46,192 nucleotides of DNA from a virus, in IMG/VR virus record IMGVR_UViG_3300048011_000476, positions 1-46,192 of that record, one strand, 5' to 3'. Below are positions 1 through 46,192 of the stretch, in pieces. Made by a program: the position numbers and the translations under genes. The notes below the pieces were generated by a model. It did not search any database. It saw only the letters and a list, made by a program, of their open reading frames with translations, and was not told the origin of the DNA. Positions within the stretch are counted from its first letter, which is position 1; every line of letters starts with the position of its first letter.

Positions 1-3000
1 TATTTGATTCATCACATACAACTAAGAAGTCATACAATGCACGTAGTGCTACTAGTTCTAGTAACAATGCATCTGCTGCTGCTTTAACTTGATCTCTTGT
101 GATCTTGTCGTTTGGCTCAAACAAGTATGGTTTTGCCAACAGCTCTAGCTGTCCACGTAAGTAAACAGTTAGACGTGCTACGTTTACACGATCTAATGCA
201 CTTGCATTTCTTGCACGAGTCTTTTGTCCAAATACAACAAGACCTGCACCACTAATAAATGTGATAGGGTTAATTGCGTTTGAATAAAGTGTATCGCGCT
301 GTCCTGTGTTTAGTGCTACTGATTTAAATTCACCTTCGCTAGTAATATAGCCTGAACTTGTAGCATTGCTTACGCCACCGCGTCGTGTGCCTGCTGGAGC
401 AAACCATGGAAATGCAACTTGGTCATTTAAAATAATTGTTCTAAGTGCCATATAGCTCGGAGGAACAACAATATTGTTACCAAAGTTATCGCTTGTAAAG
501 CCTGCGCCATAATACATAGCCATGTACTCGTCGAAACTAACTGCGCCATTGTCATTATCTTCAAGTGCTAATTTAACGTTAGTTGCCCATTCATTTAATG
601 AAGTTGCGTCTGGTGTTAAGCGGAATGGTGTGTCGCCAACAACAAATGCTGTTAAGCGTCTGTCATAGTTTAGTGTGATCATTTCACCGATTAGCTCTGG
701 ATAACCAGGAGTTGCAATTAAGTTAAACTGACGACTTTCTTCGTCACGGATATCTTGGTTACTGTTAACAGTTGCTTGTAGTGCTTGTACAACACTCTTG
801 CGCTGTGCGTGACGTCCAAAGCTGCCTGAACCATCTGCTTGATTGCCAGAGTCTGTTACCCAACGATGTGGATAATATCCGTCCATTGATGCATCATCTT
901 GACGTACATTTTTTTCCGCCGTGTCTACATAGTTACGTTCAAAACGCTTAACGTTAAATCCGCTTCTGCGTAGGTTCCATAGTAGCATACCTTTGGGATA
1001 TAATGCTGGATCTGGTGCATCTGTATCTACATAATCACTTACTAGCATTTCTGCAATAGTTGCACTTGGTGCATCGTCTGCTGTTCCGCCAGTGTCGCCT
1101 TGACGGGCATCGGCAAATAATACACCGTCTTCAGTTGTTTGATCTGCTTTATCAAGCAATATCCAACTACTTAGTGTATTATTGTATCTGTAAATAGCTG
1201 GATAGTTTTCAACATCTGCTGTGCTTACCCAAATATCTCCGTCAACTAATGGTGTTGTGCCGTCTGTTTGTGTAGTAGGCTCTGTTGCTGCAACAATTGG
1301 ACCTTCTGCGTTAGTGCCGCTATATGGACTTGCTACATCACTTAGACCACTTGCGCCGTCGTAATTTAAACCAACCCATGCCTCGCCGTTATGTACAAGA
1401 ATGTCAACTTCGTCAACAACTGAACTATACCATAACTGCCCTTGCTGAGGTAAATTTAACGGCTCTGTGCCTGACGCTGTGTATACTAATGGCTTCCAGT
1501 TTGAAGCTACTAATCCAGTTGAATTTGGTCCAACATATAAATTAGCAGTGTTTGCAGCACTAAATCCAAATACACTTAATGGAGTATTCGCGCCGTCAAC
1601 TAACTCGATTTCGCCACCTAGCTTATGTTGAATTACTACTTTGTTTTGTGCATTAACTAATGCTACTACATTTGTTAAGCCTACTGCGTTAATTGCAGCA
1701 GCCATTACTTCTGCATCACTTGTTGCGCCTGTGCCGGTGAATGTTACACTTACAGGTGCTGTCATTTCTAATGTGTTGGCCTTTGTTTCAGAAATAGTAA
1801 AGATATATTCAACAGTGTTTCGTGCTATATCTGTAGCAACTGTGTTACCAGTAATACTAGTTGCACCTGCGGTTGTTCTTGTATAAACTTTATAATTTCC
1901 GATTGGATTAGCAAGTTCGTCTACATTTACTTTAACATATAATGAACCTACTAGTAAGTTGGTGCCACCACCAGTTTTGTCTAAACCATAAATTGCTCTA
2001 GCCGGAGTAGTATATATCGGTGCCGATAACGAAGACCAAAGTTGTGTAGCGGTGCTATATCGCTTGATATTTAAATCAGCGCCACCGTTTGGGGTTGTTG
2101 TTTTAACCCAAATTGAACCTGATGGAGCAGGAGACGTGTTACCTGACTTAAATTCTGGCACTGATGTATGCGGTGCTGCTTCAAATCTAGCTGAACTATA
2201 AGTGCCGTCTATTAATCCTAAATCTGTTAATAATGTACCAGTTCCAGCAGCTAATGCAACTTTCCCATCAGCAGTATTTCCATTTGATTCGCTTGTACTA
2301 TCTGCATAGATTTCAATCGAACCGTCAACTGCTGCTGCTGATACTCCTGCAATTCCTGCGCCGTTGATTAATAAAACTATATCTGCAATAGTTGTTCCAG
2401 ATGATAGCGGAACATTAGTGCCGTTAATCGATATAGAATCACTTGTAGTTAATACTGGATTTACTGCTGTGCCGCGTGTTGCTGCCCAGCTTGCTTTCCA
2501 TGCATCGCTTCCAACTTCTACCCAAGTACCACGGTTAGTAACTCGTTGAGCTGATGTACCGTAACCTGGTGTTTTGTAATACAAACGATTCATTGTATCA
2601 TTTGCGTCAATGACATAATCTCCAATTGCACCAATTGATGCTTTTGGAGCGTTTCCAGCTGTATCGCCGAGTAAGTCAGTTACTACTGTTAAAACGGTTG
2701 GTGTTTTTGAGACAAATGTCTGGCCGCCGACAGTTTGTATATCTGCGCCGTTCCATTCAAGGATGCCGTAATTGCTAACAGATGTATCAAACCAGTGTGC
2801 ACCGTCTGCTGGGTCACCGCCTGGGGCTGCTGCACTTGCTGTTAGTTCGGCTGTGTCTAAATCTGCTCTTACTACATATGCACGATTTGAAACACCCAAT
2901 ACAGAGTAAGCAGTTTGCAAACCATACTCATTAAGTTCACCTCCGTGAATCATGTTACCGTTGTTATCGCTATAAAATACCGGATCGCCAAATGTTTCTC

Positions 3001-3199
3001 CTAGCTCACGTTGGCTAGTGATTAAATATGGTTTTCCTGCATTTGCTTTTATTGTACCTGCTGCTGTTCCTGTGCCGCTGCTTTTAGTTTTATTACTTGC
3101 AGTAGCAACAAAGATCATAGGTACCGTTCCAGCTGCTGCTGGAGTGTAGAAACTTTCGTCAATTACATTGACTTCTACGCCTGGTGATACTAATGCCAT
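1..3199 (-). CDS. 18: Contractile tail sheath protein (T4 gp18-like), 3' end outside window
   Basis: Subunit of the contractile sheath that surrounds the tail tube and drives genome delivery. The frame opens at ATG 3199 with AGGAG seven bases upstream and stays open for 1066 codons to the window edge, so the C-terminus is missing. The N-terminus MALVSPGVEVNVID is the typical start of sheath proteins (SPGVxV). Near the visible end are sheath-family C-domain motifs: PAGTRRGGVSNA, YSNAINPITF, GLVVFGQKT and RVNVARLTVYLRGQL, matching T4 gp18 regions for assembly. T4 gp18 is 659 residues, so this protein is far longer. The excess lies in the middle (about residues 150-650), which is Thr/Gly/Asn-rich and beta-like, presumably domains displayed on the tail surface. 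A late promoter lies just upstream. Family assignment is secure; the role of the insert is unknown. Confidence 0.93.
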   Translation of the reverse strand, partial: MALVSPGVEVNVIDESFYTPAAAGTVPMIFVATASNKTKSSGTGTAAGTIKANAGKPYLITSQRELGETFGDPVFYSDNNGNMIHGGELNEYGLQTAYSVLGVSNRAYVVRADLDTAELTASAAAPGGDPADGAHWFDTSVSNYGILEWNGADIQTVGGQTFVSKTPTVLTVVTDLLGDTAGNAPKASIGAIGDYVIDANDTMNRLYYKTPGYGTSAQRVTNRGTWVEVGSDAWKASWAATRGTAVNPVLTTSDSISINGTNVPLSSGTTIADIVLLINGAGIAGVSAAAVDGSIEIYADSTSESNGNTADGKVALAAGTGTLLTDLGLIDGTYSSARFEAAPHTSVPEFKSGNTSPAPSGSIWVKTTTPNGGADLNIKRYSTATQLWSSLSAPIYTTPARAIYGLDKTGGGTNLLVGSLYVKVNVDELANPIGNYKVYTRTTAGATSITGNTVATDIARNTVEYIFTISETKANTLEMTAPVSVTFTGTGATSDAEVMAAAINAVGLTNVVALVNAQNKVVIQHKLGGEIELVDGANTPLSVFGFSAANTANLYVGPNSTGLVASNWKPLVYTASGTEPLNLPQQGQLWYSSVVDEVDILVHNGEAWVGLNYDGASGLSDVASPYSGTNAEGPIVAATEPTTQTDGTTPLVDGDIWVSTADVENYPAIYRYNNTLSSWILLDKADQTTEDGVLFADARQGDTGGTADDAPSATIAEMLVSDYVDTDAPDPALYPKGMLLWNLRRSGFNVKRFERNYVDTAEKNVRQDDASMDGYYPHRWVTDSGNQADGSGSFGRHAQRKSVVQALQATVNSNQDIRDEESRQFNLIATPGYPELIGEMITLNYDRRLTAFVVGDTPFRLTPDATSLNEWATNVKLALEDNDNGAVSFDEYMAMYYGAGFTSDNFGNNIVVPPSYMALRTIILNDQVAFPWFAPAGTRRGGVSNATSSGYITSEGEFKSVALNTGQRDTLYSNAINPITFISGAGLVVFGQKTRARNASALDRVNVARLTVYLRGQLELLAKPYLFEPNDKITRDQVKAAADALLLELVALRALYDFLVVCDESN

Positions 3200-3237
3200 G
3201 TTGTTTCTCCTGTTGGATGTTAGTGTTCTCTATACAG

Positions 3238-3245
3238 TATTTATT
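3238..3245 (-). promoter_or_regulatory. Late promoter (T4-type) for the tail sheath gene
   Basis: Reading leftward the sequence is AATAAATACTG, one base from the T4 late consensus TATAAATA, about 40 bases upstream of the sheath ATG. The same octamer plus a following C/A recurs upstream of many minus-strand late genes here. Confidence 0.6.
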
Positions 3246-3312
3246 ATAATCAACACAAAACACCTAACATATACCATCGAAAAAGGTACCGAAAAGGTGA
3301 GCTAAATACAAT

Positions 3313-3648
3313 ATGAGACCTTTATGCACTTGCGGGCAGCGTCCAGCAGCAATAAACTATAAAAAGAATAATAAAACCTATTATCGCAAACTATGCGAAA
3401 CGTGTTTACGCAACGGTGAAGGACACGGAATACCACTATGGAAACAACGTGGATACGAAAAGAAAGATGTTTGTGAAAAGTGCGGATTTAAATCAAAATA
3501 TTCGGAACAATTTAATGTATTTCATATAGATGGAGATCTACAAAACTGTCGACCAAATAACTTAAAAACTATTTGTGCTAATTGTCAGCGTATAACTCAA
3601 AAAGAAGGTATACGATGGAAGCAGGGCGATTTACGACCTGACTTTTAA
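3313..3648 (+). CDS. HNH-family endonuclease, probable homing-type
   Basis: A 111-residue protein with two zinc-knuckle-like pairs and an HNH core. CTCG (residues 4-7) and CETC (28-31) form a first Cys cluster. CEKCGF (about 54-59) and CANC (about 89-92) bracket a core with FNVFHIDGD and NCRPNNLKTIC, the His-Asp...Asn-Leu pattern of HNH nucleases. It stands alone on the plus strand between the minus-strand sheath and dNMP kinase genes, a common place for free-standing homing endonucleases in T4-like phages. It may instead be a packaging or recombination nuclease. Its last 18 bases overlap the end of the convergent kinase gene. An AAGGTGAG ribosome-binding site and a CTAAATACA late-promoter-like element precede the ATG. 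Confidence 0.75.
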   Translation: MRPLCTCGQRPAAINYKKNNKTYYRKLCETCLRNGEGHGIPLWKQRGYEKKDVCEKCGFKSKYSEQFNVFHIDGDLQNCRPNNLKTICANCQRITQKEGIRWKQGDLRPDF

Positions 3649-4140
3649 ATTTTCTATAAGTTGATATACATTAAACATCAATTGATTTAGATCACGGTTG
3701 TTGTCAATAGTAAAATCAGCCATCCATTGTTCTAGACTCATCGAGTCTTTTGACTCAGGAGGTAAATGGTCTGATCTATCAACCCAAATAGCATAATCAA
3801 ATACGCCAGTATTTTTCATAGCATAGAACTCGCGCTTGTTGCGCAATCCACAGTAAATATCGTGTTCTTTGAATATTTCTCTGCCTAATGTAGCAGCATC
3901 TTTTTCATTATAATCACAGATAGCATTGTACCACTCCGCACGATGATTGTGTCTATCTTCATAACACTCTTCTTCTGAAGTATAGCCATACTTGTCTTTC
4001 AACATGTCGTAGATAAAGAGCTTTGAACAAAATTTACTGCTGCTTTCAAAACTGAAATTATAATTTTTTTCTAGTATTTCGCACACAGTATCTTTACCAT
4101 GTCTGCCATGACCGATAACTAATAGTTTTAGATTGCTCAT
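3631..4140 (-). CDS. 1: Deoxynucleoside monophosphate kinase-like protein (T4 gp1-like)
   Basis: A P-loop kinase of 169 residues. The N-terminal strand and Walker A loop read LLVIGHGRHGKDTVCEIL (residues 6-23), the GxxxxGKDT form found in phage dNMP kinases, which phosphorylate deoxynucleotides for phage DNA synthesis. Downstream, residues such as TLGREIFKEHDIYCGLRNKREF and VDRSDHLP resemble the LID and base-recognition parts of T4 gp1-type kinases, and a DFTIDNN segment near the C-terminus fits too. It is shorter than T4 gp1 (241 residues). ATG 4140 has an AGGAG site. It sits alone among structural genes and converges on the HNH gene. Kinase fold is well supported; substrate range is inferred. 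Confidence 0.7.
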   Translation of the reverse strand: MSNLKLLVIGHGRHGKDTVCEILEKNYNFSFESSSKFCSKLFIYDMLKDKYGYTSEEECYEDRHNHRAEWYNAICDYNEKDAATLGREIFKEHDIYCGLRNKREFYAMKNTGVFDYAIWVDRSDHLPPESKDSMSLEQWMADFTIDNNRDLNQLMFNVYQLIENLKVRS

Positions 4141-4192
4141 AAAGTCTCCTAATTTTTATATAGTATAAACTATAAATTAAGAGTTGTCAACC

Positions 4193-4435
4193 TTAATCGT
4201 ATCCTAATACTGCAATTTTGTCAATATCTTCGTTATACATTTCAGCTTCTCTTGCTGCCCATGCAGCAGGAAAATCTCCGTCATGAACACAATTTTCGTG
4301 ATTGCCCCAGATGCGTTTCATATAGCTATCGTATATGCCTTCTACATCTTTGTCGGACCATGATTGGGGAATTAGTGAACCTTTTACTATCCAGTAAAAG
4401 CGGTTGGCTTCTTTTCTTACAAATGGACTGCACAC
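4193..4435 (-). CDS. Small protein of unknown function
   Basis: An 80-residue protein starting with GTG at 4435, supported by GGAG eight bases upstream. It is rich in aromatic residues (five Trp: FYWIVKG, SWSD, IWGNH, AAWAARE) and acidic toward the C-terminus, with no signal peptide or membrane segment. I do not recognise a family. Upstream (4460-4466) is a weak late-promoter-like GTAAATAC element. It is the first gene downstream of the remnant copy of the gp13 3' end, so before the methyltransferase insertion it would have followed gp13 directly. Confidence 0.6.
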   Translation of the reverse strand: MCSPFVRKEANRFYWIVKGSLIPQSWSDKDVEGIYDSYMKRIWGNHENCVHDGDFPAAWAAREAEMYNEDIDKIAVLGYD

Positions 4436-4502
4436 AATAGTAACTCCTTTGTTATATTGTATTTACAGCATACAAATTTGTTAGCGTAAACTTAGGGGTA
4501 TT

Positions 4503-4602
4503 TTAGCCTATTAGGAAACCGTAGCCAGTACCGCCAGAAACAGCCATTGATACTTCAACTTCAAGTTTTTCCATTTCAGCTTGTGCTTCAGCTTTTAAGC
4601 TA
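4503..4602 (-). pseudogene. Remnant second copy of the gp13 gene 3' end
   Basis: Read leftward, this stretch encodes SLKAEAQAEMEKL, then EVEVSMAVSGGTGYGFLIG and a TAA stop. It matches the last 32 residues of gp13 (5269-5364) at 29 positions. The first 33 bases are identical in the two copies, while later codons differ mostly at third positions, so the copies are diverged homologues rather than a fresh duplication. The remnant has no start codon. It lies in frame two codons after the methyltransferase TGA stop. The arrangement gp13 - methyltransferase - gp13 tail is what recombination between related phages at this site would leave. Confidence 0.85.
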
Positions 4603-4604
4603 TA

Positions 4605-5261
4605 TCACATTATAGTTGAATTACTAGAATTTGTCAAATGATTTTTTATTACAAAAAAGTTTGCAGCTTTAGAAATTTCTTTAAATTTATTGTTTTTTCT
4701 TGCATAACCATCGACTGCTTTGATTATTCCAGGAAATTTAATAGAATAATCGTCGCCGCATACGATCTGTACATTTGAAAATAATTTTAGCCACTTTTTC
4801 ATGACTTCAAAAGTGTGTCTATCATCAAGGTAAACCAAATCCCAGTTGTTTGAAAATTCGTCGCTTGCAATCCAATCATCCGAATCTAACTTCCATATTT
4901 TTTTTATAATTTTGTTGTTTGGATGTTGAGAGATAAGTTGTTTAAAAATTTCAAGCTGATTTGTATCACTTTTTGCCCATCTTTTTATAGATTTAGCCAT
5001 CATATTGTTGTTACCTTTATATTTTTTATAAAAAGAATGATAACACCAATGAGATGTTAGATTAAAATTATCAAGCACATAATACATCGAACTAGATGGA
5101 AGAGCGTCTAACCATGCCCATGTGCTGCGTCCCCATCCACAACCTATTTCTAAAATTCTAGGATTTTTTGGTAAATCTTGTACTAAGCTTTTATATAATT
5201 TATGCTGTGGGTAAAAAGTCCAACCGGGTATGTCTAGAGAATGTTTGATCTTTAAATTCAT
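4605..5261 (-). CDS. Class I SAM-dependent methyltransferase, accessory cargo gene
   Basis: A 218-residue protein from ATG 5261 (MNLKIKHSLDIPGW). Motif I is ILEIGCGWGRSTWAW, the ExGxGxG SAM-binding loop; the following strand ends in YYVLDNF. WDLVYLDDRHTFEVMKKWL and IVCGDDY are motif IV/V-like and resemble Methyltransf_24 small-molecule or sugar O-methyltransferases. The substrate is unknown. ATG 5261 lies four bases past the gp13 stop with only a weak ribosome-binding site, suggesting translational coupling. A longer frame to a TTG at 5321 would run inside gp13 and is unlikely. Flanking gp13 3'-end copies mark it as inserted cargo. It might modify surface sugars together with the heptose and carbamoyl enzymes in this window, but that is inference. 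Confidence 0.78.
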   Translation of the reverse strand: MNLKIKHSLDIPGWTFYPQHKLYKSLVQDLPKNPRILEIGCGWGRSTWAWLDALPSSSMYYVLDNFNLTSHWCYHSFYKKYKGNNNMMAKSIKRWAKSDTNQLEIFKQLISQHPNNKIIKKIWKLDSDDWIASDEFSNNWDLVYLDDRHTFEVMKKWLKLFSNVQIVCGDDYSIKFPGIIKAVDGYARKNNKFKEISKAANFFVIKNHLTNSSNSTIM

Positions 5262-5265
5262 ATTT

Positions 5266-6021
5266 TCAGCCGATTGTAAAGCCGTAGCCAGTGCCGCCTG
5301 GAACTGCCATCGAAACTTCAACTTCTAGTTTGTCCATTTCAGCTTGTGCTTCAGCTTTTAAGCTATCGCCGTTTAGCGTTGATCCGCCTTGGGGTCCGGC
5401 GATAGTAGCAAACTTACTACGTGCTTCGCCTAACATATATTTACAACTAGCAAGTGTGTAATCTTTAATCCATTGTGATGCTAGGTAGTCGTTTAATAGT
5501 TCACTATCTGGACGGTAATTATAACAATAAAGCAATATGTCTTCTTCAGCTCTAGGACGTTGTAGTAAAGTTAATTTTTTAGTTGGAGAATTCCATTTAA
5601 ATTCAATAAAACTACCAAACATTCTGCCTACTAGTTCTTGATGTTGAGAAAACATATCATATGTTGCCAGTCCACCTAGTTTAGATCCTGACAACAAATA
5701 TGTATTTGTATATGCCATGTTAAACGGTTCGAATAAACTGCCGCCACCGCCTCCGCCAGTGCGCGAGCCTATACTTCTACGGAATAATTTGCGTACTTCA
5801 ATAACTTCATTTGGCAAAACATACTCATTTTGATCAATAACAGTAGTAAGAAACATATAAGATTCTTCGACACTATTGTCTGACCGTTGTCTAAAACGAC
5901 TCAATGCTTTGTTTAGTGCTGTTTGATAGTGTATAGGATCAAGTTCAACATCCACCATGCCACCGCCGAGGAATGTGTTAACGTAATCGTATACTTCTTG
6001 TTTTTGTGTCGCTAGTGTCAT
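5266..6021 (-). CDS. 13: Neck protein (T4 gp13-like)
   Basis: A 251-residue head-completion/neck protein, which in T4 binds the portal side of the filled head together with gp14 before tail joining. The start is ATG 6021 (MTLATQKQEVYDYVNTFLGG) with AGGAG eight bases upstream; a longer frame upstream lacks such a site. Family-like features are the acidic segment VDVELDPIHYQTALNKAL, ESYMFLTTVIDQNEYVLP, and the C-terminal WIKDYTLASCKYMLGEARSK followed by a helical EAQAEMDKLE tail and GGTGYGFTIG. A run of six glycines near residue 105 is a flexible loop. It is transcribed opposite to gp14 and gp15, unlike T4. Its 3' end is duplicated at 4503-4602. Confidence 0.82.
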   Translation of the reverse strand: MTLATQKQEVYDYVNTFLGGGMVDVELDPIHYQTALNKALSRFRQRSDNSVEESYMFLTTVIDQNEYVLPNEVIEVRKLFRRSIGSRTGGGGGGSLFEPFNMAYTNTYLLSGSKLGGLATYDMFSQHQELVGRMFGSFIEFKWNSPTKKLTLLQRPRAEEDILLYCYNYRPDSELLNDYLASQWIKDYTLASCKYMLGEARSKFATIAGPQGGSTLNGDSLKAEAQAEMDKLEVEVSMAVPGGTGYGFTIG

Positions 6022-6038
6022 ATGAAGTTCTCCTATAG

Positions 6039-6046
6039 TATTTATC
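6039..6046 (-). promoter_or_regulatory. Late promoter for gp13
   Basis: Leftward sequence GATAAATACTATAGGAG: a one-mismatch T4 late octamer followed by the AGGAG ribosome-binding site of gp13. Confidence 0.6.
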
Positions 6047-6051
6047 CTGAG

Positions 6052-6059
6052 CATAAATA
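6052..6059 (+). promoter_or_regulatory. Late promoter for the gp14-gp15-heptose transcription unit
   Basis: CATAAATA on the plus strand, one base from TATAAATA, 25 bases before the gp14 start. With the facing element at 6039-6046 it makes a compact divergent late promoter pair. Confidence 0.55.
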
Positions 6060-6083
6060 TGTATAACAAATAGGAGAAAAGCT

Positions 6084-7220
6084 ATTCCACGTCTTAGCCT
6101 ATATAAACCAGAACGCGGCAATGATTATCATTTCTTGGACAAACAGATCCAAGAAATGTTTACCATCGGCGGCACAGATATACTTATACATAAGTTTCTT
6201 GGAGCAGAAAATCCTATTGAAGGCGAAGGCACTGCTGACCAGCCTACTTATGATGCGGTAAAAGAAACTAACATACAAGACTTACTGTTCTTAGAAAATA
6301 GAGACAGAAAGTATGATCCAGATGTTTATAATATTCGAGGAATTTATAATGTACAAGACATCGACTTTGATCTAAGTGCATTTGGACTATTTTTAAGTAA
6401 TGATACACTTATGTTAACTATTCATATTAATAGCAGTGTTAAAACATTAGGTAGAAAGATTATAAGTGGTGATGTAATTGAGCTGCCGCACTTAAAAGAC
6501 GAGTATGCTCTTAACGATTATAGTGTTGCACTTAAAAGATTTTATGTTGTAGAAGATGTTAATCGTGCAGCAGAAGGATTTAGTCAAACTTGGTATCCGC
6601 ATCTGTACCGCTTAAAATTAAAGCAAATATACGATGGCCAGGAATACAACGAAATATTAGATTTGCCTGCAGAAGAGGGTAGTGACAATACACTACGTGA
6701 TTTGCTTAGTACATACGAAAAAGAAATGCAAATTTCAAATGCAGTAGTTGCACAAGCCGAAGCAGATGCTCCTAAGAGTGGGTATGACATTAGTCATTAT
6801 TATACAGTAAGTACAAATGACGACGGTAGTATCGATTTAGCAACAGCAGATAACGGAGAATACGATGAAACCGCTCCTAGTAAGCCCGATAGGGCAGGCT
6901 ATACAGGGTACTTAGTTGGTACCGGCGATGCTGCTCCAAATGGCGTGCCGTTTGGATTTGGTATAAGTTTTCCTGTTGACAATGTAGAAGGTGACTACTT
7001 TTTACGTACAGATTTTTTACCAAATAGAATGTTTAGATATGACGGAACACGATGGATTAAGGTCAATGACGATATCAGAATGACGCTAAGTAATACACTT
7101 GAAAGACAAACATACAAAACAACGTTTATTAATAATACAAAGTCAAGTGAAATTGACGGTGAAACAGTTGAAGAAAGACAAAGCCTTTCTAAAGCACTAC
7201 GTCCAAAGGCAGATAACTAA
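6084..7220 (+). CDS. 14: Neck protein (T4 gp14-like), apparent ATT start
   Basis: Neck/head-completion protein that partners gp13. Characteristic family sequence is GDVIELPHLKDEYALNDYSV, ALKRFYVVEDVNRAAEGFS and TWYPHLYRLKLKQIYDGQEY, followed by a variable loop with GVPFGFGISFP and a basic C-terminus. The open frame begins after TAA at 6054 and contains no ATG before residue 30. Conserved-looking coding sequence PRLSLYKPERGNDYHFLDKQ starts right after ATT at 6084, which sits seven bases after AGGAG (6072-6076). I place the start there. TTG 6135 would remove about 17 conserved residues. The sequence GAAAAGCTATTCC looks like GAAAATGGCTATTCC with TG missing, so an ancestral ATG may have been lost or mis-assembled. 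The stop overlaps the gp15 start (TAATG). Confidence 0.82.
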   Translation: MPRLSLYKPERGNDYHFLDKQIQEMFTIGGTDILIHKFLGAENPIEGEGTADQPTYDAVKETNIQDLLFLENRDRKYDPDVYNIRGIYNVQDIDFDLSAFGLFLSNDTLMLTIHINSSVKTLGRKIISGDVIELPHLKDEYALNDYSVALKRFYVVEDVNRAAEGFSQTWYPHLYRLKLKQIYDGQEYNEILDLPAEEGSDNTLRDLLSTYEKEMQISNAVVAQAEADAPKSGYDISHYYTVSTNDDGSIDLATADNGEYDETAPSKPDRAGYTGYLVGTGDAAPNGVPFGFGISFPVDNVEGDYFLRTDFLPNRMFRYDGTRWIKVNDDIRMTLSNTLERQTYKTTFINNTKSSEIDGETVEERQSLSKALRPKADN

Positions 7221-8632
7221 TGCAACATTTTTACGACGGACAAATAAGAAGATATCTTACACAAATGATGCGCATACTAGCAAACTTTCCTGTACAAGAC
7301 GGTAAAGGTGTGCAAAAGGATGTGCCTGTGACATACGGCGATTTAACACGCCAAGTTGCTAATATTATTAGAGAAAACAGTGAAAACAAATTACCTAGTG
7401 CGCCGCGTATTGCTGTGTACTTAACTGGACTAGAACTAGACAAAGATAGACTAACAGATTCAACATATACACGCAAAACTAATATTAGAGAACGTGCATA
7501 TGATAGCGAAGCAGGAGAATACTTAAACACACAAGGTAAAAATTATACAGTTGAACGTTTAATACCAACACCATATATGATGCGCATTAATGCAGACATC
7601 TGGACAAGCAATACAGATCAAAAATTACAATTGCTAGAACAAATATTAGTATTGTTTAATCCTAGCTTAGAAATGCAAACTACTGACAACTTTATTGACT
7701 GGACTAGTATTAGTGTTGTTAATTTAGAAAATGTACAATGGTCAAATAGAAGTGTTCCAGTTGGTGTAGACAGTGAAATAGATATTTGTACTATGACATT
7801 TAGTATTCCTATCTATATTAGTCCGCCTACTAAAGTGCGCAAAATGGGAGTAATTACTAATATTATTACAAGCATGTTTGACGAAACACTGGGTGATATT
7901 GAAAGTGGAGTTAGTGCTCCTATACTTAATGCGTACGACGATTCACCAAGAGCAGGTATTACAGAAAACGAATTTGGTCGAAAAGCTATATCTGACACTG
8001 CTGCTGAAATGGCAAATGTTAACTATAATACATACGGTGCATTTGTAGACGGCAATAACGCACAGTTATATTCAAACGGAATTGTAGGTAATAAAAATTG
8101 GAGAGAAATCTTTGAAGCATTACCAGGTACATATGCTGCTGATGTAAGTCGCATATTTTTTACTAGCCAAGACAATTCAAAAACAATAACTGGCACATTT
8201 ACTCTAAGTCCGTTTGATGAAACTAAAATATTAATCAATTGGGATACTGATAGTTTTCCAAGCGACACTGTAATTGCAGGACGTACAAGTATAGATTATA
8301 TTATTGACCCTACAAACTATAATCCTACACCAATTAAAACAGCTGGCGTTAGATTGCTGTTGTTAAACGATGTTGGCAATGCAGATGCTACAGAATCGCC
8401 AGTAGCTTGGCAAAATTCTGACACCAGTGCAACAGTTGCGAGTGCAAACGATATTATCGAATGGGATGGCACAAGATGGAATATTGTATTTGACGCAAGT
8501 GCTGCTACTGATGTCACATACACTACTAATTTAAATACAAGCGTACAGTATCGATTTAACAACAGCGAATGGTTATTGAGTATTGACGGCGATTACCCTG
8601 TAGGAACATGGCGAGTTGAACTAGCAGGCTAA
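7220..8632 (+). CDS. 15: Tail completion / sheath terminator protein (T4 gp15-like)
   Basis: A 470-residue protein whose first 220 residues match the T4 gp15 fold, the hexameric cap at the head-proximal end of the tail. Visible features are FYDGQIRRYLTQMMRILANF at the start, VPVTYGDLTRQVANII, and YTVERLIPTPYMMRINADIW followed by LQLLEQILVLFNPSLEMQ. The domain ends near TFSIPIYISPPTKVRKMGVI. T4 gp15 is 272 residues; the remaining 220 here form a beta-rich extension with EWDGTRWNIVFDAS and ending in WRVELAG. The start codon shares its A with the gp14 stop (TAATG), so the two are translationally coupled. Its terminal codons recur 44 bases downstream. Confidence 0.85.
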   Translation: MQHFYDGQIRRYLTQMMRILANFPVQDGKGVQKDVPVTYGDLTRQVANIIRENSENKLPSAPRIAVYLTGLELDKDRLTDSTYTRKTNIRERAYDSEAGEYLNTQGKNYTVERLIPTPYMMRINADIWTSNTDQKLQLLEQILVLFNPSLEMQTTDNFIDWTSISVVNLENVQWSNRSVPVGVDSEIDICTMTFSIPIYISPPTKVRKMGVITNIITSMFDETLGDIESGVSAPILNAYDDSPRAGITENEFGRKAISDTAAEMANVNYNTYGAFVDGNNAQLYSNGIVGNKNWREIFEALPGTYAADVSRIFFTSQDNSKTITGTFTLSPFDETKILINWDTDSFPSDTVIAGRTSIDYIIDPTNYNPTPIKTAGVRLLLLNDVGNADATESPVAWQNSDTSATVASANDIIEWDGTRWNIVFDASAATDVTYTTNLNTSVQYRFNNSEWLLSIDGDYPVGTWRVELAG

Positions 8633-8678
8633 CTTCTTGTCCAGTTGAGACACAGCAAGTTGAACTAGCAGGCTAACT
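8614..8678 (+). repeat. Direct repeat of the gp15 3' end (21 bp, two copies)
   Basis: The 21 bases at 8614-8634, which cover the last gp15 codons VELAG and stop, recur exactly at 8658-8678, just before the Nudix start. Similarity extends weakly upstream. The second copy reads PVETQQVELAG then stop in its own frame, so it resembles the tail of another gp15 allele. The two copies are not in the same frame. Confidence 0.85.
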
Positions 8679-8684
8679 ATATGT

Positions 8685-9125
8685 ATGAACAAGTGTATTA
8701 CATGTAGTGGTGCGTTATTTTACACACTCAATACAAATAGATTTTTATTCTTACACAGAGCAAGCGGCAAACGTAATAATCTGTGGGGCCTAGTTGGCGG
8801 AACTAACGAAGGCATTGAAACTCCATTTGAAGGTTTAACTAGAGAAATCGAAGAAGAGATTGGGTTTTTGCCTAATATTAAAAAGACACTTCCCTTAGAA
8901 AGCTTTATTTCTCTTGATAGTAAATTTCATTTTCACACGTATCTATGTGTTGTAGAAGAAGAATTTATACCACAATTAAACAACGAACACGACGGCTATG
9001 CTTGGTGTAGTTTTACTAAATGGCCAAAGCCCTTACATCACGGATTACGTAACACCCTTCAAAGCAAAGTTAATCTAACTAAGTTAGATACTGTATTTCA
9101 AACTATTAATTTACTTGACAAATAA
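8685..9125 (+). CDS. Nudix hydrolase
   Basis: A 146-residue Nudix enzyme, which cleaves nucleoside diphosphate-X compounds. The complete Nudix box occupies residues 45-67: GTNEGIE, then REIEEEIGF, fitting Gx5Ex7REUxEExGU with all metal-binding glutamates present. The preceding FLHRASGKRNNLWGLVGG segment resembles GDP-mannose hydrolase/NTP pyrophosphohydrolase members. It follows gp15 and precedes HldE by 25 bases, so it may act on nucleotide sugars or clean up nucleotides during ADP-heptose synthesis; it could equally hydrolyse dNTP damage products or RNA caps. ATG 8685 has no clear ribosome-binding site; the duplicated gp15 tail lies directly upstream. Confidence 0.88.
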   Translation: MNKCITCSGALFYTLNTNRFLFLHRASGKRNNLWGLVGGTNEGIETPFEGLTREIEEEIGFLPNIKKTLPLESFISLDSKFHFHTYLCVVEEEFIPQLNNEHDGYAWCSFTKWPKPLHHGLRNTLQSKVNLTKLDTVFQTINLLDK

Positions 9126-9149
9126 TTCAAAAGATAGTATAATAAGAAC

Positions 9150-10289
9150 ATGAAAGTATTAGTTCTCGGCGACATAATAATCGACAAATACATATATGGC
9201 ACAAGCACTCGGATAAGTCCTGAGGCTCCTGTCCCTGTAATTACATACAAAAAAGAAGTCGAAACACTGGGTGGAGCTGGACTAGTATACGAAAACTTAA
9301 AAGGCCTTGGTGTTGACGTTGATCTCTACGACACAGGCGAAGAATCTAGTATTAAAACTCGTGTAATTTGTGATGGTCATTATATAACACGCATAGATGC
9401 TGACAAATTTGCAAACGGCACTGATGTATTAGACAAAATCATTAATAATGATTTCTCACAATACGAATATGTTGTATTAAGTGACTATAACAAAGGTGTT
9501 CTAGACGAATCTCTAAGAATTATTCAACATCTTAACAAGTTTGGTTGTAAAATTATTGTTGATCCTAAACGTCCTGCACATTTTTATAATGGCGCTTGGC
9601 TTGTAAAACCCAACTACAAAGAGTTTGACGACTTTGGATTTACTAACTGGCAAGATAATATCATTACAACTAATGCAGGTGATAATGTTGTTGCTAGTAT
9701 AGACAATGTAGTGTACGATATACCAGTTGAGGCTGTAGAAGTAAACGATGTCACAGGTGCTGGTGATTGTTTCTTAGCAGCATTTGTATATGGACTTACA
9801 AAAGAATACACTTATGAAAAATGTTTACAACTAGCAGTAAGGGGTTCTACCAAAGCAGTTACGCATGTAGGTACATACATGCTTGCTGTAAGCGACTTAG
9901 AAGAACGAGTAGTGTTTACTAACGGAGTGTTTGATATACTGCACAAGGGGCATTTTGAGCTCTTATCGGAAGCAAAATCGCTTGGTGAAAAACTGATTGT
10001 AGGCATCAATAGCGATGCAAGTGTCAAACGTCTTAAAGGCGAAACACGCCCTATTAATAATGTTATGAAGCGTATAAGTCAATTAGAAATATTACCGTGG
10101 GTAGATAAAGTTGTTGTATTTGACGACGATACTCCATACAAATTAATCAAAGAACTAAAGCCGCATGTAATTGTAAAAGGCGGCGATTACACCGTAGAAC
10201 AAGTTGTAGGACATGATCTAGCACCTGTACACCTTGTATCTACAGTTCAAGGTTATTCAACTACAAATATTATAGAGGCAAGCAAATGA
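9150..10289 (+). CDS. hldE: Bifunctional heptose-7-phosphate kinase / heptose-1-phosphate adenylyltransferase (HldE-like)
   Basis: Catalyses two steps of ADP-heptose synthesis. The N-terminal PfkB kinase domain (residues 1-250) shows VLVLGDIIIDKYIYG, TRISPEAPVPVI, LGGAGLV, VLSDYNKGVL, IIVDPKRP and the catalytic DVTGAGDCFLAAF (Asp base). The C-terminal nucleotidyltransferase domain starts at FTNGVFDILHKGH (HxGH motif near residue 267), then VGINSDASVKRLKG, HVIVKGGDY and STTNIIE. Order and motifs match E. coli HldE, but length is 379 versus 477: a stretch of the kinase lid and the interdomain linker are shortened. It overlaps hldD by four bases. A TATAAT-like element lies at 9136-9143. GmhA, which would supply its substrate, is not in the window. 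Confidence 0.93.
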   Translation: MKVLVLGDIIIDKYIYGTSTRISPEAPVPVITYKKEVETLGGAGLVYENLKGLGVDVDLYDTGEESSIKTRVICDGHYITRIDADKFANGTDVLDKIINNDFSQYEYVVLSDYNKGVLDESLRIIQHLNKFGCKIIVDPKRPAHFYNGAWLVKPNYKEFDDFGFTNWQDNIITTNAGDNVVASIDNVVYDIPVEAVEVNDVTGAGDCFLAAFVYGLTKEYTYEKCLQLAVRGSTKAVTHVGTYMLAVSDLEERVVFTNGVFDILHKGHFELLSEAKSLGEKLIVGINSDASVKRLKGETRPINNVMKRISQLEILPWVDKVVVFDDDTPYKLIKELKPHVIVKGGDYTVEQVVGHDLAPVHLVSTVQGYSTTNIIEASK

Positions 10290-11113
10290 AAATATTAGTC
10301 ACTGGACACAAAGGATTTATAGGTTCAAATATTGCATTGTATTTGCAATCGCAAGGACACGAAGTAGAAGGATGGGAATGGATGCCCGGCATTATTCCTA
10401 GTACAGAAGGGTACGATTGGTGTATACACACCGGTGCCATTAGTTCAACTACATACACCGACGTTAATCAAATACTAGAACAAAACTTTGAGTTTACTGT
10501 AAGGCTTGCACAAGTATGCGAAAACTTTGGCACTAATTTTCAATATGCATCTAGTGCAAGTGTATACGGTCCTACAACACACTTTACAGAAGATGGTAAC
10601 TTATTACCCCAGTCTCCTTATGCATGGTCAAAGTATTTGTTTGATAGATTCTTAGGACAGTTTCAAGACGAATTTCAAATCAAAATTCAAGGATTTAGAT
10701 ATTTTAATGTGTACGGTCAGTACGGAGAAGATCACAAAGGTGATCAAGCATCACCGTATACAAAGTTTACTAAACAAGCAAAAGAAAAGGGATACATTGA
10801 ACTATTTAAAAACAGTGAAAATTATTCTCGAGATTTTGTATGCGTAGAAGACATTTGTCGGTTGCACGAAAAAATGTTTGATGTGGACCAATCAGGTATT
10901 TTTAATGTAGGAACAGGTCGTGCAGTGAGTTTTAATACTGTAGCAAACTCAATTGCTGCAAAACACGGCGCTAGAATTGAACTAATTGACATGCCAGATA
11001 AACTAAAAAGTCAATATCAAGAATATACATGTGCTAATCTAGACAAGCTAAATTCAGTAGTAGATATGCAATGGACAAACATAGAGGATTATATCAATGC
11101 AGGAACCAACTAG
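10286..11113 (+). CDS. hldD: ADP-L-glycero-D-manno-heptose 6-epimerase (HldD-like)
   Basis: Short-chain dehydrogenase/reductase epimerase converting ADP-D,D-heptose to the L,D form. The NAD(P)-binding motif is GHKGFIGSN (residues 7-15); the catalytic pair is YAWSK (Tyr-x-x-x-Lys, about 112-116) with the preceding YASSASVYG. HldD-specific segments are CIHTGAISSTTYTDV, GFRYFNVYGQYGEDHKGDQA, LFKNSENYSRDFVCVEDI, SGIFNVGTGRAVSFN and MPDKLKSQYQEYT, all closely matching E. coli HldD. It is 275 residues against 310 in E. coli, with a trimmed N-terminal half. It overlaps hldE by 4 bases and the cupin gene by 17 bases, so translation is coupled along the operon. Confidence 0.92.
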   Translation: MKILVTGHKGFIGSNIALYLQSQGHEVEGWEWMPGIIPSTEGYDWCIHTGAISSTTYTDVNQILEQNFEFTVRLAQVCENFGTNFQYASSASVYGPTTHFTEDGNLLPQSPYAWSKYLFDRFLGQFQDEFQIKIQGFRYFNVYGQYGEDHKGDQASPYTKFTKQAKEKGYIELFKNSENYSRDFVCVEDICRLHEKMFDVDQSGIFNVGTGRAVSFNTVANSIAAKHGARIELIDMPDKLKSQYQEYTCANLDKLNSVVDMQWTNIEDYINAGTN

Positions 11114-11489
11114 ATTACAAGGTGTAGTACAAAAAGGATGGGGATACGAATTAATTTGGGCAACTAACGACAAGTACTGTGGGAAAATTATGTTTTTTGA
11201 AAAAGAAGGTGCACAATTTAGTATGCATTTTCATAAAGAAAAAGATGAAACGTGGTTTGTAAATACAGGTAAATTTAAAGTTCAGTGGATAGACACTAAT
11301 ACTGCGGCTTTATATGAAAAAGAACTAAGCGAAGGCGATGTTTGGCATAATCCACCATTGCAGCCGCATAGATTGATATGTTTGCAAGGAAGCTCAAGCA
11401 TCACAGAAGTTAGTACAGCAGACAGTGTCGAAGATAATTACAGAGTTGCTCCAGGAGATAGTCAACGACAAAAGGCCGAAAATGGCTAA
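11097..11489 (+). CDS. Cupin-fold protein, sugar-isomerase-like
   Basis: A 130-residue single-domain cupin. WGYELIWATND opens the barrel; the metal-site pattern is FSMHFHKEKDETWFV (HxHx(4)E) and PPLQPHRLICL (distal His). The end TEVSTADSVEDNYRVAPGDS is typical of cupins related to the C-terminal domain of mannose-6-phosphate isomerases found in polysaccharide gene clusters. Its place between hldD and gmhB suggests a sugar-phosphate or nucleotide-sugar function, possibly an isomerase or epimerase that alters the heptose; the exact reaction cannot be read. ATG 11097 lies inside the end of hldD and its own stop overlaps the gmhB start by eight bases. Confidence 0.82.
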   Translation: MQEPTRLQGVVQKGWGYELIWATNDKYCGKIMFFEKEGAQFSMHFHKEKDETWFVNTGKFKVQWIDTNTAALYEKELSEGDVWHNPPLQPHRLICLQGSSSITEVSTADSVEDNYRVAPGDSQRQKAENG

Positions 11490-12108
11490 AAATGTATTAG
11501 ACAATGCAGTTGTTGAACCATCTGCGAACTTTGAAATAAACAACAGTAAACGTTATAATAAACCAGTAGTAGGCATCGATCGGGATGGTGTACTTAATGT
11601 TGATCTTGGAACATATGTCACCGACCCAATTAACTTTGATCCTATTCCTGGTAGCTTAGAAGCTGTTGCACTGTTGCGATCTAAAGGTCATAAAATAGCA
11701 GTAATTACCAACCAAGGCGGTATTGAGAAGGGATTAATGACACCTGCAGATGTTGACAGAGTGCATAACAAAATGTTAGAACTTTTAGGCCAAGCAGGTT
11801 GTCCTAGTATAGATGCAATATATTACAGTGCAAGCAGTCGAAAGAATGACATGTATGCAAAACCAAATACAGGCATGTTTAAAAAATGCGAGAAAGAACA
11901 CCCTTATATTAAGTTTTCAAAAGGATTTTTTGTTGGTGACAAAATTAGTGACCTAAAGGCTGCATATAAAATGGGTGCTCGGCCAATACTAGTAAGAACA
12001 GGATACGGTCTTGAAACTGAAAAACAACTGAACAAACACGCATACAAACAAATTAAAAAACAAACTCTAGTGTTTGATAATCTTTGGGAGTTTGCACAGA
12101 CAATTTAA
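11482..12108 (+). CDS. gmhB: Heptose 1,7-bisphosphate 7-phosphatase (GmhB-like HAD)
   Basis: HAD-superfamily phosphatase that removes the 7-phosphate between the two HldE steps. Motif I is GIDRDGVLN (Asp nucleophile and acid/base), motif II VITNQGGI, then KPNTGMF and motif III/IV FVGDKISDLKAA, closing with ARPILVRTGYG. The start at ATG 11482 overlaps the cupin stop; a GTG at 11425 lies deep inside the cupin gene and is less likely. The zinc-binding Cys/His loop of E. coli GmhB is missing: this region reads YYSASSRKNDMYAKP without cysteines. It could therefore be a related HAD of the same subfamily (HisB-N type), but the operon context supports heptose. Its TAA shares bases with the stop of the convergent fibre gene (TTAA). 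Confidence 0.88.
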   Translation: MAKNVLDNAVVEPSANFEINNSKRYNKPVVGIDRDGVLNVDLGTYVTDPINFDPIPGSLEAVALLRSKGHKIAVITNQGGIEKGLMTPADVDRVHNKMLELLGQAGCPSIDAIYYSASSRKNDMYAKPNTGMFKKCEKEHPYIKFSKGFFVGDKISDLKAAYKMGARPILVRTGYGLETEKQLNKHAYKQIKKQTLVFDNLWEFAQTI

Positions 12109-15100
12109 GCCTGTGCTTCACCCCATCTTAGAATAATATTTGCAGGAACATTAATGCCGCCTACTTTGTATATGTTGAGCGCAAGCACATCTGGTCCATT
12201 AGGATATGTTCCTCTTCCGCCTAACGGAGTATTTGTAAGTTCTTTTAGTGCTGAAAGATCAAGTGTTGAACGTTCTCCAGGAGTAGCAACAAAAGAGAAT
12301 ACAGTCTCTCCTGGCTGTGCATACGGAGGCTGAACAAATGTGAATTCAATTGTGCCGGTGCCTGCTACTAGTGTACCACTAAAACTGTTATTAAACTGAA
12401 TTTCGTAATATTGAGTTCCAGCAAATTCTTGTAAAGTTATGTTGTTAACCAATGTGTTAGAAGGAAACGTAACGCTGCCGCCGTTGGATAGTGCTGTTCC
12501 TACTGTTGCTCCACATGCATCAAAACTAGTTTTATCCATATATGCAAAGTTTCTATTTTGTAGATTGTCAGATGCTGCTGTAATTGTATATGCGTTAGCT
12601 GTTCCTGCCTCGATCCTATCATTATTACTATCTGTAGTAGGTCTACTTAGACGGAGATAACCATAGCTGCCGCTGATGTAACCTCCGGTAATAGTAGTTC
12701 CGCTCCGAATATTTTGTCCTGTTATGGATTTCCCTTGAACTTCTGTAAAACCAGTGCCAAAGGTCGAAGTATAATCATTAGTGTCAATAAAAATGAATCT
12801 TTCGTCTCTTTCACTTCGAAAAATTCCGCTATTTAATTGTGTAGTTATTCCCGCTTGTGCAGTAGCAGAAGAAACTGTAGCAGCGTCTCCAGTTGACCAT
12901 TTAACGGACCCGCCAGACGCAACTTCGGCAAAGCTAGGCTGACCACCTTGTGCAACACCACTCAGTCCTGACCAGCCTATATCTCCAGGATTTACTGGAT
13001 AGTTTTGCGGATTAAGAATTCCTTCAACAACAATGCCGCCTGTTATAGCAGTGCCCGTTCCGTCGACACCGTCTGATGTAACTTCAATACCTTGTAGCAA
13101 TAACTGTGCTCTGTTTAATAGTTCTCTTTCTCCTAAGTCGCCTGTAATAGCATTTGACACACTAGGCGATAATCGAATTAAGAAAGCACTTTGTTTTGTA
13201 GTACTAACTTCAACACCACTTTCTGCGTATGAGAAAATATAACCGCGATCATCATCAAACATACCGTCTGTAATAAACGCACTACCCCAGTGACTAATCA
13301 AAGGTGTAATAGTTTGTGATATTAATATAACACCAGTTCTTGCAGTATGGGAAATTGCATCTCCAGCAGTATAACTACGTGTTGCACCTGCTTGAAAATT
13401 TGTAAATGCTGCGGCTCTAGATAATCCAGTTAACTGATGAGTATCTTTATTATTTCCGGAAAATGTTATGATTTCATTATCGATATAAAGTGTACCATAA
13501 TCTGGGAAAAAACTGCTATCAGTTAATGTTAAGAAATTTTGCACTGCGTCCATTTCAGCGGCAAGTTTTCCGCTTGGTCCTTCGTTGGTAACTTCATAAC
13601 GTACAGGCAAGTTACCTGAACGCATAAACGCTTCTGTGTTTACGTTTGAGTTACGCATTCTATGTGCAAATACAAAGTTACCATCTGCACCACGTAGCAT
13701 AAAGTCAATAAAGCCAGCACCATACCAACTGTACTGAATACCAATCATCTGCATTTTAGCAATGTCAATATTATATCCGCTAGGTCCTGTTCCGTCTAGT
13801 TTATCTAAGTTAAAATCTGATTGTTTAGTCTTCTTGTCGACAATTAAATTAATCTTAGCTCCTACAATATCTACTACGCCTCTCCAGTCTGGAGTAATGG
13901 TTAATTGAGTTTGGCTATTGACATGCGATACAACGTGAGTCATACCTTTGATAATAATTCTGTCTCCTGCTTTGAGCTGATCTTCAAATCTAGTATTGTT
14001 ACCTGTTACTAAGTTTTTATCTACAGAAAGTGAAATGGTTCCTGCAAGTTGTCTAGTGCCAGTACGCTGCACAACTGATATTTGTGTGCCATCGAATTCC
14101 CAGAAAATACCGTTTTGATCATCAAAGATACCTGAACGTACAGTTGCACCGTGCCAACTAACAACACTCATTTGTGATCCAAATCCTAGTACAGCAGTCG
14201 TTGAACCCAATCTACGCTGCGCACGGATTTTAAATGTACGTTCGTCTACTACTGATTCAACGGTGTAGTCAAATACTGGCGGAACAGCAGTTTCTGTTCC
14301 GCTGTTATAACCAGGTGTTTCAACTCCTAGCAATCTAACAATGCCGCCGACTTGTACACCGTGATCATTATCATCTGTGACAACAGTAATCAATGAGCCT
14401 ACTTCTACATCTTCGGCGGTTAAACTACGTATATCATATGAAGGAGCAAATAGGGCGCCTGTTGTATACATAATACCTTTACCTGATTGGTAACGAATAT
14501 ACTTTTTACTTTGACGAATTGCTTGTGAACCGTGTTGCGGGCCGCCTGTGCCTAGCTGTACACCACCGTCAAACGGTCTATGAATAAAAAAGCTATCTGG
14601 CCTTGGATATAACGTTCCTAGAATTTGATTTATTGAAGTATCGATTGCTCCGGTTGTCCTTGCTTGATATCTTAACTTGTTAATAGCAGGAATTTCTGTT
14701 ACAAAAAACGACCCTGATGCAAGTCCATGATTATTTACACCGTTATCTGAAGCTGCTGTCACAATAAATGTATTACCTGGTACAAGCCCGTGAGCATTAT
14801 CTAAAGTTATTTCTAAAGTTGCCAATGCGCCGTATGTAATAGTATCATCTTGGGAAATTAATCCAGTTGTAGGATCTGTAATAATTAATGTACTTATAAA
14901 TGTTATTATATCTCCCGGTACTGCACTTTCGTATGTAGGAGAAATTGCGGTAATTTCTCCTGTGCCGGCGTCGACACTCGTTACACTTATATCAATATCA
15001 TTAATAGGCGACTGGCCGCCGAGATTGGCGCCGGTTATAATAAATCTGTTTCCTACTGAATACCCTGCTCCGCCATTATTAATAACAATGTTCGAATACG

Positions 15101-17939
15101 TACCGTTGCTTCTAGTTAGATTTATGTTAAAATTACTACCAGAGATTGGCTGGATAACACCTGGTACACTAAATAATCCCGATCCGTCGTATGCAAGACC
15201 AGATTGTGTAAAAGTTGTAATTATTCCAGAAGAAACTGTATCAACAGTATCAACTGTAATAGTAAGATCATTTTCAGGAGTATTGCCAGGTATAGCAGTA
15301 CCTGCTGGAATTAATATAGTTTGTCCAGGGCCGTAATCGTTGCCCGGACTTACTAATGTAACTGTGTATGATCCAGCAGACAGAGTAACATCAAACGCGG
15401 CGCCTGTTCCAATTCTATTTGCGCCTGGCAAGTTTACTGAAGCTCTTCCATTAAATGCTGTGCCTGTTGCTGTTTGGCCTATAATTTCTCCGCTGCCGCC
15501 GACATTATCGATTGTAATTGTAAGATCATTTGCCGGAGTTGTTCCGCCTATTTCGGTTCCCAATACAGTAATAGTATCATTAGGTAGATAATTACTTCCT
15601 TGCGCTAACGGATCTATAGAAACACTATATGCAGTTCCGTTAGTAAATACTGTAAAGCTTGCTCCTGTACCTGCTCCAGAAGTTGTAGATACCGGATTAA
15701 AAAATTGCAGATTAGCATCCGGAGCTTGACCGTCAGCAGTTAAACTTACAATAGATCCGCCTGCGCCTATAGATGCAACTGTTAAATACACATCGTTTGC
15801 AGGAGATGCACCAGCAGTTGGATCAACAAAGTCGCCACGGACAACAATTACATCACCTACTATATACCCAGATGATTCATCCGGTGAAGATATATCGCCG
15901 GAATATACATTATCTACATATGATACATCAAAGAGTGCATTTACACCTTGACCACCTTGAGAAGAACCTGTAACATTAGTAACTGTAATATTACCGTCAA
16001 ATGCAGTACCTGATAATTCTACTGATTCGATACCACTTGCACTATCTAATGATAAAACTCTAATAGTAAGATCATTAGCAGGCGATGTGCCTCCTAAAAG
16101 ATTACCTTGTACTAATAATATATCACCAATTGCATAGTTATCACCTTGATTTGAAAAACCAGCTAATGAATAAGTGCCGCCGCTGGAAAAAATATTAAAT
16201 ATTGCTCCCGAGCCGTTTGAACTAACTGGACTAGGTTCTATGGCTGTATATGAAGTAACATTAGCAACTCTAGGAGCAGTAAAAGCACCGGACATATTTA
16301 CAGTTGTACCTATAATAGTATTAACATATATTGCTGTACCATCTCCCCTATCCACTGCAAGATTTGGTACAATTCCAGTTGGGTCTTGTACATCAAAACT
16401 AGTGTTACCAGGAACAATATCTGTAATAGTTACAGGAGTAAGATACTCGCCGCCGCCTGCGCTTGTGTCGATAATAGTTGTAACCTGTGAGCCTTCGGGT
16501 ATATTTGCATTTATTAAAGGAGCGCCAACTTCTGGCGATGGTCCGTCAAATGGTATAATTGTACTTCCAGCATCAATATTTAATTCTGAGACCAATGTGC
16601 CTGCACTGCCGTTACTTACAACTTCAATATCAGGATTACCAATATTAGCACCAGTATAAAAACCAGCTTGTCTTAATTGTGTATACGTTGTAGATAATGT
16701 AGTAGGATTAACTGTGCCAACTTTAGATTTCGCATAATATGTAAACGAATTAGAAGATGGAGTTTCAACTATAACAAAACTACCTTCGGCTCTAGCAGCA
16801 CCGTTAACACTATCTTCCAGTGCTTTAATTGTAATCGGAGTGCCTGCTTCAAATCCATGCGGAGCAACAGTAGTTACAGTAATTAAACTTTGGCCAATTC
16901 CTTCTGTGCCTGCGCTTGCATCTGTAACCACATTTAACACAGGCGTGTCTGTACCTGGAACTTCGTAAACACTAGGATAACCTCTCATAGTTCCGATAGC
17001 TGCCCATTTTGTAGGCTGTAGTCCGTATTCAAAGTCAGCATCAAGCATCGACATAGGTTGTGCAACTCGCATACGTTCAATAGCATCTGTACCAAAATCA
17101 TAAGGCCTAGTTGTTACTATGCTTTTTCCGTTTTCGATTTTTTCTATGAATATTTGTAACTCATCTGTTGCATTGTGTTCAGTTGTATCGTAATTAAGTG
17201 TAATTGTTGTAATAGCATCAGTCGCTTGTAAATACTTTGCAAAGTCAGCATCATTACTAATTCCATCAGTTTTAAGACTGACTAAGCCACCAGTAGCCGG
17301 CGCACTAAAGTTATATATAATTTCGTTGGCTGTTACATTAGTAATCAATATTAACTGATCCAAATCGTAACGTCCTTGTATCTTAATTGTGCCTAATCCC
17401 GATGGGTCCAGTGTCGGCATACTAGATAATCCGTTTGTTATTACGTCAATTGTATTGTCTAATAATAAGTCAACATTTGTAACTGCTTGTACTTCGGCTG
17501 TTTTAGTATTATCTATAGATTGGGTTACTTCTGTATTAGAAGCAGTATATAAAGAATTTTGTAGAATATAAGTGTTTATAAGTGTTTTTATAAACCCATA
17601 TGTTTGTATTTCAGGCTGTCTATCACCATCAATTTGTGCAACATCTTGATCCCAGTAATATTTGATTACATTTCTTGTATTTTCGTTTCCGCCATATCTT
17701 AAATCTTTTAAATATGCGTCAATATTATATCCAATATCTCTTTCACACTTTTCTTGGTTATATGTATAACCTACAAATCCAGCAGCGCCTACTGCTACTT
17801 GATCTGCAATCCACGCTGTTGCTTCTTTTTTTATAAATGATTTATTAGCATTTATTAAGCTATAAGAATTAGGAAATAAATTTCCGCTGGCGCCTAGTCC
17901 TGGTTTAAATACGTAATTTTTTATTTGTGTCTTTGCCAT
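12105..17939 (-). CDS. Giant beta-repeat tail fibre / virion structural protein
   Basis: A 1944-residue acidic protein, the largest in the window. The N-terminus has an alpha-helical domain (about 1-140) with CERDIGYNIDAYLKDLRYGG, shared in part with the 1577-residue fibre protein. Residues about 575-1005 hold five tandem units of roughly 85 residues with the pattern GYxxGDxxxxxGxxxGGxxPxNDLxIxV, a beta-solenoid-like repeat of marine phage tail proteins. The C-terminal half carries IMYTTGALFAPSYDIRSLTA, GMTHVVSHVNSQTQLTITPD and a GEAQA end. No enzyme motif is visible. It is probably a long fibre or baseplate-associated protein. A homologous-looking arrangement with 17943-18842 follows at four-base spacing. 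Specific position in the virion is unknown. Confidence 0.75.
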   Translation of the reverse strand: MAKTQIKNYVFKPGLGASGNLFPNSYSLINANKSFIKKEATAWIADQVAVGAAGFVGYTYNQEKCERDIGYNIDAYLKDLRYGGNENTRNVIKYYWDQDVAQIDGDRQPEIQTYGFIKTLINTYILQNSLYTASNTEVTQSIDNTKTAEVQAVTNVDLLLDNTIDVITNGLSSMPTLDPSGLGTIKIQGRYDLDQLILITNVTANEIIYNFSAPATGGLVSLKTDGISNDADFAKYLQATDAITTITLNYDTTEHNATDELQIFIEKIENGKSIVTTRPYDFGTDAIERMRVAQPMSMLDADFEYGLQPTKWAAIGTMRGYPSVYEVPGTDTPVLNVVTDASAGTEGIGQSLITVTTVAPHGFEAGTPITIKALEDSVNGAARAEGSFVIVETPSSNSFTYYAKSKVGTVNPTTLSTTYTQLRQAGFYTGANIGNPDIEVVSNGSAGTLVSELNIDAGSTIIPFDGPSPEVGAPLINANIPEGSQVTTIIDTSAGGGEYLTPVTITDIVPGNTSFDVQDPTGIVPNLAVDRGDGTAIYVNTIIGTTVNMSGAFTAPRVANVTSYTAIEPSPVSSNGSGAIFNIFSSGGTYSLAGFSNQGDNYAIGDILLVQGNLLGGTSPANDLTIRVLSLDSASGIESVELSGTAFDGNITVTNVTGSSQGGQGVNALFDVSYVDNVYSGDISSPDESSGYIVGDVIVVRGDFVDPTAGASPANDVYLTVASIGAGGSIVSLTADGQAPDANLQFFNPVSTTSGAGTGASFTVFTNGTAYSVSIDPLAQGSNYLPNDTITVLGTEIGGTTPANDLTITIDNVGGSGEIIGQTATGTAFNGRASVNLPGANRIGTGAAFDVTLSAGSYTVTLVSPGNDYGPGQTILIPAGTAIPGNTPENDLTITVDTVDTVSSGIITTFTQSGLAYDGSGLFSVPGVIQPISGSNFNINLTRSNGTYSNIVINNGGAGYSVGNRFIITGANLGGQSPINDIDISVTSVDAGTGEITAISPTYESAVPGDIITFISTLIITDPTTGLISQDDTITYGALATLEITLDNAHGLVPGNTFIVTAASDNGVNNHGLASGSFFVTEIPAINKLRYQARTTGAIDTSINQILGTLYPRPDSFFIHRPFDGGVQLGTGGPQHGSQAIRQSKKYIRYQSGKGIMYTTGALFAPSYDIRSLTAEDVEVGSLITVVTDDNDHGVQVGGIVRLLGVETPGYNSGTETAVPPVFDYTVESVVDERTFKIRAQRRLGSTTAVLGFGSQMSVVSWHGATVRSGIFDDQNGIFWEFDGTQISVVQRTGTRQLAGTISLSVDKNLVTGNNTRFEDQLKAGDRIIIKGMTHVVSHVNSQTQLTITPDWRGVVDIVGAKINLIVDKKTKQSDFNLDKLDGTGPSGYNIDIAKMQMIGIQYSWYGAGFIDFMLRGADGNFVFAHRMRNSNVNTEAFMRSGNLPVRYEVTNEGPSGKLAAEMDAVQNFLTLTDSSFFPDYGTLYIDNEIITFSGNNKDTHQLTGLSRAAAFTNFQAGATRSYTAGDAISHTARTGVILISQTITPLISHWGSAFITDGMFDDDRGYIFSYAESGVEVSTTKQSAFLIRLSPSVSNAITGDLGERELLNRAQLLLQGIEVTSDGVDGTGTAITGGIVVEGILNPQNYPVNPGDIGWSGLSGVAQGGQPSFAEVASGGSVKWSTGDAATVSSATAQAGITTQLNSGIFRSERDERFIFIDTNDYTSTFGTGFTEVQGKSITGQNIRSGTTITGGYISGSYGYLRLSRPTTDSNNDRIEAGTANAYTITAASDNLQNRNFAYMDKTSFDACGATVGTALSNGGSVTFPSNTLVNNITLQEFAGTQYYEIQFNNSFSGTLVAGTGTIEFTFVQPPYAQPGETVFSFVATPGERSTLDLSALKELTNTPLGGRGTYPNGPDVLALNIYKVGGINVPANIILRWGEAQA
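14910..16215 (-). repeat. Five tandem ~85-residue beta repeats within the giant fibre gene
   Basis: Translated units recur with GxxFxV, a YxxGD turn, GGxxPxND and a closing GxAxxG. Examples are LLGGTSPANDLTI, EIGGTTPANDLTI and NLGGQSPINDIDI. DNA identity between units is low, so these are old duplications. Confidence 0.75.
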
Positions 17940-17942
17940 GTT

Positions 17943-18842
17943 TTATAATCCAAATGCTACTGCTAATGCAACCGCGGTACGATCTACATATTGTTTATTT
18001 GCTATTTCACTATTTACAGTAGGGTCGTTACTAACCGTTGCTGAAGTAAATGCTGCTATTGTCGGTGTTGTTGCACCGATTGTAGTGTTATTTATAGAAG
18101 TATTAACTACAGGAACGCTGGACCCGGCTGATTCAATTTTTCCCAATAATACATCGTCGATTCTTATAACTATGGAATTTCCTGCTTCTAAATCTAAATT
18201 TGTGTTAGATGATAGTACTGGTATCCCAACACCTTGTATGTTTAGTTCTCCGCCGATATTCAGATCGCCGCCGATGCCTGCTCCGCCCGAAACTACTAAT
18301 GCGCCCGAAGTAGTATCAATGCTAGGCGTTGTGCCTGTTATACTAACTTCACTGAACGCACTAGGTGCGTTCTCAACTGTAATAATTCCAAATACAGATC
18401 CATCTGAATTTGCATAATAAAGTGTTCTCGGTGTAGTCAACGCTACATTCCATGCAAGTCTTCCGTCTGATTTACCTTGGGCAGATACTCCAGAATCGCC
18501 GTCACTGTGTAATAGACCTGTATTATAAAGAATAGTAAGATCTTCGTCCGAGTAAATATTAAATGTAAGTGTAGTTAATTCAAGGTCAATTGTTGTAGAT
18601 TTTGTACGGAATACAGTAAACCCAGGATTGTCATTTACATTGTTTTCTAGTCTAAAATTTCCACCAACTTCTGTAAATTTTCTATCAGCTGGTATATCTG
18701 TATCTGGAACAACAGGATCTACTGGTTCTTCTTCAACTAGATTAATGGACTTAGCAGAAATATTGCCTTCTTCGTCTACTGTAAAACCAGTACTTTCAAA
18801 TCCAAATTTTGACCTAAACGGCGTGTTTACTGTTGTTGACAT
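17943..18842 (-). CDS. Tail fibre protein with C-terminal NKQYVD motif
   Basis: A 299-residue structural protein. The N-terminal part (MSTTVNTPFRSKFGFESTGF) is followed by an acidic proline-rich linker (EEEPVDPVVPDTDIP, about 36-50). The centre carries repeats of the type seen in trimeric phage fibres: SGALVVSGGAGIGGDLNIGG and NNTTIGATTPTIAAFTSATV. It ends with the classical fibre tail NKQYVDRTAVALAVAFGL. It is four bases upstream of the giant fibre gene and follows a late promoter at 18861-18868, so the two are probably co-transcribed. Probable role is a fibre or a connector carrying it. Confidence 0.7.
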   Translation of the reverse strand: MSTTVNTPFRSKFGFESTGFTVDEEGNISAKSINLVEEEPVDPVVPDTDIPADRKFTEVGGNFRLENNVNDNPGFTVFRTKSTTIDLELTTLTFNIYSDEDLTILYNTGLLHSDGDSGVSAQGKSDGRLAWNVALTTPRTLYYANSDGSVFGIITVENAPSAFSEVSITGTTPSIDTTSGALVVSGGAGIGGDLNIGGELNIQGVGIPVLSSNTNLDLEAGNSIVIRIDDVLLGKIESAGSSVPVVNTSINNTTIGATTPTIAAFTSATVSNDPTVNSEIANKQYVDRTAVALAVAFGL

Positions 18843-18860
18843 TTATTACTCCATCTATTG

Positions 18861-18868
18861 TATTTATC
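18861..18868 (-). promoter_or_regulatory. Late promoter for the 18842-12105 fibre genes
   Basis: Leftward GATAAATACA, one base from TATAAATA, about 20 bases before the ATG at 18842. Confidence 0.55.
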
Positions 18869-18879
18869 AATTATTTTCA

Positions 18880-19284
18880 TTACAAAGTTAGCGGATTTTG
18901 ATTTCTAAAATACTGTGCAGTGTATATAAATTTTGCGCCAGCATACTCATTAGAAGATGGATTAATAATTAAATCTACATACGATGAATTTACAGTTGCA
19001 CTTAATTCAACAATATTATTACCTAAATTACTTCGGCCAATCACAGCTAAACTTACATAGTCTACACTGTTACAAACAATACATTTAATAATTTCTTTTT
19101 GTGAAGTATTATAATCGACACTTATAGTAAACTCTGCACTAGAAAATTCTCCGCTGTGCCATCGAGCTACTTGAGTATCTGTGTATACTTGTTTCCACGG
19201 CCCGTTATGAGAAAAAGACCCATTATCTTTTAATTGTATACTGGTTTTTAACCCTTTGGTGAAGTATCGTGTAATATCAAACAT
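18880..19284 (-). CDS. Virion structural protein of unknown role
   Basis: A 134-residue beta-rich protein starting MFDITRYFTKGLKTSIQLKD. The central part SSAEFTISVDYNTSQKEII and the end AKFIYTAQYFRNQNPLTL are typical of small tail-associated proteins of marine T4-like phages. No catalytic motif is visible. It has its own exact TATAAATA late promoter and is followed by the next fibre gene after a 37-base gap, so it should be a late virion or assembly protein. Function not recognised. Confidence 0.6.
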   Translation of the reverse strand: MFDITRYFTKGLKTSIQLKDNGSFSHNGPWKQVYTDTQVARWHSGEFSSAEFTISVDYNTSQKEIIKCIVCNSVDYVSLAVIGRSNLGNNIVELSATVNSSYVDLIINPSSNEYAGAKFIYTAQYFRNQNPLTL

Positions 19285-19305
19285 TTTTATGATTCCAATT
19301 TATAG

Positions 19306-19313
19306 TATTTATA
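19306..19313 (-). promoter_or_regulatory. Exact late promoter octamer TATAAATA
   Basis: Leftward TATAAATACTATAAATTGG, a perfect T4 late consensus, 22 bases before the ATG at 19284. The same 53-base gap must also hold the promoter of the divergent SGNH gene; TATATAAGTA at 19322-19333 on the plus strand is a candidate. Confidence 0.7.
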
Positions 19314-19337
19314 CTCGCGCTGTATATAAGTATTGTT

Positions 19338-20048
19338 ATGAAAAAAGGCAAACTTTGGATATTTGGTGATAGTTATGGTACATTTCATAAAGAAATTGAC
19401 AAGCTAAAAGATTGGCATTGGATGTGGAGTCTTACTGAAAAATTAGGACATGAAAGTTTTTATAATATTTGTCAAGACGGTGTTGCCAACGAGTGGATAT
19501 ATTATCAATTTATAGACAAATCTGCAGAAATAAATCCAGAAACAGATACTATTATTTTTATTACTACTCAAATAAACCGTCAATGGTTTTTTCCAGATAA
19601 CGAAGGAGTAGGAAATATTCTAATGGGACCGCTTGATGCGTATGTAACAAAGGATCAATCTAGAGCTATCGATTTATATAACAAACATTTAACCGATAAC
19701 CCTCAAAATCAAATCAGGTTCCAATGGTTGCTGTATGCTTTAAACTTTTTAAAAGAAACAAATAATCTTAATTTATTTATTTTACCTGGATTCGAAAACG
19801 AAGGATTTTTCCTCAATAAAGATGTTACTATACAAAGCAGTTTGTTAACACCATGCATTAACGAAGTAAAAGGTTTAAGTATGGAATCTTGGCTACGCTG
19901 GATGGGGAGAAATAACGGAATAGATACTCGAGAAGGACACCTATCAGAGTGTAATCATCCTATACTAGCAGAAAAACTATTTCAAAGTATTGTACATAAA
20001 CAGACGTTAGATTTAAGATCCGGGTTTAATCAAGAATTTTTAAGTTAA
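19338..20048 (+). CDS. SGNH/GDSL-like hydrolase
   Basis: A 236-residue protein with the block I motif WIFGDSYGTFH (residues 8-18, nucleophile Ser in GDS), a DGVANEW segment in the position of block II, TTQINRQWFF around block III, and HLSECNHPILAEKL near the C-terminus, which fits block V with catalytic His and Glu in place of the usual Asp. SGNH enzymes remove acyl, commonly acetyl, groups from sugars. It is the only plus-strand gene in a long minus-strand block and faces the NPP-motif methyltransferase, sharing the TTAA palindrome as overlapping stops. A role in trimming host polysaccharide or editing a phage glycan is plausible but inferred. No signal peptide. Confidence 0.7.
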   Translation: MKKGKLWIFGDSYGTFHKEIDKLKDWHWMWSLTEKLGHESFYNICQDGVANEWIYYQFIDKSAEINPETDTIIFITTQINRQWFFPDNEGVGNILMGPLDAYVTKDQSRAIDLYNKHLTDNPQNQIRFQWLLYALNFLKETNNLNLFILPGFENEGFFLNKDVTIQSSLLTPCINEVKGLSMESWLRWMGRNNGIDTREGHLSECNHPILAEKLFQSIVHKQTLDLRSGFNQEFLS

Positions 20049-20719
20049 GATTTTGTAATATGTATGTACCAAATATCGTTAGGATACAAAACACTTAAAC
20101 AAATATTTTTTATTTGTAGGCCGCTATCATTAATCATTTTTGTAAAGGTTTCTGGACTACTGCCTTTTGTATTTTCCATTAAGATTATGTCAGCATCATC
20201 AGTTATATAATCTCCAACAGTTTCAAAAAAATCTCGGTGTATATTCCAATTCTCGTCTTTATATTTTCGATGTTCGTTTGGATCAACATTTCCATAAGTG
20301 GGCGCGAAGTTGAAATGAGGTGGATTACCTATTATCAAATCGTATTTTACATCTTTAGGATGATTCTTAAAATTATTAGATAAAATAAAATTTACATTAT
20401 TGTTAAGATTATTTTTATCGATTGTTTTTTCTACTACAACTTTGTTAGGTTGATGTATATCTAGTAAAGTTAAATTTTCAGTAAATCCTTGACTAAGTGT
20501 TCCAAATCCTAAATAGCCTGGGCCTGAACACCACTCCAAACAATGCCTGTACTTTTTTCCTTTAGAAAAATAATTAATGCAGGATACGGCATCAGCAGCT
20601 GTCTGATAACCGTATCCATCTAATTTGTTTGATGAGTAGACTAAAAATTTATCTACTCTAACTTCAACAATTTCTGTATTAAGCAATTTTCCAATTTCCG
20701 ACTGTAAGAAGTTTGCCAT
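20045..20719 (-). CDS. Class I methyltransferase with NPP motif
   Basis: About 224 residues from ATG 20719 (MANFLQSEIGKLLNTEIVEV). Motif I is HCLEWCSGPGYLGFGTL and motif IV is YDLIIGNPPHFNFAP. The NPP[Y/F/H] signature belongs to amino-group methyltransferases such as PrmC/HemK, RlmF-type and TrmN6 enzymes that modify glutamine amides or base nitrogens. That suggests a protein, RNA or DNA amine target rather than a sugar hydroxyl. An alternative TTG start at 20743 lies further inside the upstream gene. The chosen start overlaps the carbamoyltransferase end by about 40 bases, so it is translated as the last gene of the glycosyl/carbamoyl cassette. Substrate unknown. Confidence 0.72.
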   Translation of the reverse strand: MANFLQSEIGKLLNTEIVEVRVDKFLVYSSNKLDGYGYQTAADAVSCINYFSKGKKYRHCLEWCSGPGYLGFGTLSQGFTENLTLLDIHQPNKVVVEKTIDKNNLNNNVNFILSNNFKNHPKDVKYDLIIGNPPHFNFAPTYGNVDPNEHRKYKDENWNIHRDFFETVGDYITDDADIILMENTKGSSPETFTKMINDSGLQIKNICLSVLYPNDIWYIHITKS

Positions 20720-22478
20720 ATTCTGGCAAATATAAATATTCAATCTTACTTTCGCTTAACGTCCAAAGTGCATCTTCTAGCGTTTCTACTAACGGTTCTC
20801 CGCCTAAATTAAACGATGTATTAAAGATAATTGGTATTCCAGTCTTTTCTTTAAATGCCTTGATTACACGGTAGTACAGAGGATTTTCTTCTTCAGTTAC
20901 TGTCTGTATACGACATGTTCCATCAACATGAATAATACTTGGAATTTTTTCTTCGATGCCAGGTTGACAGTTAACAGCATACATCATGTGCGGGCTATCT
21001 TCCATGCCACGTAAATCAAACCATTCATGTGCGTCTTCTGCAAGGATTGATCCTGCAAACGGCCGGAAGTATTCACGATGTTTAATTTCATTAACAAAGT
21101 CTTTTCCATCTTCAAAAGTTGGATCAAACATCAAGCTACGATTTCCTAATGCACGTGGACCGTTTTCTGCACGGCCTTGGAACATTGCTACGATATTTTT
21201 GTTAGTCATTAATTCAACTACATCGTCATCTGTTGCATCACTAACAATAGCATTATATTCTTCAGCTACCTTATTAATATTGTCGTCACTGTAATTGTAC
21301 TGTGGTCCGAGGTAAATTTCTCTCGGGCGTTTCATACTCGATTGACTAATAGAATGATAATACAGCAAGGCTGCTCCTATAGCTGTGCCACCATCATTAG
21401 AAATAGGTTCTACATATAGTTCGATTCCTTCTTCATTTAGTCTATCGAGGTACCAGTAATTTGCAACACAGTTTAATCCATACCCACCAGATAACACTAC
21501 TTTATTCTTATCTGCCATTTTCGCAGCAGATAATATTAAATCTAATGCTTGCTCTTGAGTTTGTGTTTGACAAGCATAAGCTAGATCTCTACGATTTTGA
21601 TACTCTGTCCATGAATAGTCGTCACCGCTCGGGCTATCGACCAATTCTTCGTAATTAAGATGATTAACAATAGCCCCGTTTGGATATGTAGGTATTATAA
21701 GACTTCTGTCAGAGACAGGAATTCTAGTATTAGTAGTAAAGAGCTTTGGAATTTTTTCGTTAGGCTTTCCGTAAGGAAATAATCCCATAGTCTTTCCGGC
21801 TTCTATTTCTTGAAAGCCACAGTACTTGGTAACTGCTTCGTAGACTTTTGTAATTCCTGCATGTCCAGAAACTACAGAAGTAAATGTATTTCCTGGCTCG
21901 CCGAAATTAGAACCATCTGTATCTGAGTTAATGACTGTAACTATAGGATCTCGGCAACCAAAATGTTTATACAATGTTTTAATATTATCAGGGTAAGAAC
22001 AGTCAAAAATACTTTCTACTTCCCACAGTATAACATTGCCTTCATGTGTTTGACCTGATTGTGCAGATCCAGCACCGTCTATCACTACTGCTACAGCATC
22101 ATCAAAACCAGAACGATAGAATGCACATGCAGCATGAACTTTGTGGTGCTGGCTCGAAATATCAATAACTTGAGGATGATTATACAAATCAGCTTTTCTA
22201 TCAATTAGTCCCATTTTTCGAGCTAAACCGGCATACAAATTGTCACCGGTGTATTCAATCTTAGGAGCGTCTTTTAGATCAGTAGTATGACAAATAATAA
22301 GAGCATCAATCTTGTCAGTATATTCTTTTACCTTTATCATAGTTGCCAACGGACCACCGTCGTATTTGTGGCGTGTAAATCGTTCTTCTTCACTAGCAAA
22401 TATAATATTGCCATCTTTCAGCAAACATACACCTGCATTATGACCTCTTGAAATACCTAAAATATATCCTGATGACAT
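20679..22478 (-). CDS. O-carbamoyltransferase, NodU/CmcH family
   Basis: A full-length 599-residue enzyme transferring a carbamoyl group from carbamoyl phosphate, via a carbamoyl-adenylate, to a hydroxyl, usually of a sugar. The N-terminal ASKHA-like domain has ILGISRGHNAGVCLLKDG, SEEERFTRHKYDGG, SSQHHKVHAACAFY (metal-binding His) and AVVIDGAGS; KVVLSGGYGLNCVANYW and EPISNDGGTAIGAAL follow. The C-terminal domain has GRAENGPRALGNRSLMFDP, HREYFRPFAGSIL and FNTSFNLGGEPLVETLEDA. All family motifs are intact. AGGAG of its ribosome-binding site lies within the last codons of the GT9 gene, which stops two bases upstream, indicating tight coupling. Known relatives carbamoylate Nod factors, antibiotics and heptose of Pseudomonas LPS. 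Confidence 0.93.
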   Translation of the reverse strand: MSSGYILGISRGHNAGVCLLKDGNIIFASEEERFTRHKYDGGPLATMIKVKEYTDKIDALIICHTTDLKDAPKIEYTGDNLYAGLARKMGLIDRKADLYNHPQVIDISSQHHKVHAACAFYRSGFDDAVAVVIDGAGSAQSGQTHEGNVILWEVESIFDCSYPDNIKTLYKHFGCRDPIVTVINSDTDGSNFGEPGNTFTSVVSGHAGITKVYEAVTKYCGFQEIEAGKTMGLFPYGKPNEKIPKLFTTNTRIPVSDRSLIIPTYPNGAIVNHLNYEELVDSPSGDDYSWTEYQNRRDLAYACQTQTQEQALDLILSAAKMADKNKVVLSGGYGLNCVANYWYLDRLNEEGIELYVEPISNDGGTAIGAALLYYHSISQSSMKRPREIYLGPQYNYSDDNINKVAEEYNAIVSDATDDDVVELMTNKNIVAMFQGRAENGPRALGNRSLMFDPTFEDGKDFVNEIKHREYFRPFAGSILAEDAHEWFDLRGMEDSPHMMYAVNCQPGIEEKIPSIIHVDGTCRIQTVTEEENPLYYRVIKAFKEKTGIPIIFNTSFNLGGEPLVETLEDALWTLSESKIEYLYLPEYGKLLTVGNWKIA

Positions 22479-22479
22479 A

Positions 22480-23487
22480 CTATTTTTCTCCTATTACTTT
22501 TTTATTTGGTTTATTAAACAACACATTTGATGCGTGTTTTGCTAAAGGAATCTGAGAGGACTGACTAGTAGGTTTACCTAGTTTATTATTAATACTTTTC
22601 ATAATCTTTTTATAATTAACCTCGCTTAATATCATGTTATCTTCATTATGACGTTCTGCTGCCGGATCAGTTGTGACTCTATACGGAACGTATACTCTAT
22701 TTTCTTTCCCACTATCAATAATAGTAAAATCGTTATTGTTTGGATAACTTATATTTTCTGGAAAAGTCGACCCAATTACTACAGTTGCCGGCTTTCCTAA
22801 TGCATGTGCATAGTGCTGGCCCATGCTATCGCATCCTAAGAAATAATCAGCAGCATTAACAATGCCCATCCATTGCAATAAATTAGCTCCTTCTGGTATT
22901 GCAGCACCCATTTGTCTATCTGTTGGAATTTTAAGATTTGTCATTAATATAACAGCATAATCTTTTGACAGTTCATCTACAATTTCGAAGACATCTTTTA
23001 GTTCAAAACTTCTGCCACTTTCGTCAAATACGAAATTCCCATCAATTTTAACTCCGCTTCCAAATGGTTGAAAAACAATTACCTTTTCCTTTTTCATTTG
23101 ATGCTTAACTTGATTAACTAAATTATGTCCATAAATTTGATCTGCTTTTCCGAGATCTAAATTTATTTCTTTAATATCTACAGTTTCATCGACACCATTA
23201 ATTAACATGTCAAATGCTTGTATTAAGTTAACCCGTTGATTGAAATATGCGTTAAGTCTGTATGGTTCAGGACTAATAATCTCTCTATCTTTTAATACTG
23301 TTTGAAACAGTTCTTTGCTTCCAACTGGCCATACATTGTTTCGCAACTTAGAAGACAAAAATAATTCATGCCATGCTTCTGATACTATTACAACATCTGG
23401 ATCGGTGTGTTCTTTGTAATACTCTAATGCAGGTATGCTGCATAAAACTCGACCTGCGCCGCCGTTTATAAAAAATGCCTTCTTCAT
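22480..23487 (-). CDS. Glycosyltransferase family 9 / heptosyltransferase-like protein
   Basis: A 335-residue protein starting at ATG 23487 (GGGAG five bases upstream; a TTG at 23499 would include the ribosome-binding site itself). Features fit the two-Rossmann GT-B fold of GT9: N-terminal FFINGGAGRVLCSIPALEYY (like the GDVLLTTPAL loop), KVIVFQPFGSGVKIDG at the second domain, then IVNAADYFLGCDSMGQHYAH and ALGKPATVVIGSTFPEN, corresponding to the GT9 nucleotide-sugar site DSGPMHLAAALGKP. GT9 enzymes use ADP-heptose to build LPS cores or, in the bacterial autotransporter family, to heptosylate protein serines. The phage makes ADP-heptose enzymes elsewhere in this window. It is the upstream partner of the carbamoyltransferase. 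Confidence 0.8.
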   Translation of the reverse strand: MKKAFFINGGAGRVLCSIPALEYYKEHTDPDVVIVSEAWHELFLSSKLRNNVWPVGSKELFQTVLKDREIISPEPYRLNAYFNQRVNLIQAFDMLINGVDETVDIKEINLDLGKADQIYGHNLVNQVKHQMKKEKVIVFQPFGSGVKIDGNFVFDESGRSFELKDVFEIVDELSKDYAVILMTNLKIPTDRQMGAAIPEGANLLQWMGIVNAADYFLGCDSMGQHYAHALGKPATVVIGSTFPENISYPNNNDFTIIDSGKENRVYVPYRVTTDPAAERHNEDNMILSEVNYKKIMKSINNKLGKPTSQSSQIPLAKHASNVLFNKPNKKVIGEK

Positions 23488-23554
23488 TTGTACTCCCAAG
23501 TAAACATTGTGTTAGTATATATGCTATTTTTTACTATTAAATTTTATTTCTGGT

Positions 23555-23562
23555 TATTTATG
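23555..23562 (-). promoter_or_regulatory. Late promoter for the GT9-carbamoyltransferase cassette
   Basis: Leftward CATAAATAACC, overlapping the 2OG-oxygenase stop codon and 68 bases before the GT9 start. One base from the late consensus. Confidence 0.5.
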
Positions 23563-24139
23563 GAGCACAGTTAAACGACATAGATATCCGGTCTTCTTTG
23601 CTTTTGTTTGGAGATACTTCATGCTCTAGATAACTAGGGAATAATATAAGCTCTCCTTCTTTAGGAGTATACATTAATGAAGAGTTCATTTCCGGAATAT
23701 CCTTTATAAGATGTTTGCTCCACCCATAATCGGAATATTCTCTACTTCTAAAAAAAGATATAGGACTGCATGAATCTTTAGGATATTTTATATAAAAAAC
23801 TCCACTTACTGTACTGCCAGGATGACAATGTCTTCTATTGTAGGCATGAGTTGGATTGAAGTTTATCCAACTATGTACAATGTATTGATTTTTTAAGTTA
23901 ACTTGATTACAATAGTTTGTTATATTTTTTTGTATTAGATTTAACAAGTTTGAGAGATTAGGTAAATGATAGTCTTCAAGTATTTCGTTTGTTATATCTA
24001 TTCTCGATCCAGCATGGCCACTTAATAGAGAAGTGCTAGACACTTTTTTTTGCAGGTCTAGCACTTCTTTAGTTATTAAGTTTGTCGGTAAAAATATTTT
24101 TTCAAATAAAACTGGTGTTGGAAATAAAAAATTAATCAT
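23558..24139 (-). CDS. 2OG-Fe(II) oxygenase-like protein (TIGR02466/PF13759 type)
   Basis: A 193-residue non-haem iron dioxygenase-like protein. RRHCHPGSTVSGVFYIKYP contains the first iron ligands (HxH...), GELILFPSYLEHEVSPN the distal His and the typical LFPSxLxHxVxPN motif of the family, and EDRISMSFN the Arg that binds 2-oxoglutarate. The N-terminal FPTPVLFEKIFL is also usual. These proteins are common in marine T4-like phages. Substrate is unknown; hydroxylation of a protein side chain or sugar would fit the neighbouring transferases. ATG 24139 is preceded by AAGGA and an exact TATAAATA. Codon use is noticeably more AT-rich than in neighbours. Confidence 0.8.
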   Translation of the reverse strand: MINFLFPTPVLFEKIFLPTNLITKEVLDLQKKVSSTSLLSGHAGSRIDITNEILEDYHLPNLSNLLNLIQKNITNYCNQVNLKNQYIVHSWINFNPTHAYNRRHCHPGSTVSGVFYIKYPKDSCSPISFFRSREYSDYGWSKHLIKDIPEMNSSLMYTPKEGELILFPSYLEHEVSPNKSKEDRISMSFNCAP

Positions 24140-24177
24140 CTAGCATCCTTTCGTTATTTATAGTAACACTAGATGAT
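24135..24177. repeat. Nine-base inverted repeat around the oxygenase promoter and start
   Basis: ATCATCTAG at 24135-24143 and CTAGATGAT at 24169-24177 flank the late promoter, ribosome-binding site and start codon of the 2OG-oxygenase gene. It may be an operator or coincidence. Confidence 0.4.
24155..24162 (-). promoter_or_regulatory. Exact late promoter octamer for the oxygenase gene
   Basis: Leftward TATAAATAACGAAAGGATG: perfect octamer with the AAGGA ribosome-binding site a few bases downstream. Confidence 0.65.
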
Positions 24178-24195
24178 CAAGTTGTCAATAGTTAA

Positions 24196-25257
24196 TTAAT
24201 CACATTCCCAACTTACACATACCATTCCCATGCGCCCGGAATCACCTTGACAAGCGTTGCCGCCGCCACAACTATATGTGTGATACCCGCCAGCACCCGG
24301 TATTCTAAGAAATCCTTGTGCACCGCTCTTGTAACAGCCGTAGCAACCCTCATTAATATCTACACCTGAATAAATTGCTTCACACACACAGTTTTCAAAC
24401 CCAAACACTGGAGTCGAAAAGCCCGTACTAAGGTGTAAACAGTTACCAGTGCCGCCTGTACAGTGTGCAGGCCATAAGCCATTCAAACCATATTTAGTAA
24501 TAGTTCTACTATCGTTTGCTCCATTATTCAAATGGAATGTTGTTCTACTTGCATATGCATGACACGCACGTGATTCGTCCCAATAATCGTCATAGCAGAA
24601 GTTCCAGCCGCTACATCTATTTGCACTACATGTGCCGCCTTGAAGGTCTGGATCTGGTATACGATCTCCGCAACCACTATTGGAATTTAAATCATCATTC
24701 CAGTAACAGAAACAGCTAATTCCACTGTCTGCACATGCGTTTATGCCACTTGTTGAGTTAAACCATGTTGGATTGCCACATATTCCTGGAGTAGTTTGTT
24801 CTCCCCAGCAGCAATATGCACACCCTGCACAAAAACAATATGTTTCGCCTTGATTAACGCAAAACTGTAGTACCATATATGCGCCACTTGGGCCAAAAGG
24901 TGATCCGCCGCAGCAGCAGTTGCCACTTGTTCCGCCGCCTGGACCCCACATCTGAACTTGAATTTTCGATACACCTGAACAAATAGTAGTGTTGCAGTTG
25001 TTACCGCAACGCCAACAGCTGCCGCAAACTTTAAATCCGTTAGATTGCGCCGGGCAAACTAGTGGACAAAGATTTTCAACCCAATCAGCAACAATTGCAG
25101 GATATGCTTTAAACTCTCCAGCACCTGCGCCTTCTTGCACATACGGATACCCTGCAGGAGCAGGCTTACTGTAATCAAGCGATGTGCCGCCTTCGCCGCC
25201 GCCAGCATTTAGTCTTGTATTCTCTTTAATTGCTGCATATAGTATTACGTCACTCAT
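24196..25257 (-). CDS. Cysteine/glycine-rich adhesin-like virion protein A
   Basis: A 353-residue protein with 35 cysteines (10 %) and many glycines. After a plain N-terminus (MSDVILYAAIKENTRLNAGG) come clusters such as CGSCWRCGNNC, NCCCGGSPFGPSGAY, YCFCAGCAYCCWG and VCEAIYSG, ending GRMGMVCVSWECD. The pattern IQVQMWGPGGG ... GSPxGxxGAY ... PGAGGYHTY is a glycine-rich adhesin scaffold shared with the protein at 25922-26911. It probably sits at a fibre tip and binds the host receptor, stabilised by many disulphides or bound metal. There is no signal peptide, so oxidation would occur after lysis. Receptor unknown. Confidence 0.7.
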   Translation of the reverse strand: MSDVILYAAIKENTRLNAGGGEGGTSLDYSKPAPAGYPYVQEGAGAGEFKAYPAIVADWVENLCPLVCPAQSNGFKVCGSCWRCGNNCNTTICSGVSKIQVQMWGPGGGTSGNCCCGGSPFGPSGAYMVLQFCVNQGETYCFCAGCAYCCWGEQTTPGICGNPTWFNSTSGINACADSGISCFCYWNDDLNSNSGCGDRIPDPDLQGGTCSANRCSGWNFCYDDYWDESRACHAYASRTTFHLNNGANDSRTITKYGLNGLWPAHCTGGTGNCLHLSTGFSTPVFGFENCVCEAIYSGVDINEGCYGCYKSGAQGFLRIPGAGGYHTYSCGGGNACQGDSGRMGMVCVSWECD

Positions 25258-25267
25258 TTAGATCTCC

Positions 25268-25909
25268 TTAATCTATTTTAGGCAAATTATTAAATACTGA
25301 CACTAATGTAGCAGGTATTTTTGGAATTTCATTTTTATCAATTGTTACATATCTCCAAGGATATACTGTAGTCATAGTTGTTAAATATGATTCAACATTT
25401 GTTTTAAATGCATCAATAATTGCCTGTGTATCTGTATCAAAATCATATGCATCGTCGTATTTTACAACATAATCCAAGCGATCTTTTGCTGCTTTCTCGT
25501 TCATAGTTTCTAGTTCTTTAGTAATCAACGATAAATTAAAGCCGCCTGCTGGCGTCCAAGTTACTTCATAGATATCGTTTAAAGATGGATTATTAATTTC
25601 TTCATGTGTTGATCCATCATGATTTGTAATAGTAGTATATGTATACTCCCATTCGTCTGCTGCATGAACTAATGCATGTGCAATACTAGTATCAATATTT
25701 GCATCAATTTGTATTAGCTGTTCTGTTTCTTCATTGATAGGCCTGTCAATTTCTTCTGCAGACCATGTAATGATTTGAAAGTCGTTTTTCAACGAAACTA
25801 TTACATTAATAGTCTCGGGACCATTGTATGTATAATCAGTTGTTTTATTTTCTGTCCAAGAGTCAACCCAAAGATCGTCCGGAACGTTTACTGTAAATGT
25901 TTTTTCCAT
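25268..25909 (-). CDS. Unknown protein between the two Cys-rich adhesins
   Basis: A 213-residue, strongly acidic, cysteine-free protein starting MEKTFTVNVPDDLWVDSWTE. It has DFQIITWSAEEIDRPINEET near residues 44-63 and a helical C-terminal half. Its position directly between two adhesin genes, with 10-12 base gaps, and an absence of fibre repeats suggest a dedicated fibre-assembly chaperone or a small tail protein, comparable in position to T4 gp38-type genes. No recognised domain; function is not claimed. Confidence 0.6.
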   Translation of the reverse strand: MEKTFTVNVPDDLWVDSWTENKTTDYTYNGPETINVIVSLKNDFQIITWSAEEIDRPINEETEQLIQIDANIDTSIAHALVHAADEWEYTYTTITNHDGSTHEEINNPSLNDIYEVTWTPAGGFNLSLITKELETMNEKAAKDRLDYVVKYDDAYDFDTDTQAIIDAFKTNVESYLTTMTTVYPWRYVTIDKNEIPKIPATLVSVFNNLPKID

Positions 25910-25921
25910 ATTAATTTCCTT

Positions 25922-26911
25922 TTAACACCAAGTTACTCTTACCATGCCACCGCGGCCATAATCTCCCGACCAATACATTGCACCGCCCATCATGTGAGTA
26001 TATGTTCCGCCTGCTCCTGGATAACGTCGGTGACCGTCGCTGGCTCTACAACGACAGCCGCCGCAACAGTTGCCACTACTAAAGGTATAACAGCAGCAAC
26101 TATTTGCTTGTTCTGTATGACATGGACCGATGACTGGTGGTGACACCATATATCCATAGTGATTTCGATCAAAACAACCACCGCCCCAAACTGCCGGTAA
26201 CCCATATACTGTTCCACTTGTTGCTGAGCCGCCATATGTATTATCCTGTGCACCTGTAAACGGAACCGCTCCACATGATTCACATGAGTTATCAAAGCAA
26301 TACCAAGAGCCGCCTCCGCAAATACATGGTCCAGAACTATCATCTGATCCTTCGCCGCGCCATCTACACTGACTAATACTTCCGTGTAAATCTTTCATAC
26401 CACACGATATTCTTGAATATCCACTATCTGCACAAAGACCACTTAATCCAGGCCCGTTTACATATGTAGGTGCTCCGCAAATGTTATACCCTTGGCTACA
26501 ATAACCGTAGCAACATGCTGCGCATCCTGCACAGAGTGTGTAACTATCCCCCGGAGTTGCATCGATAACAACTGTTGCATATGCACCATTAGCTCCTGAC
26601 GGAGATCCTGCGCAGCACATGCCATTCATAGTTGAAGCGCCAGGTCCCCATAGCTGGAATTGTACTTTTGTAGTGCCTCCGGGCACAGTCCAACTGCAAG
26701 AGGCGCCGCATCTCAAACGATTTGCATCACTATCTAAAACACACAAACATCCCGTCGGATTGTCTATTAGAGGCAGCAAACTCCAATTATCAGAATTGGC
26801 CGGATCTTCTGATAATCCAGCGAGTGCTGCTGCAAGTCCTGCTTCTTGCTGTGTATTTTGAATTTTTTTATTTTCACTTAAAAATAAATTATATACTACT
26901 GGATCTGCCAC
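25922..26911 (-). CDS. Cysteine/glycine-rich adhesin-like virion protein B
   Basis: A 329-residue paralogue of the protein at 24196-25257 with 30 cysteines. The N-terminal 65 residues are an ordinary helical segment (NTQQEAGLAAALAGL). The core then follows the same plan: VPGGTTKVQFQLWGPG, CCAGSPSGANGAYATVVI, YTLCAGCAACCYGYC, CGAPTYVNG, SCCCYTFSSGNCCGGCRCRA and HRRYPGAGGTYTHMMGG, ending GRGGMVRVTWC. Shared motifs with protein A establish common ancestry despite low overall identity, which fits fast-diverging receptor-binding tips. Whether both are present in one particle is unknown. Confidence 0.7.
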   Translation of the reverse strand: MADPVVYNLFLSENKKIQNTQQEAGLAAALAGLSEDPANSDNWSLLPLIDNPTGCLCVLDSDANRLRCGASCSWTVPGGTTKVQFQLWGPGASTMNGMCCAGSPSGANGAYATVVIDATPGDSYTLCAGCAACCYGYCSQGYNICGAPTYVNGPGLSGLCADSGYSRISCGMKDLHGSISQCRWRGEGSDDSSGPCICGGGSWYCFDNSCESCGAVPFTGAQDNTYGGSATSGTVYGLPAVWGGGCFDRNHYGYMVSPPVIGPCHTEQANSCCCYTFSSGNCCGGCRCRASDGHRRYPGAGGTYTHMMGGAMYWSGDYGRGGMVRVTWC

Positions 26912-26924
26912 TTAAATCTCCCTA

Positions 26925-27218
26925 TTATGCTATGTCTAGACTTGATACTTCACCTGTCGTAGCATCATAGTTTACTGTAATTGTTTTTGTTTCGTTTGTA
27001 AGGCTATTAACTTCGGTCCATCCAGTTACGATTGTATATGCGCCGCCGTAATCTGCATTAGCGCCAGCATCTGTAGAATATGTAATATTTGAATATATTA
27101 TATTATTTGCTTGATATGAAGTGAGAAATCCTTCAGCATTTAATACGCTGTTGGTTCCAGCAAAGGACGCTGTCATATCTGACGCGGTACCTGTAACACT
27201 GCTTGTATATCTTCCCAT
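26925..27218 (-). CDS. Small virion-type protein, unknown
   Basis: A 97-residue Thr/Ser/Asn-rich protein (MGRYTSSVTGTASDMTASFA) with alternating beta pattern and the segment WTEVNSLTNETKTITVNYD near the C-terminus. It lies upstream of the adhesin genes and has its own late-promoter-like element at 27242-27249. Likely a minor tail protein; no family recognised. Confidence 0.55.
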   Translation of the reverse strand: MGRYTSSVTGTASDMTASFAGTNSVLNAEGFLTSYQANNIIYSNITYSTDAGANADYGGAYTIVTGWTEVNSLTNETKTITVNYDATTGEVSSLDIA

Positions 27219-27241
27219 AGTTAATTTCCTCTTTGTTCATG

Positions 27242-27249
27242 TATTTATG
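27242..27249 (-). promoter_or_regulatory. Late promoter for 27218-24196 genes
   Basis: Leftward CATAAATACATG, overlapping the stop codon of the preceding gene and 24 bases before the ATG at 27218. Confidence 0.5.
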
Positions 27250-27562
27250 CCGCAGTTTCAATGCCTACTACTACTGCACTTACATTTGCTTGCGTTGAGT
27301 ATACAACAATTCTTTGAGTGGCTGCTAATACTATTCCTGTGCGTTCTAATACATTTTTTGAAAACACTTCTGAATCATATTCTATATATTCAGCAACACC
27401 CGGGGTATCTGAATCTGCAATTGCAATTCTAATTCCAGTTGTACTTGCTCCTCTGTTACATATATTTATTGCTACAACAGCATATGTGTCTGCCGGGCAA
27501 GTATACACTGTTGTATTTGTTGTTGCGCTTAAATCATTCGCGCCTAATTTTCCTGTAGCCAT
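27245..27562 (-). CDS. Small beta-sandwich tail protein (paralogue group)
   Basis: A 105-residue protein, MATGKLGANDLSATTNTTVY, with TCPADTYAVVAINICNRG and a closing RIVVYSTQANVSAVVVGIE. The arrangement (N-terminal tag, PA-x-x-x-AVxxINICN strand, charged loop, final VSAVVVGIE strand) is shared with proteins at 36549-36878 and 43410-43907, so these are probably related small caps or collars associated with the long fibres. It is adjacent to the 1577-residue fibre gene (15 bases). Confidence 0.6.
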   Translation of the reverse strand: MATGKLGANDLSATTNTTVYTCPADTYAVVAINICNRGASTTGIRIAIADSDTPGVAEYIEYDSEVFSKNVLERTGIVLAATQRIVVYSTQANVSAVVVGIETAA

Positions 27563-27577
27563 TTTTAACTTTCTCCG

Positions 27578-30500
27578 TTAGTTTGATAAGAACATATTCA
27601 TTGCAACAGGATCACCTTTAATGCCGCCTGTAAAGTTAGTTCTAGTACTTATATTTATAGTTTCGCCTAGTGTATTAGTAATTGTATCACTATTAATTCT
27701 TATATTACCTGCTGTAAGTTGGTTAACATTAAGTTCTCCTGCGCCGCCACCAATTTGTGACTGTATATAAGTTTTAATTGCTTTTTGTGTTGGAACAATG
27801 TTATCGCTATTTGCTGTAAACGTTCCGTCGACACTAAACTCAGTAATAGTTGCGGCGGTGCCGCCTAAACTAATTGCACCTAGTTGCAACTCTTGTAGAC
27901 CACTAATGTTAAACGCATCAGCATCAAGAGTCGCAATACCTGTAGCTTGTTCAATACTAAACAATTCGCCGACGCGGAAGTTACCGTCTTGGTCAGTACT
28001 TGTGTAGAACACACGCCCGCCGCCGAAGTCGTTGGTTTCTTTTGTTGGATCTGGATCTATTAACGGCACGCCTGGGTAATTTGTATTTGCAAAGTTGCCA
28101 GTTCCAATATCCAAGAAATCGTGTCCAGTTAGTCGAACTTGACTGTATCTTATACGTAATTCAACTGCTTCGTTATGTTCCGGTGCGTCTGTAATACTAA
28201 TTTCAGGAGATAATTGCAGTCTTGCACTATACGGTCCAGTTCCTGATAAATCTCTAATAGTAACAAGTTTAAAGTACGTGTCTGCAATGCCTGCAATTTC
28301 AATGTTTGCGCCGGCTTGTGGTATATCAGTTAATCCTGATACAATAATATTATTACCAGGCTGATATAGATTTGCAAAACCGTCGCCTACTACTTCTGCG
28401 GTTGCAGTTGTAAAATTAGTACCTCTGTTACTCCACGTTGGCTGTGCTAGAACTCCGTTGCCTATTCTTACTAAATGAGGAACTTCAACAGTATTATTAG
28501 GATCAGTTACTGTCATTGTAGGTGCAGATGAATAACCTTGACCCGGGTCCCATATACGAATTTCTACAATCTTTTCGTCGCTTACTCTGGCACGAGCTTT
28601 AGCAGTGTCTGAGTATAGCCCGCTCGCAGGAGGTGTAAATGTAATTGAAGGTTCAATAAGATATTCAGTTGTATCATCTAGTACAGATTCAATAGCTGCG
28701 CCTGTTACGTGATCCCATCCTGCTGTGCCGTCTGACATTTTAGTAACAGTTGCAATTTTTGTACCGCTATTATATGTAGCAATATTGGCATACTGTCCGG
28801 CACCGGTGCCGGATATAATCCATATAGCCATTCCTACATATGCAGCACTTGATCTAATATCAGTATTACTTAATGTAATTTGTGTTGATGTACCTGTTTG
28901 ACCAGTATTGGTTGCATCCACAAAACCATCGCCACCAAAGTTATCTGACGGATCAAGTAATCTTACTTCGTATACGCCGCCATTAACGGTATTAACTGCT
29001 GATACAGATGCACCAAATCCTTCTCCGGACGGTGTTATTGTTGTTGCTCCGGACGTATAATTAACTCCTGCATTTAAATATTCTAATGTAAGAATATTAT
29101 TTCCATCTGTAATTACATTTGAAACTATTGCATCGTTTGAATAATTATTTACCGATGCGGTAATAGCTGTTTCAGTTGCATCACCACCTTCTGCTACAGT
29201 ACCAAAATCACCATACGACGAGTTACCATTTGTAGCACGGATTTTGCCACCGTTTTCAGACAAGTAACCAATATGTCCATAGTATGAGAACACACTAACA
29301 AGTTCTGAACGTCCTAAATTTGTAACCCATACACCGATGCCGTCACTTAGAATTTGTGTAAAGTCGTTAGCAACAATTGAATCGTTGCCGCCGGCGTGTA
29401 AGTCGCCATCTACTTTTAATCCAACACAGCCTGTGCCAAATGTTGTTACGTTTTGTACGTATGGAGATTTATTAGTGATCCAAGCATTTTCATCAGCTGG
29501 TCCCCAACCTGGATCGAGGCTTACATATGCACCTGCTGTAGGACGCTTAGTTCCGAATGAATTTGCTACTCCTAAAGTTCCGAGTAGTCCGGTTACTGTA
29601 CAATTTCTAAACCCTGATCCATTACGCAAGTAGAACATGTCTTTGTCTATGGATCCTTGTACAGACGAAACATATGCCTGTGCAGCTCGTATTGCTTTGT
29701 AATTACCAGTATTAATTAAATCATACTGAACTGCATCCAAATAACGGTCAACGTCTCTAGCACATGCTGCTTCGTCGTACACATATGATGGATACGTATC
29801 TGCAATATATGCAATTACTTCTGCTTTTAAGAATTCCCTATTTGCTTCAATTGATTCTATAGCATAGGTATAATCTGTAGATGTTAACGGAGTATTGCTG
29901 CCAGCTAAAGTAGGCGCTGTGCCTATTGCGTTAATATTAAAATCAATATAATCGTAAATGTCTTGCACAATGCCTGCTGCTGCTGTACCTGCTGCTGCTG
30001 CGCCAACTACATGAGTTGTGACAGGATCTAATAAGTTGCCTGCAGTTTTAACAATATTACCAGGCGCTGTTACAGCATTACTTATAATTGCTTGTAGTCT
30101 AGATATAGCATCCAGACTGTACGATACATCTGACCCTTGTACTAAACCAGTTGCTGGACTAATTCTAGTAGATCTTAATTCATCACCTACAATTGCAGTG
30201 TTTTTTGGAACAGTTATCGGAAGTACTTCGTTAAGTTGGCCAGTTTTTACAAATATAGTACTTTGTGGTTGCAATTCTGCAGGAACATTGTTTGTATTAC
30301 CTGCGACAACTGCATTTGTAAGTATGTCAATAAGATTAGTAATAATACCTTGAGCATCAGGCTCTTCTGTAAGATTTGTATCTGTATGCCTAGTTAAAGC
30401 TCCGTATGTAGCAACAGGCGGAACATTACTTATTATAGCATCTATAAGTGTTTCTGCATAATCAACAGTAGCAACAAACTCAGTAGTCTTGCCTGAAATT

Positions 30501-32311
30501 TCACCTGCATTATAAATCTCTAGTGTTAATTTCCTTAATTCTTCGTTGCCGCCATGGCCTAGATCATGCAACAATGCAGTTACTATACGTCCTAAATATA
30601 CTACCCATGCTGGTTTATCATATGTAAACGATCCAGTAAACGGTGCAATTGCTCCAGTAACTTGAGCATCTGTCCATTCTACTGTTTCGTCTACAATAAA
30701 CGCCCTGTTAAGTTCTATTAGTTTACGAGCATTTGAGCGCATGTATCCTTGTTCAATATTGTATGCTGCATGCTTAATAGTTTTAAATGGCCTATCGATT
30801 GTAGTACCAAAACTAGGTGCAGCGCCATCTGATCCGTTGGTATCAACATATACTACGTTATTAACTGCGCCATAGAATCCCCATTCAGGCGCCGTAGCCG
30901 AATCATTAACTCTTAAAATTTGACCTATTTCGCCGATCGGTAATCTAGCTGGTCCTGCGCCAGCATAGTAAACCATATCACCGTCTGTCGTCATTACGTT
31001 ATTTTCAGGGCCTCCGGCTATTAGATTCCATTCTGACCCGTCAGTATCTTGATCTGGTCTGTTTTGTGTAACAATTTCATCCGATGTATGTTTTGCAATT
31101 GCAACATAAGAGTTACTATTATATTCAACTACATCGCCTAGATTATACGAAGTTGCGTCTGTCCAGGTGCTCTTCCATTTAAGTCCTTCATTTAGTTTTT
31201 CCCAATACAAAACATTCGGAGGCTCTTGATTATTATTATCAGCTATACATACATATGTAAATCCATCATGGCGTATTACATCACCTACAAGATAATCTTG
31301 AGTGGAACTATCATCTCCCCAATCTCCTACAAATCGGAAGCCGGTATTAAATAAATTCCAATCATCAGTGTTATCAGTAGGCCTTAATCCAACATTATTT
31401 GTAGCAGCAATATAAGAATAGCCACCATACGTTACAATGTCGCCTACTTCATAATTTTTGTAAGGATCCCAGCTATCTTCAAATTCTAAACCTTCAACAA
31501 ATTGCGCCCAGTTGACTTCGTCTTGTGCTAATCTTGTCTGACTAGTATGAGGTGTTACACAAATCCATAGTCCGCCGCTGGCTTTAACAACATCATTAAC
31601 TTTATAGCGTGTACTTGCTGAAAATACACCTTTGTATTCAACACCTTTGTGTAGATAATCCCAACTTGCTTGATCTGCTTCTAGACCTAATGTAATTGTT
31701 GCAGCACTAGTATGACCAGTATTAGCAACATAAACTTGTCCACCATATTTAACAACATCGTTTACACGATAACGAGTATCGATGACCCAATCGCCTTGCC
31801 ATTGTAGGCCATCTGTAAATTTCTGCCAATTAGCTTGATCTGCTTCTAATCCTAATGCATCTGTTGCAGCACTAGTGTGTGCAGTAATACATAGATAAGT
31901 TATACCATTGTATTTTGCAATATCATTAACTTTGTAATGAGTTGCAGTTGTCCAAGTATTTTTCCAATCAAAACCTTCTGCGTATAAATCCCACTTAGCT
32001 TGATCGTTTTCAAGTAGTGTATCAGAAGTATGAGCTTCGTTGGCTACATATAAATAACCGCCATATTTTACAATATCGTTAATTTTATATGTTGTAGCAT
32101 CTGTCCAATCGCCTTTCCATTCTTGACCGTCGGTAATTTTATCCCAATATGTAGCAAAGTCAGTATCAAAGTCACTAGTACTTGTGTGCCCTGCTGTACA
32201 TACAAAAGTGTTACCACCATGTTTTACGATGTCGTCTTTGTAGTATACGGTGGTGCCTGTCCAAGCACCTTTCCATATAAATCTAATTCTACCTAATTTA
32301 AATTCAGCCAT
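27578..32311 (-). CDS. Giant tail fibre with eight carbohydrate-binding-like repeats and beta-helix
   Basis: A 1577-residue protein in four parts. Residues 8-425 hold eight units of about 50 residues with W...YxxxDIVxYxGxxYxxxxxHTS...W, resembling CBM5/12-type carbohydrate-binding modules (for example YKINDIVKYGGYLYVANEAH). A pectin-lyase-like beta-helix begins near residue 482 (NNVVYVDTNGSDGA, FKTIKHAAYN). A helical segment near 845 (YDEAACARDVDRYLDAVQYD) resembles one in the 1944-residue protein. From about 945 come SPYIQNVTTFGTGCVGL and GIGVWVTNLGRSELVSVFSY; the end has TDQDGNFRVGELF and a final trimer-type tail PTQKAIKTYIQSQIGGG. The same architecture recurs at 32341-36147. Likely a sugar-binding fibre; ligand unknown. 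Confidence 0.8.
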   Translation of the reverse strand: MAEFKLGRIRFIWKGAWTGTTVYYKDDIVKHGGNTFVCTAGHTSTSDFDTDFATYWDKITDGQEWKGDWTDATTYKINDIVKYGGYLYVANEAHTSDTLLENDQAKWDLYAEGFDWKNTWTTATHYKVNDIAKYNGITYLCITAHTSAATDALGLEADQANWQKFTDGLQWQGDWVIDTRYRVNDVVKYGGQVYVANTGHTSAATITLGLEADQASWDYLHKGVEYKGVFSASTRYKVNDVVKASGGLWICVTPHTSQTRLAQDEVNWAQFVEGLEFEDSWDPYKNYEVGDIVTYGGYSYIAATNNVGLRPTDNTDDWNLFNTGFRFVGDWGDDSSTQDYLVGDVIRHDGFTYVCIADNNNQEPPNVLYWEKLNEGLKWKSTWTDATSYNLGDVVEYNSNSYVAIAKHTSDEIVTQNRPDQDTDGSEWNLIAGGPENNVMTTDGDMVYYAGAGPARLPIGEIGQILRVNDSATAPEWGFYGAVNNVVYVDTNGSDGAAPSFGTTIDRPFKTIKHAAYNIEQGYMRSNARKLIELNRAFIVDETVEWTDAQVTGAIAPFTGSFTYDKPAWVVYLGRIVTALLHDLGHGGNEELRKLTLEIYNAGEISGKTTEFVATVDYAETLIDAIISNVPPVATYGALTRHTDTNLTEEPDAQGIITNLIDILTNAVVAGNTNNVPAELQPQSTIFVKTGQLNEVLPITVPKNTAIVGDELRSTRISPATGLVQGSDVSYSLDAISRLQAIISNAVTAPGNIVKTAGNLLDPVTTHVVGAAAAGTAAAGIVQDIYDYIDFNINAIGTAPTLAGSNTPLTSTDYTYAIESIEANREFLKAEVIAYIADTYPSYVYDEAACARDVDRYLDAVQYDLINTGNYKAIRAAQAYVSSVQGSIDKDMFYLRNGSGFRNCTVTGLLGTLGVANSFGTKRPTAGAYVSLDPGWGPADENAWITNKSPYVQNVTTFGTGCVGLKVDGDLHAGGNDSIVANDFTQILSDGIGVWVTNLGRSELVSVFSYYGHIGYLSENGGKIRATNGNSSYGDFGTVAEGGDATETAITASVNNYSNDAIVSNVITDGNNILTLEYLNAGVNYTSGATTITPSGEGFGASVSAVNTVNGGVYEVRLLDPSDNFGGDGFVDATNTGQTGTSTQITLSNTDIRSSAAYVGMAIWIISGTGAGQYANIATYNSGTKIATVTKMSDGTAGWDHVTGAAIESVLDDTTEYLIEPSITFTPPASGLYSDTAKARARVSDEKIVEIRIWDPGQGYSSAPTMTVTDPNNTVEVPHLVRIGNGVLAQPTWSNRGTNFTTATAEVVGDGFANLYQPGNNIIVSGLTDIPQAGANIEIAGIADTYFKLVTIRDLSGTGPYSARLQLSPEISITDAPEHNEAVELRIRYSQVRLTGHDFLDIGTGNFANTNYPGVPLIDPDPTKETNDFGGGRVFYTSTDQDGNFRVGELFSIEQATGIATLDADAFNISGLQELQLGAISLGGTAATITEFSVDGTFTANSDNIVPTQKAIKTYIQSQIGGGAGELNVNQLTAGNIRINSDTITNTLGETINISTRTNFTGGIKGDPVAMNMFLSN
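31036..32290 (-). repeat. Eight CBM5/12-like repeats, fibre copy 1
   Basis: Eight consecutive coding units at the start of the 1577-residue fibre gene. Each has an opening Trp/Phe (WKGDW, WKNTW, WQGDW), a [ND]D[IV]V.[YH].G turn and a C-terminal W.[LK] closing the unit. Confidence 0.8.
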
Positions 32312-32338
32312 TAAGAACTCCGATTGTTGTTATACTAT

Positions 32339-32346
32339 ATTTATCT
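32339..32346 (-). promoter_or_regulatory. Late promoter for the 1577-residue fibre gene
   Basis: Leftward GATAAATATAG, one base from TATAAATA, about 28 bases before the ATG at 32311; it overlaps the 3' end of the neighbouring fibre gene. Confidence 0.5.
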
Positions 32347-35300
32347 GTTTGATCTATGTGCAAATAATTGCATTGCTAACATATCACCCCCGGCGCCACC
32401 GCCGGTAATATTTACTGGAACAGGAATTTGAATTTCTGTTCCGTTTGATTTTATACTGTCTAATTCTACTACAACTTGACCAGCAATTAATTTGTTGGTT
32501 GTTGCGTTTGCACTGCCGCCTGCAATTTTAGAATTAAGAAATTTAATAATTGCTGCCTGCGTTGGGATAATGTTATTACTATTTGCAATAAAAGTTCCAT
32601 CTTTACTAAACTCATTGATAACCACGGCGCTACCGCCTACTTGTATGCCGCCTAATGCAATTTCAGTTAATCCTGTTAAATCAAATTGAGAAGCATCGAT
32701 AGACACGATGCCAGTTGATTGTTCTACTTCAAACAGCTCGCCGACTCTAAAGTTACCGTCTTGGTCTGTACTAGTGTAGAACACTCTGCCGCCGCCGGAC
32801 TCTTGTACCTCATTTTGTTGTTGAGGCCTGTTTTCACTATCAACACCTTCTAAATAAAGCTGAGGATATCTAGTACTGCTAACATTTCCGGATCCTATAT
32901 CTAAGAAATCGTGTCCTGTTAATCTTACTTGACTATAATCTTGTCTAATAGTAATTGCTATATCATGATTAGGTGATTCATCTGATCCAATTGACGGATA
33001 AACTCTAATAACTGCTGATAAGTTAGGTTCAGTACCTGTAATATCTGTTATTCTAGTAAGTTTATAAACAACATCGTCAATACCATTAATTGTTAAGTTG
33101 TCTCCAGGACCTGGCAATCTTGTTAAGTTGCTAACTCTAATGTCTACGCCAGTTTGATTGTTTTCAGCAACACCGTCACCTAAAACAGTCGCAGTCGATC
33201 TGATATACCCAATGCCTCTATTTACAAATGTCGGCAGTCCTAGCACACCATTTTTCACAACAGCTTGAAGTTGTGCATCAACTGTTGCTTCGTTATCTAT
33301 AATAGTTATAGAAGGTTCAGAAGTATATCCTGAACCCGGATCGTAGATGTTTATTCCGACAATTCTACTTCTTTCAATAACAGCTCGTCCTATCGCTCTA
33401 GTACCTGAATCTGGTGCATCAAATATAATTCTAGGTTCAATTTGATACCTTGTGGTTAAATCTAAAGAAGAAGCAATAGCATAGTTATCACTAATTCTAT
33501 CCCATCCAGATGTTCCGTCAGTGTGTTTTACAATTGTTGCTACTTTGGTTCCTGGTGTATAGGTACCGATTACCCCGTATTGCCCAATTCCAGCTCCGCT
33601 TATAATGAATACCAACTGTCCTTCGTATTTCGCAGGATCTAATTGTAGATCAGCATTGTCTAATATTATAGAAGTATTATCTCCGCCTTGTGCTGCTCCA
33701 ACGATGTTTGTATAATTTAATCCACCGGGAATACTGCTATCTCCTAATGTTTTAATAATTACTCTACTTATTGCACCGTTTCTAAAATCACCCATTGTCA
33801 GATCAGCATTTGCGCCTGAGCCTGCAACTGTAATAGTAGCATTAGTATACTCTTGACCGGCATTGGAATATGCAATTGCCATAACTTCATTACCGTTATT
33901 ATGAACTATATTTATTTTAGCTTCTTCTGTCTTGTTATTTACAGTAGCAAAAATTGGATTCTCTCCGGGCGTTACGCCTTCTGCTACGGAACCGTAAGTT
34001 CCGTAAGAATTATTTCCATTTGTAGCTCGCATCTTGCCGCCATCTTCTGCAAGATACCCAATATAATTAAAATATGTAAACACACTAACTAGCTCTGTTA
34101 ACCCTTGATTGGTGCACCATACGCCAATTCCATCGTCAAGAACTTGAGTAAAATCGTTAGCAACTATAGATTTATTACCTGCGCTGTGCAAAGATCCGTC
34201 AATTTTTAATCCTACACAACCTTTACCGAAAGTTGTTACGTTTTGAATATATGGAGATTTACTGGTAATCTGAACACTAGTATCATTAATTCCAGTTCCA
34301 GGATCAAGACTTACATATGCTCCGCCAATTGGCCTCTTAGTTAAATATTGATTTGCACTACCAAGTATCCCCGATAATCCTTGTAATGTCATGTTTCTGA
34401 TGCCGCAGCCGTTTCTAACATAAAACATATTTTCGCCTTCGTATCCAGCAGCTGGTTGTATTATTGTGCTTCTAAGTTCGTCTCCTACAAGCGCAACAGT
34501 GGCAGGTATACTGATCGGAAGTTCTTCTTCATATAATCCTGTTGCTACATAAATTGTTGCAGGTGTTCTGGCGCCTGGGTCTTGGGCAATATAATCGCAT
34601 GCATATTTAATCGTCTTAAAACCTGCATTAGTACTAAATCCAAACCCGAATTGGTCTTTGCCTTGAGTAGTTACAAAATATACATTTTCAGTCACACCAA
34701 AGTCACTAAAGGTAGGTAAGCTGTTAATGACTTTAGTCACTTGTCCAGGAGATCCTATTGTTAATCTAGTTATCTCTGAATTATAAACTCGCATATCACC
34801 TAGATCAGATAAAACATTACTCTGGCTACCTTTGACTATTATCTCCCAATAGTTTTCTGCATCAAGTTCTTGATCGAGATCTGGCCTACTATCAGATGCA
34901 ACTGATATATGTTGTAATATACAAGTATATGCGGTTCCTGAATATGTAACAATATCTCCCGGGTAGTATGTTGCATTATCCGTCCACTCTGCTCTAAATT
35001 TTACTCCAGGAATAACCGTTGACCATAAATTGGTATTATTATCAGGAGTTGAAGCAATACTATCGTCTAATGCAATGTATAAATAACCACCATGTCTAAC
35101 AACATCACCAGTTTTATAGTTAGTACTATCGATCCATTCTCCTAAATGGTTATATTCTGTATTAAGTAAATCCCAGTTGCCGACTCCTTTTTGAAATCCA
35201 GTGGATGGTGGAATAGAATTAATATTTCTTGTAATTGCAACATAGGTGTAGCCACCGTATAAAACAACATCTCCGATGTCGTACTGCACATTATTTAACC

Positions 35301-36147
35301 ATAGAGCTTCGTACCCTACTCCAGGCATCCAGATCTGCCATTTAAGTGAATCGCTGTCGAAATTTGTTGCGGCATGACTTGTTATACATATGTATAAGGT
35401 AGAATCTACCTTGACTATGTCATTGACTTTATATCTTGTACCTACTTGATATATCCCTTTATATTCTAATCCCGATATTAAAATTTCCCACTTGGTTTGA
35501 TCTTCTTCTAGGCCAAGTGCTACAGTACCTGCGCTTGTATGTCCTTCTATACATCTGTAAACAGTTGCACCATATCTAACAAGATCATTTACAGTATATC
35601 TTGATGCTGTTGTCCAATCTGTAGCCCAATAATCAGATGTGACTACTACATTCCAACTAGACTGATCTTCTTCTAGACCAAGTGTCACTGAAGATGCACT
35701 TGTATGTGTATCTGAACAGATATATACTGTGCCATTATATTTTACTACATCGCCAAGATTGTAATTAAAACTAGTTGTCCATGTATTTTTCCAATCATAT
35801 GTTGTAGCAAGCAATGTCCAGTGTGCAAAATCATTAGGCAGGCCAAGATTATTTAATATAACACTTGTGTGATTGGTGATACATCTATAAATATAACCAT
35901 TATACTTTACAATATTTCCAATACCATATACAGTATCAGTTGTCCAATCGCCCCTCCATTCTTGACCATCGAACATTAATTCCCATTTTGAAAAGTCGTC
36001 TCTAATATCCGCGCCTGAAGTATGTACAGTTATACAAACATAAACACGACCTTTATAATATAATATATCATCTTTTTTATAATCAGTACCAGACACCCAT
36101 CCAGCACGCCATTTAAATCTAATTCTATCTAATAAAAATTCTGCCAT
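32341..36147 (-). CDS. Giant tail fibre, paralogue with eight carbohydrate-binding-like repeats
   Basis: A 1268-residue paralogue of the 1577-residue fibre. Residues 8-440 hold eight in-register W...Y..[GN]D[IV]V.Y.G..Y units (for example YNLGDVVKYNGTVYICSDTH). The beta-helix begins near 486 (ENVYFVTTQGKDQFG) and includes SPYIQNVTTFGKGCVGLKID at about 631. It shares the C-terminal GGGRVFYTSTDQDGNFRVGE at about 1116 and a final trimer-like segment, IPTQAAIIKFLNSKIAGG. Compared with copy 1 it lacks about 300 residues between the repeats and the beta-helix core, including the YDEAACARD helical part. Together they look like alternative or hetero-assembled fibres with sugar-binding shafts. Confidence 0.8.
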   Translation of the reverse strand: MAEFLLDRIRFKWRAGWVSGTDYKKDDILYYKGRVYVCITVHTSGADIRDDFSKWELMFDGQEWRGDWTTDTVYGIGNIVKYNGYIYRCITNHTSVILNNLGLPNDFAHWTLLATTYDWKNTWTTSFNYNLGDVVKYNGTVYICSDTHTSASSVTLGLEEDQSSWNVVVTSDYWATDWTTASRYTVNDLVRYGATVYRCIEGHTSAGTVALGLEEDQTKWEILISGLEYKGIYQVGTRYKVNDIVKVDSTLYICITSHAATNFDSDSLKWQIWMPGVGYEALWLNNVQYDIGDVVLYGGYTYVAITRNINSIPPSTGFQKGVGNWDLLNTEYNHLGEWIDSTNYKTGDVVRHGGYLYIALDDSIASTPDNNTNLWSTVIPGVKFRAEWTDNATYYPGDIVTYSGTAYTCILQHISVASDSRPDLDQELDAENYWEIIVKGSQSNVLSDLGDMRVYNSEITRLTIGSPGQVTKVINSLPTFSDFGVTENVYFVTTQGKDQFGFGFSTNAGFKTIKYACDYIAQDPGARTPATIYVATGLYEEELPISIPATVALVGDELRSTIIQPAAGYEGENMFYVRNGCGIRNMTLQGLSGILGSANQYLTKRPIGGAYVSLDPGTGINDTSVQITSKSPYIQNVTTFGKGCVGLKIDGSLHSAGNKSIVANDFTQVLDDGIGVWCTNQGLTELVSVFTYFNYIGYLAEDGGKMRATNGNNSYGTYGSVAEGVTPGENPIFATVNNKTEEAKINIVHNNGNEVMAIAYSNAGQEYTNATITVAGSGANADLTMGDFRNGAISRVIIKTLGDSSIPGGLNYTNIVGAAQGGDNTSIILDNADLQLDPAKYEGQLVFIISGAGIGQYGVIGTYTPGTKVATIVKHTDGTSGWDRISDNYAIASSLDLTTRYQIEPRIIFDAPDSGTRAIGRAVIERSRIVGINIYDPGSGYTSEPSITIIDNEATVDAQLQAVVKNGVLGLPTFVNRGIGYIRSTATVLGDGVAENNQTGVDIRVSNLTRLPGPGDNLTINGIDDVVYKLTRITDITGTEPNLSAVIRVYPSIGSDESPNHDIAITIRQDYSQVRLTGHDFLDIGSGNVSSTRYPQLYLEGVDSENRPQQQNEVQESGGGRVFYTSTDQDGNFRVGELFEVEQSTGIVSIDASQFDLTGLTEIALGGIQVGGSAVVINEFSKDGTFIANSNNIIPTQAAIIKFLNSKIAGGSANATTNKLIAGQVVVELDSIKSNGTEIQIPVPVNITGGGAGGDMLAMQLFAHRSNR
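34825..36126 (-). repeat. Eight CBM5/12-like repeats, fibre copy 2
   Basis: Eight units in the same order and spacing as in copy 1; unit-by-unit comparison (third units WKNTWTTA in copy 1 and WKNTWTTS in copy 2) suggests the whole array was duplicated with the gene rather than expanded separately. Confidence 0.75.
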
Positions 36148-36158
36148 TTTCTACTCTC

Positions 36159-36536
36159 TTATAATCCGTTTGATGAAGAATTTTCATCGTATATATAATT
36201 ATGATTTATTCTTGCTACTAATTCACCTTCGTCGTTTACATAATAAGAAATATTTCTTTCATCCCATCGAAGTTGTTCGTAGTTTAAATTTTTATATACT
36301 AAATTATGATTTGCATCTCTGCCTTCATAAAAGTCTTGACCTTCTTCAAAGTTAGGAAAATTGTCTTCCGAGTCTCCTGGATTATTTATTGTAACTATAT
36401 GAGCATCATCAGTTTTTAATTGATCTGATTTAACAACGAATAATTCGCCTTCGTCAGTCCTACGTAGTCCGTAAAAGAATCTATTTGGGACCGCTCCCAT
36501 CATTGTGTCTGGTGACATTCCTGTGTAATTTGACAT
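36159..36536 (-). CDS. Virion structural protein, unknown
   Basis: A 125-residue acidic protein (MSNYTGMSPDTMMGAVPNRF, then YGLRRTDEGELFVVKSDQLK). I prefer ATG 36536 (AAGGA nine bases upstream) over ATG 36542, which is too close to the ribosome-binding site. The motif FYEGRDANHNLVYKNLNYEQ and the C-terminal INHNYIYDE resemble small neck-of-fibre proteins of marine T4-like phages. It sits between fibre genes in the same transcription direction. Function not known. Confidence 0.55.
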   Translation of the reverse strand: MSNYTGMSPDTMMGAVPNRFFYGLRRTDEGELFVVKSDQLKTDDAHIVTINNPGDSEDNFPNFEEGQDFYEGRDANHNLVYKNLNYEQLRWDERNISYYVNDEGELVARINHNYIYDENSSSNGL

Positions 36537-36548
36537 AATCATTATTCC

Positions 36549-36878
36549 TTATACAATATCTACATAACTTATAACAGCATCCAGTGCTGCATCTTGGTCG
36601 GCTACAATATATAGCTGATTTTCAGGAGCAAGTATTAATTTTTCTCCAGCAGCTAATGCATGCAAACTAGAATTCGGAGGGACAATAACATTTTTTAAAA
36701 AATAACCTTCGACACTTGTATCATCATGTATTAACACACTAGCATATACATTAAAATCTGTCAGATTAGCTAATGTAAGACCAATTATAGTTGCTCTTGT
36801 AGCAGCGTCTGTATCTATTACTACTATCTTTTGTAATCCTATTTCTTTTACTACTTTATTTTTAAATTGCGTTGCCAT
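36549..36878 (-). CDS. Small beta-sandwich tail protein (paralogue group)
   Basis: A 109-residue protein (MATQFKNKVVKEIGLQKIVV) whose strand pattern and motifs (IGLTLANLTDFNVYASVLI, VIVPPNSSLHALAAGEKLIL, DAVISYVDIV) parallel the proteins at 27245-27562 and 43410-43907: N-terminal tag, hydrophobic N-containing strand, PPxxS turn, LxxGExLxL and terminal strand. Likely a small fibre-associated subunit. It is spaced by six bases from its neighbours. Confidence 0.6.
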   Translation of the reverse strand: MATQFKNKVVKEIGLQKIVVIDTDAATRATIIGLTLANLTDFNVYASVLIHDDTSVEGYFLKNVIVPPNSSLHALAAGEKLILAPENQLYIVADQDAALDAVISYVDIV

Positions 36879-36884
36879 TTTCGT

Positions 36885-39800
36885 TTATCCTAATGTTAAT
36901 ACATATTCTACTGCTAAGTCTTCTGCTGCTGCAAAACTAATACTACCTGAAGAACCTGCCACCGAAACCCAGCTAAAACCGTCCCAAATTTCTAAATACT
37001 TTTGATCTGTATTATAACGCACCATACCTGTTTCTCGGTATGCTTCTGCTGGACGTTGAACATTATCTCCTACTGGAACAACAAAACCAGAAGTGCCTTG
37101 GATTTTAAAGTAACCACTACCTTGTTGTTCAAAATTCAAAATGCCATCAACTTCTGTGTTAGTTATAGTCGACTCTTTAAATGCTAAATTGTCTATTAAA
37201 ACAGACCCTGTGCCGTTCGCACTTAGGTTTAAATCTGTATTTGATGTTATTGTCGTTATAGTATTTCCATCAATACTAATATCGTCTACTTCGATTCTTG
37301 GAGTTAATAATTTATCTGCATCAATTGTAGTAACTACACTATCTTGTACATAAAACCTAATTACGCCGTCGTTTGCACCGGGTGTAAGTTCTGCTGTAAT
37401 ACGTGTATCTAAATCTAAATCGTACACACCATTTAATGCAATCCAGTTGCCGTCATAACCTTCATATAAATTAGTTTCAGTATTATACCGTATCATACCA
37501 GTCTCAGGCACTGGACGACTTGCAGTATCGCCTTTTGGCAATTGTAGCGCACTGGTTGAATTAATTCTAACTGTGCCACTGTCGGCATCTAGATTAATAT
37601 CGCCGCTTAAACTTTCGATAGTATTACCACTAATACGCAAATTTCCAGTGTCTATAGTATCACCAGTAATAGTAGTTGTACTGCTTCCAGATGTAATAGT
37701 TACGCCGCTAGACGTATTAATATTAAAAGTTGAGCTAGTAAAGTCGACTGTTCCGTCTTCCTGATTTATATAGAATAAATCACCTACTCTAAAGTCGCCT
37801 TTGTGATCTACCGAACTATATCTTATTTGTGCATTAGTAAGTTCTACAATTTCATTCGCTTGTATAACTGCTGTTTCATCGTTATCAGTTTCTTTGCCAA
37901 CGCCAATATATGCTAAATTTTGACTAATTAGATACATTAGTACGCCAGGACCATCGCCTACAATACCGTAGTTACCATAAACACAAGCACTTGCAATTGA
38001 ACGGACTTCTGCACCAAACTCTGTTTGATCTGCCAGTGTAACATAACTTGCTGTTGCGCCATTGCTAAATCTTAAATCTTGTGAATTAAGTGTATCGTCT
38101 ATAAATGTAGTAGATCCGTCTACTGCATTATTAAAATGTAATAGCAACTTAGTAGATGTATCACTAACAAATTCTGATACAGGAACAATAAATCCTGCGG
38201 TGTAACGTGCTAGTCCTTTAGTAACTCTAAATTCGTCAACATATCCGTTAATATTCTGTGCGTTATTCCAAGCAGATCCTATTACAAGAGGCTTTGCAAC
38301 ATCATAGTCTGTTGAATCTACCCACGGGGTTCCTTGATTCACTCCATTAAGAAATAATCTAGTTGTACCTGCTGTACGACTGACTGCAACATGATACCAT
38401 TGTCCTGTTGCTAGTGCTGATCCTACTATTCTCGAAGCACTATATGAATAAAATTGTAACGATCCGCCAGCTGCTACAAGAACAACTGGAGCAACATCTG
38501 TTCCGGCGCCTGCTCTAAAATCAAATAATATGGATTGCGCTGCAACACTATTAAGATAAAACCAACCTTCAACAGTATAATCACCCGTGCCAAATCCAAA
38601 GTCATTGTTTGATACAACATTAATAGAACTTGTACCGTTAAGCTCTAAACTACTAGTTCCAAACTTTTTAATTGTAGTATCAGTTACAGGACTTCCTGTT
38701 GTGTTTATAATTTTACCGCCGCGTTCACCGGCAGTCTCTAATCCTGTTAAATTACCATCTACATAAAACTTTCCGTCTGCATCAACACCATTAATAGTGC
38801 CTGTTGCTAACACTGTTGTACCGTCTGTGTCGTAGTATGTAAACGTGTTTCCGTCTACGATAGTACCTGTTAGTCCATCTACTCTAACTGCTGTCTGACC
38901 GCTTCCTCGTAAGCCTGTGACACCATCTACGCCATATATACCGCGGTTAGCAAAGTATGTAAATGAGTTTAACCATTCTACTCTAGCGCCGTTAGTTACT
39001 GTAATAGCGTCTACGCCAGGTGTAATAAATGTAGCACTATGGAACAGCATAGTAGCTTCCAAGCTTGTAGCACCCGCTACAGCGCCGTCTATGTACGCTC
39101 CTTTGCCTGCATCACCTGCATCAAATCCTCTAGGGTCAGCGGCGCTTGTAACGCTGCCTTGAGTAATGACACTGATGTTTCTAATGTATGGTGAACGGTT
39201 ATTTCCTGATACTGTAAAGCCAGGAGCAAACTTAAATGCGTATCCTGTGTAGAATCCTGAAATTGTTAAATCTTCTATTGTGCTGCCGCCATTGAGCAAG
39301 AACGCATCATTGCTTTGTGTTGCAACTGTCGGAGTAATATTAACTCCACGTATGCTGTGTCCTTTGACTGTTACGCCTGTTGGTACTGTCATTGGAAATG
39401 TTTCTTGATAAACACCTGGATAAATGTGGATAGTATCTCCTGCACTTGCTTGTGTTAGTGCATATGTTAATGACCCGTAAGGATCATTAGGGTGATCGCC
39501 TGTATAACTATCGTCGCCATTTTCAGCAACATAAAAAATATTACCCTGACGCAGAGCAATATCGACTCCGTCTACAGCAATTGATGTTGTTCTAACTGTG
39601 CCTGCTGTTAGCGTGTTTGTAAAAACATTTTGCCATTGTTTGCCGCCGATTGCAGGATCGCTTCCTAATGTATAAGTTTCTGTTGTATCAGGTATAATAT
39701 TTGAATTAATTTCAGCATTAAATGTAATATTATCTGTATCTGTATCTCCAATAGTAATGTTACCATCAGCAGTTATCGATCCTGTAGCTGTAATATTACC

Positions 39801-40217
39801 AGTTACATTTGTATCTGCAAATATTTCTACAGTGCCAGTTCCGTTAGGACTAAATTCTATGTTTGCGTTAGTTTCATTTGAACTAATAACATTATTTTCT
39901 AAATCTAAACTGTCAACTGTTAATTTGTTTTGGTAGATAACATTATCAGCAGCACCTAAACTAAGTGTAGGCTGTGTTGTTGAAATTGTTGTTCCGGTAA
40001 TGTTTACACTACCGATGTTAGCAAGTGTACTAACTTCTAATGCCGGTGCTCGTGTTGTGCCAATTACGTCTAAATCATATTGAGGATTCGCATTGTTAAT
40101 ACCGATGCGGCTGTTATTAACATCTAGATATAATAAGTCGTTCTCAAAAGCTAAATTTACTCCTTCACGAAGCAGATTTGCTTTTAAGAGTGGACCCGAT
40201 ATGCGACCGATAGCCAT
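36885..40217 (-). CDS. Giant tail fibre with LamG-like domain inserted in beta-helix
   Basis: A 1110-residue protein. The N-terminus (GVNLAFENDLLYLDVNNSRI) and Thr/Asn-rich shaft repeats (NVTGNITATGSITADGNITI) are followed by a beta-helix starting near 224 (GNIFYVAENGDDSYTGDHP) with SPYIRNISVITQGSVTSAAD. Residues about 431-730 are an insertion that contains a LamG/concanavalin-like jellyroll (GTSSLELNGTSSINVV, GDYTVEGWFYL, WYHVAVSRTAGTTRLFLNG, NGYVDEFRVTKGLARY). The helix then resumes at EVRSIASACVYGNYG, and the usual HKGDFRVGDLF and RPVPETGMIRYNTETN motifs follow. The paralogue at 40354-42822 lacks the insertion. Transcription starts behind a structured 5' leader. Confidence 0.8.
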   Translation of the reverse strand: MAIGRISGPLLKANLLREGVNLAFENDLLYLDVNNSRIGINNANPQYDLDVIGTTRAPALEVSTLANIGSVNITGTTISTTQPTLSLGAADNVIYQNKLTVDSLDLENNVISSNETNANIEFSPNGTGTVEIFADTNVTGNITATGSITADGNITIGDTDTDNITFNAEINSNIIPDTTETYTLGSDPAIGGKQWQNVFTNTLTAGTVRTTSIAVDGVDIALRQGNIFYVAENGDDSYTGDHPNDPYGSLTYALTQASAGDTIHIYPGVYQETFPMTVPTGVTVKGHSIRGVNITPTVATQSNDAFLLNGGSTIEDLTISGFYTGYAFKFAPGFTVSGNNRSPYIRNISVITQGSVTSAADPRGFDAGDAGKGAYIDGAVAGATSLEATMLFHSATFITPGVDAITVTNGARVEWLNSFTYFANRGIYGVDGVTGLRGSGQTAVRVDGLTGTIVDGNTFTYYDTDGTTVLATGTINGVDADGKFYVDGNLTGLETAGERGGKIINTTGSPVTDTTIKKFGTSSLELNGTSSINVVSNNDFGFGTGDYTVEGWFYLNSVAAQSILFDFRAGAGTDVAPVVLVAAGGSLQFYSYSASRIVGSALATGQWYHVAVSRTAGTTRLFLNGVNQGTPWVDSTDYDVAKPLVIGSAWNNAQNINGYVDEFRVTKGLARYTAGFIVPVSEFVSDTSTKLLLHFNNAVDGSTTFIDDTLNSQDLRFSNGATASYVTLADQTEFGAEVRSIASACVYGNYGIVGDGPGVLMYLISQNLAYIGVGKETDNDETAVIQANEIVELTNAQIRYSSVDHKGDFRVGDLFYINQEDGTVDFTSSTFNINTSSGVTITSGSSTTTITGDTIDTGNLRISGNTIESLSGDINLDADSGTVRINSTSALQLPKGDTASRPVPETGMIRYNTETNLYEGYDGNWIALNGVYDLDLDTRITAELTPGANDGVIRFYVQDSVVTTIDADKLLTPRIEVDDISIDGNTITTITSNTDLNLSANGTGSVLIDNLAFKESTITNTEVDGILNFEQQGSGYFKIQGTSGFVVPVGDNVQRPAEAYRETGMVRYNTDQKYLEIWDGFSWVSVAGSSGSISFAAAEDLAVEYVLTLG

Positions 40218-40334
40218 CTCTTCTCCTCAATACGGGGATCCTGTCCCTCTAGCCAAATTCTCAGCCTTTCGGCTCTTTGCTGGTTAACCACAGTATGATT
40301 ATGCAATACAAAGGTCGCTGCATTACACTAATAG
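40218..40334 (-). promoter_or_regulatory. Structured 5' leader of the 1110-residue fibre gene
   Basis: About 115 non-coding bases separate the late promoter from the ATG at 40217. Reading leftward there are small hairpins: AGCC-GAAA-GGCT (40266-40277; a GNRA tetraloop), GGGA-CAGGA-TCCC next to the ribosome-binding site, and a GGTTAACC palindrome. Most genes here have leaders under 40 bases, so this is unusual. No tRNA fold is seen. Confidence 0.5.
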
Positions 40335-40342
40335 TATTTATC
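40335..40342 (-). promoter_or_regulatory. Late promoter for the 1110-residue fibre gene
   Basis: Leftward GATAAATACTATTAG, the same form as at 6039-6046 and 45482-45489. Confidence 0.6.
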
Positions 40343-40353
40343 GTTTTTAAAGA

Positions 40354-42822
40354 TTATCCTAGTACAAGGGTATAGATGTCAACTATATCTCTGAGTACTT
40401 CTTCAGTAACAGTCGAACCTTCACCTGCACTTCGCTGCCAAGATTCACCGTTATAAGTTTCTAAATATTGTTCTTCTGTATTCAACCGAGTTTCGCCAAT
40501 TACTGGAGTCAATGATCTTTCATCTTCTATACCAAAAGGAACAACTAGTCCTGTATTACCGCTAAATTTTACAAAACCATTTCCAGTAGTCTGTAATACT
40601 AATGTGTTATTACTTTTATTAGAAAAGTTATTTTCCTTTATATCAACATCAAAAATATTTACTACATTTGATATAGTAGATCGTTTAAGCTCTAAATCTG
40701 AATTAGAGAGTGTTGTTGTTATAAGAGAATTATCAAATAATACATCTCCTGTTGTAAGTCCGTGTAAATTTGTACTATTGTTATCAATTGATGCAATTTC
40801 AATATTGCCAACTGTGAGTACTATTTTATTATTAGGATTGTTTGCCGAAACACTTTCTTGTCTGTTAGATGAATAAATACCTCCAAAACTTAGATTACTA
40901 CTCGAAAATCCTTCAAACAGACTTGAATTAATATTAAATCTAATATCGGCTATTTCATTGTTGCGTTGTAAATCTGTACCTCTACTAACTATTAACCCTA
41001 CATTATTATCAGTATTAAATATTTCAGTTTGAGGACTTAAATTTAAATCACCATCAATAGTAGTAACAGTGTTTCCTGTAAATCTTATATTTCCAGTATC
41101 AACTCTTTCACCGTCGATATAAGTTGTTTCAACACCGTTGTTTACTATAATACTTGCTACACCGCTAAAATCAATCGACGATGCATCTATACTAGTAGTA
41201 CCGTTTTCGAAATCTACAAAAAAATTATCTCCAACTCTAAAGTTACCTTTTTGATCTGTACTAGAATAAACAACACTTCCAGAATTTAATTCTGTTATTT
41301 CTTGACTTTGTACTGCTAATGTGTTATCGTTACTAGAATCATTTCCTGATCCAATATATCCAAAGTTATGACTTATTAAATAAAGCAAGGTATTTGCGCC
41401 GTCAGCAACCACACCGTAATTTCCATAAACATTTGCAGATCCAATTGAACGAACTTCTGCACCGTAACGAATAGATGCATCTGGCATTAGTTTACCGCTT
41501 ACACCTTGTGTTGCATACAATCCTCTATTAGCAAAATATGTAAAGCTGTTGAGCCATTCTACTCTTACACCGTTAGTCATTGTAATACAATCAACTCCTG
41601 GTGTAATAAATGTACAGCTATGAAATAGCATACTTGCTTCTAAACTTGCACTATTTAATACTGCACCGTCGATCAATGCACCTTTGCCAGCATCACCCTG
41701 TGCAAACCCTCTTAGGTCATCCGAACTAGTTACACTTCCTTTAGTTATAACTGTAACATTTCTAATGTAAGGAGAGCGTGTGTTTACCAATCCACCAGCA
41801 GTAAATTGAAATGCATATCCGTTATAAAAATCTTTAATAGTTAAGTTTTCAATTGTAACGTCATCTTCTAAATAAAATGCGCTATTAGTTTGTGTTGCTA
41901 CTGTTGGTTTTATAATAACATTTCTTATATCTTCGCCAGTTATAGTTACATTTGATGGAACAGTTAATGGAAATTCTTCTTCGTATTCTCCTGGAAATAT
42001 ATGGATAATCGCTGGACTCGAAGTGCTATTCTCCATTTGACTGAGAGCATGTTTTAGTGTTCGAAATGCACCATGTTGATGATCTCCTACATTAGTATTA
42101 CTTCCTAGTGTACTTACATAAAAGGAGTTTCCTTGCCTGCGAGCAAGACTTGTTGATCCTTCTCCGACTTCTAAATTACTAATTTCTACTGCTCTGCCGT
42201 TTACCAAGTTAGTATATATATCTAACCATTTTTTAGACTCAGATCCAAGTGTTACAGTATCAGTTTGGTCTGGAATTATATCGCTATTAATATCAGATGC
42301 AAATGATACGTTATCAGTATTATCACTGCCAAAAACAAAATCGCCTACTGTTTCAATATCACCTGTAGAATGCAAACTGCCAGTAATATTCCAATTACTA
42401 TTAATATTAACTATTCCATTACCATTAGGTCGTAATTCAATATTAGTATCAGTTGTAGTTGTACTAAATGTATTAAAATCTATTTTTAAATCATCAGTTG
42501 CTATAGCAGTTGCAAAAATATTATTTGCAGCATTAAAATTAATAAATCCATCGCCGCCTAATGCCACAATATCACTGTTATCAATTGTAAAGTTTGCGAT
42601 ATTAGCATAGCTTGATACTATATTTGTCGACTTTATCGGTGATGGTATTGCAAGAGTATCACCAGGCGATTCTGTATTAATGCCTATGTTATAGTTATTT
42701 ACATCAAGGTGTAAAAGTGCAGTATCACTTGAAGTGTTTTTAAAATTAAGATCAACACCTTGACGTAAAAGATTATCTTTTAATACGCCGCCGCCTATGC
42801 GACCATTTTGTGGTTCTGCCAT
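40354..42822 (-). CDS. Tail fibre with beta-helix domain (paralogue without LamG)
   Basis: An 822-residue paralogue of the 1110-residue fibre. The N-terminus has LRQGVDLNFKNTSSDTALLH and LDVNNYNIGINTESPG; a beta-helix begins near 229 (GNSFYVSTLGSNTNVGDHQH) and includes SPYIRNVTVITKGSVTSSDD and RVEWLNSFTYFANRGLYA. SSTDQKGNFRVGDNFFVD at about 520 and the C-terminal ETRLNTEEQYLETYNGESW follow the shared plan. It shows the probable ancestral form: GVSGKLMPDASIRYGAEVRS occupies the place where the paralogue carries a LamG domain. Last residues VDIYTLVLG resemble AVEYVLTLG of the paralogue. Confidence 0.78.
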   Translation of the reverse strand: MAEPQNGRIGGGVLKDNLLRQGVDLNFKNTSSDTALLHLDVNNYNIGINTESPGDTLAIPSPIKSTNIVSSYANIANFTIDNSDIVALGGDGFINFNAANNIFATAIATDDLKIDFNTFSTTTTDTNIELRPNGNGIVNINSNWNITGSLHSTGDIETVGDFVFGSDNTDNVSFASDINSDIIPDQTDTVTLGSESKKWLDIYTNLVNGRAVEISNLEVGEGSTSLARRQGNSFYVSTLGSNTNVGDHQHGAFRTLKHALSQMENSTSSPAIIHIFPGEYEEEFPLTVPSNVTITGEDIRNVIIKPTVATQTNSAFYLEDDVTIENLTIKDFYNGYAFQFTAGGLVNTRSPYIRNVTVITKGSVTSSDDLRGFAQGDAGKGALIDGAVLNSASLEASMLFHSCTFITPGVDCITMTNGVRVEWLNSFTYFANRGLYATQGVSGKLMPDASIRYGAEVRSIGSANVYGNYGVVADGANTLLYLISHNFGYIGSGNDSSNDNTLAVQSQEITELNSGSVVYSSTDQKGNFRVGDNFFVDFENGTTSIDASSIDFSGVASIIVNNGVETTYIDGERVDTGNIRFTGNTVTTIDGDLNLSPQTEIFNTDNNVGLIVSRGTDLQRNNEIADIRFNINSSLFEGFSSSNLSFGGIYSSNRQESVSANNPNNKIVLTVGNIEIASIDNNSTNLHGLTTGDVLFDNSLITTTLSNSDLELKRSTISNVVNIFDVDIKENNFSNKSNNTLVLQTTGNGFVKFSGNTGLVVPFGIEDERSLTPVIGETRLNTEEQYLETYNGESWQRSAGEGSTVTEEVLRDIVDIYTLVLG

Positions 42823-42844
42823 TTAATTACTCCCTCTGACATAG

Positions 42845-42852
42845 TATTTATT
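42845..42852 (-). promoter_or_regulatory. Late promoter for the 822-residue fibre gene
   Basis: Leftward AATAAATACTATG, overlapping the stop of the upstream gene, 23 bases before the ATG at 42822. Confidence 0.5.
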
Positions 42853-43408
42853 TGTCAAGGTTGTGAATTACAGTAACTGGTTTTCCTGTTGGTACTGGAC
42901 TTGTAAATTTTATCCACCAGCCTGTATCAGATGCAGTATACGGAGCATTAGGTCCTTCTTCAGCACCGCCTGTTGTAATTTCAGCAGTTTGATGTAGTGT
43001 GTAATTTGTTGTAGGTATTTGTATTACATTTTCAATCAAAACTAATATGTGTTCAGCACTTTCAGGGTACGGAAAATCAGTATCTCCACTTTGTAATTCT
43101 CCATATACTGTTTCATCAGCAGCAATATTGCCTACACCTAAATTTTGCCATCTAATACCTGGATCTTGATTAGGCTCTTTAAATCTAACTTCTCTCCAAG
43201 CACCATTTTGGTAAACTTCGAGTTCGTTATCAGTAGTATTATAACGTACCATACCATTATTAAAACTAGCTGGTCTTTCTCCTAATGAACCCGAAGGCAC
43301 AATCATACTATTGTTACTATCTATAGTAACAAGGTCATTAATATCATACTTAATACCTTTACCGTAAATACTTCTTAAATTAGTACTCTGTGCTTTCATT
43401 AATCTCAT
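42848..43408 (-). CDS. Virion structural protein with fibre RYNT motif
   Basis: A 186-residue protein starting MRLMKAQSTNLRSIYGKGIK. Residues about 38-70 contain VPSGSLGERP and NNGMVRYNTTDNELEVYQNG, the P-x-G...RP...G-x-[VI]RYNT-x-x-x-x-x-E-x-Y motif that also ends the 1110- and 822-residue fibres. The second half (HILVLIENVIQIPTTNYTLH) resembles phage segments that end in a beta domain near PVTVIHN. Probably a short fibre or a cap binding to the large fibres. It starts one base past the stop of the neighbouring gene, with GGAAG upstream. Confidence 0.65.
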   Translation of the reverse strand: MRLMKAQSTNLRSIYGKGIKYDINDLVTIDSNNSMIVPSGSLGERPASFNNGMVRYNTTDNELEVYQNGAWREVRFKEPNQDPGIRWQNLGVGNIAADETVYGELQSGDTDFPYPESAEHILVLIENVIQIPTTNYTLHQTAEITTGGAEEGPNAPYTASDTGWWIKFTSPVPTGKPVTVIHNLDK

Positions 43409-43409
43409 A

Positions 43410-43907
43410 TCATACTTCCAAATAACTTACTGTTGCTGTTAAGCTACTATAACCAGACAATCTAACTGTTCCTGTTCCGGAAGGCACACTTGTAGCTGTA
43501 AATATAGTTCCTGGTGTGCTGTCTATTGCTCCGTGCAAATTAAAATTTGTATCGCCTGTTGTCATAATTTCGTATGTTTTTCCGACTATTAATGCTGTTG
43601 CAGGAATTGCCAGATAAGTTGTACTAGGATCTGCAAAAAACACAAGAGAATCGCCTTCGTTCAGAATAATCTTTTCATTATCGAATGTAAATGTTTCTCC
43701 GAATGGCAATGTTAAATTATTAATTATTCTGGTGTCAGTATTACTAACTGGTTGACCGTTTGGCACAAGATGCATATCAAAATATGCAGATCCAGATTCT
43801 CCGTTGTTACAAACTAAAATAGTTGTAATTGCATAAGATTTATCTTCTGGTACTAGTAACGCTGTAGTTGTAGATGTACTTTTTATGTGTTGATTTGCTA
43901 TTGCCAT
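43410..43907 (-). CDS. Beta-sandwich tail protein with inserted small domain
   Basis: A 165-residue member of the paralogue group at 27245 and 36549. The outer fold is MAIANQHIKSTSTTTALLVP, YAITTILVCNNGESGSAYFD, PFGETFTFDNEKIILNEGDS and the final LTATVSYLEV strand. Between the last two strands is an extra segment of about 50 residues (ALIVGKTYEIMTTGDTNFNL, GTIFTATSVPSGTGTVRL), a module frequently seen in marine phage tail proteins. The gene is co-directional with the surrounding fibres, with a gap of nine bases to the upstream gene. Confidence 0.65.
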   Translation of the reverse strand: MAIANQHIKSTSTTTALLVPEDKSYAITTILVCNNGESGSAYFDMHLVPNGQPVSNTDTRIINNLTLPFGETFTFDNEKIILNEGDSLVFFADPSTTYLAIPATALIVGKTYEIMTTGDTNFNLHGAIDSTPGTIFTATSVPSGTGTVRLSGYSSLTATVSYLEV

Positions 43908-43916
43908 GTTTAATCC

Positions 43917-44897
43917 TTAAAATAGCATTCCGAATAGGAGCGCTCTATTTTTACTTACTAATTCGTCTCGATTGCCTTCATCATTAGCAAAAAATATACC
44001 TGATTTACCTGTATACTGGTCTGTTACATATATTTTTGTGCCGTCGAATGGTAAAGGAGGAGCTAAACTAGGATCTCCGTCGCTTGGAGCTCTATTTAAA
44101 TGCAGTGTATCGTCAATTCTGATATTTCCAGTACCAGCCGATTTTAAAACTAAGTCTTCGTTACTACTAATAGTTTCGATAGTCGATCCTACAAATCTTA
44201 TTTCGTCAAACTCCCAGCGGTCTGCATAGAGTTGACTTACTGTATTCCCGTCAATTTTAAAATTAATTACACTATCGACACCAGTATTTTCTTCGTCTTC
44301 AATTTCGATACTACTAACAGATATTGTGCCATCACCGATTTGTCTTAAGAAAACATTTGCAAAGTTAAATGCAACATAGTCTACTACAGCCTGTGCATTT
44401 GGTATAGTATCTGCTTTTGCTGCGTTATAACCGGTTAGTTCTCCAGCAGTATATGTAAATACGCTTTGTTCATAATCTGTAGTATCATTTACTCGAACTA
44501 CATTTGAACCAGTATTTAATAATAAATTTTGGCCTCTTGAATCAATTTCATTTGTTGCAAGAGATATTAATTGACTTGATTCGTTAATCGCAATAAATCC
44601 TGCGACGTTTTCATCAAATTTTAAGAATGCATCAGGCAATGTGCCTCTATCAATTCTAATACCAGAGTCGCCGCCGATATCACTAATACCGGCTCCAGTT
44701 TCGCCACTATTAAGTGTGATAATATTATCTTCGATATCTAGTTCAGTAGTATTAACTGTAGTTTGTTCACCTCTAACTAATAAGTTGCCAGATATCTCAA
44801 CTGTACCTGTTTCAAAACCTGTATCCAAATAGATGTTACCACCTGTTTGTACAGATACTTTATAATTTCCATTTGGTACATTTAAATATTTTGACAT
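43917..44897 (-). CDS. Tail fibre-type virion protein
   Basis: A 326-residue protein starting MSKYLNVPNGNYKVSVQTGG. Residues about 37-90 contain the common fibre segment NLLVRGEQTTVNTTELDIED, NIITLNSGETGAGISD and SGIRIDRG. Later parts have PNAQAVVDYVAFNFANVFLR and IRFVGSTIETISSNEDLVLK, the latter shared in pattern with the 1110- and 822-residue fibres. The C-terminus YTGKSGIFFANDEGNRDELV, SKNRALLFGMLF is typical of marine T4-like fibre subunits. ATG 44897 has AAGGA eight bases upstream, just after the terminator at 44916-44939, so this gene begins a new transcript or relies on read-through. Confidence 0.65.
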   Translation of the reverse strand: MSKYLNVPNGNYKVSVQTGGNIYLDTGFETGTVEISGNLLVRGEQTTVNTTELDIEDNIITLNSGETGAGISDIGGDSGIRIDRGTLPDAFLKFDENVAGFIAINESSQLISLATNEIDSRGQNLLLNTGSNVVRVNDTTDYEQSVFTYTAGELTGYNAAKADTIPNAQAVVDYVAFNFANVFLRQIGDGTISVSSIEIEDEENTGVDSVINFKIDGNTVSQLYADRWEFDEIRFVGSTIETISSNEDLVLKSAGTGNIRIDDTLHLNRAPSDGDPSLAPPLPFDGTKIYVTDQYTGKSGIFFANDEGNRDELVSKNRALLFGMLF

Positions 44898-44915
44898 TTA
44901 TTATTCCTTAAAAGT

Positions 44916-44939
44916 AAGTAGGGGATTGCTCCCCTACTT
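44916..44939 (-). terminator. Terminator hairpin with GCAA tetraloop
   Basis: Leftward sequence forms a perfect 10-bp stem AAGTAGGGGA / TCCCCTACTT closed by a GCAA (GNRA) loop, followed by ACTTTTAAGG. It lies 12 bases after the stop codon of the 44951-45385 gene. The following T run is short, so it may also stabilise the mRNA 3' end. Confidence 0.75.
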
Positions 44940-44950
44940 TATAATCTAAC

Positions 44951-45385
44951 TTATGGATCAACTGGATCGTCTGACTCAAAGTCATCTGCATCTGGTGCAA
45001 GATCATCGTTATCGATAGTTGCATCAACGCCTGCTTCTTCCATTTCAACTGCACCATCATCTGTAGCAGCACTAAAGTTCCAAGCAATACTTGCGCCTGT
45101 GTCAAGTGTTACTTTGCGTCCTGCAATTTTAGTTACTTGACGTGCTACACCAGCATCGTCTTTAACTACGATTGACATTTCACCAGCTAAGATATCGCCT
45201 GACGCTTTGTCTACTAAGAAACAATCTTTCACTGCTGTGCCGTCTGTGCAACGGAATTTCTTTGATCCAAGTTGCTTAACGATCCAGCCGTTTACTGATC
45301 CAGTTCCGTTAAAGAACTGTACTTTAATTTCGTCACCGCCAGCAGTTGGTGGTCCAAAATATCTTTTATTAAGTGGTCTTCCCAT
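44951..45385 (-). CDS. Conserved marine-phage virion protein, probably abundant
   Basis: A 144-residue protein starting MGRPLNKRYFGPPTAGGDEI. It has a beta-rich middle (GWIVKQLGSKKFRCTDGTAV, ILAGEMSIVVKDD, TKIAGRKVTLDTG) and a highly acidic C-terminal tail (ATIDNDDLAPDADDFESDDP). I associate it with structural proteins of marine T4-like phages without a firm T4 counterpart; a head decoration or tail role is possible. It stands as an isolated transcription unit with its own late promoter, a structured leader, AGGAG ribosome-binding site and a strong terminator directly downstream, which suggests high expression. Confidence 0.6.
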   Translation of the reverse strand: MGRPLNKRYFGPPTAGGDEIKVQFFNGTGSVNGWIVKQLGSKKFRCTDGTAVKDCFLVDKASGDILAGEMSIVVKDDAGVARQVTKIAGRKVTLDTGASIAWNFSAATDDGAVEMEEAGVDATIDNDDLAPDADDFESDDPVDP

Positions 45386-45481
45386 TTGTTTTCTCCTATA
45401 AAAAGTAGTCCTATCCGGGTTCTATCCGATACGCTGTGGGTACAGCATAAGTCCGCCTTGCGGCACACTATTTGACATTAG
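45386..45481 (-). promoter_or_regulatory. Structured 5' leader of the 144-residue virion gene
   Basis: Between promoter and ATG the leftward RNA has GCC-GCAA-GGC (GNRA loop), then a strong hairpin at 45430-45449 of eight pairs (TATGCTGT / ACAGCGTA with one G-U) and an ACCC loop, then a tandem CGGATAG-AACC-CGGATAG. The layout parallels the leader at 40218-40334. Confidence 0.55.
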
Positions 45482-45989
45482 TATTTATCAATTCCGTAGA
45501 GTAACGTCTAATACCGAGTGATGTACTAGGAGAAAACAAATCGTAACGCACTTCGTTACTTTGATTGCCTCCTAGTACGATCCAAATTTCTTTACCATCA
45601 ATAAATTGTGTGTCAACATAAAATCCAACGTGTCCTTGCCATCCCCGATTACCTCTTGGAAATACAACAACGTCTCCACGCTGTATGTCAGCAAGATCAA
45701 CATGTTCACCCCAACTCAAAAAACTACGAGCCATAAGTGGTACATCGCTCACACTATCACTTCCTGGTATCCCGTCTAGTTCTAGTACAGCATTTACAAA
45801 TGCTGCGCACCATTCTGTACGCACAGGATCTACATCAAGAAGTGATTTAAGTTCTGTTCTGTGTATTCTTTCGTCTAAACCTATATACGGCTGTGCTGTT
45901 ATTACGCTATTAGTTTCTGCAAACGAATTATTTATTGTATCACATGCAGATAAAAATAACACTATTATAAAAAGTAAATATTCTTTCAT
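45468..45989 (-). CDS. Lipoprotein cell-wall peptidase, NlpC/P60-CHAP-like (probable lysin)
   Basis: A 173-residue secreted lipoprotein. The chosen start ATG 45989 (GAGGG seven bases upstream) gives MKEYLLFIIVLFLSAC, a signal peptide with lipobox LSAC. The mature domain shows VRTEWCAAFVNAVLEL (catalytic Cys), PLMARSFLSWGEHV, IQRGDVVVFPRG, GHVGFYVDT (catalytic His) and GGNQSNEV (Asn/polar third residue), the TIGR02594/CHAP-like amidase-peptidase pattern. The lipid anchor would place it in the host outer membrane with activity on peptidoglycan, for lysis or superinfection control. It is transcribed after the terminator that follows the capsid-like gene. Experimental function unknown. Confidence 0.8.
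   Translation of the reverse strand: MKEYLLFIIVLFLSACDTINNSFAETNSVITAQPYIGLDERIHRTELKSLLDVDPVRTEWCAAFVNAVLELDGIPGSDSVSDVPLMARSFLSWGEHVDLADIQRGDVVVFPRGNRGWQGHVGFYVDTQFIDGKEIWIVLGGNQSNEVRYDLFSPSTSLGIRRYSTELINTNVK
45482..45489 (-). promoter_or_regulatory. Late promoter for the 144-residue virion gene
   Basis: Leftward GATAAATACTAATG, embedded in the last codons of the lipoprotein gene. Confidence 0.6.
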
Positions 45990-46018
45990 ATTATTGCCCT
46001 CAGAATATTTAGCCATAA

Positions 46019-46044
46019 AAAAGGGCCCCCTAAGGAGCCCTTTT
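46019..46044 (-). terminator. Strong rho-independent terminator after the capsid-like gene
   Basis: Leftward AAAAGGGCTCC-TTAG-GGGGCCCTTTT, an 11-bp stem with one G-U pair, followed by TTAT. It lies 22 bases beyond the TAA of the right-hand partial gene. Confidence 0.85.
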
Positions 46045-46066
46045 AATTTTACTGTGTTAGTAAAAC

Positions 46067-46192
46067 TTAGCTGAAGCTAACGTTTGCATTAGTAATAGCA
46101 ACGTTACCTAAGTAATCAGCTGCGTTACCAAGTGACGATGCTGTGTTGTTCAACTCAACATATCCGTAACGTGTCATGAACGACACAGTTGG
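46067..46192 (-). CDS. 23: C-terminal end of probable major capsid protein (T4 gp23-like)
   Basis: Only the last 41 codons are present; the 5' part lies outside the window. The peptide contains SFMTRYGYVELNN, which resembles the GFKTRYGIGINPF element near the T4 gp23 C-terminus, followed by an alanine-rich loop (TASSLGNAADYLG) and a last strand VAITNANVSFS. The strong terminator directly downstream fits a very highly expressed capsid gene. The match is short, so another structural protein such as a tail tube subunit cannot be excluded. Confidence 0.45.
   Translation of the reverse strand, partial: PTVSFMTRYGYVELNNTASSLGNAADYLGNVAITNANVSFS

What the first reader, a model, noticed from the sequence alone, without database searches (positions are those of the whole stretch)
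9150..12108. Phage-encoded ADP-heptose operon (HldE, HldD, cupin, GmhB) without GmhA
Four overlapping genes encode the kinase, adenylyltransferase, phosphatase and epimerase of ADP-L-glycero-D-manno-heptose synthesis. The first enzyme, the sedoheptulose-7-phosphate isomerase GmhA, is absent and would have to come from the host or lie elsewhere. The operon directly follows neck gene gp15 and a Nudix hydrolase on a late transcript, so the product is made while virions assemble. That timing favours a role in virion or host-surface glycosylation over early takeover. Enzyme families are read from motifs; the role is inference.
Basis: partly seen in the sequence, partly recalled or inferred. Interest (0 to 1): 0.75.

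Follow-up and report, generated by a model that had tools for sequence, protein, structure and literature searches.

The report
Phage heptose-making operon with cupin isomerase
A marine giant phage carries its own small set of genes for making an activated seven-carbon sugar, and a small cupin protein sits where the bacterial pathway has its first enzyme, so the phage may have its own way to start this sugar and attach it to a surface.

Summary
The operon is real and correctly placed: HldE-like kinase/nucleotidyltransferase (9150-10289), HldD-like epimerase (10286-11113), cupin (11097-11489) and GmhB-like phosphatase (probable start 11482, to 12108). Catalytic motifs are kept. GmhA is absent from the window, from a collinear 335-kb relative, and from 8 of 9 complete cassette-bearing cyanophage genomes tested.

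It is in 151 of 160 related viral loci (the rest are mostly truncated) and never lies beside GmhA. It also sits between kinase and guanylyltransferase in GDP-heptose cassettes of other cyanophages; the two pathways share only the isomerase and phosphatase steps. Profiles place it near D-lyxose and mannose-phosphate isomerases. I propose a non-homologous sedoheptulose-7-phosphate isomerase (inferred, untested).

The window also holds an unannotated GT9 heptosyltransferase-like protein (22480-23499) beside an O-carbamoyltransferase (20679-22478), which would complete a make-and-attach set.

The 'late transcript' argument is not supported: the operon has its own consensus sigma-70 promoter (9115-9143), 6 nt from the ATG, conserved in 62 of 66 relatives; similar leaderless promoters in the relative precede replicative helicase and primase-like genes. 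Virion glycosylation stays plausible on other grounds.

The parts
9115..9143 (+). sigma-70 consensus promoter TTGACA-N17-TATAAT; -10 box ends 6 nt before the HldE ATG (leaderless transcript predicted)
   Evidence: conserved in position and spacing in 62 of 66 distinct relatives, 43 of them 12/12
9150..10289 (+). HldE-like bifunctional heptose-7-phosphate kinase / heptose-1-phosphate nucleotidyltransferase (379 aa)
   Evidence: PF00294, PF01467; NF008454 E 7e-83, below its cut-off; GAGD and HxGH in 87 of 87 relatives
10286..11113 (+). HldD-like NDP-heptose 6-epimerase (275 aa)
   Evidence: TIGR02197 E 1.4e-68; PDB HldD 1eq2 E 1.4e-42; catalytic Tyr/Lys and second Lys kept
11097..11489 (+). KGWGxE/YCGK cupin, proposed sedoheptulose-7-phosphate isomerase
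   Evidence: HxHxxKxE in 77 of 77 distinct viral members; Lyx_isomer 28/42 and MannoseP_isomer 17/42 members; model pLDDT 92
11482..12108 (+). GmhB-like HAD phosphatase (208 aa from ATG 11482; the longest frame starts at GTG 11425)
   Evidence: PRK08942 E 1e-37; 4pnh E 1.3e-22; zinc loop lost; start site from sequence
20679..22478 (-). Nol/TobZ-type O-carbamoyltransferase
   Evidence: PF16861 1.8e-58, PF02543 5e-25; phrog_1601; adjacent to or within the heptose cassette in P-SSM2, S-SSM7, S-CAM1
22480..23499 (-). phrog_8954 protein ('unknown function'), GT9 ADP-heptosyltransferase-like
   Evidence: AF2 model; best PDB folds are GT9, WaaC, WaaF, TibC; PF01075 only E 0.044
8685..9125 (+). Nudix hydrolase upstream; the operon promoter overlaps its 3' end
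   Evidence: PF00293
7220..8632 (+). gp15 tail sheath stabiliser (neighbour, structural)
   Evidence: PF16724; closest isolates are jumbo phages such as PA5oct

Best explanation
A phage-borne, near self-contained pathway from sedoheptulose 7-phosphate (S7P) to nucleotide-activated heptose. The cupin does the first step (S7P to D-glycero-D-manno-heptose 7-phosphate) in place of GmhA; HldE phosphorylates C1 and transfers the nucleotide; GmhB removes the 7-phosphate; HldD epimerises C6. A phage GT9-like transferase then attaches the heptose and the carbamoyltransferase caps it, probably on a phage tail or head protein or on a surface glycan. Shown: gene identity, motifs, conserved linkage, promoter sequence, absence of GmhA. 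Inferred: the cupin's reaction, nucleotide and sugar specificity, and the acceptor.
For: Cupin in 151 of 160 loci, the others nearly all truncated; no GmhA in any of them or in the 335-kb collinear contig. GmhA absent from 8 of 9 complete cassette-bearing cyanophage genomes. Cupin between an HddA kinase (E 7e-83) and an HddC-like transferase in Bellamy, SynMITS9220M01 and AG-345-E15; in SynMITS9220M01 the second kinase adjoins a true SIS isomerase instead. Cellular cluster HldE-C, cupin, kinase, HldD, HAD (L194); none of 20 GmhA neighbourhoods holds the cupin. Isomerase-type profiles. GT9 fold.
Against: The cupin fold is functionally broad; its best structural hits include oxygenases and decarboxylases. 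All NCBIfam scores lie below equivalog cut-offs. Half of the loci were collected with the cupin itself, and phage loci are not independent. Some cellular cupins stand alone (L164, L165), and the L194 genome has GmhA elsewhere. Some loci lack an adjacent phosphatase. GT9 evidence is structural only (TM about 0.5; no sequence hit in the PDB).
Confidence: 0.55

Rival explanations
1. The host supplies D-glycero-D-manno-heptose 7-phosphate through its own GmhA; the cupin acts later or elsewhere, for example as an epimerase, a modifier or a regulator of the heptose branch.
For: GmhA-like genes occur in 33 of 151 genomes of the family of a Prochlorococcus genome and in several genomes that carry the cupin; cupins have many activities.
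Against: 78% of those host-family genomes show no GmhA at E 1e-10; the cupin is more constant in the cassette than the phosphatase and follows both ADP- and GDP-type cassettes.
Confidence: 0.28
2. The enzymes make a different activated sugar; the compact HldE and zinc-less GmhB mark a changed specificity.
For: HldE is about 100 residues shorter, HldD lacks about 28 residues in its N-terminal nucleotide-binding part, and GmhB lacks the zinc loop in 52 of 52 relatives; scores are below equivalog cut-offs.
Against: All best matches point to the same pathway, catalytic residues are kept, and a GT9 heptosyltransferase-like fold is linked.
Confidence: 0.13
3. The carbamoyltransferase and GT9-like protein modify phage DNA, as with 5-carbamoyloxymethylcytosine (PMC8670742), and the heptose cassette is a separate matter.
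For: Phage carbamoyltransferases of this family can act on hydroxymethylcytosine (PMC8670742).
Against: That paper links DNA modification to a neighbouring thymidylate synthase homologue; none was seen among the window genes scanned. In cyanophages the gene sits with heptose genes and the GT9-like protein.
Confidence: 0.04

Closest known systems
[quoted passage not shown]
   Same: Three of the four enzymes, same motifs, operon-like overlap
   Different: No GmhA, a cupin instead; compact HldE; GmhB without zinc loop; own leaderless-type sigma-70 promoter; phage-borne beside tail genes
Cyanophage 'LPS' genes T4-GC 304/305/307/308 (P-SSM2, S-SM2, S-SSM7; PMC3037559)
   Same: HldE-C, HldE-N, cupin and HldD co-occur; carbamoyltransferase and phrog_8954 nearby in P-SSM2 and S-SSM7
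   Different: Split HldE and a mini-HAD phosphatase; function left open in 2010 ('functional' or 'stuffer DNA'); HldE only 35-37% identical
GDP-heptose pathway (GmhA, HddA, GmhB, HddC), as in Bellamy and SynMITS9220M01
   Same: The cupin sits between kinase and nucleotidyltransferase
   Different: Other kinase and nucleotidyltransferase families; GDP-type rather than ADP-type
Type II mannose-6-phosphate isomerase and D-lyxose isomerase cupins
   Same: Metal-binding cupin motif; profile similarity over most of the domain
   Different: Own KGWGxE/YCGK signature; substrate unknown
TibC/WaaC/WaaF GT9 heptosyltransferases
   Same: Overall fold of the phrog_8954 model
   Different: Sequence similarity below cut-offs; acceptor unknown

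Membership tests
HldE | PfkB kinase with GAGD plus HxGH nucleotidyltransferase in one chain | tested here: met
HldE | NCBIfam equivalog cut-off (521 bits) | tested here: not met
   278.8 bits
HldE | Activity on D,D-heptose 7-phosphate with ATP | not testable with these tools
   needs an assay
HldD | SDR with catalytic Tyr/Lys and second catalytic Lys | tested here: met
   alignment with E. coli HldD
HldD | TIGR02197 cut-off (274.6 bits) | tested here: not met
   231.4 bits, E 1.4e-68
GmhB | HAD-IIIA DxDG motif | tested here: met
GmhB | CxH...CxC zinc loop of the E. coli enzyme | tested here: not met
   (0 of 52)
GmhA (SIS isomerase) | SIS-domain gene in the phage | tested here: not met
S7P isomerase by function | S7P to heptose 7-phosphate conversion by the cupin | not testable with these tools
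   context only:
Cupin sugar isomerases (PF07385/PF01050) | Over the Pfam gathering score | tested here: not met
   window protein 16.3 bits vs 20.8 for PF07385; 28 of 42 members match at E<=0.01
GT9 heptosyltransferase | GT9 fold | tested here: met
   TM about 0.5, model pLDDT 78.5
GT9 heptosyltransferase | Sequence profile over cut-off | tested here: not met
   PF01075 13.5 bits vs 22; no PDB sequence hit
Nol/TobZ O-carbamoyltransferase | Carbam_trans_N and _C domains over cut-off | tested here: met

The most novel reading that the evidence does not exclude
The KGWGxE cupin is a new, non-homologous class of sedoheptulose-7-phosphate isomerase that marine phages use to start both ADP- and GDP-heptose synthesis, in hosts that often lack GmhA and, where analysed, have no heptose in their LPS, in order to heptosylate and carbamoylate their own virions.
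Probability: 0.35. Interest if true: 0.85.

Novelty: new variant of a known kind. Interest (0 to 1): 0.7.

Why it matters
If true, it fills the missing first step of a sugar pathway seen in many marine T4-like and jumbo phages, adds a second protein fold for that step, gives a family of 'unknown function' a role as heptosyltransferase, and makes the 2010 question whether cyanophage 'LPS' genes are functional directly testable. It also shows that two public labels in these clusters (phosphoheptose isomerase, cysteine dioxygenase) are misleading.

Tried and rejected
Reading the cyanophage gene labelled 'phosphoheptose isomerase' (phrog_1238, T4-GC 306) as GmhA: rejected, it has HAD motifs and 12 of 12 members match TIGR01689 capsule phosphatase. 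RmlC-type 3,5-epimerase for the cupin: no such Pfam match among 42 members. Nucleotide-level neighbours among isolate phages: none. Surveys of Bacteroidota and Campylobacterota for more cellular cupins: only the seed genomes matched. Papers holding cupin, sedoheptulose, heptose and isomerase together: none in the library.

Full report
Observation. Best family matches are HldE (E 7e-83), ADP-glyceromanno-heptose 6-epimerase (1.4e-68) and heptose bisphosphate phosphatase (1e-37), all below the curated equivalog cut-offs. The third gene is a cupin with no assigned function. Upstream are gp15 and a Nudix hydrolase. Motif checks against E. coli enzymes and relatives show kept catalytic residues (GAGD and HxGH in 87 of 87 distinct HldE; DRDG in 52 of 52 GmhB), a shortened kinase, a shortened HldD N-terminal part, and loss of the GmhB zinc loop in 52 of 52. 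The GmhB start is probably ATG 11482, which overlaps the cupin stop.

What the phage is. The window is a whole IMG/VR record of 46 kb, a fragment. gp15 is closest to jumbo phages such as PA5oct and Atu_ph07, at 31-34% identity. A 335-kb contig in a Neomarinimicrobiota MAG is collinear with most of the window and carries the same cassette, the GT9-like protein and the carbamoyltransferase, with no GmhA. Binning into that MAG is not host evidence; the host is unknown.

The cupin. Of 160 loci (156 IMG/VR and 4 cyanophage), 151 have the cupin. Of the 9 without it, 8 end inside or shortly after HldE or HldD; the ninth (L047) has 1.2 kb after HldE with neither HldD nor cupin, while its relatives L046 and L048 carry both further downstream. 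No locus has a GmhA by three different queries. The phosphatase is variable: GmhB, mini-HAD, or none nearby. About half of the loci were found with the cupin as query, so the unbiased part is the HldE-collected half, where the same holds. In isolate phages, all 29 marine records with a full-length HldE match are also in the cupin list, and the remaining cupin records carry either HldE pieces (S-SM2) or an HddA/HddC GDP-heptose cassette (Bellamy, SynMITS9220M01, AG-345-E15). ADP- and GDP-heptose routes share only the isomerase and phosphatase steps (established pathway knowledge). SynMITS9220M01 has two kinase modules: one next to the cupin, the other next to a genuine SIS isomerase. Caulobacter phage Cr30 also pairs its kinase with an SIS isomerase. 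Complete genomes of P-SSM2, S-SSM7, S-T4, P-TIM68, S-SM2, Bellamy, Sf-CH8 and S-CAM1 have no GmhA. In cells the cupin is rare but appears inside heptose-type clusters, most clearly L194 (HldE-C, cupin, kinase, HldD, mini-HAD) and L167; none of these local clusters has GmhA, and none of 20 GmhA neighbourhoods has the cupin. Against a simple swap, the genome of L194 has GmhA elsewhere, and some cellular cupins stand alone.

Cupin family signals. Of 42 members, 28 match Pfam D-lyxose isomerase and 17 mannose-6-phosphate isomerase at E<=0.01; the profile finds D-lyxose ketol-isomerases in the PDB over most of the domain. The AF2 model is confident (pLDDT 92), but Foldseek hits are a mixture of cupins, among them D-lyxose isomerases 7nzp and 3kmh and an archaeal phosphomannose isomerase. 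So the fold allows, but does not prove, ketose-aldose isomerisation.

Attachment. phrog_8954 ('unknown function', 22480-23499) gives an AF2 model whose best PDB matches are GT9 proteins, among them the heptosyltransferases WaaC (with an ADP-heptose analogue), WaaF and TibC; by sequence the link is weak. TibC heptosylates a protein (own knowledge). The gene lies next to a Nol-type carbamoyltransferase, and both lie at the heptose cassette in P-SSM2 and S-SSM7, near tail fibre or neck genes. Marine Synechococcus WH8102 and CC9311 LPS contain no heptose (PMC4515613), yet phages recorded as infecting WH8102 carry the cassette. This argues against feeding the host's normal LPS core and for a virion or a new surface target. 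The acceptor is unknown.

Timing. A 12/12 sigma-70 promoter with 17-nt spacer ends 6 nt before the HldE ATG. Among 66 distinct relatives with the same Nudix-HldE junction, 43 keep 12/12, 15 keep 11/12 and 4 keep 10/12, with the same spacing while the spacer sequence changes; shuffled upstream regions reach 11/12 in about 0.5 of 66. Part of the -35 box codes for the Nudix C-terminus, so its conservation is partly coding, and the relatives are not independent. In the 335-kb contig the few other promoters this close to an ATG include those of a DnaB-like helicase and a Toprim primase-like protein. T4-late-type TATAAATA is at chance level in the window and absent from 6000-9150. The operon is therefore more likely early, middle or constitutive under host-type polymerase; read-through from late genes is not excluded.

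Prior knowledge. PMC3037559 noted in 2010 that T4-GC 304, 305, 307 and 308 (here recognised as HldE-C, HldE-N, the cupin and HldD) co-occur, and left open whether they work. I found no paper in the library assigning the cupin or phrog_8954 a role; most subscription papers are not covered.

Verdict. A known kind of pathway on a phage, with a well-supported but untested proposal for its missing first enzyme, a newly recognised candidate attachment enzyme, and a corrected view of its expression.

Noticed in passing
L001:10113-10457 and homologues (T4-GC 306, phrog_1238): The RefSeq/PHROG label 'phosphoheptose isomerase' is wrong: these are mini-HAD phosphatases (TIGR01689 in 12 of 12).
   Followed up: yes
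phrog_7851 (window 11097-11489): The label 'cysteine dioxygenase' for this cupin family has no support in the Pfam or NCBIfam matches seen here.
   Followed up: yes
L240 (G196:C57:302219-303016): A nucleotidyltransferase fused to a second, mannose-phosphate-isomerase-like cupin in the 335-kb relative (by eye).
   Followed up: no
window 24196-25257 and 25922-26911 (-): Two related glycine- and cysteine-rich proteins (phrog_35878) beside tail fibre genes; possible surface proteins and candidate heptose acceptors.
   Followed up: no
window 19338-20048 (+): Protein with a GDS-type motif (KLWIFGDSYG), SGNH-hydrolase-like by eye; similar genes lie next to the cupin or carbamoyltransferase in L015, L064 and the 335-kb contig.
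   Followed up: no
window 20045-20743 (-): Methyltransferase-like protein (PF05175) whose homologue lies in the S-SSM7 heptose cluster.
   Followed up: partly
window 4609-4637 (-): A second perfect TTGACA-N17-TATAAT promoter, pointing to the small genes at 4193-4435 and 3631-4140.
   Followed up: no
L164 and L165: Stand-alone cupins 60-63% identical to the phage one, in a Rickettsiales MAG and in Marinoscillum pacificum, in a shared neighbourhood with B12-binding/radical-SAM-like genes (by eye).
   Followed up: no
L036 and L040: The HldE-HldD-cupin core in another context, followed by radical-SAM/SPASM-like genes (by eye) rather than structural genes.
   Followed up: no
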